Part shown: piece by piece, positions 1-64,000 of the stretch
Layout: each line of letters opens with the position of its first letter
Position numbering within the stretch: position 1 is the first letter of the stretch
Assembly (NCBI GenBank): GCA_016931855.1
Contig: JAFGDZ010000046.1
Span: 1 to 64,000, forward strand
DNA: 64,000 nt
Direction of reading: 5' to 3'
Source: Bacteroidales bacterium
GTDB taxonomy: Bacteria; Bacteroidota; Bacteroidia; Bacteroidales; Tenuifilaceae
Made by a program: the position numbers and the translations under genes
Notes under the pieces: model-generated
What the model was told of the DNA's origin: nothing
Databases searched by the model: none
Seen by the model: only the letters and a program-made list of their open reading frames with translations

Positions 1-2
1 CC

Positions 3-23
3 CGTCTCGTTCGCAACGAGATG
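3..23. repeat. short palindrome fused to the tRNA-like fragment
   Basis: Bases 5-11 (TCTCGTT) and 15-21 (AACGAGA) are perfect inverted copies around a CGC loop; a GU and a CG pair extend the stem to 3-23. The palindrome sits exactly where the 3' half of a tRNA anticodon stem should begin. It resembles the short palindromic intergenic repeats common in Bacteroidota. The rest of the element, if any, lies left of the window. Confidence 0.5.
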
Positions 24-59
24 ACAGGCATGTATTCTAACCAACTGAACTACCAGACC
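22..59 (-). pseudogene. 5' half of a tRNA-Asp-like gene, interrupted at the anticodon loop
   Basis: Read on the minus strand from 59, the sequence has an acceptor strand GGTCTGG, TA at positions 8-9, a D arm that pairs (GTTC with GAAT), and an anticodon 5' stem CATGC followed by loop CTGTCA, which contains the Asp anticodon GTC. A GCATG strand should follow to close the anticodon stem. Instead the sequence turns into a 17-base palindrome. The 3' half, including a matching CCAGACC acceptor strand, is not in the window. This looks like a broken or repeat-interrupted tRNA-Asp copy rather than a functional gene, but the left edge prevents a firm decision. Confidence 0.5.
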
Positions 60-182
60 AAAAATATCATTAAAAAATCAAGAACGCTTTTGTTTTTTGC
101 GATGCTTTACCGATGCTCTCTCGTGTTTTTCGCGGTGCAAATATATGCGTTCTTTCATAAACTGCAAAGCGTTTTTTTAAAA

Positions 183-725
183 TTATTCCTCTTTTGCCGA
201 AAAAAATGTAAAGTTAACGCTGCCGTATTTTCTAGTGTTTACAAAGTTTGGGTGATTATCAAAGCAATAGCTCTTGGAGTGCTCTAGGATAAAAATCCCA
301 CCTGTTGCTAAAATATTTTTGCCAAATATTATTGAGGGAAGAGTTTCTATTCCCTCAAGGTCATACGGAGGATCGGCAAATATTAAATCGTAGGTTTGGT
401 TGCAAACTTTTAGGAAAACAAAGGCATTTTGTTTAAATGTTCTTATTTGTTTTAACCCCATTGCTTCTGCTGCCTTTTTAATGAAGTTGTAATGAACGGC
501 ATTTATTTCAACAAGGTCAATAGTAGTGCATCCTCGCGAAGCAAATTCAAAGCTAATACCTCCTGTCCCAGAGAAAAGATCAAGAACTCTTAGCTCGTCA
601 AAGCTGTAACTGTTGGCTATGATGTTGAATAGGCTCTCCTTTGCAAAATCGGTAGTTGGTCTTGCCTTAAAGTTCTTTGGAGGAACAATGTGTTTCCCTT
701 TGAATGATCCGCTTACTATTCGCAT
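183..725 (-). CDS. rsmD: 16S rRNA (guanine-966-N2)-methyltransferase RsmD
   Basis: RsmD methylates G966 of 16S rRNA in the small subunit using S-adenosylmethionine. The 180-residue protein has the expected family length. It carries the N-terminal RPTTD segment (about residues 22-26), SAM-binding motif I LDLFSGTGG (48-56) and the catalytic DPPY motif (118-121). Its start overlaps the end of the upstream DUF3822 gene by 10 bases, so the two are probably co-transcribed and translationally coupled. This pairing is common in Bacteroidota. There is no clear terminator after the stop before the tRNA fragment. Confidence 0.93.
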   Translation of the reverse strand: MRIVSGSFKGKHIVPPKNFKARPTTDFAKESLFNIIANSYSFDELRVLDLFSGTGGISFEFASRGCTTIDLVEINAVHYNFIKKAAEAMGLKQIRTFKQNAFVFLKVCNQTYDLIFADPPYDLEGIETLPSIIFGKNILATGGIFILEHSKSYCFDNHPNFVNTRKYGSVNFTFFSAKEE

Positions 726-1561
726 AAGGAGAGGTTGAATAAGTTGGCAAATCGGCTTCGTTGCCTTGATAATATGTAGCTAAAATGTGTGCCTTCGGGT
801 GAGTCCTTTTGGGTTTTTTGAACAAATCGGCCAAGCAACGATTCTAGTTGCTCTTCTTCGTCGCTTTTCCCGCAAAGAACTACATCTGTATTTTGGGTAT
901 CTACACTAAGCTGTTTTAATCCGTTTAGGATGTGGTAAATAGTTTCTTCTGTGCTAACAATGGGGAATGCGCCCGAATGGATAAGTTCCGCATTGCATAC
1001 GATACTAAATGCTGCAAACTTTTCTGCCAAGCAGATGTATGCAATATTTTTGTCCTCACTAACCTTTTCTGCTAGTTGGTGTAGGCCTGGAGCGTTATAG
1101 CTTGTTACCTGCAGGCTTGAGTGTATGTCTATTAGCTTCTTTACAAGGGAGCACGGCAGAGCAAACACTACTGTAGCATTAAATTTCTCTACATCGTTGC
1201 TTCTTACCTCGTAGAGGGGTGGAATATCGTTGGTTAGTTCAAGCAACGACTTGGCCTTATCTGCTTCAAAGTGTGGGGTTGGAATTACAGTGAATAAAGG
1301 AGATTCAAATGTTAGAGATACCTTTTTGAAAGGGTTTCTTAACCAAGGGTACTTAGTAATCATTTCATCAATAGCGCTATTCCATTCACTGTTTTCTGTT
1401 AAAGGGATCTCAAATGGCATTCCCACCAGAACAATGAAATAGTCTCGAACTAGATCCCTTACACTAAAATAAAATCCATTCAGGCAAGCCTGAATGGATA
1501 ATGAATAGGACTCAGTTCTGTTTTGATCAAATGTTTCGTCAAACAGTTCTATTTTCAGCAT
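716..1561 (-). CDS. DUF3822 family protein
   Basis: A 281-residue cytoplasmic protein with no signal peptide or membrane segment. Its size, its alternating beta/alpha pattern and its position directly before rsmD match the DUF3822 family of Bacteroidota. That family has been suggested to resemble the actin/FtsA-like fold, but its function is unknown to me. No catalytic motif is obvious. It starts 11 bases after the upstream membrane protein and overlaps rsmD by 10 bases, so the three genes probably form one minus-strand operon. The family call rests on recognition of context and sequence style. Confidence 0.75.
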   Translation of the reverse strand: MLKIELFDETFDQNRTESYSLSIQACLNGFYFSVRDLVRDYFIVLVGMPFEIPLTENSEWNSAIDEMITKYPWLRNPFKKVSLTFESPLFTVIPTPHFEADKAKSLLELTNDIPPLYEVRSNDVEKFNATVVFALPCSLVKKLIDIHSSLQVTSYNAPGLHQLAEKVSEDKNIAYICLAEKFAAFSIVCNAELIHSGAFPIVSTEETIYHILNGLKQLSVDTQNTDVVLCGKSDEEEQLESLLGRFVQKTQKDSPEGTHFSYILSRQRSRFANLFNLSLCE

Positions 1562-1572
1562 TTTTTCTCAGA

Positions 1573-2181
1573 CTATTCCCAGTTACCAGCATTGTTTGTT
1601 GCTTCGGCTAGTGAACCAACCTGTAAACCAGGGTATTTGTTTAACTTATTGCGTTGGTCGTTCAAGTTAACGATAAGTTGACGATCAAGCCCATTTAAAA
1701 GAACATCGTTATGAACTTTGCACTCAAATACCTTAACTTTAACCTTTGATCCAGTTTCAATTTCCCCTGCGGCCATCTCAAATGATGCTTTTACGAAAGG
1801 AGCAAAGCGAAGTGAGTCAATTGGGTAACCATGTTTAAATAAGCTGTCAAGAACGCTTACTCTAATGGTATCGCGGCTAATACGTCCTTCTGCTACAGCA
1901 GCAGAGTCGTCCATAGAACCAATAGCCTTTACCACTTTAAATGAATCGAACTTCACAAAGTTGATCAGAGTATCGAAACTACCTGTGAACTTGTTGTACT
2001 GAGAGCGGTAAGCTAATTGCGCAGTACGAATATCTTTAAGTCTCTCAATAGTTTTGTTATATCTCCTGTCTTTTTCTTTGTTGAAGCGAATAGGGGTCAT
2101 TACGCTATCGTAAATTAAGTAGGAAAGCACTACAATACCTATGAAAAGCAGGATTTGCCAAACAGTTTTCATTTTGCTCAA
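1573..2181 (-). CDS. conserved hypothetical protein with one N-terminal membrane helix
   Basis: This 202-residue protein has a single hydrophobic helix (about residues 7-26) followed by a charged helix with repeated ERLKDIRTAQLAYRS-like residues, then a beta-rich periplasmic domain. The long N-terminal helix ending in a polar stretch recalls pseudopilins, but no prepilin peptidase site is visible, so that similarity is only structural. Homologues commonly sit beside DUF3822 and rsmD in Bacteroidota. It is the first gene of this minus-strand trio. Translation could also begin at Met4. Function unknown. Confidence 0.7.
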   Translation of the reverse strand: MSKMKTVWQILLFIGIVVLSYLIYDSVMTPIRFNKEKDRRYNKTIERLKDIRTAQLAYRSQYNKFTGSFDTLINFVKFDSFKVVKAIGSMDDSAAVAEGRISRDTIRVSVLDSLFKHGYPIDSLRFAPFVKASFEMAAGEIETGSKVKVKVFECKVHNDVLLNGLDRQLIVNLNDQRNKLNKYPGLQVGSLAEATNNAGNWE

Positions 2182-2257
2182 TTTAGGTTAAGTTTGCCTG
2201 CAAATTTAGAAACATTAAATTAATTTGAAACCGACCAGCTAATTTTTATCCGAATCT

Positions 2258-3691
2258 ATGCTAAAAAACCATTTTAATCAAATCTTAACAGGTAAAGTTG
2301 GTTTCACCTTGACTCAGGGACAGCAAGATGCAGCTAGTTTGCTGGCGGAGTATATTATTCATCATAAAAAGGATTCATGCTTTTTGCTTAGGGGATATGC
2401 GGGTACTGGAAAAACTACGTTGCTTGGCTCCCTGGTGAAGACCCTTACTGAGCTTGGCATTAAATCGGTACTGTTAGCTCCAACTGGTCGTGCAGCAAAG
2501 GTGCTATCGGCTTACTGCAACGCTCCTGCGTTTACAATTCACAAGTGGATTTACCGGCAGCGGTCGGATGGAGATGGCTTTGGCCATTTTGATATAAACT
2601 TTAATGGCCTTAAAAATGCTGTTTTTATTGTTGATGAGGCATCAATGCTTACGAATAATCAACTTGATGGTAGCCTCTTTGGATCGGGGCGATTGCTGGA
2701 TGATTTGCTCTTCTTTATTAATCAGGGCGAGGGGTGTAAGCTAATTCTCTCTGGCGATAACGCACAGCTTCCTCCTGTTGGTTTTGAGGAGAGCCCTGCC
2801 CTTGATAAGAATGAGCTGCAGGCAATGGGGTTGAACGTTGTAGAGGCGTTACTTACAGAGGTAGTTAGGCAGGAGCAAGAGTCTGGAATACTGCACAATG
2901 CTACGTTGCTTAGGGATATGCTGAGTGCAGAGGCCATATCTACTCCAAAATTTAAGGTAGAAGGGTTTTCGGATATTTCGCGCTTATCGGGAGCCGATTT
3001 GCTGGAGGTGCTAGAGGAATCGTACTCAAGGTACGATAGGGAGGGTACCGTTGTGCTATGCTACAGCAACAAGCGGGCTAATAGGTATAACGAGGGTGTG
3101 CGGGGGCGTATTTTTTGGCGCGAGGAGGAGCTTTCCTCTGGCGACTTTATAATGATTGCCAAGAATAGTTACTATTGGGTAGAGGGTAGCAAGGAGATTA
3201 GCTTTATTGCCAATGGCGATATCGCCGAGGTTTTGCGTGTGAGGAGAACCACAGAAATGTACGGCTTTAGGTTTGCTGATGTCCTGTTGCGCTTTGGTGA
3301 CTATAGTAATATTGAGATTGAGGCGCGTATTATACTTGATACGCTAACCCTTGACGGGCCTGCACTAAGTGCAACCCAAATGCGTAATTTGTACGATAGG
3401 GTTGCAGAGGATTACGCTCATCTTAAAACAAAGAAGGAGCGCTACATGAAGATGAAAGAGGATTCCTACTATAATGCCATGCAGTGTAAGTTTGCCTATG
3501 CGGTAACTTGCCATAAGGCTCAGGGGGGGCAATGGCCTGTGGTTTTCCTTGATCAGGGCTTTTTTAAGGAGGAGATGATGAGTCGTGAATACCTACGGTG
3601 GCTTTACACGGCGTTAACGCGTGCAACGGAAAAGGTTTACCTTGTAAACTTTGCTAATGATTTTTTCCCTTCTACGGAGAATGTATTGTGA
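2258..3691 (+). CDS. RecD-like ATP-dependent DNA helicase (AAA_30/UvrD_C_2)
   Basis: Superfamily 1 helicase of 477 residues. Walker A is GYAGTGKTT (about 46-54), motif Ia follows as LLAPTGRAAKVL, and motif II is VDEAS (125-129). The C-terminal motif VTCHKAQGGQWP is typical of UvrD_C_2. It is much shorter than RecD of RecBCD and lacks RecB or RecC neighbours, so it matches the stand-alone RecD-like/Pif1-like helicases of Bacteroidota, probably acting in DNA repair or replication. It is a monocistronic plus-strand gene between two minus-strand operons. The substrate and polarity cannot be read from the sequence. Confidence 0.85.
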   Translation: MLKNHFNQILTGKVGFTLTQGQQDAASLLAEYIIHHKKDSCFLLRGYAGTGKTTLLGSLVKTLTELGIKSVLLAPTGRAAKVLSAYCNAPAFTIHKWIYRQRSDGDGFGHFDINFNGLKNAVFIVDEASMLTNNQLDGSLFGSGRLLDDLLFFINQGEGCKLILSGDNAQLPPVGFEESPALDKNELQAMGLNVVEALLTEVVRQEQESGILHNATLLRDMLSAEAISTPKFKVEGFSDISRLSGADLLEVLEESYSRYDREGTVVLCYSNKRANRYNEGVRGRIFWREEELSSGDFIMIAKNSYYWVEGSKEISFIANGDIAEVLRVRRTTEMYGFRFADVLLRFGDYSNIEIEARIILDTLTLDGPALSATQMRNLYDRVAEDYAHLKTKKERYMKMKEDSYYNAMQCKFAYAVTCHKAQGGQWPVVFLDQGFFKEEMMSREYLRWLYTALTRATEKVYLVNFANDFFPSTENVL

Positions 3692-3778
3692 ATGGAGTCA
3701 GTTTCTTTAAAAAACATCAACCCGAATTACCGTAGAAACGGAGCCGCAGGTTGATGCCGTTAGGGTGAGAATGGGTTA

Positions 3779-4195
3779 CTATTCTCCAATTATCTTTACC
3801 AAAACTCGTTTCCTTCGTTTTCCATCAAATTCCCCATAAAATATTTGTTCCCAAGGGCCAAAGTCAAGCCTGCCATTAGTAACAGCCACAACCACTTCTC
3901 TTCCCATTATGGTGCGTTTTAGGTGTGCATCGGCATTGTCCTCATAGCCATTATGCTTGTACTGAGAGTGAGGCTTTTCTGGGGCAAGTTTTTCAAGCCA
4001 AACTTCAAAGTCGCTATGTAGGCCGCTTTCGTCGTCGTTAATGAATATGCTTGATGTTATGTGCATTGCGTTAACAAGGCAAAGCCCTTCGGTAATACCG
4101 CTCTCGGCCAAGCAGCGCTCAATGGTTGGGGTTATGTTCATAAAGTCCCTTCGGTTAGCGGTTTCAAACCAGAGCTCTTTTCTGTACGATTTCAT
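3779..4195 (-). CDS. YjbQ/UPF0047 family protein (secondary thiamine-phosphate synthase-type)
   Basis: A compact 138-residue protein of the YjbQ family, recognisable by the [18 protein letters not shown]-type strand, the HLKRTIMG segment, and the C-terminal [13 protein letters not shown] motif. Family members are trimeric, and some show weak thiamine-phosphate synthase activity, but the physiological role is unsettled. It follows the phosphoglucomutase gene by 6 bases and is the last gene of the minus-strand sugar-nucleotide operon. That link is probably transcriptional rather than functional. Confidence 0.85.
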
Positions 4196-4201
4196 AAAGT
4201 G

Positions 4202-5947
4202 TTACTGGATTTTTAGTTCGGCAACAATGCGTTCTATTTTTTGGTCTAGGGTTCCCAGTTCCGCTTCAATATTCTTAGAATCCGCTCTTTCCTTCTTTAC
4301 TCCAAAGTAGAACTTAATTTTGGGTTCAGTTCCCGAGGGTCTAACAGAAATCCTTGTTCCATCCTTTGTAAGAAATTGTAGCACATCGGATTTTGGCATG
4401 TTCATTGGGGTTTTTGAACCATCGTTTGTGCTGAGAATAAGCCCTAGCTCATAGTCGTAAATCTTAATAACTGGGGATCCGTCTATGCTAAGAGGTGGCG
4501 ACTGCCTAAACTCCTTCATCATCTGCTTTATTTGCTCGGCTCCATCTTTCCCCTTTTTTGTTATGGATACCAGATGCTCCTTGAATAATCCGTATTGCTT
4601 GTAGATATCGAGGAGTATTTGGTAAGTGGTTTTATTCTGGTTTTTTGCCCAAGCGGTAATTTCGGCAAAAAGAGCGCAGCTAAGCACTGCATCCTTATCG
4701 CGAACAAAATCGCCTGCAAGGTACCCGTAGCTTTCTTCGCCACCTCCAATAAAGGTTTTTACCCCTTCTAGCTCCCTAATCATTTCGGCAATGTACTTAA
4801 ACCCGGTAAGCACATTGTACTCATCAACATTGTAGTGTTTGGCTATTTCAGATATAAGGTCGGTGGTTACAATGGTTTTAACAATAAACTCACGGCCTTT
4901 AAGTTTTCCCTTTTCGCTCCAGCGGGTAAGTAGGTAGTAAATTAGAATTGATGCCGCTTGGTTGCCGTTGAGTAGTACAAACTTCCCTTCCAAATTCTTA
5001 ACACCTATTCCAACACGGTCGGCATCGGGGTCGGTTGCCATTACAATATCGGCATCAATGGCCTCTGCTTTTTTTATAGCAATGCTAAGCGCTGCGGGAT
5101 CTTCTGGGTTTGGGGAGGTTACTGTAGGGAAGTTCCCGTCAATAACCGCTTGTTCCGAGATTGTGGTTACATTTTGGAATCCGAATTTATGCAGAGCATT
5201 GGGTACCAGTTTAACGCCAGTGCCGTGTAGCGGGGTGTAAACAATTTTAAGGTTACTGTACTTTTTGTTTATTTCAGGCGATAGGGATAGCGACGAAAGG
5301 GTGTTAAGGTAAATCTCGTCCAGCTCGGATCCAATAACCTTAATAAGGTTGCTGTCCCCTTCGAACTTAACTTCTGATATATCGGTTATACGTTTTACTT
5401 CGGCAATAATATTGGCGTCGTGTGGCGGAACAATTTGGCCTCCATCCTCCCAGTAAACCTTGTATCCGTTGTACTCTTTAGGATTGTGTGATGCTGTTAC
5501 AACAATTCCGCATTGGCACTTTAGGGTTCTAATGGCAAAGCTTAGCTCTGGTGTTGGGCGTAGCGTTTCAAAGAGGTAAACTTTTATGCCGTTGGATGAG
5601 AATACTTTTGCGGCAACATCGGCAAACTTCATGCTGTTGTTGCGTGAGTCAAATGCAATGGCTACACGTATTTCGGAAAGGGCGCTATACTGTTTTACTA
5701 TATAGTTGGAGAGCCCCTGGGTGGCCATTCCAACCGTGTAGGTGTTCATTCGGTTGGTTCCAACCCCCATTATTCCGCGTAAACCTCCTGTGCCAAATTC
5801 CAAATCTTTGTAGAAAGATTCGGTAAGTTCCTTTTTGTCGGAATCAATTAAGTACTGAACTTTTTCGCGGGTTATTTTATCAAATTGCGGTTGAATCCAT
5901 TTTTCTGCTCTTTGCAGAACCATTTCGTCCATATCTAGTTCTTTCAT
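4202..5947 (-). CDS. phosphoglucomutase/phosphomannomutase (alpha-D-phosphohexomutase)
   Basis: This enzyme interconverts hexose-6-phosphate and hexose-1-phosphate in the cytoplasm. All four family signatures are present: the phosphoserine loop TASHNP with Ser153, the metal loop DPDADR (306-311), the sugar-binding GGEESYGY, and the phosphate-binding RPSGTEPKIKFY near the C terminus. The length of 581 residues fits the PgcA-type phosphoglucomutases. It lies 20 bases after rfbD in the same orientation, so it probably supplies glucose-1-phosphate for RfbA. Preference for glucose over mannose is inferred from family length and context. Confidence 0.9.
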   Translation of the reverse strand: MKELDMDEMVLQRAEKWIQPQFDKITREKVQYLIDSDKKELTESFYKDLEFGTGGLRGIMGVGTNRMNTYTVGMATQGLSNYIVKQYSALSEIRVAIAFDSRNNSMKFADVAAKVFSSNGIKVYLFETLRPTPELSFAIRTLKCQCGIVVTASHNPKEYNGYKVYWEDGGQIVPPHDANIIAEVKRITDISEVKFEGDSNLIKVIGSELDEIYLNTLSSLSLSPEINKKYSNLKIVYTPLHGTGVKLVPNALHKFGFQNVTTISEQAVIDGNFPTVTSPNPEDPAALSIAIKKAEAIDADIVMATDPDADRVGIGVKNLEGKFVLLNGNQAASILIYYLLTRWSEKGKLKGREFIVKTIVTTDLISEIAKHYNVDEYNVLTGFKYIAEMIRELEGVKTFIGGGEESYGYLAGDFVRDKDAVLSCALFAEITAWAKNQNKTTYQILLDIYKQYGLFKEHLVSITKKGKDGAEQIKQMMKEFRQSPPLSIDGSPVIKIYDYELGLILSTNDGSKTPMNMPKSDVLQFLTKDGTRISVRPSGTEPKIKFYFGVKKERADSKNIEAELGTLDQKIERIVAELKIQ

Positions 5948-5967
5948 TGCCAGTGTTTTTTGGTTAC

Positions 5968-6831
5968 TTATTCCAGCTCTTCTAAGCAGCGATACAGGCT
6001 CTCCTTCCAGTGTGGTATTGCTAACCCATACGTGTTTTTCACTAGCGTTTTGTTGAGTACGCTATACGCAGGTCGCTTTGCTGGTCTAGGAAAATCACTT
6101 GTTTCAACAGGTCGTACCTTACAGCTAAATTTATACCAAGTTACAATTTCTAGTGCAAAGTCGTACCAGCTACACACTCCTTCGTTGGTATAATGGTAAA
6201 TGCCAGTCTCAAACTTCCCTGCAGAGCATATTGCTAAAACGCCATGAGCTAAATCGTTAGCCCAGGTTGGAGTGCCAACCTGATCGAATACAACTTTAAT
6301 TTCGGAAGTGTTACTAGCTAATTTTTTAATGGTTTTTACAAAGTTATTACCTCCCGAGGAGTAGAGCCATGCCGTTCTAATTACAATGGCATTCCCGTGT
6401 CTCATGGCATTGGCTTCGCCAATTAGCTTTGTGCTTCCGTAAACTGAGTTGGGTTTGGTTGGGGAGTTCTCTTTAAAGGGGGTGTTCCCTGCGCCTCCAA
6501 ATACATAATCGGTTGATATATGAATGAGCTTCTTCCCAATGGCCGATGTTGCTTCCGATAGAAAGCCTGGAGCATCGCCATTCAGAAGCATAGCCTTTTC
6601 CGGATTGGCTTCGGCGTCATCAACGGCTGTATAGGCAGCACAATTAATGGTGATGTCTGGCTTTACCCTACTAATATAAGATAGTACGCTTTCGCGATTG
6701 GTTATATCTAGGTCGGTGTAATCGGTAACAATAAACTCAAATTGGCTATAGCTATCCTTAATCCGGGCAAGTTCGCTACCAAGCTGACCGTTACCACCTG
6801 TAATGAGTACTAGTTGTTTACCTTTTGCCAT
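5968..6831 (-). CDS. rfbD: dTDP-4-dehydrorhamnose reductase RfbD/RmlD
   Basis: RmlD performs the last step of dTDP-L-rhamnose synthesis, the NAD(P)H-dependent reduction of dTDP-4-keto-L-rhamnose. From the chosen start the protein has the Rossmann motif GGNGQLG (12-18), ISTDYVFGG, and the catalytic YGSTK pair (Tyr131, Lys135). I chose the ATG at 6831 because family members begin immediately before the glycine-rich loop and it reduces the overlap with rfbC to 14 bases. An in-frame ATG at 6858 would add nine residues. It sits between rfbC and the phosphomutase gene. Confidence 0.92.
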   Translation of the reverse strand: MAKGKQLVLITGGNGQLGSELARIKDSYSQFEFIVTDYTDLDITNRESVLSYISRVKPDITINCAAYTAVDDAEANPEKAMLLNGDAPGFLSEATSAIGKKLIHISTDYVFGGAGNTPFKENSPTKPNSVYGSTKLIGEANAMRHGNAIVIRTAWLYSSGGNNFVKTIKKLASNTSEIKVVFDQVGTPTWANDLAHGVLAICSAGKFETGIYHYTNEGVCSWYDFALEIVTWYKFSCKVRPVETSDFPRPAKRPAYSVLNKTLVKNTYGLAIPHWKESLYRCLEELE

Positions 6832-7381
6832 AGTTGAAATTTTTTTCGGCATCAGCAAATAGCGGATGAACGTGATCTTTTGGGGATATTAGCGCTTGGT
6901 TGTGCTTAACCATCCAGTCTATATTGAGCATGGGGTCGTTGTACAGTATTCCTCTCTCGGCGCTAGGCTTGTAGAGCGAGTCGCACTTATACTGTACCAC
7001 AGCGGTTTCGCTCAAAACAGAGAATCCGTGGGCAAAACCCTGAGGTATAAATAGCTGCCGCTTGTTTTTGGCGTTGAGCTTTATGGAAAAGTGCTTTCCG
7101 TAGGTGGGGCTATTAAGCCTTAGGTCTAGGGCAACATCAAGTATATCGCCAGTAATTACTCGTACTAGTTTTGATTGAGCAAATGGGGCAAGCTGGTAAT
7201 GAAGTCCGCGTATTACCCCTTTTGCAGAGCACGACTCATTGTCTTGCACAAATGAAATGGTTATTCCTGCTTCGGCAAAGGCTTTTTGGTTAAATGTTTC
7301 CATAAAGTACCCACGGGAGTCCTCAAAAACATTGGGCTCTATAATGTAAAGCCCTTGAATTGGTGCTTCGGTTAATCTCAT
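6818..7381 (-). CDS. rfbC: dTDP-4-dehydrorhamnose 3,5-epimerase RfbC/RmlC
   Basis: A cupin-fold epimerase of 187 residues, the usual length. Visible hallmarks are the substrate loop EDSRGYFMETF (about 20-30), the catalytic-base region IRGLHYQ with His61, the KLVRVITGDILDVALDLR strand, and the PQGFAHGFSVLSE segment. It converts dTDP-4-keto-6-deoxyglucose to the 4-keto-rhamnose isomer. It starts 2 bases after rfbA and overlaps rfbD, consistent with tight coupling in one operon. RmlB, which makes its substrate, is not encoded in this window. Confidence 0.95.
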   Translation of the reverse strand: MRLTEAPIQGLYIIEPNVFEDSRGYFMETFNQKAFAEAGITISFVQDNESCSAKGVIRGLHYQLAPFAQSKLVRVITGDILDVALDLRLNSPTYGKHFSIKLNAKNKRQLFIPQGFAHGFSVLSETAVVQYKCDSLYKPSAERGILYNDPMLNIDWMVKHNQALISPKDHVHPLFADAEKNFNYGKR

Positions 7382-7383
7382 GG

Positions 7384-8259
7384 CTATAAACGCTCCTCTT
7401 TTGAAATTTGCAATAAGTATTCGCCGTACTGGTTCTTTTTTAACGGTTCTGCTAGTTTAATAAGTTGCTCCTTGCTGATAAATCCATTCTTGTAGGCAAT
7501 CTCCTCAAGGCATGCAACTTTTAATCCTTGTCTATCCTCAATGGTTTGAATAAACACGGAGGCTTGGAGTAAGCTTTCATGCGTTCCCGTGTCGAGCCAT
7601 GCCATGCCGCGCCCAAGGAGCTTAACCGATAGCCTATTCTCGGCAAGGTATAGCTTATTTAGGTCGGTTATCTCCAGTTCGCCTCTTGCCGATGGTTTTA
7701 GCGATTTGGCTTTTGCCACCACATCGTTGGCGTAGAAGTACAAGCCTGTAACAGCATAGTTTGATTTGGGGACTGCTGGTTTCTCTTCTAGGCTTATAAC
7801 CCTGCCGCTTGAATCGAATTCCGCAACACCATACCGTTGCGGGTCATTTACGTAGTAGCCAAATACCAGTGCGCCATCCTCTAGTTTTGCCGATTCCTTA
7901 AGTATGCCCCCCAAGCCATGGCCATAGTATATGTTGTCGCCAAGTACAAGACAAACGCTATCGGTACCTATAAACTGCTCGCCAATGGTAAACGCCTGAG
8001 CCAGCCCGTCGGGCGATGGTTGTATTGCGTACTCTATACGTAGGCCTAGCTGAGAGCCATCTTCAAACAAATCCTGATATAAGTGGATGTCTTTAGGGGT
8101 ACTTATTATTAGTATTTCCCTTATTCCCGCAAGCATTAAAACCGAGAGGGGGTAGTAAATCATCGGTTTATCGTATATGGGAATAATTTGTTTCGATATG
8201 CTTTTGGTAATGGGGTAGAGCCTTGTTCCTGCTCCTCCTGCAAGTATAATCCCTTTCAT
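7384..8259 (-). CDS. rfbA: glucose-1-phosphate thymidylyltransferase RfbA/RmlA
   Basis: RmlA joins glucose-1-phosphate and dTTP to make dTDP-glucose. The 291-residue length is canonical. The N terminus carries the nucleotidyltransferase signature GGAGTRLYP (8-16) and the [17 protein letters not shown] segment. The metal-binding region [10 protein letters not shown] and the ITDLN..YL segment follow. It begins 3 bases after the UXS-like gene ends. The phosphoglucomutase three genes downstream makes its substrate, which ties the operon together. Confidence 0.96.
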
Positions 8260-8262
8260 TGT

Positions 8263-9204
8263 TTATCCCTTAATTTGATTTTGAAAATAGGCAATTGTTT
8301 TCTGTAAGCCTTCATTTAGGTTTACCGTTGGTTGCCATCCATTTAAATGAACTTGAGCTAATGCGATGTCCGGTTTGCGCTGCGTTGGGTCATCTTTGGG
8401 CAAATCATGGTACACTAGCTTAGACTTGCTCCCGGTAAGGTTAACCACCTTCTCTGCAAGTTCCTTCATGGTAAACTCTACCGGATTTCCTATGTTTATG
8501 GGTCCAGTTATATTATTAGGCGTGGCCATCATGCTAATCATTCCCTCTATAAGGTCTGTAACATACATAAAGCTACGCGTTTGCGATCCGTCGCCAAAAA
8601 TGGTGATATCCTGATTCTTAAGTGCCTGAATGATGAAATTTGACACAACGCGTCCATCGTTTTGGCTCATGCGGGGGCCATACGTATTAAAAATACGGAG
8701 TATTTTTATGTTTACCCCATTCTGCTGATGATAGTTAACAAAAAGGGTCTCGGCGCAGCGCTTACCTTCATCGTAGCAGGAGCGGGGGCCAATGGGGTTA
8801 ACGTTGCCCCAGTAGCCTTCGGGTTGAGGGTGAACCTCTGGGTCGCCATACACCTCGCTAGTTGAAGCCTGAAGCACCGTTGCCTTAACCCGCTTAGCCA
8901 GTCCAAGCATGTTTATGGCTCCCATTACCGATGTTTTAACCGTTTTTATTGGGTTAAGCTGGTAGTGTATTGGCGATGCAGGGCATGCAAGATTGTATAT
9001 CTCATCAACTTCGGCAAAGTAGGGCATAGTAACATCGTGCCTTGCTAGCTCAAAGTAGGGGTTGCCCAAAAGGTGAATGATGTTTTGTTTGCTACCGGTA
9101 AAGAAGTTGTCGAGGCAAATAACCTCATTGCCATCATTCAGTAGCCTGTCGCATAAGTGCGACCCTAAAAAACCTGCTCCGCCAGTTACTAGTACACGTT
9201 TCAT
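8263..9204 (-). CDS. UDP-glucuronate decarboxylase-like SDR epimerase (UDP-xylose synthase)
   Basis: An extended short-chain dehydrogenase of 313 residues with GGAGFLG (8-14), TSEVYGDP, and a Tyr144-x3-Lys148 pair within SCYDEGKR. The [13 protein letters not shown]...[16 protein letters not shown] block is characteristic of UDP-glucuronate decarboxylases (UXS), which make UDP-xylose from UDP-glucuronate. It is not RmlB: the family-specific YSASKA active site is absent. It heads the rfbACD-pgm-yjbQ operon, with a promoter-like element 36 bases upstream. UDP-apiose or related synthases share the motif, so the exact sugar is inferred. Confidence 0.85.
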
Positions 9205-9239
9205 TGGGTAGGTATGTGTTTTGCTAATATTTTCTGTTA

Positions 9240-9247
9240 CAAAAGTA
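9240..9247 (-). promoter_or_regulatory. -7 element for the UXS-rfbACD-pgm operon
   Basis: On the minus strand this reads TACTTTTG, an exact match to the Bacteroidota -7 consensus TAnnTTTG, 36 bases upstream of the first gene's start. No convincing -33 TTTG is visible, so the call rests on the -7 match and its position. Confidence 0.45.
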
Positions 9248-9585
9248 CGGATTAGCGATTGTTTTGCGGTCAGTAAATCATCATATTAGACTCAAGTAAA
9301 GCTAATATGGGAGTAAAGCTGCATTTTGTTTTATGCAAAACAAAAATAGCCTTTTTTATGTGAATGTATAGGTTTTAGCGTAATGTGATTAACAATTTAG
9401 CCTTACCTCGCAATGGTATTTCCCAAGAGCATGTTTACTGTAAACGCAGAGTTAGTAACGCGTTAAGCCATTAGCCGCATGCCGCAGAACCTTGTGTACA
9501 TACTAGCTGAGCGTGCTTGGTGTTTATTGGTCATAAATATTGGCAGTTTTTTGTAGCTTTTTTTCCTATAAATGATAAAGTTATG

Positions 9586-9593
9586 TATTTTTG
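9586..9593 (+). promoter_or_regulatory. -7 element for rpsA
   Basis: TATTTTTG matches the Bacteroidota -7 consensus TAnnTTTG. It lies 56 bases before the rpsA start, leaving a leader that contains a tiny open frame. The upstream region is T-rich but no clear -33 element stands out. Confidence 0.5.
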
Positions 9594-9648
9594 CACTCTA
9601 GTTTTTTCTTATACATAATGTCTAACTCATTAATTTAGAGAGAATTTA

Positions 9649-11526
9649 ATGACAAATCACGAGGAAATGGCTTCTAATGAGCCAAGTGCAAGCGTAGAGG
9701 AAAAGAAAGCCTCTGTTAATACCCAAGTTGAAGCAGGTGTTGCTGACTTTGATTGGGAAACTTTCGCTGATGCGAGCATGTACACATCTTCCGAAGTTAA
9801 AAATTTCGAGGAGTTGTATGACAAAACCCTTTCTACTATTGGCGATAGCGAAGTAGTTGAAGGTACTGTAATCGCAATGAACAAGCGCGAGGTAGTAATC
9901 AACATTGGGTTTAAGTCAGAAGGCGTTATCAGCCTTAACGAGTTTCGCTACAACCCAGATCTAAAGGTTGGCGATAGCGTTGAGGTTTACGTAGAGAACC
10001 AGGAGGACAAGAAGGGGCAACTTGTTCTATCACACAAAAAGGCCCGTGCTCTTCGCTCTTGGGATCGCGTTAACGCAGCCCTTGAGAAAGATGAAATTAT
10101 TAAAGGTTACATCAAGTGCCGCACTAAAGGTGGTATGATTGTGGACGTGTTTGGTATTGAGGCGTTCCTACCAGGTTCACAAATTGATGTTAAGCCTATC
10201 CGCGATTACGATATGTACGTTGGTAAAACCATGGAGTTCAAAGTGGTTAAAATCAACCAAGAGTACAAAAACGTGGTTGTATCGCACAAAGCTCTTATTG
10301 AGGCTGAGCTTGAGCAACAAAAGAAAGACATCATTGCGAAGCTTGAAAAAGGTCAAGTTCTTGAGGGAACCGTTAAGAACATCACCAGCTACGGTGTGTT
10401 CATCGACCTTGGCGGCGTAGATGGTCTAATTCACATCACCGACCTATCTTGGGGTCGCGTATCTCACCCAGAGGAAATCGTTCAGCTTGATCAAAAGCTT
10501 AACGTTGTTATCCTTGACTTTGATGACGCTAAGAAGCGTATCGCTCTTGGTCTTAAGCAGCTTACCTCTCATCCTTGGGATTCACTTGACCAAAACCTTA
10601 AACTTGGCGATGTAGTTAAAGGTAGAGTGGTAGTTCTTGCAGACTACGGTGCTTTTGTTGAAATTGCAGCTGGAGTAGAAGGTCTTATCCACGTTTCAGA
10701 AATGTCATGGAGCCAGCACCTACGCAGCGCACAGGAGTTTCTTAAAGTTGGCGATGTAGTAGAGGCTCAAATCCTAACCCTTGATCGCGAAGAGCGCAAA
10801 ATGTCTCTTGGCATGAAGCAGCTTAAGACTGATCCTTGGGAGAAAATTGAAGAGAAATACCCAGTTAGCTCTCGTCACAACGCAAAGGTTCGTAACTTTA
10901 CTAACTTTGGTGTATTTGTTGAGATTGAAGAGGGTGTTGATGGCCTTATCCACATCTCTGACCTTAGCTGGACTAAGAAAATTAAGCACCCAGCAGAGTT
11001 TACTACCGTTGGTGCCGATATCGATGTTGTAGTTCTTGAAATCGATAAAGACAACCGTCGCTTAAGCCTTGGTCACAAGCAACTAGAGGAGAACCCATGG
11101 GATGTATTCGAAACCATATTCTCTGTTGATTCAGTTCACGAAGGTACCATTATCGATATCTTTGACAAAGGCGCTGTTGTTGCACTCCCATACGGTGTTG
11201 AAGGTTTTGTTACTCCAAAACACCTTGTTAAAGAGGACGGCTCACAGGCTAAGGTTGAAGAGAAACTTGAGTTCAAAGTTATTGAGTTCAACAAGGGCGC
11301 TAAGCGTATCATCCTTTCGCACAGCAGAATTTTTGAAGATGTAAAGAAGACAGAAGATAAGGCTGACAAAAAAGCTAAGGCTACTGCAACTTCTAACACA
11401 CAAAAAGCTGTTAAAAAGTTGAAAGCTAACTTAGAAAAGACTACCTTAGGGGATATTACTGATTTAGCTGCTCTAAAATCAGAACTTGAAGAGAATCAGC
11501 GTAAAGAGGATTCTGCTAGCGAGTAA
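9649..11526 (+). CDS. rpsA: 30S ribosomal protein S1
   Basis: S1 binds mRNA on the 30S subunit and helps start-codon recognition, important in a lineage without Shine-Dalgarno sites. The 625-residue protein consists of six consecutive S1/OB-fold domains (about residues 60-560). Repeated signatures include YGVFIDLGGVDGLIHITDLSW and FGVFVEIEEGVDGLIHISDLSW, each followed by a KKRIALGLKQL-type closing strand. An acidic N-terminal extension and a Lys/Ala-rich C-terminal tail flank the domains. Codon use appears strongly biased, as expected for a ribosomal protein. A STAS gene follows 36 bases later. Confidence 0.97.
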   Translation: MTNHEEMASNEPSASVEEKKASVNTQVEAGVADFDWETFADASMYTSSEVKNFEELYDKTLSTIGDSEVVEGTVIAMNKREVVINIGFKSEGVISLNEFRYNPDLKVGDSVEVYVENQEDKKGQLVLSHKKARALRSWDRVNAALEKDEIIKGYIKCRTKGGMIVDVFGIEAFLPGSQIDVKPIRDYDMYVGKTMEFKVVKINQEYKNVVVSHKALIEAELEQQKKDIIAKLEKGQVLEGTVKNITSYGVFIDLGGVDGLIHITDLSWGRVSHPEEIVQLDQKLNVVILDFDDAKKRIALGLKQLTSHPWDSLDQNLKLGDVVKGRVVVLADYGAFVEIAAGVEGLIHVSEMSWSQHLRSAQEFLKVGDVVEAQILTLDREERKMSLGMKQLKTDPWEKIEEKYPVSSRHNAKVRNFTNFGVFVEIEEGVDGLIHISDLSWTKKIKHPAEFTTVGADIDVVVLEIDKDNRRLSLGHKQLEENPWDVFETIFSVDSVHEGTIIDIFDKGAVVALPYGVEGFVTPKHLVKEDGSQAKVEEKLEFKVIEFNKGAKRIILSHSRIFEDVKKTEDKADKKAKATATSNTQKAVKKLKANLEKTTLGDITDLAALKSELEENQRKEDSASE

Positions 11527-11562
11527 CTGACAGGTAACTAAACTACAAAAATCACGATAGCG

Positions 11563-11925
11563 ATGGAATTTAAAGTTAATAAGCTGGAAACATACACTCT
11601 TATTGAGGTTTTGGAGGAAAAGCTAGACACTAACATTGCACCTGTATTGAAATCGGAACTTGTTCTTGTTTCCGGCAATGGTGAGCGTAATATTGTGCTT
11701 GACCTCAGCAGCTGCCGCTATTGCGATTCTTCTGGTCTTAGTGCTATTCTAGTAGCTAATCGATTGAGTAAGAATGCCAACGGAACATTTGTGCTAACTG
11801 GACTAACCGACGCTGTGGAGAGGCTAATTACAATCTCTCAGCTCGATACCGTTCTAAATATTGCCTACTCTCGCGAGGAAGCAGCAGAAATTATCGGCAA
11901 AGCAGAAAAGGAACGCCAGAAGTGA
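11563..11925 (+). CDS. STAS-domain protein (anti-sigma factor antagonist-like)
   Basis: A 120-residue single STAS domain with the typical strand LVLVSGNGERNIVLDLSSCRYCDSSG. The phosphorylatable serine of the SpoIIAA family corresponds to the DSSG motif (about residues 55-58). Such proteins switch between free and phosphorylated forms by binding HPK-like anti-sigma kinases. No kinase or sigma factor lies next to it, so its partner is unknown. It lies between rpsA and rnz and overlaps the rnz start (GTGA), so it is translationally coupled to rnz. This rpsA/STAS/rnz order is common in Bacteroidota. Confidence 0.88.
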   Translation: MEFKVNKLETYTLIEVLEEKLDTNIAPVLKSELVLVSGNGERNIVLDLSSCRYCDSSGLSAILVANRLSKNANGTFVLTGLTDAVERLITISQLDTVLNIAYSREEAAEIIGKAEKERQK

Positions 11926-12848
11926 TCTTTTCCGTAACAATTTTGGGTAGCGGTAGTGCGCTACCCACCTCAAAACGACTACCTTCCGCTCATGTGCTCA
12001 ATGCGCATGAGCGGTTGTTTTTAATTGATTGTGCCGAAGGAACTCAAATGCAGCTTCGTAAGCTAAAGCTGCGGCTGTCTAAAATTGAGCATATCTTTAT
12101 ATCCCATCTGCACGGCGACCATACTCTAGGCTTATTCGGGCTCCTATCCACATACAACCTGCTTGGGCGCCACACGGCTCTTCACATTTATGCGCATAAA
12201 GAGCTGGAACCAATTCTTTGGGCTAATGTTAACTTCTTTGTTGAGAAGCTGAGGTATAAACTAGTGTTTCACGCCTTAAACCCCAAGGATAAGGAGTGTA
12301 TATACGAGAACGAAAATCTATACGTAGAATCAATCCCCCTTAAGCATAGAATCCCTGCATGCGGATTTATTTTTAGGGAGAAGGAGTGTGTGCTCAACAT
12401 TCGCAAAGAGCTTATTGATAGGTACGAACTTGGCTTGTCTGATATTGCCAGTATTAAAAATGGTGCCGATCTGGTTTCCCCAACAGGTGAGCTTATTCCC
12501 AATGCGGAGCTAACCTACCGCCCCTTTAAGGCGCGATCCTACGCCTATTGCAGCGATACGCTATACAGCGCTACAGTGGCCGACTATGTAAAAGGTGTTG
12601 ATTTGCTTTACCATGAAGCAACATTTGCTCACAACTTGTTGGATCTAGCCCGTCAAACCGGACATACCACAGCGCATCAAGCCGCTACTGTTGCAAAGGA
12701 CGCAGGAGTTGGGCAGCTTGTAATTGGGCACTTCTCGTCGCGATACAAAGATGTTACACCCCTACTTACCGAGGCTAAACGGGTGTTTCCTTGCTCCTTT
12801 GCGGCTAACGACGGTGACACCTACAGCATTCCCCGCCAGCGTTTATAG
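11922..12848 (+). CDS. rnz: ribonuclease Z
   Basis: RNase Z is a zinc endonuclease of the metallo-beta-lactamase fold that trims tRNA 3' ends. The 308-residue length is that of the short bacterial RNase Z. Metal ligands are visible in HLHGDH, in the HRIPACGF segment, in YCSDT (Asp), and in the C-terminal GHFSSRY histidine; the HEAT signature is present (YHEATF). The start is GTG at 11922, embedded in GTGA with the stop of the STAS gene, and no in-frame ATG nearby would keep the N-terminal strand. Confidence 0.94.
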   Translation: MIFSVTILGSGSALPTSKRLPSAHVLNAHERLFLIDCAEGTQMQLRKLKLRLSKIEHIFISHLHGDHTLGLFGLLSTYNLLGRHTALHIYAHKELEPILWANVNFFVEKLRYKLVFHALNPKDKECIYENENLYVESIPLKHRIPACGFIFREKECVLNIRKELIDRYELGLSDIASIKNGADLVSPTGELIPNAELTYRPFKARSYAYCSDTLYSATVADYVKGVDLLYHEATFAHNLLDLARQTGHTTAHQAATVAKDAGVGQLVIGHFSSRYKDVTPLLTEAKRVFPCSFAANDGDTYSIPRQRL

Positions 12849-13065
12849 CAACGTCCCAAGTAATACTCTGTGGTTTAAGGGGTATGCAGTACTCTTTATT
12901 TGTCCCCTTTTTTACACAAAACGCCCAGTACTAGCCTTACCGTTAGTAGCTCCAACGTTTCTTTGTTTTTGTATGAGGCATTGAGCGCAGAACCAAAAAC
13001 ACTCCTTCTGTCGAAATTTGTGGCGCAATGCTTAACTAATATCCAAAAGAATACGAAAATTATAC

Positions 13066-13073
13066 TACCTTTG
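13066..13073 (+). promoter_or_regulatory. -7 element for guaA
   Basis: TACCTTTG matches TAnnTTTG exactly and lies 28 bases upstream of the guaA start, giving a short leader as is usual in this phylum. The -33 element is not clear. Confidence 0.5.
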
Positions 13074-13101
13074 TGCCCATTACTTACCATCGTTTTTTGT
13101 C

Positions 13102-14631
13102 ATGCATCAGAAGATTCTAATTCTTGACTTCGGTTCACAGTACACACAGCTAATTGCTCGTAGAATCAGGGAGCTCAACGTTTACTGCGAGATTCATCCC
13201 TTCAATCACTACCCCAAACTAGACGACACTGTTAAAGGAGTAATTCTATCTGGAAGCCCTTTCTCCGTTCGCGACAGCAACTCCCCAAAGCCCGATTTAT
13301 CAGGAATTAGAGGAAAATACCCGTTGCTAGGTGTGTGCTATGGAGCACAGTATTTGGCTCAAACCAACGGTGGGGAGGTAATGCCATCAAAAATTAGAGA
13401 GTACGGAAGGGCAATGCTTGATGTGGTTGATACATCGTGCCCATTGTTCAAAAGCATCTCGTCTAATTCTCAGGTATGGATGTCGCATGGCGACACCATT
13501 GCTACTGTTCCTACCAATTTTAAAATAGATGCAAGTACTGCCGATGTTAAGGTAGGCGCATTTACCATACTAGGCGAAACAACATTCGGCATTCAGTTTC
13601 ACCCAGAGGTTTACCATTCTACCGAAGGTTCTCAAATGCTAAAGAACTTTGTTGTTGATATTTGTGGCTGCAAGCAGGATTGGACTCCAGCATCCTTTGT
13701 TGAGGAAACCATTTCGTACCTACGCAAGCAGCTTGGTAACGATAAAGTAGTTCTTGGCCTCTCCGGAGGGGTTGACTCCTCTGTAGCAGCGCTTCTTTTG
13801 CACAAAGCAATTGGTGCAAATTTAACCTGTATATTTGTTGATAACGGCTTGCTTCGTAAAAACGAATTCGGACAGGTTCTTGAATCGTATAAAAACCTAG
13901 GCCTAAACGTCATAGGAGTTGATGCCAGTCAGAAATTCTACAAGGACTTAGAAGGAATCTCAGACCCAGAGCACAAACGCAAAGTTATAGGCAAGGATTT
14001 TATTGAGGTTTTTGACGAGGAGGCCCAAAAGCTTACCGATGTTAAGTGGCTTGGTCAGGGGACAATTTACCCTGATGTTATTGAGTCCATATCCGTTAAT
14101 GGCCCAAGTGCAACCATAAAGTCTCACCACAATGTGGGCGGACTACCTGAAACAATGAAGCTAAAGGTGGTTGAGCCATTGCGCCTATTGTTTAAAGATG
14201 AAGTTCGCCGAGTTGGCCGAGAGGTAGGCTTGCCCGAGATTATTTTGGGTCGCCATCCATTCCCTGGCCCAGGACTTGGAATAAGAATACTTGGGGCAAT
14301 TACCCCCGAGAAGGTTACCCTTCTCCAGAATGCCGATGATGTTTTCATTAGCGGTTTACGCAAAGCTGGCTTATACGATAAAATTTGGCAAGCTGGCGTT
14401 ATGCTACTTCCCGTTCAGTCTGTTGGAGTTATGGGCGATGAGCGTACCTATGAGTACGTTGTAGCGCTCCGTGCAGTAACATCAACCGATGGAATGACTG
14501 CCGATTGGTACCCACTACCGTATGATTTCCTTGCAAATATTTCAAATGAAATAATAAACAAGGTAAAGGGTGTTAACCGTGTAGTTTACGATGTTAGTTC
14601 AAAACCACCAGCCACCATTGAGTGGGAATAA
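13102..14631 (+). CDS. guaA: GMP synthase (glutamine-hydrolysing)
   Basis: GuaA aminates XMP to GMP with ATP and glutamine-derived ammonia. The N-terminal class I glutamine amidotransferase domain has the nucleophile in GVCYGAQ (Cys about 82) and the His-Glu pair in FHPEVYHS. The ATP pyrophosphatase domain begins with [11 protein letters not shown], the PP-loop. The C-terminal dimerisation domain has the [11 protein letters not shown] and [15 protein letters not shown] signatures. At 509 residues it is complete. It has its own promoter-like element, separate from rnz. Confidence 0.97.
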
Positions 14632-14699
14632 CGTGGTTTAGAATCTATCCTACTCAAAAACGTTAGCTAACGGGGTTATCCCTATTAAATTCATTTCCT

Positions 14700-16301
14700 A
14701 TGGTAAGGAAAAGTGTTGTTCTTTTGCTGGTTGCGTTGCTATCAGCTATGTCGGTGTCGTTGCGTGCGCAGGACAAGAATGCCATGTCTGTTTATAAGGT
14801 TGCACGTTTTATACAGTACCTCTCAACCGATTATGTTGATACCATAAACACTAGCAAAATAGTTGAAAAAGCTATTGTTGATATGCTTGGGCAGCTAGAC
14901 CCTCACTCTTTTTACATATCGAGGGAAGATGTACAGGCAGCCAACGAACCACTGGAAGGGAATTTTGAAGGAGTAGGAGTGGAGTTTAATATTCTGCACG
15001 ATACGCTAATTGTTGTTAACCCCGTTCCTGCAGGCCCATCGGAAAAGGCTGGGATAACTGCTGGCGATAGAATTATATCTGTCGATGGGAAGATAATTGC
15101 CGGTATAGGACTTAAGAACTCAGATGTATTCAAGTTGCTTCGTGGCCCTAAAGGAACCAAGGTTATTGTAACCGTGCTTCGCCGTGGGGTTGCTGATAAT
15201 CTTGAGTTTACCATAACCCGCGATAAAATACCTATTCATAGCCTTGATGCCTCGTATATGCTTGCTCCTAAAATTGGGTACATAAGGCTTAATAGGTTTG
15301 CGTTAACAAGCGAAGAGGAGTTTGTTACAGCACTTTTATCCCTTCAGAAAGAGGGAATGAAGGATTTAGTTCTTGATTTGCGTGGGAACGGTGGAGGATA
15401 TTTAAATGCCGCAGTTGCCATGGCCGACCATTTCTTTGAAAAGAACAACCTACTTGTGTTTACCGAGGGACGCAATAATCCCCGTACCGAGTACGTATCT
15501 AGCCCCGGCGGGTTGTTTACCAAGGGTAAAGTTGTTGTTCTAATAGATGAAGGCTCCGCTTCGGCAAGCGAAATCCTTGCTGGCGCAATTCAGGATTGGG
15601 ACAGGGGTATTGTTATTGGGCGTAGGTCGTTTGGTAAAGGCTTGGTTCAAAATCAAATGCCACTACCCGATGGTTCTATGATTCGCCTCACTGTTGCAAG
15701 GTACCACACCCCGTCGGGACGAGTAATTCAGCGACCTTATAATAACGGCGAGGTGGAAAACTACTATAAGGATCTTTATGCAAGGTATAGCAATGGAGAG
15801 GTTTACCATCGCGATAGCATCATTTTTCCCGATTCGCTTAAGTATTTTACCCTGCACAAAAAGCGTGTAGTTTATGGCGGAGGAGGTATTATGCCCGATT
15901 TGTTTGTGCCCATAGACACATCATTTTACTCCGACTACTATGGTAAGCTAATAAGAACAGGCGTGATGAACCAGTTCACATTGAACTGGATTGACGCCAA
16001 TAGGCAAGACTTAGCCAACAGGTATCCCGATTTTAAACGATTCGATTCCAATTTTGAGGTTACGGATCATATGCTCAACCAAATTGTAGAGCTAGCCAAG
16101 AACCAAAAAGTTGAACTGGACGAAAAGGGACTTGAAACGTCTCAGATGGAAATTCGTAAGCAGGTAAAGGCTTTAATAGCACAAAGTCTTTTCTCTACTG
16201 GACACTATTTTCGAATAGTGAATAAGGACAATACAACTGTCCAAAAAGCGCTTAACGTACTTCAGAACTGGAAGCAATACAACAATCTGGTTCAGGAGTA
16301 A
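14700..16301 (+). CDS. S41 family C-terminal processing peptidase (CtpA-like)
   Basis: A periplasmic serine protease of 533 residues. A signal peptide (about 1-23, ending LRAQ) is followed by an N-terminal helical segment, a PDZ domain (about 90-170, with the EKAGITAGDRIISVDG signature) and the S41 catalytic core. The nucleophilic serine is in DEGSASASEILAG and the general-base lysine in GRRSFGKGLVQ. Such tail-specific proteases trim or degrade envelope proteins. It is a plus-strand gene 68 bases after guaA; the following helicase gene starts 56 bases later. Confidence 0.92.
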   Translation: MVRKSVVLLLVALLSAMSVSLRAQDKNAMSVYKVARFIQYLSTDYVDTINTSKIVEKAIVDMLGQLDPHSFYISREDVQAANEPLEGNFEGVGVEFNILHDTLIVVNPVPAGPSEKAGITAGDRIISVDGKIIAGIGLKNSDVFKLLRGPKGTKVIVTVLRRGVADNLEFTITRDKIPIHSLDASYMLAPKIGYIRLNRFALTSEEEFVTALLSLQKEGMKDLVLDLRGNGGGYLNAAVAMADHFFEKNNLLVFTEGRNNPRTEYVSSPGGLFTKGKVVVLIDEGSASASEILAGAIQDWDRGIVIGRRSFGKGLVQNQMPLPDGSMIRLTVARYHTPSGRVIQRPYNNGEVENYYKDLYARYSNGEVYHRDSIIFPDSLKYFTLHKKRVVYGGGGIMPDLFVPIDTSFYSDYYGKLIRTGVMNQFTLNWIDANRQDLANRYPDFKRFDSNFEVTDHMLNQIVELAKNQKVELDEKGLETSQMEIRKQVKALIAQSLFSTGHYFRIVNKDNTTVQKALNVLQNWKQYNNLVQE

Positions 16302-16357
16302 ATACTAGTAAACACAGGGCTTGTGATAAGCCTAATTAACAAGTTTGTTATTAATTA

Positions 16358-17935
16358 ATGGAAGAAACTAATGGTTTTCAGCAGCTTGGCCTTTCGGATG
16401 AGGTTTTAGCTGTTTTAAAGAAGAAAGGATTCGAGAGCCCAACTGCAATTCAGCGTTTGGCCATTCCAGTTCTTCTTAGCGAGTCGTGCGACCTAATTGG
16501 TCAGGCACAGACAGGAACGGGCAAAACAGCCGCATTTGGCTTGCCTATTATTGAGCGTTTAGAGTTAAACAGCGGAAGCGTAGGCGCCATTGTTTTGGTA
16601 CCTACTCGTGAACTGGCACTTCAGGTTGCCGATGAAATTGCCTCGTTGCGCCCAAACCCATCATTTGCAGTGGGCGTTGTTTATGGCGGGCAATCAATTA
16701 ACGAGCAAATCAGACGTTTACGTAAAGGGTTAGACCTAGTAGTTGGTACACCTGGTAGGGTGCTTGACCTGCTACGTAGAGGAGACCTTAAAATTGACAA
16801 CGTAAGCTGGGTTGTGCTTGATGAGGCTGACGAGATGCTAAATATGGGTTTTGTTGAGGATATTGAGGCCATACTTGAGCATACCCCCGCAGAGAGAAGA
16901 ACGCTTTTGTTCTCTGCTACAATGCCCGACCGTATTGCCAAACTGTCGCGTAAGTATATGCGCAACCCCAAAACGGTTCAAACAGAGCGCACACAGCTTA
17001 CAGCAAGCTTAACCGATCAGATTTACTTTGAGGTTACCGAAGGCGACAAGTTTGATGCGCTTACCCGTATTATCGATATTGAACTGGACTTCTATGGCAT
17101 GGTATTCTGCCGTACAAGGATTGATGTTGACTCATTAACATCAAGACTTATTGAGCGAGGTTACTCTGCCGAAGGTTTGCATGGAGATATCTCTCAACAA
17201 ATAAGAGAGAAAACCATGAATCGTTTCCGTAAGAAGAATATCAACATCCTTGTTGCTACCGATGTGGCTGCTAGGGGTATAGATATTTCCGATCTTACCC
17301 ACGTAATTAACTACAGCCTACCACAGGATCCAGAAGCATACGTACACCGTATTGGCCGTACTGGACGTGCTGGGAAGCAGGGAACTGCTATTACCTTTAT
17401 TACCCCATCGGAGTCTCGCAGGCTTAAATTCTTTGAGAAGGCAACAAAAACCAGCATTCGTAAGGAGATTCTACCCGCTGCTAGCGATATTGTTGAGGTT
17501 AAGAAAGACCGTATCAAGGAGGAGTTGTATGAGATAGTACGTTCAGGCTCATACGCCGACTACCTAGGCATGGCCGAGGATATTCTTGAAAAGAATAGCC
17601 CCGAGGTGTCTCTTGCAGCACTCCTAAAAATGGCATTCAAGAGCCAGCTCGATGCCACTAGCTATCCTGAAATCAGAGGCTTTAGAGTTGATACAAAAGG
17701 CACTAGCCGTTTGTTTGTTGCTCTTGGTCGTCAAGATGGAATGACTCCTCGTAAGCTAGCTGAGTTTATTAGGGAAAAGGGAGGTGTTTCTAATAATAGA
17801 ATAGACGATATTGTAGTGCTCGATTCATACTCGTTTGTCACAGTTCCCTACAAGGATGCAGAAACCCTTCTGTCGGTATTTGCTCCAGAAGGCCGAGACG
17901 ACAAACCCTTGATAACAAAAGCCAAACCACGGTAA
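16358..17935 (+). CDS. DEAD-box ATP-dependent RNA helicase with DbpA-like C-terminal RNA-binding domain
   Basis: All core motifs are present: a Q motif near residue 31, Walker A AQTGTGKT (50-57), PTREL, TPGR, DEAD (155-158), SAT, and HRIGRTGRAG in motif VI. The C-terminal 80 or so residues (RLFVALGRQDGMTP...) form the DbpA/CsdA-type RRM-like domain that directs such helicases to structured RNA. At 525 residues it matches the DeaD/CsdA-like helicases of Bacteroidota, which act in ribosome assembly or mRNA turnover. The next gene, 21 bases away, is an rRNA methyltransferase, which supports a ribosome role. Confidence 0.92.
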   Translation: MEETNGFQQLGLSDEVLAVLKKKGFESPTAIQRLAIPVLLSESCDLIGQAQTGTGKTAAFGLPIIERLELNSGSVGAIVLVPTRELALQVADEIASLRPNPSFAVGVVYGGQSINEQIRRLRKGLDLVVGTPGRVLDLLRRGDLKIDNVSWVVLDEADEMLNMGFVEDIEAILEHTPAERRTLLFSATMPDRIAKLSRKYMRNPKTVQTERTQLTASLTDQIYFEVTEGDKFDALTRIIDIELDFYGMVFCRTRIDVDSLTSRLIERGYSAEGLHGDISQQIREKTMNRFRKKNINILVATDVAARGIDISDLTHVINYSLPQDPEAYVHRIGRTGRAGKQGTAITFITPSESRRLKFFEKATKTSIRKEILPAASDIVEVKKDRIKEELYEIVRSGSYADYLGMAEDILEKNSPEVSLAALLKMAFKSQLDATSYPEIRGFRVDTKGTSRLFVALGRQDGMTPRKLAEFIREKGGVSNNRIDDIVVLDSYSFVTVPYKDAETLLSVFAPEGRDDKPLITKAKPR

Positions 17936-17956
17936 TAAATCCCTGAAAAGTAAGAA

Positions 17957-19123
17957 ATGAGTCAGAAAATGGAGTTGATCGCAAAAACCTTTCTCGGTTT
18001 AGAGGAGGTTCTTGCCGATGAAGTAAGAGCCATTGGCGGAGAGGATATTGAAGTTCTAAACAGGGCAGTTAGGTTTTACGGTACTCAGGAAACTATGTAC
18101 CGTGCTAACTTCCAGCTTAGAACTGCGCTTAGAGTTTTAAAGCCCATTTTTAGCTTTAAAGCCCGAAACGAGGAGGAACTTTACGGTAACGCCCGCAAGT
18201 TTGAGTGGACATCTATAATGGAGCTCTCCCAGCGATTTGCTGTAGATAGCGTTGTTAATTCCGATGTTTTTAACCACTCGCGCTACGTTGCCCTAAAGCT
18301 TAAGGATGCCATTGTAGATCAGTTTCGCGATAAGTATGGACGTCGTCCATTTGTCGATCCCGTTAAGCCTCATATTCGCATACACATTCACGTGTCTAAC
18401 GATGAGTGTACCATCTCTCTCGATTCCTCAGGCGAATCACTACACCGCCGTGGCTATAGACTAGGGCAGGAGGTTGCACCTATAAACGAAGTTCTAGCTG
18501 CAGGGCTTATAAAGCTCTCTGGTTGGGACGAGAAGACTCCGCTTATAGATCCCATGTGCGGTTCTGGAACCATTCTAATTGAGGCCGCACTTATGGCCAA
18601 CGGAACACCTCCTGGGCTTTTCCGTAAAGAGTTTGGCTTTGAGAACTGGATGGATTTTGATGCAGATCTTATGCAAACCATATATAACGATGATAGCATG
18701 GAGCATGAATCGGAGGCTTTTATTCTAGGGCTAGACATTTCTAGGAGTGCCGTTGATGTTGCTTTTGATAACCTAAAGAACGCTGGTTTGCATAATATGG
18801 TTGACCTTAAGGTTATGTCGTTTTTTGACTTTGTTCCGCCCGTTTACGATAATGCTTTTGTTATAACTAATCCTCCCTATGGTGAGCGATTAAAGAAGGA
18901 GCAGATAGACAAGTTTTATAAGGAGATGAGCGACCGCTTTAAGCAAGTGTACTCAGGGTACGACATATGGCTTATAAGCAGTAACTTTGATGCCTTAAAA
19001 AGCTTTGGGTTGCGCCCTTCGGCAACAACATCGCTTAACAATGGGGGTCTCGACTGTAAGTTTATGCATTACGAGATGTACAAAGGAAGCAAAAAGGCTA
19101 AGTATAACGACCCGGAGATTTAA
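17957..19123 (+). CDS. THUMP-domain class I rRNA methyltransferase (RlmL-like)
   Basis: A SAM-dependent RNA methyltransferase of 388 residues. An N-terminal THUMP domain (about 45-155) precedes the Rossmann catalytic domain, which has the SAM loop DPMCGSGT and the amine-methylation motif NPPYGERL. This is the layout of the N-terminal half of E. coli RlmKL, which makes m2G2445 in 23S rRNA. The RlmK half is missing, as is normal in Bacteroidota. It is the last gene of the helicase-methyltransferase pair, and its stop codon lies inside a rho-independent terminator stem. Confidence 0.9.
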   Translation: MSQKMELIAKTFLGLEEVLADEVRAIGGEDIEVLNRAVRFYGTQETMYRANFQLRTALRVLKPIFSFKARNEEELYGNARKFEWTSIMELSQRFAVDSVVNSDVFNHSRYVALKLKDAIVDQFRDKYGRRPFVDPVKPHIRIHIHVSNDECTISLDSSGESLHRRGYRLGQEVAPINEVLAAGLIKLSGWDEKTPLIDPMCGSGTILIEAALMANGTPPGLFRKEFGFENWMDFDADLMQTIYNDDSMEHESEAFILGLDISRSAVDVAFDNLKNAGLHNMVDLKVMSFFDFVPPVYDNAFVITNPPYGERLKKEQIDKFYKEMSDRFKQVYSGYDIWLISSNFDALKSFGLRPSATTSLNNGGLDCKFMHYEMYKGSKKAKYNDPEI

Positions 19124-19139
19124 TCTTCGGGTTTTTTTC
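19110..19139 (+). terminator. rho-independent terminator after the RlmL-like gene
   Basis: CCCGGAGATT and AATCTTCGGG form an inverted repeat around the gene's own TAA stop and run straight into TTTTTTT. The loop is very short, so some inner pairs will not form, but the GC-rich base and U tract are clear. Confidence 0.75.
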
Positions 19140-19336
19140 TACCCTCAAAGAATCGCCTTAGGCGCATCCCTGCTTATTCCGTCCCCGTAATTATTCCCTT
19201 AGAACTGGCATTTTATCAAACACTAGGAGGGGTCAAAATTCAGACCACAATCCCTTCACGGTGCAAGCAATAAATTATTGAATTAATTTTATAAAAACCA
19301 GCATGTTAATGTTAGGTTATTCCGCATAAATTTTTA

Positions 19337-19344
19337 TATATTTG
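19337..19344 (+). promoter_or_regulatory. -7 element for the SiaB/SiaC pair
   Basis: TATATTTG is an exact TAnnTTTG match. It lies 53 bases before the ATG at 19397, or 26 bases before an alternative TTG start at 19370. Confidence 0.5.
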
Positions 19345-19396
19345 TTGAAGGCATTAACTTTTCAGCAAATTGTACAAAGAAAAAACGAGCGCCTCT

Positions 19397-19945
19397 ATGA
19401 GTCTATTCCTGAACGAGTGCTACACTCAAATGAATCAGGGTGAGGTAATTGTTGCCTATAAGGGCTGCATTAACGCTGACATTATATCTAATACACTCAA
19501 CCTTATTGAGTCCAAGCTCGATGAGAGTGTACCCAATACTCCCGTTCGTAAAAAGTTGTACAACGTTTTAGTTGAGAGCCTTCAGAACCTTTTCCATCAC
19601 GTAGATATCCCCCCAGACCTTGATACCGAGTGTGAGTCAAATTTTGGCGTGTTTATACTATCCAAGGTTGACAGCTCATTCCGTATTGCTACGGGGAACT
19701 TTATAAAGAATAGTAAGGCTCCCATTTTAAAGGAAAAAATTGACAAGATAAACTCCTTGTCAAAAGAAGAGTTAAAAGATTTTTATAAATTTGTTCTGAA
19801 TAACCAAACCTTTTCCGAAAAGGGGGGTGGTGGTCTTGGTTTAATAGATATTGCTCGCAAAACGGGGAATAGGCTTGATTACAACTTTTATGACTATAGC
19901 CCTGAGTACAGTTTCTTTAACATGACCGTTTTAATTAACGAATAG
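19397..19945 (+). CDS. siaB: SiaB family protein kinase
   Basis: SiaB proteins are small GHKL-like kinases that phosphorylate SiaC. In Pseudomonas this pair controls a diguanylate cyclase and biofilm formation. The family pattern here is a YKGCINADIIS strand, an VRKKLYNVLVESLQNLFHHV helix (ATPase N-box-like, with a Glu and His) and a GGGGLGLIDIARKTG glycine-rich loop near the C terminus. I chose the ATG at 19397; a TTG at 19370 would add nine residues. The gene is 15 bases upstream of siaC. No SiaA phosphatase or SiaD cyclase is nearby, so the output differs or lies elsewhere. Confidence 0.82.
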   Translation: MSLFLNECYTQMNQGEVIVAYKGCINADIISNTLNLIESKLDESVPNTPVRKKLYNVLVESLQNLFHHVDIPPDLDTECESNFGVFILSKVDSSFRIATGNFIKNSKAPILKEKIDKINSLSKEELKDFYKFVLNNQTFSEKGGGGLGLIDIARKTGNRLDYNFYDYSPEYSFFNMTVLINE

Positions 19946-19960
19946 CAAACTCTTACCGAT

Positions 19961-20341
19961 ATGGAATTGATAAATATTGAGGGAACTCCCAAAACGCCAA
20001 CCGTTATAATGAACCCTACAACTGGCGTTGTAGAAATTAAGGGCCGGTCAATTCCCGAGAACTCAATAGAGTTCTACAAACCAGTTGTTGATTGGCTCGA
20101 TGAGTATTCGTCTAACCCTGCTCCTAAAACTGTGGTTAATATGCAGTTGGAGTACTTTAACACCAGCTCGTCAAAGTGTATTCTTGATGTTTTCAAGAAG
20201 TTAGAGCAGATAAAGCAGGCTAGTGCTGATGTTGTAATTAACTGGTACTACGAAGAGGATGACGAGGATATGCTTGAAGCGGGTGAAGACTATGAGTCTA
20301 TTATTAAGGTGCCCTTTAAGATGATTGAGATTGTTGATTAG
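19961..20341 (+). CDS. siaC: SiaC/DUF1987 family regulatory phosphoprotein
   Basis: A 126-residue single-domain protein with the family signature MQLEYFNTSSSKCILDVF. The threonine falls at residue 68, the position known to be phosphorylated by SiaB in Pseudomonas SiaC, and the surrounding NTSS sequence is kept. The acidic segment EEDDEDMLEAGEDYE is also family-typical. Unphosphorylated SiaC activates its partner; phosphorylation releases it. It follows siaB in an apparent two-gene operon ended by a bidirectional terminator. The downstream target in this organism is not visible. Confidence 0.85.
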   Translation: MELINIEGTPKTPTVIMNPTTGVVEIKGRSIPENSIEFYKPVVDWLDEYSSNPAPKTVVNMQLEYFNTSSSKCILDVFKKLEQIKQASADVVINWYYEEDDEDMLEAGEDYESIIKVPFKMIEIVD

Positions 20342-20366
20342 TATTTTTGCTTTGCGTTACCAACAG

Positions 20367-20392
20367 AATAAGGAGCCTTAGAGCTCCTTATT
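20367..20392. terminator. bidirectional terminator between siaC and the ABC transporter gene
   Basis: A 10-bp perfect stem (AATAAGGAGC with GCTCCTTATT) and a six-base loop CTTAGA lie between convergent genes. T-rich bases follow in the plus direction, and the minus direction has weaker T content. Confidence 0.65.
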
Positions 20393-20406
20393 TGCGTATT
20401 CCGAAT

Positions 20407-23400
20407 TTATTCCGAAACATTTCTTCGTCCAATATTGGCAGATATGTCGAGTAACTTCTTTAGTAGCCGGAAGTACAGAACCACGTATAAGCCTAGGGAG
20501 CTAAGCCAAATAATGATAATGTTAACCCAAAAGGTTTCAAAGAAAAGTCCAAATAGCTGCTTCTTAGGCGCATAAAAATGTGCCCTTAGCACCTTAGAGT
20601 CGGGTAGCAGGAATATGGGGTCAACCTTTTGTATTAGGGTTTGGTTGTACTCAATAATTCGCTCAACCTCGCCTGAGTTCCTAACAAATTCTGCTAGGCT
20701 CTCATTGTAATGGCTACGTTTTATCCTAATAAAGGCCTCTCTTGCCTCATCGGTTTCTTGAAGCTGATTTATGAGCCTATCCTTTTCATCGGTGGCTTTA
20801 TTGTACAGCTTCATGTAGTAACGTCTTAGCTGCTCAAGGTAGTTTTTTACATCAGCTAGCAGCTCCTTATCAAGGTTTTTAACCGACAGCTGGTTAACCT
20901 GTTTAAACGGTATTCCTGATGACGAACTAGCCGTTATTTCCCTTGTAATTTCGTTCTTAAGAAGGGCTACGGCCATTTTAACGTCATCGCTTCGTGTTGG
21001 GTTATTCATTTGCCTTTCACAAAGATCCACCTTATTCTGAAGGGTCTTTAGCCAGTAGTTCCGCTTATAGTCGGAAATGCTCATGGCCTCGTCAAAGGCG
21101 TAGAAACTCTCTTCGTACTGGTTATGCTTAAACTGGTGTACAGCTAGTGCTTCGTAAGCCCAGCGTGCAATAATTATTTCTCCGTAAATAGGGATGCTAC
21201 TGGGCGAGGATACGCTTGGGTTAAGCTTTTCGTACTTAACAATTATTCCGCTTAATATTATTTGAGGGATAACAAGGAATGGAATAAGTATGTATATGGT
21301 AACCACGGTTTTAAATCCATCCGATATTACTAGTCCTAGCATATTTGCCGATACCCATGTGCTAAATAGCGCCAACCAGTAGTAAAAGTACATTCCCTTA
21401 ATCTCTAGTATTGTGTTGCCCACCAGCACAAAGAGCAATGCCTGAAATGCTGATATGGAAAGGAGTATAACCACTTTTGATACTAGGTAACTGGACCAGC
21501 TAAGGTTAAGGAAGGCCTCTCTTTTCTGTATTTTTCTATCCTTAATAATCTCCTCGGCACTAACCGTGAGCCCAATAAAGAAGGCAACTATAACCGACAT
21601 GAAGATATATACTGGCAAATTACTGTTCTCCAGCAAATTGTATCCAACTTGGTTGGCGACATCAACGTTGTAGTACTTTATTATGTACGAGAGCAGGAAG
21701 GCTAAAAGAGGTGCTTCGGCAATGTTTATAACTAAGTACTGCGTGTTGGATAGCTTTGAGAGCACGTCGCGCCTAATAAAAACGGTTAGCTGTTTTATCC
21801 AACCTGGTATTTTGAATGGGTTTGATGGCAGCTCTTTGGGGATATCCTCATCGTTATGCTGCTGCTTGTGCGTTTGCTTAAAGTGCGCTTGCCACTCAGT
21901 AGGACTGATTTTTCGGGAGCGGGTAGGGTTTCCGTATTCATCAAGTACATTTGCCTCAACAATGTTGAAAACTTGTTCTGGGTTTACGTTACCGCAAAGG
22001 GTGCATTCGCTCTCGTTCCAGTTTGCATGCTGAATGCGCGACTTAAAGTATATGATAGACTCAATGGGATCTCCATTGTAAATAAGGTAACCACCTGTGT
22101 CGAGTATCAATAGCTTGTCGAACATCTTAAAAATATCCGACGAGGGTTGGTGAATCACCACAAACACAAGTTTCCCCTTTAGCGTAAGCTCTTTAAGTAG
22201 GTCTAGGATATTTTCGGAGTCGCGGGAACTTAGTCCCGACGTTGGCTCATCAAGGAAAAGTATTGCTGGTTCGCGTATTAGCTCAAGGGCTATGTTTAGC
22301 CGTTTACGTTGTCCTCCGCTGATTTTCTTGTCAAGCGGCGAGCCCACTTTCATATCCTTAATCTCATGAAGTCCAAGGTTAAGGAGCGTTTTGTTAACCG
22401 CATCGGCTATTTGCTCTTCGTTGTAGCTATCGAAGCACAGCTTGGCGTTGTAGTAAAGGTTTTGATAAACGGTGAGCTCCTCAATTAGCAGGTCGTCCTG
22501 GGAAACGAAGCCAATTAGCCCCTCTATTTTATCCCTTTCGGTGTGGATATCTACACCATTAACCAGCACGCTTCCCGATGTTGGGGTTTCGGCACCGTTA
22601 AGAACGTTTAGTAGGGTTGATTTCCCTGCGCCCGAGGCGCCCATTATTCCCACAAGGTGCCCCGATTCCTCGGCAAAGTTCATGGCGTGGAGCCCAATTT
22701 TTCCACCACGGAAATGGTACTCTATATCTTTTACCTCAAAAAGTATTTTCTCCTTAATTCTATCAAGGGCAAAGCGGCCAACTATATCGCTGTAGTAAAT
22801 GGGTTTTATACGGGTGTCGCGTATTGAGGCTCCGTTGTTTAGTACAAAAACCTTATCCTTATGTAGCAGATGCCCGTTTAGGTATAGCTCGTGGTCGCCA
22901 AAGTATCTTAGGAATAGGATGTTGGCATATTCTACGTTTAGTATTTTTATTTCCCCTTGGAAAGCCTCTACTTGTAAGTGCTTTTGGCTTAGCTCCTGGT
23001 TTCCTGTGAGGTTATTTACTGAAAGTATTTTTGCGGAATCGGGGATGCTGCTAAATGGCGATAGCACAAATTGGCATAGGTACTGGAACTCATCTTCGGG
23101 TACTAGGAATGTTTCGGAAACGGTTGATATAAAAGCCATTTCCTGTTCGGTAATAGTGCCAGAATCGGTTTTAACAAATTCTAAAAGGCGAACCAGTACA
23201 ACCACCTTTTGTTGAAGTACGAGCTCCTCGTTAATTTGCGCACAAATTTTGAGTACCCTAACTGAGCTTGACGAGGTTCTTTTTTTTGTTTTACCCTTCT
23301 CGCTTTGCTTTATTTGGTATAGGTTGTAGTAGTAATCGAACACCTTTAGGTATTCTGTTACAAGCTCTAGGTTAAGCTGGTTCTTTAGGAAGTTCTCAAC

Positions 23401-23493
23401 CACTGCACGGCGGTCGCCATCATCTTGCTCACTTTCGGGATGAGCAATAATGGCAAAAAGCTGCATAAGGGCTTTTAGAATCGATTCGCTCAT
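20407..23493 (-). CDS. ABCG-type transporter half with N-terminal TerB-like and FHA-like domains
   Basis: A 1028-residue fusion. Residues about 1-145 are acidic and helical and resemble a TerB domain. About 155-235 is a beta-rich segment (LYLNGHLLHKDKVFVLNNGASIRD) that looks FHA-like. The ATPase follows, with Walker A GASGAGKST (285-293), signature SGGQRKRLNIAL and Walker B ILFLDEP. An ECTLCG cysteine pair lies between the ATPase and the first helices. The membrane part has about six hydrophobic helices, interrupted by a roughly 230-residue soluble helical insert, with a final helix near the C terminus. The substrate is unknown. The two downstream minus-strand unknowns probably belong with it. 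Confidence 0.85.
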   Translation of the reverse strand: MSESILKALMQLFAIIAHPESEQDDGDRRAVVENFLKNQLNLELVTEYLKVFDYYYNLYQIKQSEKGKTKKRTSSSSVRVLKICAQINEELVLQQKVVVLVRLLEFVKTDSGTITEQEMAFISTVSETFLVPEDEFQYLCQFVLSPFSSIPDSAKILSVNNLTGNQELSQKHLQVEAFQGEIKILNVEYANILFLRYFGDHELYLNGHLLHKDKVFVLNNGASIRDTRIKPIYYSDIVGRFALDRIKEKILFEVKDIEYHFRGGKIGLHAMNFAEESGHLVGIMGASGAGKSTLLNVLNGAETPTSGSVLVNGVDIHTERDKIEGLIGFVSQDDLLIEELTVYQNLYYNAKLCFDSYNEEQIADAVNKTLLNLGLHEIKDMKVGSPLDKKISGGQRKRLNIALELIREPAILFLDEPTSGLSSRDSENILDLLKELTLKGKLVFVVIHQPSSDIFKMFDKLLILDTGGYLIYNGDPIESIIYFKSRIQHANWNESECTLCGNVNPEQVFNIVEANVLDEYGNPTRSRKISPTEWQAHFKQTHKQQHNDEDIPKELPSNPFKIPGWIKQLTVFIRRDVLSKLSNTQYLVINIAEAPLLAFLLSYIIKYYNVDVANQVGYNLLENSNLPVYIFMSVIVAFFIGLTVSAEEIIKDRKIQKREAFLNLSWSSYLVSKVVILLSISAFQALLFVLVGNTILEIKGMYFYYWLALFSTWVSANMLGLVISDGFKTVVTIYILIPFLVIPQIILSGIIVKYEKLNPSVSSPSSIPIYGEIIIARWAYEALAVHQFKHNQYEESFYAFDEAMSISDYKRNYWLKTLQNKVDLCERQMNNPTRSDDVKMAVALLKNEITREITASSSSGIPFKQVNQLSVKNLDKELLADVKNYLEQLRRYYMKLYNKATDEKDRLINQLQETDEAREAFIRIKRSHYNESLAEFVRNSGEVERIIEYNQTLIQKVDPIFLLPDSKVLRAHFYAPKKQLFGLFFETFWVNIIIIWLSSLGLYVVLYFRLLKKLLDISANIGRRNVSE

Positions 23494-23526
23494 GCGCTAA
23501 CGAATTAGGTTGACTCTTGTTTTGCT

Positions 23527-23949
23527 TTAGGGCTTAAAGCCTATAAGCAGCATTACGTAACCGGGCGTAAACTTTACGCTTTTAACATCAACCTGGATAA
23601 TACATGTTACGGTTGATGTGAACTTAAAATCCCAGTACTGAGAGAAATCGTAGCTTGCGTTGGAGAAGAGGAGGTTTTTTTCGGTATCGTAAACGGAGAA
23701 AACCAAATCGCCTTTGCGAACGCTTGTGCAGGCAACAATACGGTATGTGTTATCGCCAAAAAATGTGGTTCTAAACTCAATTTTCTGGTCGGGTTTCAGT
23801 TGTGCAAAGTACTCTTGCCCGTCGGAAATGTATTCCGGAGAGAAGTAGAGTGAGCACATGTGCTGAAGCTGCTCCTGCTGCGCTAAGCTTTTCTCTCCTG
23901 CTAGGGAAACAAAAACAAGTGCAAGTATGATGTATAGGAATGATTTCAT
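23527..23949 (-). CDS. secreted protein of unknown function
   Basis: A 140-residue protein with a clear signal peptide (about 1-23, ending SLAQ). The remainder is a beta-rich domain with charged and aromatic residues (KIEFRTTFFGDNTYRIVACTS, LVFSVYDTEKNLLFSN). It resembles small periplasmic beta-sandwich proteins, but I do not recognise the family. It lies between a lipoprotein gene 7 bases upstream and the ABC transporter gene 33 bases downstream, all in one orientation. A role as a periplasmic partner of that transporter is inference. Confidence 0.7.
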   Translation of the reverse strand: MKSFLYIILALVFVSLAGEKSLAQQEQLQHMCSLYFSPEYISDGQEYFAQLKPDQKIEFRTTFFGDNTYRIVACTSVRKGDLVFSVYDTEKNLLFSNASYDFSQYWDFKFTSTVTCIIQVDVKSVKFTPGYVMLLIGFKP

Positions 23950-23956
23950 CTTTAAC

Positions 23957-24871
23957 CTATCCGATTATTTGGTTTCGAATGAGCTCGATCTTGTTGCTTA
24001 TGGTTTTGAGATGGTACTCAGACATGATAACTCTTGACTCGCTATTAATCTGAATGAGCTTGTTTTCTACGTCGATACGAGGTTCACGGTATGAGTAGTT
24101 GAATATTATACCATCAAATTCGTACGCTAAGTCAATAAAAGCATCAATAAGTTTAGCGTATTCTGGCTCCTTGTAGTAGTATGGCGTTAGGAGCTCAATT
24201 AGATTGTCGAGCGGGTACTTTTGCTCGCCAATGCGGTTTATTATTTCCCTGTCGGACGATTTAGTTGCTAGTTTACAAAGGATGTGCAGGCTCTCAATCC
24301 ATCCGCCAGTAATAATTAGCGCCCCCATTTCTCTCCTGTCGTTGGTGCGTAAGTAGCTATCTGCCTTGCGGTAGGCCTTTGCTGTGTGCATAAGGAGGGA
24401 ATCGCGGTTATTCATGTTCTTTTCAAGTGCAGAAAAGAACTTGTCGTCAAAGGCATTAATAAGCCCTAGCTCTTCGCTAAGTTTTTTAATAGCGGTGAGG
24501 TAGGGTATTGTTTCTGGGGTGCGGTCGTAAATGTTTAGGTAGCTGATATCGGTGCCGTAAATGCCTAGGTTTAGGGCTTTTTTAAAATTGGTTGTGTACT
24601 TGGTTAGGTTCGATTGCGGATTAATAAGATTATCCTCAAACGGAATCCCATTCTTTTTTACCAATGCAGCAGCTTGGTAGGGGCTGGGGATGGGGAATAG
24701 TGAGCTTTCGAATTTTATAATCATGGAAAGCGTGTCGGGCTTAACCTGATTTTGGATAGCAACTTTCCTTTCCGAGTCGGAACTACCGCCGCAGCTAACA
24801 ATAAAGAATCCAGTTAATAGGAGGGATAATACAAACGGTATTTTACTCCCTTTAATAAAAACAGAAGGCAT
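23957..24871 (-). CDS. lipoprotein of unknown function
   Basis: A 304-residue protein with an N-terminal signal sequence and lipobox (IVSCGG, Cys about residue 27), so it is probably anchored to a membrane. The mature part is helical and rich in charged residues. No catalytic motif is apparent. It is the first gene of a minus-strand group with a small secreted protein and the TerB-ABC fusion. The segment PYQAAALVKKNGIPF followed by regularly spaced helices suggests an all-alpha repeat fold. Family not recognised. Confidence 0.7.
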   Translation of the reverse strand: MPSVFIKGSKIPFVLSLLLTGFFIVSCGGSSDSERKVAIQNQVKPDTLSMIIKFESSLFPIPSPYQAAALVKKNGIPFEDNLINPQSNLTKYTTNFKKALNLGIYGTDISYLNIYDRTPETIPYLTAIKKLSEELGLINAFDDKFFSALEKNMNNRDSLLMHTAKAYRKADSYLRTNDRREMGALIITGGWIESLHILCKLATKSSDREIINRIGEQKYPLDNLIELLTPYYYKEPEYAKLIDAFIDLAYEFDGIIFNYSYREPRIDVENKLIQINSESRVIMSEYHLKTISNKIELIRNQIIG

Positions 24872-25081
24872 CTAACTTGCAGTTTTTTCTTCAATTTGAT
24901 GCAAGTAATGAAAATTTGGCGAATTTTCAAAGAAACAGGAGTTTATATGGGCGATGCGTACTTATTGTTGTTTTTTTAGGTTGAGTTAAAGCTAGAGCTA
25001 AACGGTTTTGCTGTAATCTAATCAAAGAGTCGTTATATATTTATGAAAATTTTGAACGATTACATTTTAAATAGGTTGAAC

Positions 25082-27232
25082 ATGAAAAAGTTTACTATGT
25101 GGGTTACGGCTCTGTTGCTACTCTCGTTTTTTGCTGGAGCCCAAAATTCTACACGGTTTAATATTGATGATGCTACGCTAGCGCAATGGGGTAAGTACCG
25201 TCCGGTAACATTACTTGCGCTCCAGTGGAGACCTAGCTCAGAGAGCTATACTTACGTCTCGGGCGATACGCTTGTTCAGGTTAATGCAAAAAGTGGTGCA
25301 AAGGCCACCCTTTTTACGCTAAATGATCTTAATAGGGTTTTATCGGAGGCCAATCTGAGGCCTGTTCGTTCCTTGGCCTACGCATCGTGGCGCGCTAATC
25401 AGCAGCTATCGGTAACTAGTGGTGCAAAAAAGGTAGTGGTAAATGTTAGCCCACTTAGCGTTGAGCAGGTAATCTCTTTTACCGACGATGCTGCTGGCGT
25501 TGATTATGCTCCTGCCAATGGCCTGTTTGCTTACACGGTTAGCAATAATCTTTATATACAAAAGCAGGATAATAGCAGCATTCAGGTTACCAACGATGGT
25601 GCTGAGGCTGGAATTGTTAACGGACAGGCGGTACACCGTAGTGAGTTTGGCATCCGCAAGGGAACCTTTTGGTCGCCAAAAGCTACCTACTTGGCATTTT
25701 ACCGCATGGACGAGAGCATGGTTACTAACTACCCGCTTGTTGATGTAACCACACGCATTGCAACGCTGCAAAACACAAAGTACCCAATGGCCGGGATGAC
25801 TAGCCATGAGGTTTCTGTAGGGGTGTTTAATGTTGCTACAGGCAAAACCGTTTACCTAAAAACCGGAGAACCAAAGGAGCAGTACCTAACCAATATTGCT
25901 TGGGCTCCCGATGAGAAATCGGTTTATGTGGCCATCGTTAATCGTGCGCAGAACCACATGTGGTTAAATGAGTACGATGTTGCTACAGGACAATTTGTAA
26001 AAACGCTATTTGAGGAGACTAGTGAAAGCTATGTAGAGCCTCAGGATGCAATGATATTCCTGTCAACCCGTCCTAATGAGTTTATTTGGCAGAGTAGCCG
26101 TAGTGGCAATAAGCACTTTTACCTGTACAATACCGATGGTAAGCTAGTTAAGCAGCTAACAAGTGGCGGTTGGGATGTAATGCAAGTTATTGGCATGGAT
26201 GCAAAGGAGCGCACGCTCTATTACACCTCTACACAGGAGAGCCCAATGCAACGCCACCTTTATTCGGTAGATCTTAAGTCGCTAAAGGTAACAAAGCTTA
26301 CCGCCGAGCATGGAACGCACAACCCTTTGGTTAATGTTGAGAAAGGGTATTTTTTAGATGTTTTCTCGAGTACCGATGTGCCCAACTGTATCGATCTGTA
26401 CACACTAAAGGGAAAAAGGGTTAAGAATTTACTGGTTGCAGAAAATCCGTATGCTGGAATGGATATGCCCGAAATGGAGATGGTAACCCTAACCGCAAAG
26501 GATGGGGAAACGCCTCTTTATGGACGTATCATTAAGCCGCTTGGCTACAAGGAGGGAGGTAAGCACCCGGTAATAGTTTACGTTTACGGCGGCCCTCATT
26601 TACAGCTAGTAACCGATACATGGCTGGGTGGTGCTAGGTTGTGGGAATACTACATGGCACAAAAGGGCTACGTTATGTTTACTGTTGACAATAGGGGCTC
26701 CTATGGTCGTGGCCATAAGTTTGAAAGCGTAATACACCGCCAGTTGGGAGTTAAGGAAATGGAGGATCAGCTAACTGGTGTAGATTACCTAAAGAGCCTT
26801 CCTTTTGTTGATCAGGATAGGATTGGCGTGCATGGCTGGAGCTTTGGTGGCTTTATGACTACATCGCTTATGCTTAAAGCATCGGATACCTTTAAGGTGG
26901 GTGTTGCTGGTGGCCCAGTTATGGACTGGAGCCTTTACGAGGTGATGTACGGCGAGCGTTATATGGATACTCCACAGGAGAACCCCGAAGGGTACGAGGA
27001 GTCTAACCTAGTTAAAAAGGCATCGCTGCTAAAGGGGAAGCTAATGCTTATTCATGGCGATGTTGATGGCACCGTTGTAATGCAGCATAGCCTCCAGTTT
27101 ATTAAGGAGTGCGTGAGCAATGGCGTTCCGGTTGACTTCTTTATTTACCCACAGCACGAGCATAATGTGCGGGGACGCGATAGGGTTCACCTAATGCAAA
27201 AGGTAACCGATTACTTTGATAGCAACCTGTAG
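25082..27232 (+). CDS. S9 family dipeptidyl peptidase IV-like serine peptidase
   Basis: A secreted or periplasmic prolyl-type exopeptidase. The signal peptide follows the ATG at 25082 (KKFTMWV...FFAGAQ), which is why I prefer it to the in-frame ATG at 25043. An N-terminal beta-propeller (roughly residues 40-460) contains YTYVSGDTLVQVN and EFGIRKGTFWSP, the latter typical of DPP IV substrate-binding glutamates. The alpha/beta-hydrolase domain holds the nucleophile in GWSFGGF, the Asp in GDVDGTV and the His in QHEHNVRG. The length matches DPP IV of Porphyromonas and Bacteroides. It supports peptide use as a nutrient. Confidence 0.93.
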   Translation: MKKFTMWVTALLLLSFFAGAQNSTRFNIDDATLAQWGKYRPVTLLALQWRPSSESYTYVSGDTLVQVNAKSGAKATLFTLNDLNRVLSEANLRPVRSLAYASWRANQQLSVTSGAKKVVVNVSPLSVEQVISFTDDAAGVDYAPANGLFAYTVSNNLYIQKQDNSSIQVTNDGAEAGIVNGQAVHRSEFGIRKGTFWSPKATYLAFYRMDESMVTNYPLVDVTTRIATLQNTKYPMAGMTSHEVSVGVFNVATGKTVYLKTGEPKEQYLTNIAWAPDEKSVYVAIVNRAQNHMWLNEYDVATGQFVKTLFEETSESYVEPQDAMIFLSTRPNEFIWQSSRSGNKHFYLYNTDGKLVKQLTSGGWDVMQVIGMDAKERTLYYTSTQESPMQRHLYSVDLKSLKVTKLTAEHGTHNPLVNVEKGYFLDVFSSTDVPNCIDLYTLKGKRVKNLLVAENPYAGMDMPEMEMVTLTAKDGETPLYGRIIKPLGYKEGGKHPVIVYVYGGPHLQLVTDTWLGGARLWEYYMAQKGYVMFTVDNRGSYGRGHKFESVIHRQLGVKEMEDQLTGVDYLKSLPFVDQDRIGVHGWSFGGFMTTSLMLKASDTFKVGVAGGPVMDWSLYEVMYGERYMDTPQENPEGYEESNLVKKASLLKGKLMLIHGDVDGTVVMQHSLQFIKECVSNGVPVDFFIYPQHEHNVRGRDRVHLMQKVTDYFDSNL

Positions 27233-27257
27233 CCAATTAGTTGCTACGTTGTTTTAC

Positions 27258-27288
27258 AGGAGCCTAGCGAAGCATTCGCTAGGCTCCT
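27258..27288 (+). terminator. strong rho-independent terminator after the DPP IV gene
   Basis: A 14-bp perfect stem (AGGAGCCTAGCGAA with TTCGCTAGGCTCCT), a GCA loop, and then a run of seven T. Confidence 0.92.
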
Positions 27289-27309
27289 TTTTTTCTAGCG
27301 CTTAAGAAC

Positions 27310-27317
27310 TATCTTTG
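27310..27317 (+). promoter_or_regulatory. -7 element for the MATE transporter gene
   Basis: TATCTTTG, an exact TAnnTTTG match, only 14 bases before the TTG start at 27332, which implies a very short leader. Confidence 0.5.
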
Positions 27318-27331
27318 CGGAAAATTTAACG

Positions 27332-28666
27332 TTGTTGAAAACATCAATCTCTTATAGTCGTATTTGGAGCATTGCTTACCCAATAATAATTGGAAGCATA
27401 GCCCAAAACGTTATTAATGTAACCGATACGGCTTTTCTGGGCCGATTAGGCGAGGTTGCCCTTGGTGGTGGTGCCATTGGCGGGCTATTTTACCTTGCCG
27501 TTATTATGTTTGGATGGGGATTTGGTGTTGGAACCCAAATTGTTATTGCTCGCCGCAATGGAGAGCAGGCGTACAGATCCATAGGCCGAGTGGTTGAGCA
27601 CACCCTGTTCTTTCTGCTTGCCCTTGCCCTACTTCTTTTTGGGATTATTAAGCTATTTGATGAGCGAATTTTGCGAAGCATTCTTGAGAGCCAAGGGGTG
27701 TTTGAAACAAGTTTGAGTTTTCTTGGCTATAGGGTTTGGGGATTATTTTTTGCGTTCACAAACTTTACGTTTAGAGCATTTTACGTGGGCATTGCCCGTA
27801 CTAAGGTAATAACTGTAACCACTGTTGTTATGGTTATGGTGAATGTTGTTCTTGACTATGCTCTGATATTTGGTAAACTTGGCTTGCCCAATATGGGTGT
27901 TCAGGGGGCTGCACTAGCCTCGGTTATAGCAGAGGCAACTTGTACCATTGCGTTTATTGTGTTTACGTTAAGTAGGGTTAATCTTAAGAAGTATAGGCTC
28001 TTTTATTTTGTGGCCTTTAGTCCCAATGTATTAAAGCGGTTACTAAAAGTTGCTTTCCCTATAATGCTTCAGAACTTCTTCTCGTTTTCGGTTTGGTTTG
28101 TTTTCTTTTTGATTATAGAGAAAATGGGGGAGTCGGCACTTGCAATTTCTAACATTGTGCGGAGCATTTACGTGGTGCTGCTTATTCCCATAATGGGATT
28201 TGCCTCGGCAACAAACACCTTGGTTAGCTTTGTTATAGGGCAGAATAGATCCGATGAGGTTCTGTCGCTTGTGCAAAAGATTGCTCTGATATGCACCCTG
28301 GGAGCAGCCTTTTTATCGGCCCTTTGCGCCTTTTTCCCCGAGGCTATTCTTTCCGTTTACACAAATGATGCATCGCTTATAGGCATTGGGTTACCTGTGC
28401 TAAGGGTAGTGTCGGTAGCATCGGTTTTTTTGGCTCTGGCAAACATCTTATTTAATGGGGTTTCGGGAACGGGTAAAACAAGGGTGTCATTTGTTATGGA
28501 ACTGGTGATACTTGCCTCGTACCTAGGTCTTACCTATTTGCTGGCAGTAGTGCTAAAACAGCCTATTACTGTTGTTTGGATCGTGGAGATATACTACGCT
28601 GTGGTGCTATCGGCAGCATCGTACATATACCTAAGTTCTAACCGGTGGATGGGAGCACACGTATAG
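27332..28666 (+). CDS. MATE family multidrug/cation efflux transporter
   Basis: A 444-residue inner-membrane protein with about twelve hydrophobic helices and the MATE hallmarks: an N-terminal NVTDTAFLGRLGEVALGG segment, a mid-protein NMGVQGAALASVIAE segment, and a GFASATNTLVSFVIGQNR loop between the halves. MATE proteins export drugs or metabolites using Na+ or H+ gradients. Translation appears to start at one of two adjacent TTG codons (27332 or 27335), because the first in-frame ATG would remove the first helix. It ends 1 base before the convergent TPR gene with no terminator between them. Confidence 0.9.
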   Translation: MLKTSISYSRIWSIAYPIIIGSIAQNVINVTDTAFLGRLGEVALGGGAIGGLFYLAVIMFGWGFGVGTQIVIARRNGEQAYRSIGRVVEHTLFFLLALALLLFGIIKLFDERILRSILESQGVFETSLSFLGYRVWGLFFAFTNFTFRAFYVGIARTKVITVTTVVMVMVNVVLDYALIFGKLGLPNMGVQGAALASVIAEATCTIAFIVFTLSRVNLKKYRLFYFVAFSPNVLKRLLKVAFPIMLQNFFSFSVWFVFFLIIEKMGESALAISNIVRSIYVVLLIPIMGFASATNTLVSFVIGQNRSDEVLSLVQKIALICTLGAAFLSALCAFFPEAILSVYTNDASLIGIGLPVLRVVSVASVFLALANILFNGVSGTGKTRVSFVMELVILASYLGLTYLLAVVLKQPITVVWIVEIYYAVVLSAASYIYLSSNRWMGAHV

Positions 28667-28667
28667 C

Positions 28668-30605
28668 CTATTTGCTGCAATGCTCCTTAATGGTTGTGAA
28701 GGCCTCAAATAAGCCCAGCTCTCCCGCTTTGCTGAAATCCTGACACGCTTTCTCCTTACTATTTAGCAGGATATAGGTTAATCCGCGGTTATACCATGCC
28801 TGCGAAAAGGTTGGAGAAATGGCAATGCTTTTGGTTAGCTCGTTAATGGCCTCCTGCTGCTTGTCGGCTAGCAGAAGAATCATTCCCTTGTTATAAGGAA
28901 TTTCTGGCAACAATGGGTGCTGCATCTCAATATTTGTAAGCAGCGCCAGCGCTTCGTCGTAGGCATGGAACTCAACTATCTCCTTTTCGTTATCATGTTT
29001 AGATACGCTGCTGTTAATGGTTAGCGTAGTGTTTATTGGTTCCAGCTGGAAACTTTGTATGTACTTTGCCATCTCAGCCTTTGCTGTTGCAAGGGAGAGT
29101 AGCGCGGTTATATTGGTGGGCTCAATAATTACTGCGTTCTCAAAAGCGTTAATGGACTGGCTGTAATGCTTATGGTTGCTTTGTACAATGCCCAGCACCA
29201 GCCACCTTGCGTATTCCGATGCATCACTTTTTAGAATAGAGTCAACATTGATGATGCCTGCTGCGGGAGACGAAACTAGAAGCGCAAGCTGATACCCTTG
29301 TAGCTGCTGATTTATAGGGTTGCTGGTTGTTTCTGATTTTGAGTTTACTGGCTGTAAGTGGTACTTTGCCAAAGGGAAAAATCCTTGCACCTTTATCTTC
29401 GTTTGTTTGTCGGATTGGGCTTTGTTAAAATCGCTATCGAAACGTAGCAGCCTATCGAATACTCGCGAAGAGTCTTTTGCCGATCTCATAAAATCGGGCT
29501 TTCCTAGCTGTGCATAGGTTTCCTGCTTTTGGCGTGCAGTCTTAAAATCCTTCTGGGCACCATTAACATCTCCCGTTTTACTTTTAGCCGATGCTCTGTT
29601 GTAGTAGGCGTTGGGAAAATCGGGGAATAGCTCAATGGCAACGGTGTAATCGGCAATGGCAGCTTGGTAGTTCCCCAAATCGAAGTTAACGGCAGCCCTG
29701 TTATAGAAAACCAGCAGGTTTTCTGGGTTTAGCAGCGCAATTCGGTTGTAGTCGTTTAGCGCTTGGCTAAGCGAATCGACCTTTGAGTAAACTATTGCCC
29801 TATTGTAAAGGGCAAGGGCATTGGTTGGGTTAAGGTTAATAACCCTATTAAGGTCGATAATGGCCTTGCTGTACTGCTTTTGCTCCGAGTAAATAAGGCT
29901 CCGGGTGAATAGCGATAGCGTATGCTTTGGGGTTAGCTCTAGGGCTTTATCAAGGTCGTCGAGGGCTAGGTTGTAGCTCCTCATGTCAAAGTACAAGCGC
30001 CCCCTGCGGTTATAGCCATCGGCATCGAAAGGGTTAATTTGAATGGCCTTGTTAAGATCCGATAGCGCCGATAGCGTATCGCCAACCATAGTTTTGGCTA
30101 TTGAGCGGTTGATGTACGAGTTTCTATTGTCGGGCGACTGGTTTAGCACTAGGGTAAAATCGGTAATGGCTTGTTGGTACTTGCCAACATGTATGTTGGT
30201 AACACCTCTGGTAAAGGTTATTTCAGTATCGTTTGGCCGTAATCCCGATGCTATGGTTATATCGTTAAGCGCTGTTCCTGTTTTGCCCATCTGCCCAGAA
30301 ACTATGGCTCTGTAGTGGTATGCCGAGGTGTGAACTGGGTTAATGCTAATGGCTTTGCAAAAATCCTGGTAAGCACCATTAAGATCGTCTAGGTTGTATT
30401 TGGTAACACCTCTCAGAAACCATGCATCAGCAAAGGTTGAGTCGGCAGTTATAAGGGTATTGAGCGTTTTTAGCGCTTCAATATAATTTCCTCTTTGGAT
30501 GTTTTTTACCCCTTGGTTGTAGAAGTAGGCTTTGTTTAGCTGCGCATTTGCCAGTAGGCTAAGAATTACCAGTGCTATGGTTATGTAGATATGTTTTTTT
30601 TGCAT
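28668..30605 (-). CDS. tetratricopeptide-repeat protein, exported
   Basis: A 645-residue protein with a signal peptide (about 1-22, ending ANAQL) followed by about ten consecutive TPR units in residues 25-370 (repeated YNRGRLYFDMRSYNLALDDL-like helices). A less regular linker follows, then further TPR units near the C terminus. TPR arrays act as protein-binding scaffolds. Secreted TPR proteins of this type are abundant in Bacteroidota and often lack an assigned partner. The gene lies 63 bases before mtgA in a minus-strand direction opposite to the MATE gene. Confidence 0.85.
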   Translation of the reverse strand: MQKKHIYITIALVILSLLANAQLNKAYFYNQGVKNIQRGNYIEALKTLNTLITADSTFADAWFLRGVTKYNLDDLNGAYQDFCKAISINPVHTSAYHYRAIVSGQMGKTGTALNDITIASGLRPNDTEITFTRGVTNIHVGKYQQAITDFTLVLNQSPDNRNSYINRSIAKTMVGDTLSALSDLNKAIQINPFDADGYNRRGRLYFDMRSYNLALDDLDKALELTPKHTLSLFTRSLIYSEQKQYSKAIIDLNRVINLNPTNALALYNRAIVYSKVDSLSQALNDYNRIALLNPENLLVFYNRAAVNFDLGNYQAAIADYTVAIELFPDFPNAYYNRASAKSKTGDVNGAQKDFKTARQKQETYAQLGKPDFMRSAKDSSRVFDRLLRFDSDFNKAQSDKQTKIKVQGFFPLAKYHLQPVNSKSETTSNPINQQLQGYQLALLVSSPAAGIINVDSILKSDASEYARWLVLGIVQSNHKHYSQSINAFENAVIIEPTNITALLSLATAKAEMAKYIQSFQLEPINTTLTINSSVSKHDNEKEIVEFHAYDEALALLTNIEMQHPLLPEIPYNKGMILLLADKQQEAINELTKSIAISPTFSQAWYNRGLTYILLNSKEKACQDFSKAGELGLFEAFTTIKEHCSK

Positions 30606-30668
30606 CGCTTTAATATCCTTTTAGGTATGAGTAAACGGGGCTACTGGGCAACAAATTTTATGCAAGAG

Positions 30669-31394
30669 CTACTTTTTCTTTTTTGATTTTTTAGGAGTTG
30701 ATGCTAGGAGTAGAAACGGTATTTCTGGAAGGTTGTTCATGTTTCTTAGTATCACCTGTTGATACCGTTGCATGTATGCCGATGGTTTTGCTGGGTTTCT
30801 TTTAGTGGGGCGGGGTAAAACGGTGGCTAGCATTGCCGCTTCGGCACGGGTTAGCTTGCTTGCATCCTTTTTGTAGTATAGCTGTGCAGCGGCCTCTACT
30901 CCGTAGGTTTCAACGCCAAATTCTGCAATATTTAGGTAAACCTCCATAATGCGCTCCTTTGGCCAAAGAGCCTCCATGGCAAGTGTAAATGCCGTTTCTA
31001 GCCCCTTTCGAAGCCATGAGCGTTTAGGCCAGAGGAAAACGTTCTTTGCTGTTTGCTGCGAAATTGTGCTGGCACCTTTAAGGGTTCTTCCCTTTTTATT
31101 GTGCTTAACGGCTTTGCGAATGGCTTCTATATCCAATCCCCAGTGCGATGCAAACTTGGCATCCTCAGCAGCCATGGCTGCTTTTACCATATTTGGCGAT
31201 ATGTTCTTTAGGCTTACCCAGTTCTTACGAATGGATTGGGGCTTCTGGCTTTGCTCCTTATCAACTCTATTAATAAGCATAAGGTGTGTTAGGCTGGGGT
31301 TTACCCAACGATACGCAAGAATACCAACAAAAAAGGTGATTATTCCCGATAAAATAAAGGCTCTAAGGCCTTTAAGCCACCACCGATTAGTCAT
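30669..31394 (-). CDS. mtgA: monofunctional biosynthetic peptidoglycan transglycosylase
   Basis: MtgA polymerises lipid II into glycan strands at the outer face of the inner membrane. The 241-residue protein has one N-terminal membrane helix (about 10-30) and a GT51 domain. The catalytic glutamate is in AAEDAKF (Glu77), followed by GASTISQQTAKN and the second conserved segment KERIMEVYLNIAEFG. No transpeptidase domain follows, which separates it from class A penicillin-binding proteins. The tail is very lysine-rich. It lies between the TPR gene and the T9SS cargo gene in the same direction. Confidence 0.93.
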   Translation of the reverse strand: MTNRWWLKGLRAFILSGIITFFVGILAYRWVNPSLTHLMLINRVDKEQSQKPQSIRKNWVSLKNISPNMVKAAMAAEDAKFASHWGLDIEAIRKAVKHNKKGRTLKGASTISQQTAKNVFLWPKRSWLRKGLETAFTLAMEALWPKERIMEVYLNIAEFGVETYGVEAAAQLYYKKDASKLTRAEAAMLATVLPRPTKRNPAKPSAYMQRYQQVILRNMNNLPEIPFLLLASTPKKSKKKK

Positions 31395-31442
31395 AGCTGC
31401 ACATGCATTTGGTGGACTAAAGTACTATAATCCGTTAAAAAG

Positions 31443-31481
31443 CAAAAGCGGACAAGAGGATTTCCCTATTGCCCGCTTTTG
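31443..31481 (-). terminator. terminator after the T9SS cargo gene
   Basis: CAAAAGCGG and CCGCTTTTG form a 9-bp stem, extended by CAA/TTG across one mismatch, around a 14-base loop. On the minus strand it is followed by CTTTTTAA. It lies just past the stop at 31497. Confidence 0.6.
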
Positions 31482-31496
31482 TTTGTGCTACGTAAT

Positions 31497-34139
31497 TTAG
31501 CGTTTAATATGTTTTACCATTTGTATTCCTCTGGTTGTTTGGATTTTTATGAGGTATAAGCCTGCTGGTTTATCCTCTATGCTAATGGTTTTACTGTTGG
31601 AATCGCAGCTGGTATCAAATACTACACGACCGGTAATATCGAAAATAGTAATGCGTTTTAGCTCATCGGCCTTAATCTCAAATGCCCCGCTGGAAGGGTT
31701 TGGGTAAACCGCAGCCTTATTGGACTCAGGTGTTTCTATACCAACGGGAATTAGCTTAGCAGTATAAAGCAAATCGGCATCAATAACCGATATGGTAGCT
31801 TGGTAGGCGTTGTAGCCATCCCTGCTTATGATTAGGGTAAGCTCAGTATCGGGTGCTATGCCCTCCACAATGGCGTAGCCAGCAGCACTTGAGGTTTGCT
31901 CTGGGTAGTCGGCAATTTTTATGGTAGCATTGGCCAGGGGTGTTTCCCCGTTGGTAACGTATATAGTTGCCTTGTACTTTAGTGATACTAGGTTTACGTT
32001 AACAATGGTGTCCTTGCCTTTTGTGCTAAAGCTCTGGGTAAATACATCAAATCCCTTTTTGTAAACCGTGTAGGTAAGGTTACTTGTTGATGGCATCCCA
32101 ATAAAATTTACGCTTCCATTCTCGTTGGTAAAAATTGTGCCGTATCCATTTAGGGTAACCTGAGCTATGCTTAGCGGGCTTTTTTCCTCGTCCATAACGT
32201 TAAAGCCAACGTTTATGGTAGTGCCCGCTACAAGCTCTATGTCGGTTTCGGCAAAATCTGCGCTAACGGTTAACGAGCCCGCTAGCGGCTCAAAGCCAGA
32301 GGCGTTAATGTTATAGTTGTACGCTTTATCGGCAAGGTTAACAATGGCTTTGCCTTCGGAGTTGGTGTACAGTAGTGTGTCGGCAATGCCTATTTGGGCA
32401 TTGGTAACTGGGCTTCCGTTACTGCTAATGTTAAATGTAAATACTCTTGCTGGTTCTAACGCTATTGGGTGTTTGATGTTTGCGCTGCTTAGCTTGGCCT
32501 CGCCAGAGTACGATGTGTAACCCTGTTTGCCCACCCAGTAGCGGTATTGTCCGTTTACCATAACCCTCGATGCGTTACCTAGGGCATCGGTTTTTAGGGT
32601 GTCTAGCCCTATTATAATTATGGTTGCATTCTCAATGGGATTAGTGCCATCGGTAACTTCGAATGAGAGGGTTGGTTCCTCAACAGGAGCCGATACAACC
32701 AGTCTAACAGCAACGTTTCCGTAGCTAGCACTGGTTAGCCTTTCGGGCTTTTGTGTGACGGTATTCACTTTCCAAAAACCTCCGTTCTCGGTTTGGTCGG
32801 CACCAATTTGCAAAGGAGTAGAGCTAACTTGTTGTACTGTTACAAAGTAGTTGGTTCCGGGGGTAAGCAAAAGGCTAGGTATTTCAATGGCATCGTTAGT
32901 TCTTTGGTCCAGCGTTTGGGTAAACAGCGTTTTTACAATGGTGCTATCGGTTGGATCAAGTTCATACAGCTTTATGGTGTATGTGGGCTGATTGGCTTCG
33001 GATATTGTTCCCGTTGGCCAGCCAAGCTGAATGCCAGTTGCTACTGTAGGCACTTTAATGGAGTAAAGGTTTCCTATTTGGAACGTAGTGCCAAGCGATA
33101 GTCCTATATTCGTGTTATAATCGGTAGAAAGAAGTCCCTCCGAAACTAGAAACAGGATACTATCCTTGTTGTTATTACTATTTGCATCGCTATCAGTATT
33201 TAAGCCAAAAACTAGCTTGTGCATTCCCTTTTCGGTAAAGGTGGGCAGAGGCATTGGCGCTACAATAGTACCCTGGTTTGTGGCTAGGGCATTTGTTATC
33301 TCTGCGGTTGCGCTGTACTCTGGCTGCTTATCAATGGTTAGTAATACTGTGGCAGTTCCGGTAAACTCCGCTCCAATGTTGGTTACCTTAGCCGATGGTG
33401 TAACGGCGTACGCGTTTACCATAAAATAAGGAATTGCAGAGTACTTAAGAGCGCGGGCCTTTAGGGTTAAATCGGGCTCTACGCTATTTGATACCATTAC
33501 ATCATCAATGGCCATTTGGCTTCCATCTGGGCCTTTGTAAACAAAGGCTAGTCGGATGTTTTTCCCTGCATAATCGGCCAACGATAGCCTAACAACTTGG
33601 TTGTATAGGTTCGACTCGTTATCCTGATTCCACTGTTGCAGCGTATCAAGCAAGTGGGTATCGGTATTGTATGCTACAACAGAGTATTTGGTTGTGTACG
33701 ATGATGAGTTTAGGTACCACATCCAAAAGCTAAGGGTGTAGTTGGCGTCGTCGGCAGGAATTTTAAGTGTATCCTTAGTTATTAGCCAGTTGTAATCCTG
33801 TACGTTGTACGGTATTGCTGCCGATTTTTCGCCGCTATGGATATAGGTGCTCCCATTGCCGCTAAAGCTCTGAGGTGTGCAAACAAACCAGCTAGTTGTA
33901 GGGTTGGTAAAGCCTTCCCATGTTAGCTGGCTACTGCGCTTTACTTCCCACTTGTTGGTGAGGTTGCTTGCCAACTCAAAATCATCGGAAAACATTGCGG
34001 TTTTTGTTTGCGCAATGGCTTTTGGTGCAGCGCTGCTAAAGCTTGTTGCAATAATGCTATTGTTTGGCACTCTCTCTTGCTGTGCGAATAGTATAAGAGA
34101 GAAAATCATGGCCACTAAAAGGGTAAAACTTCTTTTCAT
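31497..34139 (-). CDS. T9SS type A sorting-domain protein with MAM-like and carboxypeptidase-regulatory-like repeats
   Basis: An 880-residue secreted protein. A signal peptide (about 1-19) precedes a choice-of-anchor-J/MAM-like beta-sandwich (about 45-215, with FSDDFELASNLTNKWEV and LSFWMWYLNSSS). A CARDB-like region follows. Several carboxypeptidase-regulatory or PEGA-like repeats (about 500-790) each contain a VTNAQIGIADT-type unit. The last 75 or so residues are the type A sorting domain (VYPNPSSGAFEI, ITIFDITGRVV, GLYLIKI), which the type IX secretion system cleaves at the surface. No protease or glycosidase core is visible, so it is probably an adhesin or surface scaffold. Confidence 0.88.
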   Translation of the reverse strand: MKRSFTLLVAMIFSLILFAQQERVPNNSIIATSFSSAAPKAIAQTKTAMFSDDFELASNLTNKWEVKRSSQLTWEGFTNPTTSWFVCTPQSFSGNGSTYIHSGEKSAAIPYNVQDYNWLITKDTLKIPADDANYTLSFWMWYLNSSSYTTKYSVVAYNTDTHLLDTLQQWNQDNESNLYNQVVRLSLADYAGKNIRLAFVYKGPDGSQMAIDDVMVSNSVEPDLTLKARALKYSAIPYFMVNAYAVTPSAKVTNIGAEFTGTATVLLTIDKQPEYSATAEITNALATNQGTIVAPMPLPTFTEKGMHKLVFGLNTDSDANSNNNKDSILFLVSEGLLSTDYNTNIGLSLGTTFQIGNLYSIKVPTVATGIQLGWPTGTISEANQPTYTIKLYELDPTDSTIVKTLFTQTLDQRTNDAIEIPSLLLTPGTNYFVTVQQVSSTPLQIGADQTENGGFWKVNTVTQKPERLTSASYGNVAVRLVVSAPVEEPTLSFEVTDGTNPIENATIIIIGLDTLKTDALGNASRVMVNGQYRYWVGKQGYTSYSGEAKLSSANIKHPIALEPARVFTFNISSNGSPVTNAQIGIADTLLYTNSEGKAIVNLADKAYNYNINASGFEPLAGSLTVSADFAETDIELVAGTTINVGFNVMDEEKSPLSIAQVTLNGYGTIFTNENGSVNFIGMPSTSNLTYTVYKKGFDVFTQSFSTKGKDTIVNVNLVSLKYKATIYVTNGETPLANATIKIADYPEQTSSAAGYAIVEGIAPDTELTLIISRDGYNAYQATISVIDADLLYTAKLIPVGIETPESNKAAVYPNPSSGAFEIKADELKRITIFDITGRVVFDTSCDSNSKTISIEDKPAGLYLIKIQTTRGIQMVKHIKR

Positions 34140-34158
34140 TCTGATATCTTTAGTTTTA

Positions 34159-34166
34159 CAAAACTA
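34159..34166 (-). promoter_or_regulatory. -7 element for the T9SS cargo gene
   Basis: On the minus strand this reads TAGTTTTG, matching TAnnTTTG, 20 bases upstream of the start codon at 34139. Confidence 0.5.
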
Positions 34167-34417
34167 ACCTAAAGGTAATACTTTTATGTAATACTGTACG
34201 TAAAGCAGTAATACTCTATGTATTAAACTTGTTGGCAGTATTGCTGTTGTTTTTTTTGAAAATGCTGATTCAATGGCTGTTTGGTGCTTTTATGTAAGTT
34301 GTAGCCCAATATCCCTTTTACTTTTTTTGATGTAAAATGTTTTACTAAGCAGCTAGTTTCTGTTGTGGTTATAATAGTTTGGAGCAAAAAAATGGTTTTG
34401 TAATGTCTTTTCCACAT

Positions 34418-34455
34418 AAAAAAAGCGTCTGGAGCTAAACTCAGGCGCTTTTTTT
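34418..34455 (-). terminator. terminator of the Hdr-like/methionine gamma-lyase operon
   Basis: AGCGTCTG and CAGGCGCT pair (one GU) around a 10-base loop. The outer bases are poly-A on one side and poly-T on the other, so the structure could stop transcription in either direction. It lies 18 bases past the last gene of the operon. Confidence 0.8.
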
Positions 34456-34473
34456 ACTGTGGATTGGTTGGAA

Positions 34474-35658
34474 TTATATCTTGGCTAAAGCCTGGTCAAG
34501 GTCGGCAATAATATCCTCAACATCTTCAATGCCAACGGCAAACCGAACTAGTCCGTCGGTGATGTTTGCTTTTTCGCGTGCCTCCTTGGAGAGCTTTGAG
34601 TGGGTCATTGAGGCGGGGTGCTGAATAAGGGTTTCAACGCCACCAAGCGATACCGCAAGCATGGCCAGCTTTACGTTGTTCATTAGCACCTTACCTGCAG
34701 GTAGTCCGCCTTTAAGCTCAAAGCTAATCATTGCGCCTGGGCCATGCATCTGCTCCTGTGCAAGGTTGTACTGTGGGTGCGATTTTAGGCCAGGATACTT
34801 AACCCAAGCAATTTTAGGGTGATTTTCTAGGTAATCGGCAACCTTTATGGCGTTTTCCTGAGCGCGCTCAACCCTAATGGCAAGCGTTTTTAGCCCACGA
34901 ATAACTAGGTATGCTTGGTGTGGATCCATGTTGCAGCCAAGGTTAACCATAGCAGGACGAACCTTTTTGTAGAGCTCCTCGTTTTTGGTGATGATAATAC
35001 CGCCCACAATATCGGCATGGCCGTTAATGAACTTGGTTAGGGAGTGGAACACGATATCGGCACCAAGGTCTATTGGACGCTGTAGGTATGGGCTAGAGAA
35101 AGTGTTATCCACAACCAGAACAAGGTTATGCTCCTTGGCAATTCTAGCGCAGGCCTTAATGTCGGTAAGCTCCATAGTTGGGTTGGTAGGAGTCTCAATG
35201 TACAGCACCTTAGTGTTAGGCTTTATAGCCTTTACAATATTCTCTGGGTTTGATGTTGATATGTACGATGACTCCACTCCAAACTTAGCAAAGAAGCTTT
35301 CCATGATACCACGCGATGGGCCGTAAACAGCATTGGTGCTAATCATGTGGTCGCCCGATTGTAGCAGCGCCATGTAAATGGTGGAAACAGCTCCCATTCC
35401 CGATGCGGTGGCAATTGCGCCAAAGCCATTCTCCAGAATGGCAACCTGCTTCTCTAGTGCCGATATGGTTGGGTTGCCTATGCGGGTGTAAATATAGCCA
35501 TCGCTTTCGCCAGCAAAGCATTTTGCTCCCTCATCAACATTAGGGAAACCAAAGGTTGATGTTTGGTAAATGGGCACGGTGGCGCTTCCGTACTGGTCGT
35601 CAATTGCTCCTGCGTGAATAAGTAGGCTGTTAAAGCCCAATTTTTTCGAGTTATCCAT
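34474..35658 (-). CDS. trans-sulfuration PLP enzyme, methionine gamma-lyase/cystathionine gamma-synthase-like
   Basis: A Cys/Met-metabolism PLP enzyme of 394 residues. The PLP lysine is Lys209 in [20 protein letters not shown] (55-64) and the Asp184 region [12 protein letters not shown] are also present. Methionine gamma-lyases usually have a cysteine two residues after the active-site tyrosine (YGC). Here the residue is Pro114 (YGP), so substrate choice could be different (cystathionine, homocysteine or an O-acyl-homoserine). The gene begins 5 bases after the HdrD-like gene and shares its operon and terminator. Which sulfur reaction it performs cannot be decided from sequence alone. Confidence 0.85.
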
Positions 35659-35663
35659 TGTTA

Positions 35664-37496
35664 TTAGTTTACTGTTGATGTTTCCTTTGCTGTTTGTTTC
35701 TGCTCTGGCTTGCTGCTTTGCTTGGTGTTGGCGAAGGCCTTAACCAGAATTTCAGAAATGTCTAATATAGCATTTTCATCGGAAGCAGCCGTAAATGTCT
35801 TTTTGCAAAGAGGACATGCTGTGGCAACAAAATCAACATCGTTGGCACCAATGCTCTGCAATGTTTTTCTTGCCATTTGATTGCGTTGCTGCTGGTTAAT
35901 GCTGGTTATGGCAAGGCTGCCCCCGCAGCAAAGGCTATTGGTTTTGCTACTTTTTACCTCAACCAAATTGCCAGCAAATTTGAGTAGCTCACGGGGCTCG
36001 TCGTAAACGCCTAGTCCGCGTCCCAGTTCACAGGGATCATGGTAGGTTATTAGGTTGTTAGAAGGGGCAAGCTTTAGCTGCCCCGATGCTGCCAATTGGT
36101 ATAAAAACTGGGTATGATGGTAAACAGGAATGCTTAGCTCGTAGCTCTCAGCAAAAATCCTTGCGCAAATAGGACAAGTGGTAACTAGCGCCTCAGCACC
36201 TGTGCCCTCAATTAGCTGCTTGTTCTTTTGGGCTAGCTCTCTTGCTGCATTCTCCTCCCCATTAACCTGTAGCGGACGGCCACAGCAAATGGTGGCATCC
36301 TTATCAATATGCGTGTACTCAACATCAGCAGCATCAAAAAGGGCAAGTGTTGCCCTTGTTACGCTTGGTGTTAGCTGGCCCATGCATCCTGCAAAAAAGG
36401 CAATTTTCCCTTTTGATGCCTCAATGGCTGGCACGTAGCCAAAGCTTGTGCCTGTTGCTGGGCTTTCCCTCCGCTGGTTAAGTCTTATGGTAGAGTTCTC
36501 AATGCCAACGGGGCAGGAATAATCGCAGCGGCCACAAAGCATACAGGTTTCCGTTAGGTAATCGGTGGCTTTTTTATCGCGAAGCGATTTTAAAAAGTAG
36601 GTCGATTGGGAGCTGGATATGCCCAACTCGCTGCTTAGCTGGCAGCTATCTATACAAATGCCGCAGCGGGAGCAGGCGTTTAGCTCAACTTGTGTGTACG
36701 ATGTATGCTTTTCCGTTTCTTTTATTCCATACTTTCGAAGGAATATTAGCAGCGTTTCTGTTGGAATATGCATGTACCGTGTAAAGGGAACCGATATAAA
36801 GAATAGCCCTAGCGATAGGGAATACGCCCACCATAGCGGGTAGTAGAGCATATCAATAGCGGGTAATGGGGCTATTGCCTCGCCCAACCAACGGGTAAAG
36901 AAGCCGCCTGTGCCATAAAGGCCTGCCGTAACGCTCTCCGCAGCAAGTCTAAGTGGGAATATTAGCCAAAGCGATGTTAGCGCCAGCTTATCAACAAACG
37001 CATGCTTTGTAGCCTGTTTCATTCCTAACGGCTTGCTTGTTGCCCTTTTAAAGTAGGCAAGTGCTACGCCCGATAGCACAAACAGCAGAAGGAAATCCAT
37101 GACAAAGGTGAAAATCTCTTTGTACCGAAGCGTGCTTAAATCGTGCTCAAAAAACTCAAAAAAGATGGGAACGTAGGGCGGATTTAGCTGTCCGTGGGTA
37201 AAAATCCTAGTCTCAAGGTTTCCCATCGCAATAAGTAAAAACCAGCCCAAGGCAAGGCTCATGTGCATGTAGCCCAGCAGGAAGTTCTTTTTAAACACCT
37301 TGCGGTGAAAAAGGCTTTCGGCAAGAACTTCCCAAGTGGCCAATAGCGATTTTTTTGTGAAGATATTCCCTTTAACTTGGCGTTTCTGCTGGTTGTTTAG
37401 CCCTTTAATCCAAATTATCCATTTAGCGGCAACTACAATAACCAAAAAGAGTAATCCTGCGGTAAAGGGTATTACAAAGTGGTGGTAGTAGCTCAT
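35664..37496 (-). CDS. membrane-bound HdrE-HdrD/DsrMK-like fusion protein
   Basis: A 610-residue protein. The first 245 residues have five hydrophobic helices (about 8-30, 73-92, 127-148, 170-192, 217-243) with histidines in or next to helices 1, 2 and 5 (H5/H6, H78, H243), as in NarI/DsrM-type b-heme subunits. Two 4Fe-4S motifs follow (C275-C285 and C318-C328). Two complete CCG cysteine-rich domains close the protein (C371, C404-405, C441, C444; and C489, C523-524, C561, C564). These are noncubane cluster sites of HdrB/HdrD. It probably links the quinone pool to a thiol-disulfide site. It overlaps the upstream HdrC-like gene by 4 bases. Confidence 0.85.
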   Translation of the reverse strand: MSYYHHFVIPFTAGLLFLVIVVAAKWIIWIKGLNNQQKRQVKGNIFTKKSLLATWEVLAESLFHRKVFKKNFLLGYMHMSLALGWFLLIAMGNLETRIFTHGQLNPPYVPIFFEFFEHDLSTLRYKEIFTFVMDFLLLFVLSGVALAYFKRATSKPLGMKQATKHAFVDKLALTSLWLIFPLRLAAESVTAGLYGTGGFFTRWLGEAIAPLPAIDMLYYPLWWAYSLSLGLFFISVPFTRYMHIPTETLLIFLRKYGIKETEKHTSYTQVELNACSRCGICIDSCQLSSELGISSSQSTYFLKSLRDKKATDYLTETCMLCGRCDYSCPVGIENSTIRLNQRRESPATGTSFGYVPAIEASKGKIAFFAGCMGQLTPSVTRATLALFDAADVEYTHIDKDATICCGRPLQVNGEENAARELAQKNKQLIEGTGAEALVTTCPICARIFAESYELSIPVYHHTQFLYQLAASGQLKLAPSNNLITYHDPCELGRGLGVYDEPRELLKFAGNLVEVKSSKTNSLCCGGSLAITSINQQQRNQMARKTLQSIGANDVDFVATACPLCKKTFTAASDENAILDISEILVKAFANTKQSSKPEQKQTAKETSTVN

Positions 37497-37825
37497 GGCG
37501 TAGTGGTTTGTGCCTTGCGAACAAGGCGAATTATGTTTCGGGTGTTCACGTTACGCGGGCAAATAAGTGTGCACTTTCCACAAAGCATGCATTTAGAGGC
37601 TTCCTCAATAGCCAAGGTAGTATTGCCTTTGCGTATTTGGTGGCACATTACCCTAAAGCTGAACTTGGTAAACTGTCCTGCTGTGCAGGTTGCGCTACAG
37701 CTGCCGCAGCTAATGCATAGGTTAAACGATGGTTCGTGCTCCGTAATTTGCTTTGCAAGGCTTAGGTTAGCCTTGTCCAAATCGGTTACGCCAGCGGCAA
37801 AGGGGGTAAATCCAAAGTCAATCAT
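37493..37825 (-). CDS. small HdrC-like 4Fe-4S protein
   Basis: A 110-residue soluble protein with two 4Fe-4S binding motifs: C37, C40, C43, C47 (CISCGSCSATC) and C79, C82, C85, C89 (CMLCGKCTLIC). The spacing between the motifs and the short helical linker fit HdrC of heterodisulfide reductase. It lies 3 bases after the FAD subunit and overlaps the HdrED-like gene by 4 bases. It probably passes electrons between those two. It is one of two HdrC-type subunits in the operon. Confidence 0.85.
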   Translation of the reverse strand: MIDFGFTPFAAGVTDLDKANLSLAKQITEHEPSFNLCISCGSCSATCTAGQFTKFSFRVMCHQIRKGNTTLAIEEASKCMLCGKCTLICPRNVNTRNIIRLVRKAQTTTP

Positions 37826-37828
37826 AGG

Positions 37829-38839
37829 CTATCGGCTTAGGTAGTTGTGAACATCAAGAGCCGTTGCCTTGGCGGCATTTACGGTATCGGTAATGTTGTT
37901 AGGCCCAGTGCAGGCACCTGTAACAAAAACGCCTTTTGTGGTGGTTTCTGTTGGATTGGTGTGCAGGTCGGTGGCGGCAATAAAGCCGTCGGCATTTAGG
38001 CTTAGGCCAAGGTCGGCTGCTAGCTTGCTGGTATCGAGCTGGGGCGACATGCCCACCATAAGCACAACAATATCAACCGACATTTTTAGTGGGGTTGATG
38101 CTAGCGTATCCTCTGCCTTTATTTGCACACGGCCTCCTTCTATCTCGCTGCTTTCCGATAATCGGCCCCTAATAAACGTAACGCCCTTGCTTTGAGCCTC
38201 CTTGTACAAATCTTCGTAGCCAGGGCCAAACATGCGCAAGTCCATGTAAAAGCAGAACACCTCGCAGTTTGGTATAGCCTCCTTTACCTCAATGGCCTGC
38301 TTAACTGCGGTAACGCAGCAAACCTTTGAGCAGTAGGGTCGGTTTACCTTCTCGTCGCGGCTACCCACGCAGTGAATAAAGGCTATGCGTACGGGTTTAT
38401 GACCGCTTGCCATAGCCGGTTTGCCGTGCTTTATGAACATCTGCTCTAAATCGGCCGATGTTATTACGTTCTCAAATAGCCCGTAACCGTACTCCTCTTT
38501 TTTTTCGGCGGGGAATAGTTCAAATCCTGTGGCTAGCACCACAGCATCGGCCTCATGGTTATTGCTATTGGCCGATATAATAAAGTTTCCGTGTTGGCGC
38601 TTAATGCTGCTTACCGTTGTTCCTACAAGCGTTTGGGTGTTTCCTTGCGATAGCGTGAGCGAAGATACCACCTCGCTTGCATGGCGCTTATTAGGGAAAA
38701 GCCGATCCCATTTGGCCACATGGCCACCAAGGGTGTTCGATTTTTCGAATAGTTTAACGCTATATCCTAGCGAGTTAAGCTGCTTGGCTGTTTCAAGTCC
38801 AGCAACTCCTCCACCAATAATTGCAACTGTTTTGGTCAT
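37829..38839 (-). CDS. HdrA/QmoA-like FAD-dependent oxidoreductase subunit
   Basis: A 336-residue flavoprotein with the N-terminal FAD-binding motif GGGVAGLE (9-16), a GGHVAKWDRLFP segment as in HdrA, and a C-terminal GVFVTGACTGP FAD motif. The HdrA-specific cluster ligands are present (C157 in HCVGSRDE and C170, C174, C175 in YCSKVCC). It lacks the N-terminal and C-terminal ferredoxin domains and the thioredoxin-reductase-type additions of methanogen HdrA, so it is the flavin core only, most like QmoA in layout. Flavin-based bifurcation is therefore not implied. It sits between the HdrB-like and small HdrC-like genes. Confidence 0.85.
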   Translation of the reverse strand: MTKTVAIIGGGVAGLETAKQLNSLGYSVKLFEKSNTLGGHVAKWDRLFPNKRHASEVVSSLTLSQGNTQTLVGTTVSSIKRQHGNFIISANSNNHEADAVVLATGFELFPAEKKEEYGYGLFENVITSADLEQMFIKHGKPAMASGHKPVRIAFIHCVGSRDEKVNRPYCSKVCCVTAVKQAIEVKEAIPNCEVFCFYMDLRMFGPGYEDLYKEAQSKGVTFIRGRLSESSEIEGGRVQIKAEDTLASTPLKMSVDIVVLMVGMSPQLDTSKLAADLGLSLNADGFIAATDLHTNPTETTTKGVFVTGACTGPNNITDTVNAAKATALDVHNYLSR

Positions 38840-38857
38840 ATAGGGTTTAGGGTTAGG

Positions 38858-39931
38858 CTATTTGTAAAAGTTGATATTTCGGGGCGATTCGGGTACTCCA
38901 AGGTCTTCTCCTTTTGCTCCTTTGTACTTCTCGTTTAAGTTGTATGGGATACCAATTTTGTCCATTAGCGTTTCAATGCCCACTTGGTGCATTTGTAGGC
39001 CCATTTCCCAAGGGTCAAAGCCAAGCATAAGGCCAGCTAGCTCCTCGTAGGCCAAAACGGGTATCCCGTTACCTTTTGTATCGTAGGTTTTACCTTCCAT
39101 TTCGGCAAGGGCGTACTGCCATCTATCCATAAAAAAGTTACATCCAGGGCAGTTGGTTAGGATTAGGTCGGGCTGGTAGGGTTCCATGGACTCAAACTTT
39201 TTCTTTGATGCGGCAATGGAGTACCCTCTGTTGGCCTTTATAAAGTACTGCCTAAAGCCAAATCCGCAGCAGTGGCGCCTCTCGGGGTAGTCTATAACCT
39301 CGCCGCCAAAAGCCTCAATTAGGCCCGCCAATACGTGTGGATGCTCTGCGCCACCAATTCCTTTGGCTGGGAACATTTTGGCGTAGTGGCAGCCAATGTG
39401 GTCAACCACCTTTAGTGGTAGTCCAGTAGCCTTGTTAATTAGCTTGTACTTAGATTTTTCGGCAATTTGGTGGCGGAACTTATAGATTATATCGCTGGTG
39501 TGCGCCATGTTTCCCGGTTCCTGAAAATCGCGCTGGGTGGCTTTTTTAAGGTATTCGGCGGTGCGTTTTCTCTCCTCGGGAAAGTGGTGCCAGGTATCGA
39601 GCACCTCGGTATATATGCCAAACGATGTTACGCACGATGGGGTGTAGTTCTCGTACCCAGCTTCGCGCATTAGCGCAAAGTTGCGGGCAACAACGGTTTG
39701 GATGGTTTCAAACGGAACAACCTCGGTATGGTAACCAATGCCGGTGCAGGTGGTGTGGTGCGCCGACTCGTGAACATCCTTTTTTAGCACATCGCGCATA
39801 ATGCGCAGGTAGGTGTTCTCGCTCCCTGGGAAAACCGCTTGGCGTATGCAGCTTCTAACGTAGAAGTACTTATCGTCAGCAATTTCCTTTTGGTATTCGT
39901 TCCAAATCTTACGTTTTCCTTCGAGTTTCAT
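38858..39931 (-). CDS. HdrB-like CCG-domain protein with a degenerate first cluster site
   Basis: A 357-residue HdrB-family protein with two CCG cysteine-rich domains. The second is complete: a GCH cysteine, RHCCGFGF, and NCPGC. The first is not. It keeps C28, C62 and C100, but CCG has become CTG (Thr63) and CxxC has become CVTS (Ser103). In methanogen HdrB both domains hold noncubane 4Fe-4S clusters that cleave the heterodisulfide, so this protein probably carries one such cluster. It follows HdrC by 70 bases and precedes HdrA by 18. The substrate is not known. Confidence 0.83.
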   Translation of the reverse strand: MKLEGKRKIWNEYQKEIADDKYFYVRSCIRQAVFPGSENTYLRIMRDVLKKDVHESAHHTTCTGIGYHTEVVPFETIQTVVARNFALMREAGYENYTPSCVTSFGIYTEVLDTWHHFPEERKRTAEYLKKATQRDFQEPGNMAHTSDIIYKFRHQIAEKSKYKLINKATGLPLKVVDHIGCHYAKMFPAKGIGGAEHPHVLAGLIEAFGGEVIDYPERRHCCGFGFRQYFIKANRGYSIAASKKKFESMEPYQPDLILTNCPGCNFFMDRWQYALAEMEGKTYDTKGNGIPVLAYEELAGLMLGFDPWEMGLQMHQVGIETLMDKIGIPYNLNEKYKGAKGEDLGVPESPRNINFYK

Positions 39932-40001
39932 TCAAAAAAGTTTATTCAATGGAGAGCCTTGGTTGTGCCTATGGCTCTGTTGTAAGTGGTTAACTTAGTG
40001 G

Positions 40002-40715
40002 CTATTTTCTTGAGTGCTTGGCGTGGTTGTTCCTGTTGTAAACCTCGGTAAAGTATTCCGATGATTTTCCTTCTCCAATTTCCAGTCCCATTTCCTTGGC
40101 TTTTTTTGCCGAGTGCTCCTCAATGGTTTCCATCCATTTTAGTCCGCCGGAAACCTCAAAGATATTACGCAGCTCATCAATATCGCTTTGCGGAATAGAA
40201 CGCATAGCACCAGGGCCATTGCCCTTGTAGTTGGCGCCCACTTTGGGTAAAAAGGCCTCTCTGTTATCTTGAACCCATTGCCACATGGGGCCTTGCTCTG
40301 GGAACATATCAAGGGTGGTGTGGTCAAAATGTACGCAGTAGCCTGTTTCAATAATGGTATCGCTAAGCATGCGCTTAAGGGCAAGCTGCTGGCGCCCTTT
40401 TTCCGACTCCACAAACAGCCCCGTTTCTATGGAGAGCTTACGAAGCGCTTGAATAATTAGCCCCGGCGCATTGTTCCTTGGGCAGCGGGTTTTGCAGCTC
40501 ATGCACTCGCCGCAGTACCAAATGGTATCGCTTTTTAGGAGATTTTCAATTATGCTATCGTCCCTAGTTTGAACAAGATGAGCTATGGTGCGGGGTTGGT
40601 AATCGTAAACCTCAGCGGCAGGACAAATGGCGGTGCAGGTACCGCAGTTTATGCATCCGTTTATGCCTTCTACAAATCTTACATCGCTATTTAGCTTATC
40701 AAAAAGTTGTCCCAT
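40002..40715 (-). CDS. HdrC-like iron-sulfur protein
   Basis: A 237-residue protein, the first gene of the operon. It has two 4Fe-4S motifs: C21, C24, C27, C31 (CINCGTCTAIC) and C68, C71, C74, C78 (CGECMSCKTRC), each followed by proline, as in HdrC/GlpC. An extended C-terminal region (about 85-237) without cysteine motifs sets it apart from methanogen HdrC. A likely partner is the HdrB-like protein encoded next. A promoter-like element lies about 48 bases upstream of the start. Confidence 0.83.
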   Translation of the reverse strand: MGQLFDKLNSDVRFVEGINGCINCGTCTAICPAAEVYDYQPRTIAHLVQTRDDSIIENLLKSDTIWYCGECMSCKTRCPRNNAPGLIIQALRKLSIETGLFVESEKGRQQLALKRMLSDTIIETGYCVHFDHTTLDMFPEQGPMWQWVQDNREAFLPKVGANYKGNGPGAMRSIPQSDIDELRNIFEVSGGLKWMETIEEHSAKKAKEMGLEIGEGKSSEYFTEVYNRNNHAKHSRK

Positions 40716-41112
40716 AAAATTTTACAGTCTGTCTGTTTTTGCCTAGTTAAGTTTATAACTAGCAAATATATAATCTACGGTAGATGCCATTGCCTTTTTT
40801 ATTGCTTTTTTTAGCCGTGCAGCACATCCTGTTTTGGGCTTATATTCGTGTAAGTACCACATTACTAATACGGTGTTGTTTTGTTGCTGTAGCTGGATTT
40901 CTGGTAGTATAGATAGGTTCTATATAAGTGCACCTTTCATTTTAGCACAGCTGATGCTTGCAAATGTATTTTTCCTTTTTGCTGATTTTATTGTTGCGTC
41001 GCATTTATTCCAGCGCTACTTTTTTTGTGTTGATACTTTTTTCCCACCTAATGCTCTTTGCTTTATTTGTTTGTCCGCATCTTCTTTCTAAATTTGAGAC
41101 CTAAAACTTACT
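40716..41112. other. divergent intergenic region
   Basis: About 400 AT-rich bases separate the Hdr-like operon from the nucleoid-protein gene. A minus-strand -7 element lies near the left end, next to a six-base inverted repeat at 40743-40762 (CTAGTT...AACTAG). An 85-codon plus-strand open frame in the middle has no coding character. I see nothing else. Confidence 0.6.
40763..40770 (-). promoter_or_regulatory. -7 element for the Hdr-like operon
   Basis: On the minus strand this reads TATATTTG, an exact TAnnTTTG match, 48 bases upstream of the first start codon. A CTAGTT-N8-AACTAG inverted repeat lies immediately downstream, in the expected leader. Confidence 0.5.
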
Positions 41113-41115
41113 TTG

Positions 41116-42162
41116 ATGCTAGATTTTACTCAGGTTGCACTAGATAGTATTGCTATTCATCGCGTTGGCAGCAGCGCTCGCGAGGGCGAGCTTTTTCTTG
41201 CCCAAAAGCTTGTTGATATTCAGGACGAGAACGTGCTTTTCCTTTTGCAGCATTACTTTCTAACGCCATTTAAGCCCACCTCTTTTTTCAGCTTTAGCCA
41301 CGATGCAAAGCTTGAGCTAAATGAGGTGTACAGCTACGTAACCGAGATTTTCCAGAATCCCGATTCGCTGCTTGAGCAATCGGCAAATATTGCCCGTTGC
41401 CTGCACGCAGCAAGTCAGCATCCAAACATAAAGGAGGGTGAGCTTTACGTTGTACGCTTTAGCGATTGTGTTGTGGAAGGAGAACTTGTTGATGCGCTGG
41501 GGATATTCAAATCGGAATCGAAGGAGCACTTTATAAAGGTTTACCAAAAGCAGAACAGCTTTGGGGTTGATGCCGATGAGGGTATCAGCATACATAAGCT
41601 GGACAAGGGATGCCTTATTTTTAGTACCGAGCAGGAGCTAGGCTTTAAGGTTTGTGTGGTGGATAGTACCAACAAATCGGACGAAGCACGTTTTTGGAAG
41701 GATCAGTTTCTAAAGATTAAGCCCCGTGAGGATAACTTTTACCAAACTAGTGGGTATATCGATCTTTGCAAATCGTTTGTGAAGGAGGTATTTAACGACG
41801 AGAATAACGTGGAAAAGCCCGATCAGCTTACCATGATGAACAAAAGCCGCGACTTTTTCCAGCAAAAGGAGGTGTTTAGCTCCGATGAGTTTGAAACTGA
41901 GGTGATGCAGCAACCCGAAATTATTGATGCTTTCCGCGATTATAAGGAGAAGTACCAAGCGGAGCAGGGCTGCAACCTTAGGGACGAGTTTACCATATCT
42001 ACCGATGCAGCCAAGCAGGCTAAGAAGGTGTTTAAGAGCGTAATAAAGCTCGATAAGAATTTTCACCTGTATATTCATGGTGGGCGTGAGCGCGTTGAGC
42101 GTGGAACCGATGAGGAGAAGGGCTTGAGTTTTTACAAGCTATACTTTGAGAATGAGGAGTAG
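41116..42162 (+). CDS. nucleoid-associated protein (NdpA/YejK family)
   Basis: A 348-residue protein of the NdpA (YejK) family, recognisable by the N-terminal VALDSIAIHRVGSSAREGELFLAQ segment, the FSFSHDAKLELNEVYSYV helix and the C-terminal FTISTDAAKQAKKVFKSVIKLDKNFHLYIHG block. Family members bind the nucleoid; their exact role is unsettled. I chose the ATG at 41116; a TTG immediately before it gives one more residue. The gene stands alone and ends in a strong terminator shared with the convergent carotenoid genes. Confidence 0.85.
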   Translation: MLDFTQVALDSIAIHRVGSSAREGELFLAQKLVDIQDENVLFLLQHYFLTPFKPTSFFSFSHDAKLELNEVYSYVTEIFQNPDSLLEQSANIARCLHAASQHPNIKEGELYVVRFSDCVVEGELVDALGIFKSESKEHFIKVYQKQNSFGVDADEGISIHKLDKGCLIFSTEQELGFKVCVVDSTNKSDEARFWKDQFLKIKPREDNFYQTSGYIDLCKSFVKEVFNDENNVEKPDQLTMMNKSRDFFQQKEVFSSDEFETEVMQQPEIIDAFRDYKEKYQAEQGCNLRDEFTISTDAAKQAKKVFKSVIKLDKNFHLYIHGGRERVERGTDEEKGLSFYKLYFENEE

Positions 42163-42203
42163 ATTGTACCTGTTAATTTGCTACGCTTAGGCGTATTATA
42201 CAT

Positions 42204-42238
42204 AACGCTCCATTACAGAACCTCTGTAATGGAGCGTT
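42204..42238. terminator. strong bidirectional terminator between the nucleoid-protein gene and crtB
   Basis: A 16-bp perfect stem (AACGCTCCATTACAGA and its inverse) with an ACC loop, followed by seven T on the plus strand. crtB converges on it from the other side. Confidence 0.92.
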
Positions 42239-42256
42239 TTTTTATGCTGATTTTAT

Positions 42257-43105
42257 TTACGATAACCCCACCTTAACTTTAAAAGCGGTTGTTGTTAACA
42301 GCCAGAATTTAACCACATTGCTAATCCTGTACCTTTGCTGCAAAACCTGCTGAGGATTGGTTCGGCGTATCTTTTTAAACAAACGTAGGTAGTACTTATA
42401 GGCAATAAGTACTCCTAGCTGTGCTTCTTTGGGAAGCATCTTAATCCCTTTGTAGGCCTCTTCAAAATCGAGCCTAATATCGTCCTCAATTCGTTGCTTA
42501 TCCTCTTTTGTGAACTGTGCAAAATTTACGTTTGGGAAATATACTCGGCCCAAATCAATATAGTCATCTTTTAAGTCCCTTAAAAAGTTGATTTTTTGAA
42601 ACGCAGCACCCAAGCGGCGTGCCGGTGTTGTAAGCTCTTGGTACTGCTTGCTATTGCCATTACAAAAAACTTTAAGGCACATAAGTCCAACCACCTCGGC
42701 CGAGCCGTATATGTACTCATTTAGCTCGTTTCTGCTGTAGGCGTTTTTATGTAAATCCTGTTCCATGCTGTGTAAAAAGGCATCAATAAGCTCGGTTGGT
42801 ATGCTATACTTATTTACCGTTAGCTGGAAACTTTGTAGTATGGGGTTTGTGCTTATACCCTTTTCTATGGCTTTGTAGGTTGTTGCTCTAAACTCATTTA
42901 GCAGCTCCTGCTTGTTGTAGCTGTGGAAGGAGTCAACTATTTCATCGGCAAAGCGCACAAAGCCGTATATGGAGTAAATGGCTGGTCTTATTGATTTATC
43001 AAGAGCCATAACGCCTATAGCAAAGCTTGTGCTGTAGGCTTTTGTGGTTAACTTGCTACAGCCTAGGCTGGTGCTGTTGTATAGGTCTATTCGGTTAGCT
43101 GCCAT
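42257..43105 (-). CDS. crtB: phytoene/squalene synthase family protein, probable phytoene synthase
   Basis: This enzyme condenses two geranylgeranyl diphosphates to phytoene. The 282-residue protein has both aspartate-rich motifs: DEIVD in the FVRFADEIVDSFH helix (first) and LRDLKDDYIDLGRVYFP (second), which bind diphosphate through Mg2+. The start overlaps the end of crtI by 11 bases, so the two are coupled, and that pairing favours phytoene synthase over squalene synthase. It is the last gene of a crtI-crtB operon facing the nucleoid-protein gene. Confidence 0.93.
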   Translation of the reverse strand: MAANRIDLYNSTSLGCSKLTTKAYSTSFAIGVMALDKSIRPAIYSIYGFVRFADEIVDSFHSYNKQELLNEFRATTYKAIEKGISTNPILQSFQLTVNKYSIPTELIDAFLHSMEQDLHKNAYSRNELNEYIYGSAEVVGLMCLKVFCNGNSKQYQELTTPARRLGAAFQKINFLRDLKDDYIDLGRVYFPNVNFAQFTKEDKQRIEDDIRLDFEEAYKGIKMLPKEAQLGVLIAYKYYLRLFKKIRRTNPQQVLQQRYRISNVVKFWLLTTTAFKVKVGLS

Positions 43106-44570
43106 ACTTCTTTTGAATTTTTTCGGTTGCTAATCGTGAGCTAATTACTGCCATGGGTAGTCCTGTTCCAGGTAGAGTGCTGGCTCCCACATAAAATACG
43201 TTGCCAAACTTTTCATCGTTGTTATGCGGACGGAAGTAGCCAATTTGGTTAAGGTCGTGTGCCAAACCAAGCCCGCTGCCCTTGTAAAGGTTAAACATCT
43301 GCATCCAGTGCTGTGGGTTTAGCACCGTTTTGGACACAAGGTTTGCCTCTATGTTGTAACCAACGCGGCTGGATATATCCTTCATGATGTTTGTTGCCAG
43401 CCATTCGGAGTCGTTCCAAGTGGGTTTGTAGCGTAGGTCTGGAACTGGGCATAGAATAAAAATATTCTCGTGCCCATTGGGTGCGCTTTGGGGCGTTGTT
43501 TTGCTAGATACGTTTACGTAGTAGTATGGTTTATCAAGGCTGATACTGTTCTTAAATACCTTTGAGCTGTACTCCTTAAAGTTGTTTCCCAAAAAGTAGT
43601 TGTGGTGATGCAAACCCTCAATATTCCCCTTAACGCCAAGGTACATGGTAAACGGCGCTAGGGTCCACTTCATTTTATCTAGCTTATCGTTAGAGAAAGC
43701 TTGTCGGCGGAGAACTTTGCCACGGAACCAAGCTGCATCAGCGTTTATCACATAAACATCGGCAGTGTATTGCTTGCCATTGTTATCAACAAGTGCCGAT
43801 ATTTGTCCTCCTTGCTCCCTAAAATCAACAATCTCAGTATTGTACTGTACGGTAATGCCCCTTTTGTTTATTTCGCGCATTAAGCCTTCCACTATTTGGT
43901 ACATGCCACCTTCCACGTTATGGTAGCCATCGTGTTGCATCTCGGTGTAAGTAAGCATGGAGTAAACTGCAGGGGTATCAAACGGGGTTGCGCCAAGGAA
44001 AAAGGCCACAAGGGAGAATATAACCTTAACCTCGTATGAGGAGAAGTGGCGGTTCATTTCGCTCCACATACTGCGTAGCATTAGGGGCGCATGTCTTGGT
44101 GGTACACTAGCAAGCGCCGCAGCAAACTTTAGCAAGGAGTCAAAGTTTCGCCTAATTATGCGATTCTCGGTATCGTGGAAAAGTCTGCCCGTTTTTATGA
44201 GGTACTTGCGCATCTTCTCCTCAAAGTTGGGCTCAACATCGCCAAACTCCTTGGCTAGCTTATCCAAATCCTTAAAAATGGTGTACCAGCGTGTGCTTCC
44301 GGCAAAGTTTACGGAGTATAGTGGGTTCATCTCTATAAACTTAAAAGGCATATCTATTCCACAGAACTGGGCAAACTCCTTAAATTCATAGCTCATGGAG
44401 AAGAATGTGGGGCCAATATCAAATGTAAAGCCATCGGCCTTTAGCTGGTTTAGCCTACCGCCTGGCTGATGGTATTTCTCCACCATCTCTACATCATAAC
44501 CCAATGTGCTTAATCGGAGGGCAGTTGTTAGTCCTCCAAGTCCAGTTCCTACAATAAGAGCCTTTTTCAT
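43095..44570 (-). CDS. crtI: phytoene desaturase CrtI family
   Basis: A 491-residue FAD-dependent CrtI-type desaturase/isomerase. The dinucleotide motif GTGLGGLTTALRL is at 8-20, followed by EKYHQPGGRLNQL, and the C-terminal CrtI signature FYVGASTLPGTGLPMAVISS is intact. It converts phytoene toward lycopene in several steps. It overlaps crtB by 11 bases, and is divergent from a second CrtI-like gene across a 209-base promoter region. Which of the two paralogues does the main desaturation is inferred from the crtB pairing and the shape of the signature. Confidence 0.93.
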   Translation of the reverse strand: MKKALIVGTGLGGLTTALRLSTLGYDVEMVEKYHQPGGRLNQLKADGFTFDIGPTFFSMSYEFKEFAQFCGIDMPFKFIEMNPLYSVNFAGSTRWYTIFKDLDKLAKEFGDVEPNFEEKMRKYLIKTGRLFHDTENRIIRRNFDSLLKFAAALASVPPRHAPLMLRSMWSEMNRHFSSYEVKVIFSLVAFFLGATPFDTPAVYSMLTYTEMQHDGYHNVEGGMYQIVEGLMREINKRGITVQYNTEIVDFREQGGQISALVDNNGKQYTADVYVINADAAWFRGKVLRRQAFSNDKLDKMKWTLAPFTMYLGVKGNIEGLHHHNYFLGNNFKEYSSKVFKNSISLDKPYYYVNVSSKTTPQSAPNGHENIFILCPVPDLRYKPTWNDSEWLATNIMKDISSRVGYNIEANLVSKTVLNPQHWMQMFNLYKGSGLGLAHDLNQIGYFRPHNNDEKFGNVFYVGASTLPGTGLPMAVISSRLATEKIQKKYGS

Positions 44571-44737
44571 CCTAATAGCCGAGTTTATTCTGGTTAATGA
44601 TTTACTGTAAAAGGTAATATGTTACTTGTATTTTGTGCCATAATATTATAAATCTTCAATTTAGAGAAATTATCGTACATTTAGGCAAAGTGAAGCATCC
44701 TCAATTTTATTTTCTTATATCATTAACCAATTTAAGA

Positions 44738-44745
44738 TATTTTTG
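44738..44745 (+). promoter_or_regulatory. -7 element for the crtD-like gene
   Basis: TATTTTTG matches TAnnTTTG, 34 bases before the start codon. No equally good element faces crtI on the other strand. Confidence 0.45.
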
Positions 44746-44779
44746 TTTAATAATTAACCAATAAAAGTTAATCAAAATT

Positions 44780-46246
44780 ATGCGTGCATCCGTAATTGGT
44801 TCTGGCGTTGGAGGACTAGCTTCGGCTATCCGACTAGCTGTTAAGGGTTACAAGGTAACCCTATTCGAAAAGCAAGGAAGGGTGGGCGGTAAGCTTGGTG
44901 AGCTTAGAATTGGCGATTTTAGGTTTGATACTGGCCCTTCGCTCTTCACCTTACCTACTCTTGTTGATGAGCTGTTCAATTTGGCTGGCGATGTGGGATT
45001 GGAGCGCTTCTCGTACCGCAAGCTTCAAAATATTACCCGCTACTTTTACCCCGATGGGGTAACCCTTAATGCTTGGGCCGATGTGGATAGGTTTGCCTCG
45101 GAAATGCACGACGTGCTAAACGAGCCGGAACTTAACGTGCGCAGGTATTTGAGAGATTGCGAGAAGCTGTACGGACTAACCTCTAAAACCTTTATGTTTA
45201 GCCCGTTTCCTAGCAAAAAGGCTTTTTTTAGCGATGAGGGGAAGGCAATTGGTAAGAACGTAATGCAGCTTAAGGCTTTTGAGAGTATGCATAGCGTTAA
45301 TAGCAAAAGTTTTGTTACTAGGCATGCCGTACAGCTGTTTGATAGGTTTGCAACCTATAACGGCTCAAATCCATACAAAGCCCCAGGAACGCTAACTGTT
45401 ATTCCGCATTTGGAGCATAATGTTGGTGCTTTTTTCCCGGAAAAGGGGATGTACAGCATAGCCACGTCAATGGAGACATTGGCCAAGAAGCTTGGAGTTG
45501 AGGTGGTGCTTAATAGTAGGGTGCAGGCCATAGAACCGCGGCGGGGGCGCATTGCTGGGATAAAGGTAAATGGCGTATCGGCTGCTGCCGATATAGTAGT
45601 TAACGATACCGATATTTTTACCGCATATCCCGAGTTGTTAAGCCCCAAACGGCTTAGCTCCTTTTATAAAATGCAGAAGCCATCGTCGTCGGCACTTATC
45701 TTTTATTGGGGAGTAAAGGGTAATTTTCCCAAGTTAGACCTGCATAATATCCTCTTTAGCAGCGATTATAAGGGCGAGTTTAACACCCTGATGCGCAAAG
45801 ATATTAGTATAGACCCAACGGTTTATATATTCATAAGCGCAAAGGCTGTTCCTACCGACGCACCTATGGGACATGAGAACTGGTTTGTTATGGTGAATGC
45901 GCCCGAGGATTGTGGTCAGAACTGGGACGAGTTGGTTAAGCGCACCCGAATTGCCATTGTTGAGAAGATTAAGCGCACCTTAGGGATAGATGTTGAGCCC
46001 CTTATTGTTTGCGAAAATGTGCTAACGCCACCGCTAATAGAGCAGCGAACAGGCTCTTATCGGGGTGCCCTGTATGGCATTAGCTCCAACAACCCATTTG
46101 CTGCGTTTAGTAGGCATCCCAATCGTTCCCGAAGCATACAAAACCTGTACTTTGTAGGGGGGAGCGTGCATCCAGGCGGAGGTATTCCTTTGTGCTTAGC
46201 ATCAGCAAAAATTGTTGATGAGTACATTAGCGAGGCGGGTTTGTGA
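44780..46246 (+). CDS. CrtI-family carotenoid desaturase, probable 1-hydroxycarotenoid 3,4-desaturase (CrtD-like)
   Basis: A second CrtI-family enzyme, 488 residues, with the FAD motif GSGVGGLASAIRL and EKQGRVGGKLGEL, and a C-terminal LYFVGGSVHPGGGIPLCLASA signature. It clearly differs from the crtI product next door. Its order with a CruF-like hydratase, a glycosyltransferase and an acyltransferase fits CrtD, which desaturates 1-hydroxy-carotenoids at C3-C4. The first gene of a five-gene plus-strand cluster. The assignment to CrtD, rather than another desaturase or ketolase of this superfamily, is from context. Confidence 0.8.
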   Translation: MRASVIGSGVGGLASAIRLAVKGYKVTLFEKQGRVGGKLGELRIGDFRFDTGPSLFTLPTLVDELFNLAGDVGLERFSYRKLQNITRYFYPDGVTLNAWADVDRFASEMHDVLNEPELNVRRYLRDCEKLYGLTSKTFMFSPFPSKKAFFSDEGKAIGKNVMQLKAFESMHSVNSKSFVTRHAVQLFDRFATYNGSNPYKAPGTLTVIPHLEHNVGAFFPEKGMYSIATSMETLAKKLGVEVVLNSRVQAIEPRRGRIAGIKVNGVSAAADIVVNDTDIFTAYPELLSPKRLSSFYKMQKPSSSALIFYWGVKGNFPKLDLHNILFSSDYKGEFNTLMRKDISIDPTVYIFISAKAVPTDAPMGHENWFVMVNAPEDCGQNWDELVKRTRIAIVEKIKRTLGIDVEPLIVCENVLTPPLIEQRTGSYRGALYGISSNNPFAAFSRHPNRSRSIQNLYFVGGSVHPGGGIPLCLASAKIVDEYISEAGL

Positions 46247-46252
46247 TTGGAG

Positions 46253-46397
46253 ATTAGTGTTTAGTGTTTAGTGTATAGTGTTTGGTTTCTTTAATCTTAT
46301 ATCTATCGTCTAAAGTCTAACGTCTAATATCTAACGTCTTCTCTTAATCCTTTAACCTTTAACCTTTAACCTTTAACCTTTAACCTTTAACCTTTAA
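46253..46397. repeat. three consecutive 7-bp arrays filling the crtD-cruF gap
   Basis: The 165-base gap is made almost wholly of heptamers: NTTAGTG-type units x4 (46253-46280, with one TATAGTG), TCTAACG-type units x5 (46302-46336), and CCTTTAA x7 exact plus a degenerate eighth (46349-46404). The last array ends a few bases before the cruF-like start codon. All three arrays have the same 7-bp period but different unit sequences, and the same heptamers recur at two other intergenic sites. Confidence 0.85.
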
Positions 46398-46411
46398 CCT
46401 TTCATCCTTCC

Positions 46412-47056
46412 ATGTCTTCAAAATCACTAAAAATAGCAGTAGCCCTTTCCTATGCCATTGGTGTAATGGGTTTATGGCTTAAGCGTGACAATCCTGAGGT
46501 ATTTAAGTTAAGCTGGATGTTTTCGGTAGCCTCACTAGTGGCGTTGATGCTTTTTCATAAGCAATACACAAAGCGTTTTGTTCTGCTAACCCTACTAGTA
46601 GGCTTATTGGGGTGGCTTGTAGAGGCTGTTGGCGTGAATACAGGGTTAATTTTTGGCGATTACATTTATGGTGAATCACTTGGTTTAAAATTGCTCTCAA
46701 CGCCCCTTGTAATGGCAGTTAACTGGATTTTTATGGTTTATGCTACAACCTATGCCGTTACCCGAGTTAAGCTGTTTACCAATCGCTACGTTGCATCTCT
46801 TATGGCAGCCATTGTAATGGTTGGTTACGATTTTTTTCTTGAGCCCGTTGCCATAAGGCTACAGATGTGGGCTTGGGCAACCGTAAATCCGCCAATCCAA
46901 AACTATGTTGGGTGGTTTTTAACGGCCTTCCTTTTTAGCTTGTTGATGATTAGGCCGATGCAAAAGGCGGAGAATTCCATCTCAAATTGGCTGCTTGCCT
47001 GTCAGTTCCTATTCTTTGTGGCGATGTATATATCAATTGTTTTCCTTGGATTTTAA
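46412..47056 (+). CDS. cruF: carotenoid biosynthesis membrane protein, CruF/DUF422 family
   Basis: A 214-residue inner-membrane protein with about seven hydrophobic helices. It has the family segments GWLVEAVGVNTGLIFGDYIYG and YDFFLEPVAIRLQMW. CruF proteins hydrate the terminal 1,2 double bond of acyclic ends of carotenoids, making 1-hydroxy ends. The start codon lies right after the CCTTTAA array. It follows the crtD-like gene, and the acyltransferase gene begins 12 bases later. The CruF label rests on family features plus the surrounding genes. Confidence 0.85.
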   Translation: MSSKSLKIAVALSYAIGVMGLWLKRDNPEVFKLSWMFSVASLVALMLFHKQYTKRFVLLTLLVGLLGWLVEAVGVNTGLIFGDYIYGESLGLKLLSTPLVMAVNWIFMVYATTYAVTRVKLFTNRYVASLMAAIVMVGYDFFLEPVAIRLQMWAWATVNPPIQNYVGWFLTAFLFSLLMIRPMQKAENSISNWLLACQFLFFVAMYISIVFLGF

Positions 47057-47068
47057 CCTTGCTGCTGT

Positions 47069-47692
47069 ATGATAATGCCTAGGCACACATCCCTTTACAT
47101 CCGTTTCTTTAACTGGTACACAAAACGAATTCTGCGCAGCGATTTTCATGATGTGAGAGTTGTTGGGGATATAAGCCTAAAATCAACCGATTCCATACTG
47201 CTTATTCCCAACCACTTTAGCTGGTGGGATGGTTTTTTTGCCTGGCATCTTAACCGTGTGCTACTTCAAAAGCGGTTTCATGTTATGATGTTGGAGGAGC
47301 AGCTCTCTAAGCATCGGTTTTTTAGTAAAATAGGTGCTTTTTCTGTTAATCCGCATAGCAGAGAGATTGTGGAAAGCCTTACATTTGCCTCTGGTTTGCT
47401 GAGGTCTAAGGGAAATCTGCTGGTGTTCTTTCCGCAGGGGAAGTTTTATTGCCAGCATATTGCCGAGTATCAGTTTTACAAGGGGGTAGAGCGACTAGTG
47501 CTCCAATCGGCTACATGCAAAACGGTTTTTGCAAATGTTATTATAGATTATTTCGAGAACCGGAAACCCACCGCGGTAATTCATTTTAAGGAGGTGGGTA
47601 TTGCAGGACTTTCAGCAACAGAAATAGCAAAGGAGTACACCGCTTTTGCTAATGACTGTAGGTTAAATCAGCAAAAAATATTTAAGCAATGA
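47069..47692 (+). CDS. PlsC-like acyltransferase, possibly acting on a glycosylated carotenoid (CruD-like role)
   Basis: A 207-residue acyltransferase of the LPLAT fold with the HX4D catalytic motif NHFSWWDGFF and a FFPQGKFY version of the FPEG motif. Family members esterify glycerol-3-phosphate or other alcohols with acyl-CoA or acyl-ACP. Here it lies within a carotenoid operon, between the CruF-like and glycosyltransferase genes (4-base overlap with the latter), which suggests transfer of a fatty acid to a carotenoid glycoside, as CruD does in Chlorobi. This substrate is inference; it could also be a lipid acyltransferase. Confidence 0.8.
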   Translation: MIMPRHTSLYIRFFNWYTKRILRSDFHDVRVVGDISLKSTDSILLIPNHFSWWDGFFAWHLNRVLLQKRFHVMMLEEQLSKHRFFSKIGAFSVNPHSREIVESLTFASGLLRSKGNLLVFFPQGKFYCQHIAEYQFYKGVERLVLQSATCKTVFANVIIDYFENRKPTAVIHFKEVGIAGLSATEIAKEYTAFANDCRLNQQKIFKQ

Positions 47693-48798
47693 TAGCCTTT
47701 TACCTTACCCTTCCGCTTGTGCTGGTTGCTGTAATCCGGCTTTTGGTTGTGCTTTTTAACTTTTTAAGTAAACCCTATTTGCCCGTTAGTTCACCTAAGG
47801 TGAGCCCGATGGTTTCGGTACTAGTACCCGCACGTAACGAGGAGGCCAACATCGCAAATCTTCTTAATGGTTTGCAATTGCAGGAGTATTCCAACATGGA
47901 GATTCTGGTTTACAACGATGAGTCAACCGATAGCACCGCCGCTATAGTTGACGAATTTGCTAATGCTGATTCTAGAATTCGCCTTATTAACGGTGATTCT
48001 AAACCCGAGGGATGGATGGGCAAGAACTATGCTTGCCACAGGTTATCGGAGCAGGCTAGGGGAGACTATTTTCTTTTTCTTGATGCCGATGTAGCCGTAA
48101 AGCCTAGTTTTGTTGGTAGTTCATTAGCGTATTTGGAGTCCAAAAGGTTAACGTTACTTAGCATGTTTCCGCACCAGCAAATGGGTACTTGGGGCGAGCG
48201 TGTTACCGTTCCCGTTATGCAGTGGGTACTGCTAAGCCTGCTTCCATTGCGCTTTGTGATGTGGTCTAAACGCCGTTCCCTAGCAGCAGCAAATGGTCAG
48301 GTTATGCTTTTTGATGCCCATTTGTACAAGCAGTACCAGTGGCACCAGCAGTTTAAGGATTCTGCCGCCGAGGATATTGCCATTAGTCGTGGCATAAAGC
48401 GGGCAAGGCTTCGCATGGCAACCCTTTTGGGGAGCGATGATGTATCGTGCCGTATGTACCACTCATACACCGATGCGGTAACGGGTTTTGCAAAAAATGT
48501 TTGTCAGTACTTTGGTGGTAACCGCATGGTTATGGCAGTTTTTGCGCTGTTATCAACCTTTGGTTTTATTCCAGTGCTGTACTTTGTGCCATTCCCATTG
48601 GTATTTGTTTACCTATTTGCCAAAATATTTTCCCGTATGCTAGTGGCCTACCTCACATTTCAGAAGCCGCTGGTAAGCGTTCTGTTACAGCCAGTGCAGC
48701 AACTGGCGTTTTTGCAAATGGTTTGGCAATCACTTAAGTTACATTCAGGTAAAGAGCTAATATGGAAAGGACGAGCATACTCAAAGGAATCGCTTTAA
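47689..48798 (+). CDS. family 2 glycosyltransferase, CruC-like or CrtQ-like
   Basis: A 369-residue GT-A glycosyltransferase. An N-terminal helix (about 1-25) anchors it, the catalytic core has SVLVPARNEE, YNDESTDST and the DXD-type FLFLDADV, and two or three hydrophobic helices close the C terminus. This layout fits the membrane-associated glycosyltransferases that attach a hexose to hydroxylated carotenoids. It overlaps the acyltransferase by 4 bases (ATGA) and the following TPR gene by 37 bases. The sugar donor is unknown. Confidence 0.83.
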   Translation: MIAFYLTLPLVLVAVIRLLVVLFNFLSKPYLPVSSPKVSPMVSVLVPARNEEANIANLLNGLQLQEYSNMEILVYNDESTDSTAAIVDEFANADSRIRLINGDSKPEGWMGKNYACHRLSEQARGDYFLFLDADVAVKPSFVGSSLAYLESKRLTLLSMFPHQQMGTWGERVTVPVMQWVLLSLLPLRFVMWSKRRSLAAANGQVMLFDAHLYKQYQWHQQFKDSAAEDIAISRGIKRARLRMATLLGSDDVSCRMYHSYTDAVTGFAKNVCQYFGGNRMVMAVFALLSTFGFIPVLYFVPFPLVFVYLFAKIFSRMLVAYLTFQKPLVSVLLQPVQQLAFLQMVWQSLKLHSGKELIWKGRAYSKESL

Positions 48799-49514
48799 CG
48801 CTTGCTCTTTTTTTATCGGTTGCTGTATTTGGTGCTACCCATAAGCAGCGGCTTTACCAGTGCTACCTTACGGGCAATATGGCCGATTGGCTTGTGGTTA
48901 TGGATGAGCTTAGCTCGGAGTATAACCGTACTAAAAGCGTTGAAACCCTATTTGAGCTAACCCATGCCCAGTATGGGTACATAGGGTATTTACTGGGTGT
49001 TGATGATGAGGATAGAGCCGAAAAGTTCCTAGAAAAAGCTAATTATAACATTGATATACTCCTTAACAAGCATCCCCGCTGGGTTGAAGCGCTAGCGCTT
49101 AAAGGTGCATTTATTGCGTATCGCATTGCCATAAGTCCGTACAAGGCTCCATTTATTGGCCCGGAGAGCATAAGGGTAATTGATAAGGCGCTTGCAATAG
49201 ACTCATCAAATCCTTACGCATTAAATGAGAAGGCCAATGCAAAGCTCTACGCCCCGCTAATGTTTGGGGGTAATCCGCAAGAGGCCGTACTCTTGTACAT
49301 GCGGGCGCTTAAGAGCATAGAGAAGTCTGCTGCCGAAGCCACACAGTACGAGTGGTGGCACCTAAACGTAATGGCACAGCTGGCCATTGCAGCCGAAAAA
49401 TCGGGGCAGGTTGAACTCGCCCGTTCCACCTACAAAAGAATACTACATATTGCCCCAGAGTTTAAGTGGGTGCGCGATGAGCTGTATGCCAAGTTTAAAA
49501 AGAGGCATGGGTAA
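48762..49514 (+). CDS. exported TPR-like protein at the end of the carotenoid operon
   Basis: A 250-residue protein with a signal peptide (about 1-24, ending VFGAT) and a helical repeat mature region; the last part (ALNEKANAKLYAPLMFGGNPQEAVLLYMRALKSIEK) resembles TPR pairs. It starts 37 bases inside the glycosyltransferase gene, so it must be co-transcribed with the carotenoid genes. It has no enzyme motif. A role in placing or handling the modified carotenoid at the membrane is only a guess. Homologues of this kind occur in carotenoid loci of Bacteroidota. Confidence 0.7.
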   Translation: MERTSILKGIALTLALFLSVAVFGATHKQRLYQCYLTGNMADWLVVMDELSSEYNRTKSVETLFELTHAQYGYIGYLLGVDDEDRAEKFLEKANYNIDILLNKHPRWVEALALKGAFIAYRIAISPYKAPFIGPESIRVIDKALAIDSSNPYALNEKANAKLYAPLMFGGNPQEAVLLYMRALKSIEKSAAEATQYEWWHLNVMAQLAIAAEKSGQVELARSTYKRILHIAPEFKWVRDELYAKFKKRHG

Positions 49515-49729
49515 CGCTAAGTAGCGTTTGCTAATACTGCGCACAATGGGTTGAGCCAATTATGTAAGCAGCTGCCGCTTTTGTTACCGTAGCTCATTTT
49601 TTTGTTGATATTAATCATGTTTGGAATAATGGCACCGTCTTTTTTGTAATATTGGGGCTTTGTTAAGTCCACTTTTTTAGTATTTTTAGTTAGGCGTAAG
49701 TAAACCAGTTATAAATCAAAACAATTATT

Positions 49730-51052
49730 ATGGAGCATGAAGTTGTGCAGCACATTGAGGGTTATACCATAATCCCTTTTGTTTTAATGCTTGCTGCAAT
49801 TGCCGTAGGGCCAATGCTATTTGAGCATTGGTGGGAAAAGAATAAGAATAAGCTGATAGTGTCGCTTGTTTTGGGCATTCCAACTGCAATACTGCTTATT
49901 GCAAAGGGCTTTTTTCCAGAGTTGGAGCATCAGCTAGTATTCGATTACGTTCCATTTATCATTTTATTAGGTGGTTTGTTTGTTGTTACAGGCGGCATTC
50001 ACCTAAGTGGGGATATAAAAGCAACGCCAGTTGCTAACTCCACATTTTTGGCAATAGGAGCAATTCTTGCTTCATTTATGGGAACTACAGGTGCTGCAAT
50101 GCTGCTAATTCGTCCTGTTATTGCAACCAATAGCCAGCGTAAGTATAAGGTGCACACCATCCTGTTCTTTATTGCAATGGTTGCTAACTGCGGCGGTTTA
50201 CTTACTCCGCTAGGAGACCCTCCTTTATTCCTGCTTTACTTAAGGGGTGCAAGCTTTACTTGGTTCTTCCACTTATTACCAGAGTACCTGCTTTTGAATG
50301 GAGCCTTGCTTGTTGTTTATTTCTTTGTTGACTGGTTCTTATACCGTAAGGAACCTCAGGAAAACTTGATTAGGGATGAGATCAACGTGGAGCCAATTCG
50401 CCTACAAGGGAATCTTAACTTTTTGTGGCTTGCTGGTATTATTCTATCGGTGGCATTCCTAAACAAGCAGTATATTCCAGAACTAGAGCATAATCATTTC
50501 TTAGGCTTTATAAGGGAAGGAGCCATTTTGCTTATGGCGCTTTTGTCCATAGTAACTACTAAGAAGGGATTGCGCGAAGCCAATCACTTTACATGGCACC
50601 CTATTCTTGAGGTGGCGTTCCTCTTCCTTGGTATATTTATAACCATGGTTCCTGCGCTTCTTTACCTAAAAGAGAATGCCGCAACATTAGGGTTAACCAC
50701 TCCAATCCAGTTTTACTTTGCTACGGGTGCTCTTTCTGGGTTCCTAGACAATGCTCCAACCGCACTTGCGTTCCACTCGTTAGCAAAGGGTTTATTTGCT
50801 AGTATGCCCGAGATGTTTGCTGGAATTCCCATTGTGGCTGGAATTCCCGAAACATTGCTTGCTGCAATATCAATAGGTGCAGTATTCTTTGGTAGCATGA
50901 CCTATATTGGCAACGGGCCTAACTTTATGGTTAAGGCTATTGCAGAGGAGAGCAAAATTAAAATGCCCGACTTTTTTAGCTATATGTACAAGTTCTCATT
51001 AATTGTGCTTCTTCCAATATTTGTGCTGGTTGCCTTAGTGTTCTTGTTGTAA
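49730..51052 (+). CDS. NhaD/CitMHS-like sodium:proton antiporter
   Basis: A 440-residue membrane protein with about eleven hydrophobic helices in the IT (ion transporter) superfamily. Typical features are ILASFMGTTGAAMLLIRPVI and LDNAPTALAFHSLA, which hold conserved polar residues of NhaD-type antiporters; the LLTPLGDPPLFLLYL loop is also family-specific. It exchanges Na+ (or Li+) for H+. The gene is monocistronic, with a 215-base upstream region and a bidirectional terminator after it. Confidence 0.88.
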   Translation: MEHEVVQHIEGYTIIPFVLMLAAIAVGPMLFEHWWEKNKNKLIVSLVLGIPTAILLIAKGFFPELEHQLVFDYVPFIILLGGLFVVTGGIHLSGDIKATPVANSTFLAIGAILASFMGTTGAAMLLIRPVIATNSQRKYKVHTILFFIAMVANCGGLLTPLGDPPLFLLYLRGASFTWFFHLLPEYLLLNGALLVVYFFVDWFLYRKEPQENLIRDEINVEPIRLQGNLNFLWLAGIILSVAFLNKQYIPELEHNHFLGFIREGAILLMALLSIVTTKKGLREANHFTWHPILEVAFLFLGIFITMVPALLYLKENAATLGLTTPIQFYFATGALSGFLDNAPTALAFHSLAKGLFASMPEMFAGIPIVAGIPETLLAAISIGAVFFGSMTYIGNGPNFMVKAIAEESKIKMPDFFSYMYKFSLIVLLPIFVLVALVFLL

Positions 51053-51075
51053 TATTTTATAGCGATACATTAAAC

Positions 51076-51110
51076 AAAAGCGGGTCTGTAGTAATTGCAG
51101 ACCCGCTTTT
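51076..51110. terminator. bidirectional terminator between the antiporter and metal-cluster genes
   Basis: A 13-bp stem (AAAAGCGGGTCTG with CAGACCCGCTTTT) and a nine-base loop lie between convergent genes. Both strands end in a T run. Confidence 0.9.
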
Positions 51111-51129
51111 TAAATTGTAGAAAGCTATG

Positions 51130-51462
51130 CTACTTGGGGTTTTTCTTTGTGTCTGGTTCAACAATTTTGGCATCGTACCCAAGTTTCTCTACAGCCTTTA
51201 GCAGCTTGTCGTCGCTATTCTTATCGGCTTTATACTTTATTGTTACCGTTTTGCTTGGAAGATCAACGGATATGGATTTAACTCCCTTCTCAAAGGCTAT
51301 ATCGCGTTCAATCTTCTTCTTGCAGCTTTCACAGGTCATCGAAGCCCAAATAGTAACCTCTTTTTCTCCTGTTGGCTTTTGTGCTTTTAGGCTATTTCCA
51401 ATTCCCGTTAAGATTAAAAAAAGAACGGGTAGTGCTAAGAGTAAAATGTGTTTTGCTTTCAT
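51130..51462 (-). CDS. exported heavy-metal-associated (HMA) domain protein
   Basis: A 110-residue protein with a signal peptide (about 1-27) and one HMA domain. The metal-binding pair is in MTCESC. The fold elements GVKSISVDLPSKTVTIKY and KAVEKLGYDAKIV match the usual MXCXXC domain. It is probably periplasmic and binds Cu+ or a similar ion. It is the last gene of the minus-strand metal cluster, 32 bases after a cytosolic HMA protein. Confidence 0.85.
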   Translation of the reverse strand: MKAKHILLLALPVLFLILTGIGNSLKAQKPTGEKEVTIWASMTCESCKKKIERDIAFEKGVKSISVDLPSKTVTIKYKADKNSDDKLLKAVEKLGYDAKIVEPDTKKNPK

Positions 51463-51494
51463 AATAGTATCAACTTGTTTGTGTTAGATTAGTA

Positions 51495-51704
51495 TTACTT
51501 TACCTCAGGGTATCCAAGAATTTGCAGCTTAGAGCTTATTTCGGCCCGCTTCTCGCTGGAGCCATCGTAAGTGAACGTTACTGTTGATGATGGAAGATCT
51601 ACAACAATATCGGTTACTCCACCTAGGTTTGTGAGTCCCATTTTAACCGAATTTACGCAACCCATGCATTTCATGTTTGTTACAACTACTGTTTCTGTTT
51701 TCAT
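51495..51704 (-). CDS. cytosolic heavy-metal-associated (HMA) domain protein, copper-chaperone-like
   Basis: A 69-residue single HMA domain with the motif MKCMGC. The ATG at 51704 starts right before the first strand; an upstream in-frame ATG at 51734 would add an unlikely polar extension. Copper chaperones (CopZ-like) of this size deliver Cu+ to P-type ATPases, but none is in the window. It lies between the TonB receptor and the exported HMA protein. Confidence 0.85.
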   Translation of the reverse strand: MKTETVVVTNMKCMGCVNSVKMGLTNLGGVTDIVVDLPSSTVTFTYDGSSEKRAEISSKLQILGYPEVK

Positions 51705-51763
51705 AATATTGGTGTTAAGGTTAGTTTTTTTCAAATCAAGGCAGCATAATGTGGCATTGCTCC

Positions 51764-53980
51764 CTATTTGTAAATAGACATTCTTATTCCTGCGTAGAAC
51801 TTACGACCTGTAAGTGGCCCCCAAACCTGGGTAGCATCAAAATAGGTGTTGTACGGATCTGCTGCAGAAATAATGGGATTATCCTGCTTAAAGCCAGTAA
51901 GGTTCTCAACGCCAACGTATAGCTCCCATTTACGGAAAAGCTTTGTTATTTGCGCATTCATTGTTGTGTACGATGGGAACGTTGATTTTCTTTGAAGCTC
52001 AGCAGGCAGCTGCTCGTTAGAAGGTAATGTTCCGCCACCATTAAGTTGTATGGTATAATCAAATTGCCATTTGTTAAATGGTGTTTTGTACCCAAACGTT
52101 AACAACCCTTTGTACTCACTTACAAGAGGTTTTTGCTTAAGCGTGCCGTCTATAGTGGTTTTAACATCGTTTAGGCGGTAAGCCGCAGTAACATCAAACC
52201 TAGTAAACGGTGAGTAGCTGGCTTCAACCTGGAAGCTGTTGGAGTATGAGCGCCCCTTTAGGTTGTAGAAAAGGATTTTTGTGGGATCCTGATCCATATC
52301 AACAACCAGCTGATTTACAAATTTGGTGTGGTAGTAATCGGTGCTTAGGGTAAGCTCTCTATCCCAAAGGTTGTAGCGCTGTGTTATGTTAAGCCCATAG
52401 TTCCAAGCATCTTCCATCTCAATAGGCTCTGTAAGTTCCATTTGCTTAGAACTGGATAGCAAAAAGGCGTTTTCGGCAATAACTGCAGGCGACCGTAGGC
52501 CGCGACCTGCGCTTGCTCTTAGCGTAACCTGCTGCGCTGGTTGATACCTAAAGTGAATCCTTGGGGTAACAAAATCGCCAAATTGGTTATGGTTATCGTA
52601 GCGTACACCTGTCATAAGCGTGAGCTTGTCAAGGAATTTATAGGTATATTCAAAGTAAACGCCGGGCACATGTTCTTCCCTGTTGTATGTGGTTCCATTT
52701 AGCACCTCGTTGTACTTATCAAAGTTAAAGTTTACACCTGTTTTAACTCCATGACTAGTATTGCCAATGTACGATACAAACACAAGGTTTGAGTGAACAC
52801 TCTGCTGATCGGCATTGTAAAGGTTACTCCCAAACATGGATTCTTGGTCGTGATTGCTTGCTGCTGCAATAAAACCAAGGCTAGTAGATGGTCTGTTGAA
52901 TATGTAGCCCACCTTTAGGAATCCCTCTTGGCGTTGGGTTTTTACATCAACCCCAAATGGTTGCCCAGGTATAGAGAGGCTTCCCGATGAGTAGCTCTTT
53001 TGTCCTGATATTCGGTGCTCATCAAGAATTTTGATTCCAACTTGCGACTCCATATTCTCACCTTGATATTTCCATCGGTTAAAAATGTGGTACTGCTTAA
53101 TTAACGGGTGGTCAACAAAGGAGTCCTCGTTATGGTCAACCTTATTGCTCATATTCTCTCCATGAACAAGCAGCATGGTGCTAACCTTTTTGCTAACATC
53201 AATGCTGGCATTGGCGTTAATCTCGGTCATTCCCAGGTTATTCTGGTAGATGTTAAAGTACATGCGCTCATCGTTCCAAGGCTTTTTGTACTCAATGTTT
53301 ATTTGCCCGGTAACACTTTCGTATCCGTTTGCAACCGAAGCGGTTCCTTTGGATACCTGTATGGATTCCATCCACGACCCGGGTACGTAGTACAGCCCAA
53401 ATACAGAGCCTAACCCTCTAAGGGTTGGTATGTTCTCGGCTTGCAGCTGCGTGTAGGTTCCGGCAAGGCCAAGCAGCTGTATCTGCTTTGCGCCCGATAC
53501 GGCATCGCTATACGATACATCAACAGAGGCGTTTGTTTCAAAACTTTCGCTTAGGTTGCAGCAGGCAGCCCTTTGAAGCTCTGCGCTTGTAACAATTTGG
53601 GTTTGCATAGGGCTAATCCTATCGTAGTGCGCGCCTTTTGCTGTACCCGTAAATACAACGCCATCTAGCGCAACCGATTGGCTAAGGGTATGCTCCAAGA
53701 ATGTTTGGTTATGTGCAACATCAATGGTGTCGGTTTCAAAACCCACAAAGCTTATAACTAGCTTATGATTAGGTGAGTTAGGGTAATTAATAGAGAATTC
53801 TCCATTGGCGTTAGTTGCGGCGCCAACAGTAGTGCCTAGCCAGAATACATTGGCGCCTATTAGCGGAGCTTTTGTGGCCGATTGGCTTTGCTCATATATC
53901 TTACCCTTTAGCGCTTGCGCACTCGCAGCCGATGCTGCTAGCAAGAGCAGTAGGGTGCTAAGGATTTTTAGTGTTTTCAT
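51764..53980 (-). CDS. TonB-dependent receptor, probably for a metal or metal chelate
   Basis: A 738-residue outer-membrane receptor. Signal peptide (about 1-21, ending ASAQ), carboxypeptidase-regulatory-like domain (about 25-100), TonB plug (about 120-225; QVSKGTASVANGYESVTGQINIEY), then a 22-strand barrel ending in an aromatic residue region (KFYAGIRMSIYK). I chose the ATG at 53980 because the signal peptide follows it directly; 54013 is an alternative. Its position between HMA proteins and Cys-rich genes suggests copper or another heavy metal. The ligand is inferred from context. Confidence 0.88.
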   Translation of the reverse strand: MKTLKILSTLLLLLAASAASAQALKGKIYEQSQSATKAPLIGANVFWLGTTVGAATNANGEFSINYPNSPNHKLVISFVGFETDTIDVAHNQTFLEHTLSQSVALDGVVFTGTAKGAHYDRISPMQTQIVTSAELQRAACCNLSESFETNASVDVSYSDAVSGAKQIQLLGLAGTYTQLQAENIPTLRGLGSVFGLYYVPGSWMESIQVSKGTASVANGYESVTGQINIEYKKPWNDERMYFNIYQNNLGMTEINANASIDVSKKVSTMLLVHGENMSNKVDHNEDSFVDHPLIKQYHIFNRWKYQGENMESQVGIKILDEHRISGQKSYSSGSLSIPGQPFGVDVKTQRQEGFLKVGYIFNRPSTSLGFIAAASNHDQESMFGSNLYNADQQSVHSNLVFVSYIGNTSHGVKTGVNFNFDKYNEVLNGTTYNREEHVPGVYFEYTYKFLDKLTLMTGVRYDNHNQFGDFVTPRIHFRYQPAQQVTLRASAGRGLRSPAVIAENAFLLSSSKQMELTEPIEMEDAWNYGLNITQRYNLWDRELTLSTDYYHTKFVNQLVVDMDQDPTKILFYNLKGRSYSNSFQVEASYSPFTRFDVTAAYRLNDVKTTIDGTLKQKPLVSEYKGLLTFGYKTPFNKWQFDYTIQLNGGGTLPSNEQLPAELQRKSTFPSYTTMNAQITKLFRKWELYVGVENLTGFKQDNPIISAADPYNTYFDATQVWGPLTGRKFYAGIRMSIYK

Positions 53981-54056
53981 TTTCCCTGTTTTGTAGTTTT
54001 GCTTGTGCTGCAATAGTGCATGCAGCCACTTATTAATGGCGGTAACTCGGCTTTTT

Positions 54057-54074
54057 ATAATCCAATAGGATTAT
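54057..54074. promoter_or_regulatory. 7-bp inverted repeat upstream of the TonB receptor gene
   Basis: ATAATCC and GGATTAT are perfect inverse copies around AATA, 77 bases upstream of the receptor start in a 147-base gap between two minus-strand genes. No T run follows on the minus strand, so an operator is more likely than a terminator. Confidence 0.35.
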
Positions 54075-54127
54075 GCTGTATGCGGTAACTTATGCATACA
54101 AGTGAGCCCTTAATGGGGAAAGTCCCA

Positions 54128-54616
54128 TTAGCTACAAAAAGGGGTAGGAATTTTAATTTGATGGAGCGCGTAAACTAAGCCTTTTCCAAACGATAGCGGA
54201 GGGGGGGACTCTGCAAAGCTCCACTTATGTGTGGTGGGGGCAGAGATCTCAATGCTAGAGCTATTGAATAGGGTGGTTATAATTGCCGAAAAGAGCTTAA
54301 TTTGCGGAGTGGATATTTGCATGGGGATGGTAAACCGCTCGTCAAGTTTTAGGTTTACCTGTACCGTTTTGCATCCGCAATTGCTAGTGTTTTGGGGTAT
54401 ATCAACATTGTGCTTAGGTAATGTGCAGCTCCCGGTACTGCATGAGCCTGAGGCGTTGCTTTCCGTGGTACTATGGCAGGTGTGCGCAATAAAAACGGAT
54501 GTAGTAACCGTGTTTTTGCACGCACAGTCATGCTTAAAAATGCTTACGCCAGTGGTTACAACAAATACTGTTGCAGCCAATGTAAACGTTAGTATTTTAT
54601 AAGCAATTAGTCTCAT
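54128..54616 (-). CDS. exported Cys-rich protein, HYC_CC_PP-like
   Basis: A 162-residue protein with a hydrophobic N terminus (about 1-25), then FKHDCACKN, a cysteine-rich loop (CHS, CSTGSC), NCGCK, and ESPPP near the C terminus. This order of His-Cys, Cys-Cys and Pro-Pro motifs resembles the HYC_CC_PP proteins found upstream of metal-type TonB receptors in Bacteroidota. The ATG at 54616 overlaps the stop of the preceding gene (ATGA), which fixes the start. Metal binding or sensing is likely but not demonstrated. Confidence 0.72.
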   Translation of the reverse strand: MRLIAYKILTFTLAATVFVVTTGVSIFKHDCACKNTVTTSVFIAHTCHSTTESNASGSCSTGSCTLPKHNVDIPQNTSNCGCKTVQVNLKLDERFTIPMQISTPQIKLFSAIITTLFNSSSIEISAPTTHKWSFAESPPPLSFGKGLVYALHQIKIPTPFCS

Positions 54617-54783
54617 TTTATTGCTGCAGATTTTAGGTCTTTTATTTGGCATCCAGAGGCCGATGAACATCCAGAGCATCCGGCTACATTGCCTTGAGGT
54701 GCTGTAATGGTGCGATAAATGCTTCTGATTGTAAAGAAAGCAGCAGCTCCAACTGTTGATAATGCAAGTATTTCCTGTAACAT
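54613..54783 (-). CDS. FeoB-associated Cys-rich membrane protein-like
   Basis: A 56-residue protein with one membrane helix (about 5-24) and a C-terminal cysteine cluster (CSGCSSASGC). This is the plan of the short Cys-rich membrane proteins encoded next to feoB (family FeoB_associated). It overlaps the next gene by 4 bases and lies about 220 bases downstream of feoB, behind a repeat-rich gap. The start at 54783 was chosen because the helix begins directly after it; an earlier ATG at 54813 is in frame. Confidence 0.75.
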   Translation of the reverse strand: MLQEILALSTVGAAAFFTIRSIYRTITAPQGNVAGCSGCSSASGCQIKDLKSAAIK

Positions 54784-54857
54784 ATCAATCTCTACTTTTT
54801 TGTATAACGTCAAACAAAGTAAAATGTTCTATAGTGCTATGCTGATATTAACTGGTG

Positions 54858-54988
54858 TTTGGTGTTTAGGATTTAGTTTTTGGTGTTTAGTGCTTTGAAT
54901 CTTCAACCTTTAAAATTCAAATGTCAATCCGCTGGGGCTTGTTGAAGAAAGTGTTTTTTGTCTAAAATCTAAAATCTAACGTCTAATG
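54858..54988. repeat. 7-bp arrays in the gap between feoB and the Cys-rich gene
   Basis: TTTRGTG-type heptamers x5 (54858-54892) and TCTAANN heptamers x4 (54961-54988), with a single CTTCAACCTTTAA-like segment at about 54901. These are the same heptamer families and plus-strand orientation as at 46253-46397. Confidence 0.75.
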
Positions 54989-55006
54989 TCTTTCTCCTTA
55001 CCCCCT

Positions 55007-57544
55007 TTACCCCCCTACAATCAAGCTCCCAACCTGATAGGTTACAAAGGCAATAAACCAGGCAAGTCCTGTTGTATATACTATTGTAAATGCCGCCCAT
55101 TTCCAGCTACCCGACTCCTTTTTTATTGCTGCAATTACTGCTACGCAGGGGAAGTAGATAAGGATGAATAGCAGAAAGCTAAGCGCAACCAGTGGTGTAA
55201 ATACGGGTTGACCCGCCTTTTCGCCCGACTTATACGTTTCATTTCTCAGCTTTTCGGCAAGAGAGGATGCATTACTTTCGTCGGAAACATCGGCTTGGTA
55301 AAGTACACCAAACGTACTTACCACAATCTCTTTGGCTGCAACTCCCGATAGAAGGCTAACTCCCATTTTCCAATCAAACCCTAGCGGTTTTATTGCAGGT
55401 TCAATGGTTTTTCCAATTCTTCCTAGGTACGACTTTTCCTGGTGTTCAGCAGTCATCATTAGCTCAAGTTCGTGTACCTTTTGCTGCATTTCGCTTGTAA
55501 GCAGTGCAATGGTAGCGCTATCGGTTGGTGTTCCTGCTATTCGCTTGCTGTACTCCATTTCTACGGACGAGATAAGCTCTGGGTAGTTTTTGCTATACTC
55601 AACATCCTTTGGGTAGTATCCTAAAGCCCATGTAAGTATTACGGCTATTAGAATTACGCCTCCCATTTTTTGTAGGTACTGACCACCTTTTGTCCACATG
55701 TGCCGTACTGTTGACCGAAGTGTGGGTATGCGGTATGGCGGAAGTTCCATAACAAAGGGAACATCATCACCCTTAAATAAGGTTTTCTTGAAAATTAGCG
55801 CCATAATTACGGCAAGGGTAATGCCTATTATATAGATTAGGAAGAGAATGGTTCCTGGATTATTAGGGAAAAAGGCGCCAATTATTAGGATGTACACAGG
55901 TAATCGGGCGCTACAGCTCATAAATGGGTTAATGAGCATGGTAACCATTCGGTTGTTTTTATTCTCTATGGTTCTGGATGCCATAATTGCGGGTACATTA
56001 CATCCAAAGCCCATTACAAGAGGTATAAACGATTTCCCGTGAAGCCCAATTTTGTGCATCACCTTGTCCATAATAAACACGGCTCGGGCCATATAGCCCG
56101 TGTCTTCCAGTAGGGAGATAAAGAAGAATAGCAGCAGTATGTTGGGGAGGAACACCACAACGCTACCAACTCCGCTAATTATACCACCAATGAGCAAGTC
56201 CTTGAATGGGCCTTCGGTCATTAACCCGCTTAGCCAATCGCTAAAAAGGGTTATTCCTTGGTCTATCCAATCCATGGGGTAGGAGCCCAACGTAAATGTT
56301 GAGTAGAACATAACCCACATAAAGAAAATAAAGATAGGAAAGCCAAACACCTTGTGCGTAATAAAGGTATCAACAATCTCGGTTGCTTGGCGCTTGGTAT
56401 GCGCCCCCTCTTTAAAGGTTTCCTTAAGTGCTCCTGCAATAAAGCCGTACTTAGCATCTGTTATAAGCGTTTCGGAATCTTCTTGGTAAATGTTTTCCAG
56501 CTTTTTGATTCTATGCTCGGCAGTTTGCCTAATCGTTTCCCAGTTTGGCGTTTCGGAGAGTATTCTTTGTGCTTGCCTGTCTTTCTCCAAGAGCTTTATG
56601 GCTAGGTATCGCGATGAGTATTTTACTGTGATGTTAAGGTTCTCGTCCTTTTTTATAAGCCCCTGAATCTCGCTTATGGCATTCTCTAAATGCTCGCCGT
56701 AGTTAACATGTATGTGCCTAAGGGTTTTGTCCTTATCGGTATAAACGTTTATTATTTTATCAAACAGGTCGTTAATTCCTTTTCCCCTAGAGCCCACAGT
56801 GGGGATAAAGGGAATTCCAATCATTTTACCAAGTGAAGCGTAGTCAAACTGGTCGCCCTTTTCTTGCAGCTCATCGTACATGTTAAGGGCAATAACCACC
56901 TTTACGTCCATGTCTATTAACTGGGTGGTAAGGTAGAGGTTACGCTCAAGGTTCGATGCATCAACAACGTTAATAATTACGTCGGGGGTATGCTCATGAA
57001 TATACTGCCTAACGTAAAGTTCCTCAGGCGTATAAGCTGTAAGGGAGTAGGTGCCGGGTAGGTCGGTAATATTAAACGTGTAGCCCTTGTACTTGAATCG
57101 GGCCACTTTGCTGTCAACCGTAACACCACTGTAGTTGCCCACGTGCTCCCTTGATCCCGATGCGTAGTTAAATAGTGTGGTTTTTCCTGCGTTAGGATTA
57201 CCCACAAGTACAACGTTAACCTCTTTCCCCCTAATTTTTGCTTCTGTTTTAAGGAAAGAAGTTCCTGTTTCCGTTTCAAACACGCCGTTAAATACAGCCT
57301 CTTCGGGAACCAAGGCCTCTTGAGGAGAGAATACATCTATTAGGGAAGCCTCAGTTCTGCGTAACGAAACCTCATAGCCCATTATTGAGTACTCAATGGG
57401 GTCTCTTAAAGGGGCATTCTTTATTACTGCTACCTTTTTTCCCTTAACAAAACCCATTTCCGTAATTCGCTTCCGAAAAGCGCCGCGCCCTCTAACTTTT
57501 GTGATTACTCCAAATTCCCCGTTTTGTAGGTCAGAAAGTTTCAT
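55007..57544 (-). CDS. feoB: ferrous iron transporter FeoB with fused N-terminal FeoA domain
   Basis: An 845-residue inner-membrane Fe2+ transporter. Residues about 1-75 are a FeoA SH3-like domain. The GTPase domain follows, with G1 GNPNAGKTT (115-123), G3 DLPGTY, and G4 NMYD. Then come the helical GDI region and about ten transmembrane helices with the two Gate motifs (FIPLVMGFGCNVPAIMASR; GVAAKEIVVSTFGVLY). Fusion of FeoA to FeoB is established in Bacteroidota such as Porphyromonas. The leader holds an inverted repeat (57564-57582). Iron import in anaerobic or microaerobic growth is the expected role. Confidence 0.95.
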   Translation of the reverse strand: MKLSDLQNGEFGVITKVRGRGAFRKRITEMGFVKGKKVAVIKNAPLRDPIEYSIMGYEVSLRRTEASLIDVFSPQEALVPEEAVFNGVFETETGTSFLKTEAKIRGKEVNVVLVGNPNAGKTTLFNYASGSREHVGNYSGVTVDSKVARFKYKGYTFNITDLPGTYSLTAYTPEELYVRQYIHEHTPDVIINVVDASNLERNLYLTTQLIDMDVKVVIALNMYDELQEKGDQFDYASLGKMIGIPFIPTVGSRGKGINDLFDKIINVYTDKDKTLRHIHVNYGEHLENAISEIQGLIKKDENLNITVKYSSRYLAIKLLEKDRQAQRILSETPNWETIRQTAEHRIKKLENIYQEDSETLITDAKYGFIAGALKETFKEGAHTKRQATEIVDTFITHKVFGFPIFIFFMWVMFYSTFTLGSYPMDWIDQGITLFSDWLSGLMTEGPFKDLLIGGIISGVGSVVVFLPNILLLFFFISLLEDTGYMARAVFIMDKVMHKIGLHGKSFIPLVMGFGCNVPAIMASRTIENKNNRMVTMLINPFMSCSARLPVYILIIGAFFPNNPGTILFLIYIIGITLAVIMALIFKKTLFKGDDVPFVMELPPYRIPTLRSTVRHMWTKGGQYLQKMGGVILIAVILTWALGYYPKDVEYSKNYPELISSVEMEYSKRIAGTPTDSATIALLTSEMQQKVHELELMMTAEHQEKSYLGRIGKTIEPAIKPLGFDWKMGVSLLSGVAAKEIVVSTFGVLYQADVSDESNASSLAEKLRNETYKSGEKAGQPVFTPLVALSFLLFILIYFPCVAVIAAIKKESGSWKWAAFTIVYTTGLAWFIAFVTYQVGSLIVGG

Positions 57545-57563
57545 GCTTTAAGCGTATATTTTG

Positions 57564-57582
57564 GCATGCTGTGTTAGCATGC
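57564..57582. promoter_or_regulatory. inverted repeat in the feoB leader
   Basis: GCATGCT and AGCATGC are perfect inverse copies around GTGTT. The palindrome lies between the -7 element and the start codon, 20 bases before the latter, so it could be an operator for a metal regulator or an mRNA hairpin. Confidence 0.45.
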
Positions 57583-57605
57583 ATTTTGTCCATTATAATA
57601 AGCTG

Positions 57606-57613
57606 CAAAAATA
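57606..57613 (-). promoter_or_regulatory. -7 element for feoB
   Basis: On the minus strand this reads TATTTTTG, an exact TAnnTTTG match, 62 bases upstream of the feoB start. Confidence 0.48.
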
Positions 57614-57737
57614 CCGTTTTAATGTGATTGCTTATATCCCCATTAATTGGTATTTTAGATTAAGATTTAGCAAAGTAACGATATAGAAACACCAATTTTG
57701 ACTTTTTGCTCAAAAACACTAATCAAACAATACTACA

Positions 57738-58481
57738 TTGGACGATAACGATAATATTTTTGAACGGATACAGGAGATACTAGGTAAAACGGGTGGTGGT
57801 TATAGTATTCTGGAACAGCAGGTTGATGTTAATTTGCAAATGGAGTACTTTAACTTCTCAAGGGAAAGGCGAGAAAAGCCTTTTTTGGGTGATATGCTCA
57901 TTCTTATTAACGATTTATACAACGATAAGTCTTCCGTTGAGGCAAAGCGGGGCTTTCTTGTTGATCTTGCCTCGGTTGATAAACCCGAAGCGTACAGGGC
58001 TATTGAGAAATTTGTAACCGATGGGCTGCCCGAGCTAAAGGACTGGGCAATTCTTGCCCTACAGGAGTCGCGCATGCTGCTTGAGAGTAGGCTGCTTGAC
58101 GAGGAGCAAATTTTTATATCAACCGGGCTGGGCGGACAAAAGGATAAGCTGCGGTATTTTGTTGCTTACGTCTCCATTAGCGAGGAGGGGTTTACTGCGG
58201 GCCAAAGAAATGCACTGGAGAGCGAGGTGAAATTCTGTTTAGCACGGCATGAGTCTCTTCTTGAGACCTTTGTGGTAGAGGGTAAGTTTGCCATGCTTTT
58301 GGCGCTGGTTCCTTTACACGTGCCCGTGCAGGATCCGTTTAAAATGATTCTTAATGAGTGTAATGCGCTTGGCGAGTTTATTAGGGAGGGATTTATTATC
58401 ACCAATGTAAAGATCCTTTCGCCAGAGGAAATTCAGGCTTATTTAGATGAGCAGGATCGTAAAATGGGAGTACAGGAGTAA
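57738..58481 (+). CDS. conserved hypothetical protein
   Basis: A 247-residue cytoplasmic protein with no signal peptide. The N-terminal half is helical (HEAT-like character in EAKRGFLVDLASVDKPEAYRAIEKFV and LKDWAILALQES) and the C-terminal half is alpha/beta. It begins at TTG 57738; no in-frame ATG near the start is convincing. No catalytic motif is seen. It is a stand-alone plus-strand gene convergent with the DUF3276 gene, separated by a bidirectional terminator. It looks like a conserved Bacteroidota-only family. Confidence 0.75.
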   Translation: MDDNDNIFERIQEILGKTGGGYSILEQQVDVNLQMEYFNFSRERREKPFLGDMLILINDLYNDKSSVEAKRGFLVDLASVDKPEAYRAIEKFVTDGLPELKDWAILALQESRMLLESRLLDEEQIFISTGLGGQKDKLRYFVAYVSISEEGFTAGQRNALESEVKFCLARHESLLETFVVEGKFAMLLALVPLHVPVQDPFKMILNECNALGEFIREGFIITNVKILSPEEIQAYLDEQDRKMGVQE

Positions 58482-58547
58482 GCTGCTATGCAATTTTGTT
58501 GCTGGTGCTCTAGTATTAAGGGGAGTAGCACAGGCAGTATAGAATAA

Positions 58548-58572
58548 AAAAACCGGCATTTCACCGGTTTTT
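58548..58572. terminator. bidirectional terminator
   Basis: AAAAACCGG and CCGGTTTTT form a 9-bp stem with a seven-base loop CATTTCA. It lies between convergent genes and ends in T runs on both strands. Confidence 0.85.
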
Positions 58573-58587
58573 ATTTTTCTAGGGCGG

Positions 58588-58965
58588 CTATTTGCTTCCC
58601 AAATCTTCGAAGCTAAGGTTGGATAGCTCGGCTTCCATTTCGCCAATATCTTCATTATCAGCATAAGTCTCTTCGGGCATCTCTAGTTGGCGAGCGCGGA
58701 TATAATCTACTACCTCAGATAATCCTTCGGCAAATTTCTCAAAATCCTCTTTATATAGGAAGATTTTATGCTTTTCGAAAAAGAATTTCCCATCTCTTCC
58801 AACTCGTTTCTTACTCTCGGTAATGGTTAAATAAAAATCGTTTCTACGAGTTGCTTTTACATCAAAAAAATAGGTTCTCTTTCCTGCTCTGACAACCTTT
58901 GAGTAGATATCGTCTTTGTCGGTGTTTTCTATACCGTCAAGGTTATCGAATCCATCCATCATCAT
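58588..58965 (-). CDS. DUF3276 (PUR-domain-like) protein
   Basis: A 125-residue protein with the conserved block YSKVVRAGKRTYFFDVKATRRNDFYLTITESKKR, in which a Whirly/PUR-alpha-like beta-sheet is expected, followed by FFEKHKIFLYKEDFEKFAEGL. DUF3276 proteins of Bacteroidota and Spirochaetes resemble PUR-alpha nucleic-acid-binding proteins. The C terminus is acidic. It is monocistronic. Binding to single-stranded nucleic acid is known for relatives; the role in the cell is not known. Confidence 0.86.
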   Translation of the reverse strand: MMMDGFDNLDGIENTDKDDIYSKVVRAGKRTYFFDVKATRRNDFYLTITESKKRVGRDGKFFFEKHKIFLYKEDFEKFAEGLSEVVDYIRARQLEMPEETYADNEDIGEMEAELSNLSFEDLGSK

Positions 58966-59175
58966 TTCACAGTATTTTTTAGAGTTTTGTTTAACATCAG
59001 CATCTCAAAAATAGAAAATTATTTTTCACATCCATCATATTTTTGCGGTAAAATGGGCGTAAGGTGAAAAAAGGGAGTGAAACACGGGCTGTTTTCACTA
59101 CGCAGCGTTAAAAGATTTTAACACTTTTGGCGGTATCGCCATGGGGTAATAGTTTTTATTTCTGTAAAATGCGAG

Positions 59176-59183
59176 TATCTTTG
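59176..59183 (+). promoter_or_regulatory. -7 element for nusB
   Basis: TATCTTTG, an exact TAnnTTTG match, with a T-rich tract about 20 bases upstream where -33 should lie. It is 55 bases before the nusB start. Confidence 0.55.
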
Positions 59184-59230
59184 CAGCCCTACAATCGAAA
59201 ACAAAACAGCAAGTAACGTTCTTATAAGTG

Positions 59231-60211
59231 ATGATAAGCAGGAGATTATTAAGGGTAAAGATACTTCAGGTTCTTTTCGCCTTCTACAAGGGAGAAAACG
59301 ACTCCATTACCAATGTGGAAAAGGAATTTTTCCATAGCGTACGAAAATCGTATGACCTTTACCACTACCTTTTCCTTTTACTAATCGACTTAGCCGATTA
59401 TGCTCAAAGCAGAGTGGTTACTAATAGGCAGAAGCATCGCCCAACCGAGGAAGACTTAAACCCCAATACCCGTTTTGTTGATAATAAGGCCATTGACCTG
59501 CTACGGGAGTGCGAGTCGCTTAAGCAGTACGCTGTTTACAATAAGCTATCGTGGGTAAACTACCCCGAATTCATAAAGAAGCTCTACCAAAAAATTTCCT
59601 GTACCGATTACTTTAAAGCCTACATGGAGGCTCCAGAGTGTACGTTTGCCGACGATAAGCAGCTACTGGTTAACATTCTGAACAGAGAGCTGGAGTGGTC
59701 CGAGGACTTTGAGTCAATTCTTGAGGAGCAGAGCATATACTGGAACGACGATGTTGAGTTTATGGTGAGCATTGCCGTTAAAACCATTAAGAAGCTTGAG
59801 GAGGATGTAATCTCCTCGGCAAAGATGCTCCCCATGTACCGCAATACCGATGACGAAGAGTTTGGTCGTCGGCTGCTCCGTAAGATAATTGTTAACCACC
59901 GCAGCCATGTAACGCTTATTGACGAGTACACCAAGAACTGGGATGTTGAGCGTATTGCCAGCATGGACATTCTTATTATGGAGATGGCTATTACCGAGAT
60001 ACTTGAGTTTCCATCCATTCCCGTTAAGGTATCGTTTAACGAGTACATTGAGATTGCCAAGTTCTACAGCACAGAGCAGAGTAGCAACTTTATTAATGGT
60101 GTTCTCGATAAAATTATCACCGCTCTACGCCGCGATAACAAGATTGTTAAAGAGGGGCGCGGGCTTGTAGGCGATAATGATGAGCGTTTGCTTTCGGTAG
60201 AACAGGAATAA
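59231..60211 (+). CDS. nusB: transcription antitermination factor NusB (long Bacteroidota form)
   Basis: NusB binds boxA RNA with NusE (S10) to prevent termination in rRNA operons. The usual NusB is about 140 residues; this 326-residue version has a long N-terminal helical region, while the canonical domain is at the C terminus (about 190-310; WDVERIASMDILIMEMAITEI and VSFNEYIEIAKFYSTEQSSNFINGVLDKI). This long form is normal in Bacteroidota. I chose the ATG at 59231, right after an in-frame GTG at 59228. A lipoprotein gene with its own promoter element follows immediately. Confidence 0.92.
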   Translation: MISRRLLRVKILQVLFAFYKGENDSITNVEKEFFHSVRKSYDLYHYLFLLLIDLADYAQSRVVTNRQKHRPTEEDLNPNTRFVDNKAIDLLRECESLKQYAVYNKLSWVNYPEFIKKLYQKISCTDYFKAYMEAPECTFADDKQLLVNILNRELEWSEDFESILEEQSIYWNDDVEFMVSIAVKTIKKLEEDVISSAKMLPMYRNTDDEEFGRRLLRKIIVNHRSHVTLIDEYTKNWDVERIASMDILIMEMAITEILEFPSIPVKVSFNEYIEIAKFYSTEQSSNFINGVLDKIITALRRDNKIVKEGRGLVGDNDERLLSVEQE

Positions 60212-60215
60212 AAAC

Positions 60216-60223
60216 TATATTTG
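60216..60223 (+). promoter_or_regulatory. -7 element for the DUF1573 lipoprotein gene
   Basis: TATATTTG, an exact TAnnTTTG match directly after the nusB stop and 16 bases before the ATG at 60239. A TTG at 60221 lies within the element itself, so it is unlikely to be the start. Confidence 0.5.
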
Positions 60224-60238
60224 CCCAAACCTATTTTT

Positions 60239-60670
60239 ATGAAGTTCTTTGCTCGCATAGTATTTGTTATCCCATTTTTTGTTCCGCTGCTTCTTGGCTG
60301 TGGAGGGAACGCAAAGCCGTTAACCGATGAGCCTTCTGTTGAGAACGCTAAAGGAACTCCAGTAATTGAAATTGCTGACGATTTTTTCGATTTTGGGAGC
60401 ATTCAGGAAGGCGAGGTTGTGGCGCATACCTTTAAAATAGCAAATACAGGCGATGGCGTTTTGGTGATTAAGGATGTTATTCCAGGGTGCGGTTGCACCA
60501 CATCAAAGCTAAACAAAGAGGTGCTTAAACCAGGGGATGAGGCGCGCTTCGAAATAATTTTCGACTCAAAAGGGTGGCGAGGCTCTCAGTACAAATCGGT
60601 AACCCTTAGAACCAACGCACCAAATCGCGAACGTTCGGTTACCATTAAAGCGAATGTTGTAGTTAAATAG
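60239..60670 (+). CDS. DUF1573 lipoprotein
   Basis: A 143-residue lipoprotein. Signal sequence and lipobox LLLGCGG are followed by one DUF1573 beta-sandwich with FDFGSIQEGEVVAHTFKIANTG, DVIPGCGCTT and the closing VTLRTNAPNRERSVTIKA strand. DUF1573 domains are abundant, immunoglobulin-like, and mostly of unknown function. The start at ATG 60239 follows from the lipobox and promoter positions. It lies between nusB and yajC in the same direction, as in many Bacteroidota. Confidence 0.88.
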   Translation: MKFFARIVFVIPFFVPLLLGCGGNAKPLTDEPSVENAKGTPVIEIADDFFDFGSIQEGEVVAHTFKIANTGDGVLVIKDVIPGCGCTTSKLNKEVLKPGDEARFEIIFDSKGWRGSQYKSVTLRTNAPNRERSVTIKANVVVK

Positions 60671-60694
60671 ATTAATAACCAAATCCTGAAAATA

Positions 60695-61009
60695 ATGAAC
60701 AATTTACTTTTAGTAATGCTTCAGCAACAGCAAGGAAGCCCTTGGGCAACCTTTTTGCCTCTTGTGCTTATTATTGTTGTATTCTACTTCTTTATGATTC
60801 GCCCACAAATGAGGCGTCAGAAGGAGCTACGTAAGTTCCAAGAGTCTCTTTCTAAAGGCGATAAAGTGATAGTAGCTGGTGGTATCTTTGGTAAAGTTGC
60901 CGAAATTAAAGATGAGTACATCCTAGTTGAGATTGACGACAACGTGCGTATTAAAGTTATTAAGAGCACCGTGCTTCGCGACTCAGCCGATTTGCAGCAG
61001 CAGAAGTAA
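60695..61009 (+). CDS. yajC: Sec translocase accessory subunit YajC
   Basis: A 104-residue single-span protein with the membrane helix FLPLVLIIVVFYFFMIRPQMRRQKE (about 20-44) and a C-terminal cytosolic domain with SLSKGDKVIVAGGIFGKV and VEIDDNVRIKVIKSTV. YajC joins SecDF in supporting protein export. A terminator follows. The neighbouring genes are those usually found next to yajC in this phylum (nusB, DUF1573, ybbR-like, coaE). Confidence 0.95.
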   Translation: MNNLLLVMLQQQQGSPWATFLPLVLIIVVFYFFMIRPQMRRQKELRKFQESLSKGDKVIVAGGIFGKVAEIKDEYILVEIDDNVRIKVIKSTVLRDSADLQQQK

Positions 61010-61027
61010 TCGCTACACAAATAATGT

Positions 61028-61056
61028 AAATCCGGGTGGGTCTCCTTCCCGGATTT
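61028..61056 (+). terminator. terminator after yajC
   Basis: AAATCCGGG and CCCGGATTT form a 9-bp stem with an 11-base loop, followed by ATTCTTTTTG. The T run is interrupted but adequate. Confidence 0.75.
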
Positions 61057-61173
61057 ATTCTTTTTGCTAAATCCGTTTTGCACTTTTTAGCACTGCTTTT
61101 GCCCATTGTAATGTAATCTCTAGTATCTTGGCTAAAATTTTTACTAATAGAGATAAGGGATATAGGCTAGGTG

Positions 61174-61201
61174 TTTAGTGTTTGGTTCTTTAACCTTTAA
61201 T
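61174..61201. repeat. short 7-bp arrays upstream of the ybbR-like gene
   Basis: TTTAGTG, TTTGGTT, CTTTAAC and CTTTAAT in direct succession: two units each of the TTTRGTG and CCTTTAA families seen at the other two sites. Same plus-strand orientation. Confidence 0.65.
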
Positions 61202-61219
61202 CTCGCCTAATGGCGAGAT
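61200..61219. promoter_or_regulatory. hairpin before the ybbR-like gene
   Basis: TCTCGCC and GGCGAGA with a TAAT loop, plus one outer AT pair, give an 8-bp stem 28 bases before the start codon. It abuts the CTTTAAT heptamer and is not followed by a T run. Confidence 0.45.
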
Positions 61220-61246
61220 AAATTCTTAAAAATTAAATATTTAACC

Positions 61247-62245
61247 ATGGACTCCAGCCTGTTAAGGCAATTTGGTAATGTGTTCGAGAAGAACAAGGCA
61301 AAGTTCAATCAGAAGATGGCCATTTTTGGCTTTTTTCTTCTTATTGCAACTGCTCTATGGTACTTAAATAAGCTTAGCCACGAGTACACTACAACCCTTT
61401 CGTACCCCGTGCGTTTTGTTAATTTACCAAGGGGGAAAGTGCTTGTTGGCGATTTGCCCAAACGGCTCGACCTAAAGGTTAATGCCTACGGCTATACCCT
61501 GCTACGTTATAAAATGAGTGCGGCACTTGTACCCGTTGAGTTTAGCTTTAGCGAGATTCCTTTACGACCAATTGGTTTATCAAAAACAAAGTATTACGTG
61601 TTAACCTCTAAGGCGCTGGGGCATTTCTCATCGCAGCTTAGTAGCGATATTCGTTTAGATGCTATTTTACCCGATTCCCTTGTGTTTGAGTTCGCAAGTA
61701 CCATTGAGAAGCGCGTAAAGGTAGAGCCTGTGCTTAAGGTTGGTTTTGCTAAGCAGTTTATGCTTGCTGGAACACCCAAAATAACCCCCGATAGTATTAC
61801 TATTAGCGGGCCACAAAGTTTGGTTGATACAATAAGTGCAATTTACACAAAGCCCATTAGGTTAGATAGGATTAGCAAAACGGTTACCAAATCTGTTGCG
61901 TTACCAACAATTAACCAAATAGGCTTTTCGCACAGAAAGGTAGAGGTGTCTATTGCTGTAGAAAAGTTTACCGAGGCATCGGTTAAAATACCCGTTGAGG
62001 TAATAAATATTCCCGATAGCCTTAAGCTAACCATAATGCCACGAATGGTAGCAGTAAAGTGTAATGTTATTATGAGTAGGTACTTCGACCTTAAACCTAG
62101 GCAGTTTAGAGCAGTTGTTGATTATAGCTTTATTGATGAGTCGCTAAGTAAGCGGCTGCGGGTTAAAATACTAGAGCAACCCAGCTTTATTCAGGAGCTA
62201 GACTTTGAACCTAAGTTTGTAGAGTACTTAATAGAGCGTAAGTAA
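61247..62245 (+). CDS. YbbR-like domain protein
   Basis: A 332-residue protein with one N-terminal membrane helix (about 25-45, IFGFFLLIATALWYLNKL) followed by tandem YbbR-type beta-barrel units, e.g. RGKVLVGDLPKRLDLKVNAYG and PKITPDSITISGPQSLVDTI. YbbR domains occur in the CdaR regulator of the diadenylate cyclase DacA in Firmicutes; here no dacA is adjacent. The stop overlaps the coaE start by one base (TAATG), so the two are coupled, a common pairing in Bacteroidota. Confidence 0.85.
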   Translation: MDSSLLRQFGNVFEKNKAKFNQKMAIFGFFLLIATALWYLNKLSHEYTTTLSYPVRFVNLPRGKVLVGDLPKRLDLKVNAYGYTLLRYKMSAALVPVEFSFSEIPLRPIGLSKTKYYVLTSKALGHFSSQLSSDIRLDAILPDSLVFEFASTIEKRVKVEPVLKVGFAKQFMLAGTPKITPDSITISGPQSLVDTISAIYTKPIRLDRISKTVTKSVALPTINQIGFSHRKVEVSIAVEKFTEASVKIPVEVINIPDSLKLTIMPRMVAVKCNVIMSRYFDLKPRQFRAVVDYSFIDESLSKRLRVKILEQPSFIQELDFEPKFVEYLIERK

Positions 62246-62841
62246 TGATTAAGGTGGGCGTAACAGGCGGTATTGGTAGCGGAAAATCAACGGTGTGCCG
62301 TGTTCTTACAGCACTAGGGTACCCTGTGTTTCATGCCGACCTTGAAGCAAGAGCCATTACCAATGCTGATACAGAGGTTGTAGCGCAAATTACATTGTTG
62401 CTTGGAGACCAGGCATACATTGGGGGTGCCTTAAACAGACCGTTTGTAGCTGAGAAAGTTTTTGCCAGTACCACTCTCTTGGCAGGCCTTAATGCAATAG
62501 TTCACCCAGCGGTTGAGCGGCACTTTGAGCAATGGTGCCAGCAGCACTCATCGCATAAGCTGGTTTTTGAAGAGGCCGCAGTACTGTTTGAGAGCGGTGC
62601 ACACAAAAGGATGGATTACGTTGTGGCTGTGGTTGCCGATGTTGAGCAGCGATTAAAAAGGGTAACAAAACGCGATGATGCAACAGAACAGATGGTGCTA
62701 GACAGGATGAAAAACCAGCTAAGTGCCGATGAGCTGATTGCCCGAAGCAGTTTTGTTGTAAAAAACAACGACACCGATATGGTACTACCTCAGGTGTTTA
62801 CCCTTTTAGAAAACCTGCTAGGCAGTAAGGCCATGTACTAA
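62245..62841 (+). CDS. coaE: dephospho-CoA kinase
   Basis: CoaE phosphorylates dephospho-CoA in the last step of coenzyme A synthesis. The P-loop is GGIGSGKST (8-16), followed by the CoA-binding FHADLEARAI and FEEAAVLFESG segments. The 198-residue length is typical. The start overlaps the stop of the ybbR-like gene by one base. No catalytic residue appears to be missing. A TerB/DnaJ gene follows 46 bases later. Confidence 0.95.
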   Translation: MIKVGVTGGIGSGKSTVCRVLTALGYPVFHADLEARAITNADTEVVAQITLLLGDQAYIGGALNRPFVAEKVFASTTLLAGLNAIVHPAVERHFEQWCQQHSSHKLVFEEAAVLFESGAHKRMDYVVAVVADVEQRLKRVTKRDDATEQMVLDRMKNQLSADELIARSSFVVKNNDTDMVLPQVFTLLENLLGSKAMY

Positions 62842-62887
62842 GCTTTCATGATTCTGGAGTTAAACACAAATAGTAAATTCTTTGTAA

Positions 62888-63613
62888 ATGGGAAAGTATG
62901 GTAAATGGATAACAGGAGGATTAGGCTTTGCGCTTTTTGGCCCTCTTGGTGCAGTGCTGGGCTTTGCTGTTGGTTCGTTATTCGATAGCGCCGATATAAC
63001 ATCATCGCGTACCACATACACAGGGCAAACCAGTAGAAATGGCTTTATTGTAAGCTTATTGGTTCTTGTTTCGGCAGTTATGAAAGCCGATGGCAAAGTG
63101 CTTAAATCGGAACTCGACTATGTTAAGCGCTACTTCCTGCAAAGCTTTGGCGAAGCAGCCGCTGCAGAGGCTGTACTCTTGCTGCGCGATATACTTAAGC
63201 AGCATGTACCCCTTAAGGATGTTAGCTTCCAAATTCGCGATAACATGGACTACTCCTCGCGCCTGCAGCTGCTCCACCTGCTGTATGGCGTTGCCATGGC
63301 CGATGGCGTGGTTAGTCCCGAGGAGGTTAACGTAATTCGCGAAATAGCAGGCTACCTAGGTATCTCACAGCCCGATTTGGATTCCATATCGGCCATGTTT
63401 ATCCCTAATAACGACGCTAACTACAAAATACTTGAGGTGGAACCAACCGCTACCGATGAGGAGATAAAGAAAGCCTACCGCCGAATGGCCATTAAGTACC
63501 ACCCCGATAAGGTTACCCACCTTGGCGACGATATTCGTAAATCGGCCGAGGAGAAGTTCCAGCGCGTTAATCAGGCATACGAGAAGATAAAGAAGGAGCG
63601 AGGATTTGTTTAG
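62888..63613 (+). CDS. TerB-DnaJ domain protein (DjlA-like)
   Basis: A 241-residue protein. An N-terminal glycine-rich hydrophobic segment (about 8-32, [21 protein letters not shown]) suggests membrane association. A TerB-like helical domain follows (about 55-165, [19 protein letters not shown] and [21 protein letters not shown]). The C-terminal J domain (about 178-238) has the HPD motif (205-207) needed to stimulate DnaK ATPase. This is the DjlA-like arrangement, so it probably acts as a membrane-linked DnaK co-chaperone. Confidence 0.9.
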
Positions 63614-63684
63614 TCGCTATTATGCTACTTGCTATCATTTAGCCAATTTCTTTTTTCAAATCTCTTTGGTCTGCACAATTATTG

Positions 63685-63692
63685 TATTTTTG
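63685..63692 (+). promoter_or_regulatory. -7 element for the DUF5606 gene
   Basis: TATTTTTG matches TAnnTTTG, with TTTG at 63665-63668 serving as a -33 element 16 bases upstream. It is 36 bases before the start codon. This is the best two-part promoter in the window. Confidence 0.6.
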
Positions 63693-63727
63693 TACCAACA
63701 ATTTAATTTCGAACATAATTTTTGCAT

Positions 63728-64000
63728 ATGGCATTGAAGGATATTCTAGCTATCTCCGGTCATTCCGGGTTGTTTAAGTTTGTTTCCCAAGGACGTCAGG
63801 GAATTATTGTGGAATCGTTAACCGACGGAAAACGTACCAATGTTCCCGCTTCTGCAAAGGTGAGTGGTCTTGCTGATATTGCTATTTATGCAGAAACCGG
63901 AGAGGTTCCCTTGCGTGAGGTGATGCTTAAGATTAAAAATATTTGCAACGCAGGCCCTGCCATCGACCCAAAATCCGATAACAATAAGCTAAAGGATTTC
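63728..64000 (+). CDS. DUF5606 domain protein, 5' part only
   Basis: 91 codons run off the right edge. The N-terminal block ALKDILAISGHSGLFKFV and the following VESLTDGKRTNVPASAKVS are the recognisable start of the DUF5606 family, a conserved Bacteroidota domain of unknown function. The protein is cytoplasmic so far. Its C terminus, often Gln- or Lys-rich in this family, is outside the window. Confidence 0.85.
   Translation, partial: MALKDILAISGHSGLFKFVSQGRQGIIVESLTDGKRTNVPASAKVSGLADIAIYAETGEVPLREVMLKIKNICNAGPAIDPKSDNNKLKDF

Follow-up and report, generated by a model that had tools for sequence, protein, structure and literature searches.

Five genes, conserved as a set in many anaerobic Bacteroidales and in gut species among them, appear to encode a membrane enzyme that moves electrons between sulfur or thiol substrates and menaquinone. 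The instance described here lies in a window of 64,000 nucleotides of one Bacteroidales genome, the whole stretch of DNA that was analysed. The predicted complex resembles the known heterodisulfide reductases (Hdr) while matching none of the well-studied types, and no description of it was found in the literature searched. A first-pass annotation of the same DNA had proposed a quinone-linked, non-bifurcating, membrane-bound Hdr- or Dsr-like complex of undefined substrate; the elements of that proposal are taken up below.

The operon and its conservation

The five core genes run in the order C1-B1-A-C2-ED and are followed by a gene of the methionine gamma-lyase (MGL) type. All six open reading frames are on the minus strand, separated in gene order by 70, 18 and 3 bases, a 4-base overlap (C2/ED) and 5 bases. 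C1 (40002-40715, 237 residues) is an HdrC-like protein with two [4Fe-4S] motifs, recognised through Pfam Fer4_8 and its conserved cysteines, while B1 (38858-39931, 357 residues) is HdrB-like according to Pfam CCG, cysteine conservation and a structural model. A (37829-38839, 336 residues; Pfam Pyr_redox_2) is an HdrA core flavoprotein and C2 (37493-37825, 110 residues; Fer4_8) a second, short HdrC-like protein. ED (35664-37496, 610 residues) combines, by Pfam and its model, a NarI/HdrE-like membrane region, a ferredoxin domain and two complete CCG domains in a single chain. The MGL-type PLP enzyme (34474-35658, 394 residues; Pfam Cys_Met_Meta_PP) is associated with the operon but outside its conserved core. 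Reading frames, spacing and Pfam thus agree with the six closely spaced genes, and their Hdr-type identities, of the first-pass annotation.

The intrinsic terminator that had been noted downstream of the PLP gene (34462-34415, minus strand) has a folding energy of -17.0 kcal/mol (z -4.97), with none of 200 shuffles equally good. A simple stem scan alone did not pick it up. The promoter-like element proposed at the other end fares less well. The stretch TATATTTG, which we take to resemble the Bacteroidota -7 element, is visible by eye about 50 bases upstream of the C1 ATG, but the full promoter pattern scan has no match at that site and sigma-70-like sites number 8 against 9.8 expected, so that the evidence for a promoter is weaker than that for the terminator.

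B1 is present in 79 of 247 genomes sampled from the window's order, about a third, although in two of the 79 (G038 and G481) as a partial B1 only. A strong ED match occurs in 77 of the 79 and in none of the 168 genomes lacking B1. The co-occurrence holds even where the two genes lie on different contigs (G508, G537, G633 and G027; loci L152-L155, L161 and L162) and persists where the genes have been reordered (L158 and L159). Among loci with enough flanking sequence, the order C1-B1-A-C2-ED is intact in 63 of 64. The joint search of the subunits that had been suggested as a check therefore shows them to travel together, but their attribution to Bacteroidota, right as to the phylum, was too broad: within the samples searched, 395 genomes from the phylum and 247 from the order, close relatives are confined to the window's order. 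Loci are also found in records titled Odoribacter and Butyricimonas, both gut genera; four locus records (L047, L048, L070 and L078) bear non-Bacteroidales titles, presumed to be labelling noise. Beyond the core, neighbour families recur in at most 11 of the 81 neighbourhoods, and no sulfur-transfer family was recognised among those found in more than four loci.

Membrane subunit, flavoprotein and head

Pfam finds two CCG domains and Fer4_8 in ED. The model of the chain, made from 41 of 68 sequences passing a length filter, window included, has a mean pLDDT of 90.5 and begins with five long helices, the number of membrane helices counted previously. Residues 3-595 match mycobacterial EtfD, an ETF:menaquinone oxidoreductase (9OJN), with Z 24.3 over 553 aligned positions; the match lists also hold racemases and other folds with Z under 7, which were treated as background. 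Since its alignment with EtfD extends over the full chain, ED is very probably part of a membrane, quinone-linked Hdr-type complex, as had been supposed. Domain order, predicted fold and the five helices are all shared with the EtfD/FadF type, whose combination of a NarI-like domain, two cubane motifs and two CCG domains in one chain is found in ED. So too is one conserved heme-type histidine pair, H78 and H243, invariant in the alignment apart from one X. PMC13083937 gives H78/H241 as the heme ligands of EtfD.

The cluster ligands differ. In ED the full set of ten Hdr CCG cysteines is present, in conservation rows that, like those for B1, A and C1, count the window twice, and in the alignment of its C404-C405 and C441-P-I-C444 with EtfD, Cys405 stands opposite Thr539 and Ile443 opposite His583. 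In EtfD, again according to PMC13083937, Thr539 takes the place of a CCG cysteine and His583 is the D2 ligand; this Thr/His set is absent from ED, and FadF and DgcB likewise depart from EtfD at these positions. The partners differ too, being the C1B1A-C2 set with no linked ETF. Nevertheless, ED might be the cell's ETF:menaquinone oxidoreductase, the Hdr subunits being supplied by ETF, NADH or another flavoprotein and not by sulfur. EtfD is after all the nearest whole-length structure, and the window's genome has two EtfAB loci, on contigs other than that of the operon, with no CCG protein found besides B1 and ED. Against this, a strong ED match is never seen without B1 in the 247-genome sample, which would be odd for a general ETF dehydrogenase, the ligands are of Hdr and not EtfD type, and no ETF was recognised in the 45 neighbour families met most often, so that we consider a general ETF role distinctly improbable. 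By eye, the EtfAB loci adjoin acyl-CoA dehydrogenase-like genes.

A carries the cluster motif C157/C170/C174/C175 and aligns over residues 3-329 with 6TJR, a stand-alone HdrA core. Its 40-42% identity to the methanogen HdrA core might suggest flavin-based electron bifurcation in the manner of methanogen HdrABC. However, Pfam finds no ferredoxin domain in A, and a scan of the whole genome gave no match to the FlpD/MvhD family at E <= 0.001, which together make bifurcation, in our estimate, very improbable. The homologous stand-alone sHdrA of 6TJR has reportedly been argued not to bifurcate. Nor is a hydrogenase seen among the ten neighbouring genes scanned, two of which match no family. The earlier description of a non-bifurcating complex with no hydrogenase or MvhD nearby is in line with these results.

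B1 and C1 would form the head of the complex. Eight cluster cysteines of C1 are kept in every alignment row that covers them. The C-terminal CCG site of B1 is complete (C181, C221, C222, C261 and C264), and its model (pLDDT 82.3; 30 of 74 sequences passing the length filter, window included) has 5odc_B as its best PDB match. Its N-terminal site, in contrast, is reduced to C28, C62 and C100, with S103, in rows from 73 of 80 loci, and Pfam recognises one CCG domain. To judge from its sequence B1 is not an ordinary HdrB, because the first cysteine-rich site retains only three invariant cysteines. Our reading predicts a noncanonical three-cysteine cluster there.

Relationship to known Hdr-type systems

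According to PMC11582611, sHdr systems of types I and II both contain A, C1 and a proposed catalytic B1, and their defining clusters also hold an H gene, accompanied in type I by C2B2 and in type II by B3 and etfAB. PMC6067878 adds the lipoate-binding protein LbpA, normally clustered, as a criterion. The present operon shares with sHdr the C1-B1-A core in identical order, the stand-alone HdrA core and, as in type I, C2. It has no H, neither in the A-C2 interval of the window nor elsewhere in the operon, and no B2 or B3, etfAB or clustered LbpA; the membrane protein ED is there instead. No LbpA-like gene turned up in the vicinity of the operon. The genome has one plain stand-alone GcvH, away from the operon and without recognisable maturation genes in flanks of about 1.5 kb, and a further GcvH-like stretch inside a protein of 547 residues. 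In the absence of H, B2/B3 and clustered LbpA we do not class the operon as sHdr despite the shared core, but sHdr, with an EtfD/HdrDE-like subunit replacing B2, is its closest whole-system parallel, rather than the Qmo or DsrMK types named earlier.

Building blocks are held in common with methanogen HdrDE and HdrABC, Archaeoglobus Hme, DsrMK and Qmo, the likeness to Hme and HdrDE being one of parts. The methanogen and Archaeoglobus systems are set apart by the fusion of E and D in the operon and the lack of an FlpD match in the genome. Scores fall well short of the curated NCBIfam cut-offs for methanogen HdrABC (A 273.7 of 1100 bits, B1 153.3 of 450, C1 98.6 of 350), QmoC (C1 49.1 of 300) or DsrK (ED 75.2 of 400). 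Placement of every subunit in a defined Qmo, DsrMK or Hdr clade, named at the outset as the outcome that would count against a distinct complex, is not what the tree gives: built for A, with few references and a reference search that covered plasmids among annotated collections, it groups A together with a homologue on a cyanobacterial plasmid, and apart from the references included and from the one sHdrA among them. A Qmo-linked sulfur pathway as general partner, suggested by L023, L107/L144 and L160, was rejected, since QmoC accompanies B1 no more often than by chance (20 of 79 genomes against 33 of 168, p 0.32) and has no match in the window's own genome.

The cyanobacterial homologue belongs to a Picosynechococcus PCC 7003 plasmid (NZ_CP016476.1) whose cluster, C1-B1-A-C2-B2-FAD, begins with the same four genes; B1 is 43.8% and A 40.8% identical, and the three-cysteine pattern of B1 is common to both. 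Where the operon has ED, the plasmid has a soluble B2 with two CCG domains and a Pyr_redox_2 protein. The latter, following C1-B1-A-C2-B2, is a distantly SQR-like flavoprotein.

Sulfur context and proposed function

The architecture of the complex is well supported, and we tentatively favour, at somewhat less than even confidence, a role in oxidising thiols or sulfane sulfur at B1, with electrons passing via FAD and Fe-S clusters to menaquinone. The sulfur part is suggested by context: MGL genes near B1, a solo C1'B1' pair among TusA, DsrE-like, rhodanese and YeeE genes (L109), and the SQR-like flavoprotein of the cyanobacterial relative. Counting against the favoured reading are the lack of any widely recurring neighbour family or recognised sulfur-transfer family, the chance-level pairing of B1 with QmoC and with MGL across genomes, the ORP-like setting of most solo C1'B1' loci, and the failure to find an LbpA-like gene beside the operon. 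The five subunits would form one membrane-anchored electron-transfer complex in which the head meets its substrate, with a protein or small thiol as the probable carrier. Electrons would leave B1 through the two C1 clusters for the FAD and cluster of A, and continue through C2 and the ED clusters to one heme b and menaquinone, for whose reoxidation anaerobic Bacteroidales can use fumarate. The job would be like that of sHdr, performed there with lipoamide/NAD or ETF, with electrons here delivered directly to the quinone pool; such a reading brings together two recent lines of work, on the sulfur chemistry of sHdr and on quinone wires of the EtfD type. If it is correct, a quinone-linked thiol or sulfur oxidoreductase is present in around one in three genomes sampled from the order.

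The complex might instead run in reverse, menaquinol electrons passing via heme and clusters to reduce a disulfide at B1 or at ED, which like HdrD has two complete noncubane sites; we think this unlikely. ED does retain every Hdr CCG cysteine, the position of EtfD Thr539 included, and has I443 instead of His583. Furthermore, L041 (checked with Pfam), L091, L095 and L100 have a gene of the glutathione-peroxidase family immediately upstream, and thioredoxin and TrxB-like flavoproteins (Pfam Thioredoxin and Pyr_redox_2; TrxB by eye) occur near C1'B1' in L152 and L147. Keeping thiols reduced or feeding peroxidases would be conceivable, if improbable, purposes. Yet the peroxidase adjacency is limited to few, similar loci, and menaquinol is by its potential a weak donor for ordinary disulfides, so that reverse operation would have to draw on proton motive force or use a disulfide of high potential.

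Returning to oxidation towards menaquinone, the C1B1 head appears to be exchangeable, with a second lineage of solo C1'B1' pairs apparently using the same A-C2-ED base: in G508, where A, C2 and ED are present, C1'B1' is the sole head. It is possible, although we would rather doubt it, that these arrangements make up a third architectural class of sHdr type, with a menaquinone-linked A-C2-ED base, interchangeable heads (that of the operon, and solo C1'B1' beside MGL and ORP-like genes) and a new three-cysteine Fe-S site in B1. Such a class would let fermenting Bacteroidales, gut species too, shed electrons from thiols or persulfides into the quinone pool. Eight of the 11 solo C1'B1' loci sit in ORP-like clusters concerned with metal or Fe-S cofactors, and the proximity of MGL there may therefore belong to the ORP-like cluster.

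The top-ranked NCBIfam models for the PLP enzyme are methionine gamma-lyases, both below cut-off (511.4 of 666 and 497.7 of 549.7 bits). MGL directly follows ED in the window and in L023, L024, L025, L110, L113 and L160, all from some genera of the window's family, and was not found after ED in L107. As MGL and B1 co-occur in genomes at chance level (40 of 79 against 75 of 168, p 0.41) and only part of one family has the adjacency, MGL was rejected as an obligate sixth subunit. MGL nevertheless lies within 5 kb of B1 in 5 of 46 copies against 0.17 expected, in a test run after the adjacency had been noticed and assuming random placement in a 3.6 Mb genome. Without the window's genome the figure is 4 of 45 (P 3e-5), and G005 belongs to the window's family. 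The PLP gene is thus a lineage-specific neighbour that recurs beside C1B1 pairs above chance.

Gene content, order and co-occurrence

The first-pass annotation had described six ORFs, all of which were found. From C1 onwards the gaps measure 70, 18 and 3 bases, ED then overlaps C2 by 4 bases, and the PLP gene follows ED after 5 bases. Its subunit calls are borne out by Pfam and NCBIfam: C1 and C2 are HdrC-like, B1 is HdrB-like and A is an HdrA-like core, and ED joins an N-terminal membrane part to a CCG-CCG ferredoxin protein. The same databases make the sixth product a Cys/Met-metabolism PLP enzyme. The single terminator stands, being strong (z -4.97) and placed at the unit's end; the proposed promoter-like element could be upheld only weakly.

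The operon is surrounded by genes for a TPR protein, a transglycosylase, a secreted protein and an NA37 nucleoid-associated protein, and by carotenoid-type genes. The NA37 (37-kD nucleoid-associated) gene, at window 41113-42162, is divergent from C1, and NA37-like proteins occupy the equivalent place in the fetched loci L021, L022, L023, L025 and L107. Phytoene synthase, two phytoene-desaturase-like proteins and one glycosyltransferase at window 42257-48798 suggest a carotenoid cluster. Elsewhere in the same genome, an 827-aa open frame on contig C47 (L170) encodes a long protein, by eye CoA-disulfide-reductase-like with a TusA domain, possibly a persulfide or polysulfide enzyme.

A search of genome contigs with B1 confirmed 249 stretches, and the 80 best were retained. 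Among these 80, 64 extend 1 kb or more before B1 and 3.6 kb or more beyond it, and in 63 of the 64 the order C1-B1-A-C2-ED is conserved on one strand; the sole exception (L065) has C1-B1 only. In the 16 shorter stretches all five genes are at least partly visible in 12, three end at C2 and L087 shows C1-B1 alone.

The subunits also occur together. In a sample of 247 genomes from the window's order, Bacteroidales, B1 was matched at E <= 1e-20 in 79 (two of them partial) and ED at the same threshold in 117. The best ED E-value is 1e-78 or lower in 77 genomes and 3e-29 or weaker in the remaining 40, where the matches listed lie over the CCG region of other proteins. Every one of the 77 strong-ED genomes falls within the 79 B1 genomes. 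As for the other two, a solo C1'B1' pair (a second, C1B1-like copy) was the only thing found in G473, and the contig stops inside A in G650. The order is C1-C2-ED-B1-A in G499 and G600; ED and B1-A lie on different contigs in G027, G537 and G633, as do C1'B1' and A-C2-ED in G508. The persistence of co-occurrence where the genes are unlinked is the best evidence for a joint function of the five proteins. Internal stops were seen in the ED matches of G027, G044, G481, G564, G621, G644 and G656, reflecting errors of assembly or a decaying ED beside a retained B1.

In a 395-genome phylum sample, containing few members of the window's own order, just two weak matches (29-31% identity) were found beyond the window. 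The available passages of PMC12345210, PMC7382037, PMC10266427, PMC8470020 and PMC6742706 contain no description of the unit in Bacteroidales, and no retrieved title or abstract opening in the open-licence literature is on it.

Cofactor sites and a possible electron path

Eight cluster cysteines in C1, eight in C2, C157, C170, C174 and C175 in A, and 8 ferredoxin plus 10 CCG cysteines in ED are kept in all rows covering them. In B1 all five cysteines of the C-terminal CCG domain are conserved; in the N-terminal CCG domain just C28, C62 and C100 are left, in 76/76 rows (75 distinct sources, the cyanobacterial plasmid homologue among them). The conserved B1 Ser103 aligns with HdrB Cys81, the bridging cysteine in the available part of PMC13083937; which member of the former CC pair was lost depends on the alignment, the alternative being a C-T-G motif in common with EtfD, the ETF:menaquinone oxidoreductase. 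The B1 model (mean pLDDT 82.3, from 30 sequences; below 50 at 1-14, 183-196 and 225-236) has 5odc_B as its top match (TM 0.67 by query).

The ED model (mean pLDDT 90.5, from 41 sequences) has five long N-terminal helices. Its top PDB match in Foldseek is EtfD 9OJN (E 1.5e-20), with which VIA-align gives Z 24.3 and rmsd 4.5 over 553 residues (model 3-595). By VIA-align the CCG part scores 21.5 with LutA (integrative model) and 18.8-19.9 with HdrB chains, and the membrane part about 9 with NarI. EtfD Thr539 and His583, whose roles are described in the accessible passages of PMC13083937, align with C405 and I443 of ED; with these residues, the two CCG sites of ED look in sequence like those of a catalytic Hdr rather than the sealed wire seen in EtfD. 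H64, H78 and H243 of ED are invariant except for one X at H78. The single heme b of EtfD has H78 and H241 as ligands in the same source, and by its position ED H243 would be the heme partner of H78.

In our preferred mechanism, substrate would meet the complex at B1 and electrons would pass through C1, A, C2 and ED to heme b and then menaquinone. We prefer oxidation since most thiol couples are more negative than menaquinone; the complex may alternatively be an ETF dehydrogenase, or be driven by quinol with a disulfide as substrate. The weakest link in the oxidative mechanism is the substrate, which gene context suggests, indirectly, to be a sulfur compound.

Solo C1'B1' pairs

In 11 fetched loci the stretch holds C1'B1' and lacks A, C2 and ED. 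The B1' proteins of these, together with those of L152 and L087, form one clade of 13 leaves (support 99 in a 94-sequence tree) with the three-cysteine pattern of B1. At least one Nitro_FeMo-Co (NifX-type) protein, identified by Pfam in each case, lies near the pair in eight of the 11 (L106, L145, L146, L147, L148, L150, L151 and L156). Most of these eight also show, by eye, MinD/ferredoxin ATPases, Mrp, DUF134, CGGC or OsmC (single examples Pfam-checked), and the L106 Mrp scores 268 of 450 bits against the MrpORP model. The eight neighbourhoods resemble the orange protein (ORP) clusters of Desulfovibrio. MrpORP is described in the available part of PMC6345978, and the literature passages retrieved contain no HdrBC-like pair linked to orange-protein-type genes.

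The setting in L109 differs: at 1-7145, beside C1'B1', are two TusA, two DsrE-like and four rhodanese-like proteins, a YeeE-type transporter and a porin-like protein. Four of the sulfur-transfer genes (one each of TusA, DsrE-like, rhodanese and YeeE-type) were Pfam-checked, the others assigned by eye.

Methionine gamma-lyase (MGL) type PLP genes are present in four of the 11 C1'B1' stretches (L108, L148, L150 and L156), adjoining B1' in L150 and L156. In B1 genomes of the order sample, 5 of 46 MGL copies are no more than 5 kb from a B1, against 0.17 expected in a post hoc test. Strong ED is found in 9 of the 10 order-sample genomes with recognised C1'B1', part of the sample's B1 having been typed. 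G508 has no head except C1'B1', suggesting a common A-C2-ED base for C1'B1' and C1B1.

Comparison with sHdr and outside relatives

The five-gene unit resembles the sulfur-oxidising heterodisulfide reductase-like system (sHdr) in its C1-B1-A core and electron-wire logic. According to the accessible parts of the sources, sHdr types I and II have A, C1 and the proposed catalytic B1 in common (PMC11582611), and surveyed sHdr clusters are accompanied by the lipoate-binding protein LbpA (PMC6067878). The unit here lacks H, B2/B3 and a clustered LbpA, and so belongs to neither type.

Plasmid searches gave one close outside relative, in Picosynechococcus PCC 7003 (L104:11242-16982), with C1-B1-A-C2-B2 followed by a Pyr_redox_2 protein. 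Among NCBIfam models the latter scores best against type III sulfide quinone reductase, reaching 83 of 525 bits, only a distant hint that it may be sulfide quinone reductase-like. In a maximum likelihood HdrA-core tree built from 22 sequences over 232 columns, a limited test with few references and a long sHdrA branch, Bacteroidales and Picosynechococcus A form a group (UFBoot 89) that excludes sHdrA 6TJR, three methanogen HdrA and the QmoA-/QmoB-like proteins of L023.

Three loci from the family of the window have, some 1-5 kb upstream of the five genes, a cluster of DsrE-like, MvhD, QmoA, QmoB and QmoC-like genes: L023:414-7959, L144:4736-10740 with L107, and L160:10502-11158, where QmoC alone is visible at a contig end. 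The 916-aa QmoA-like protein of L023 appears by eye to be fused to a glutamate-synthase-type flavoprotein.
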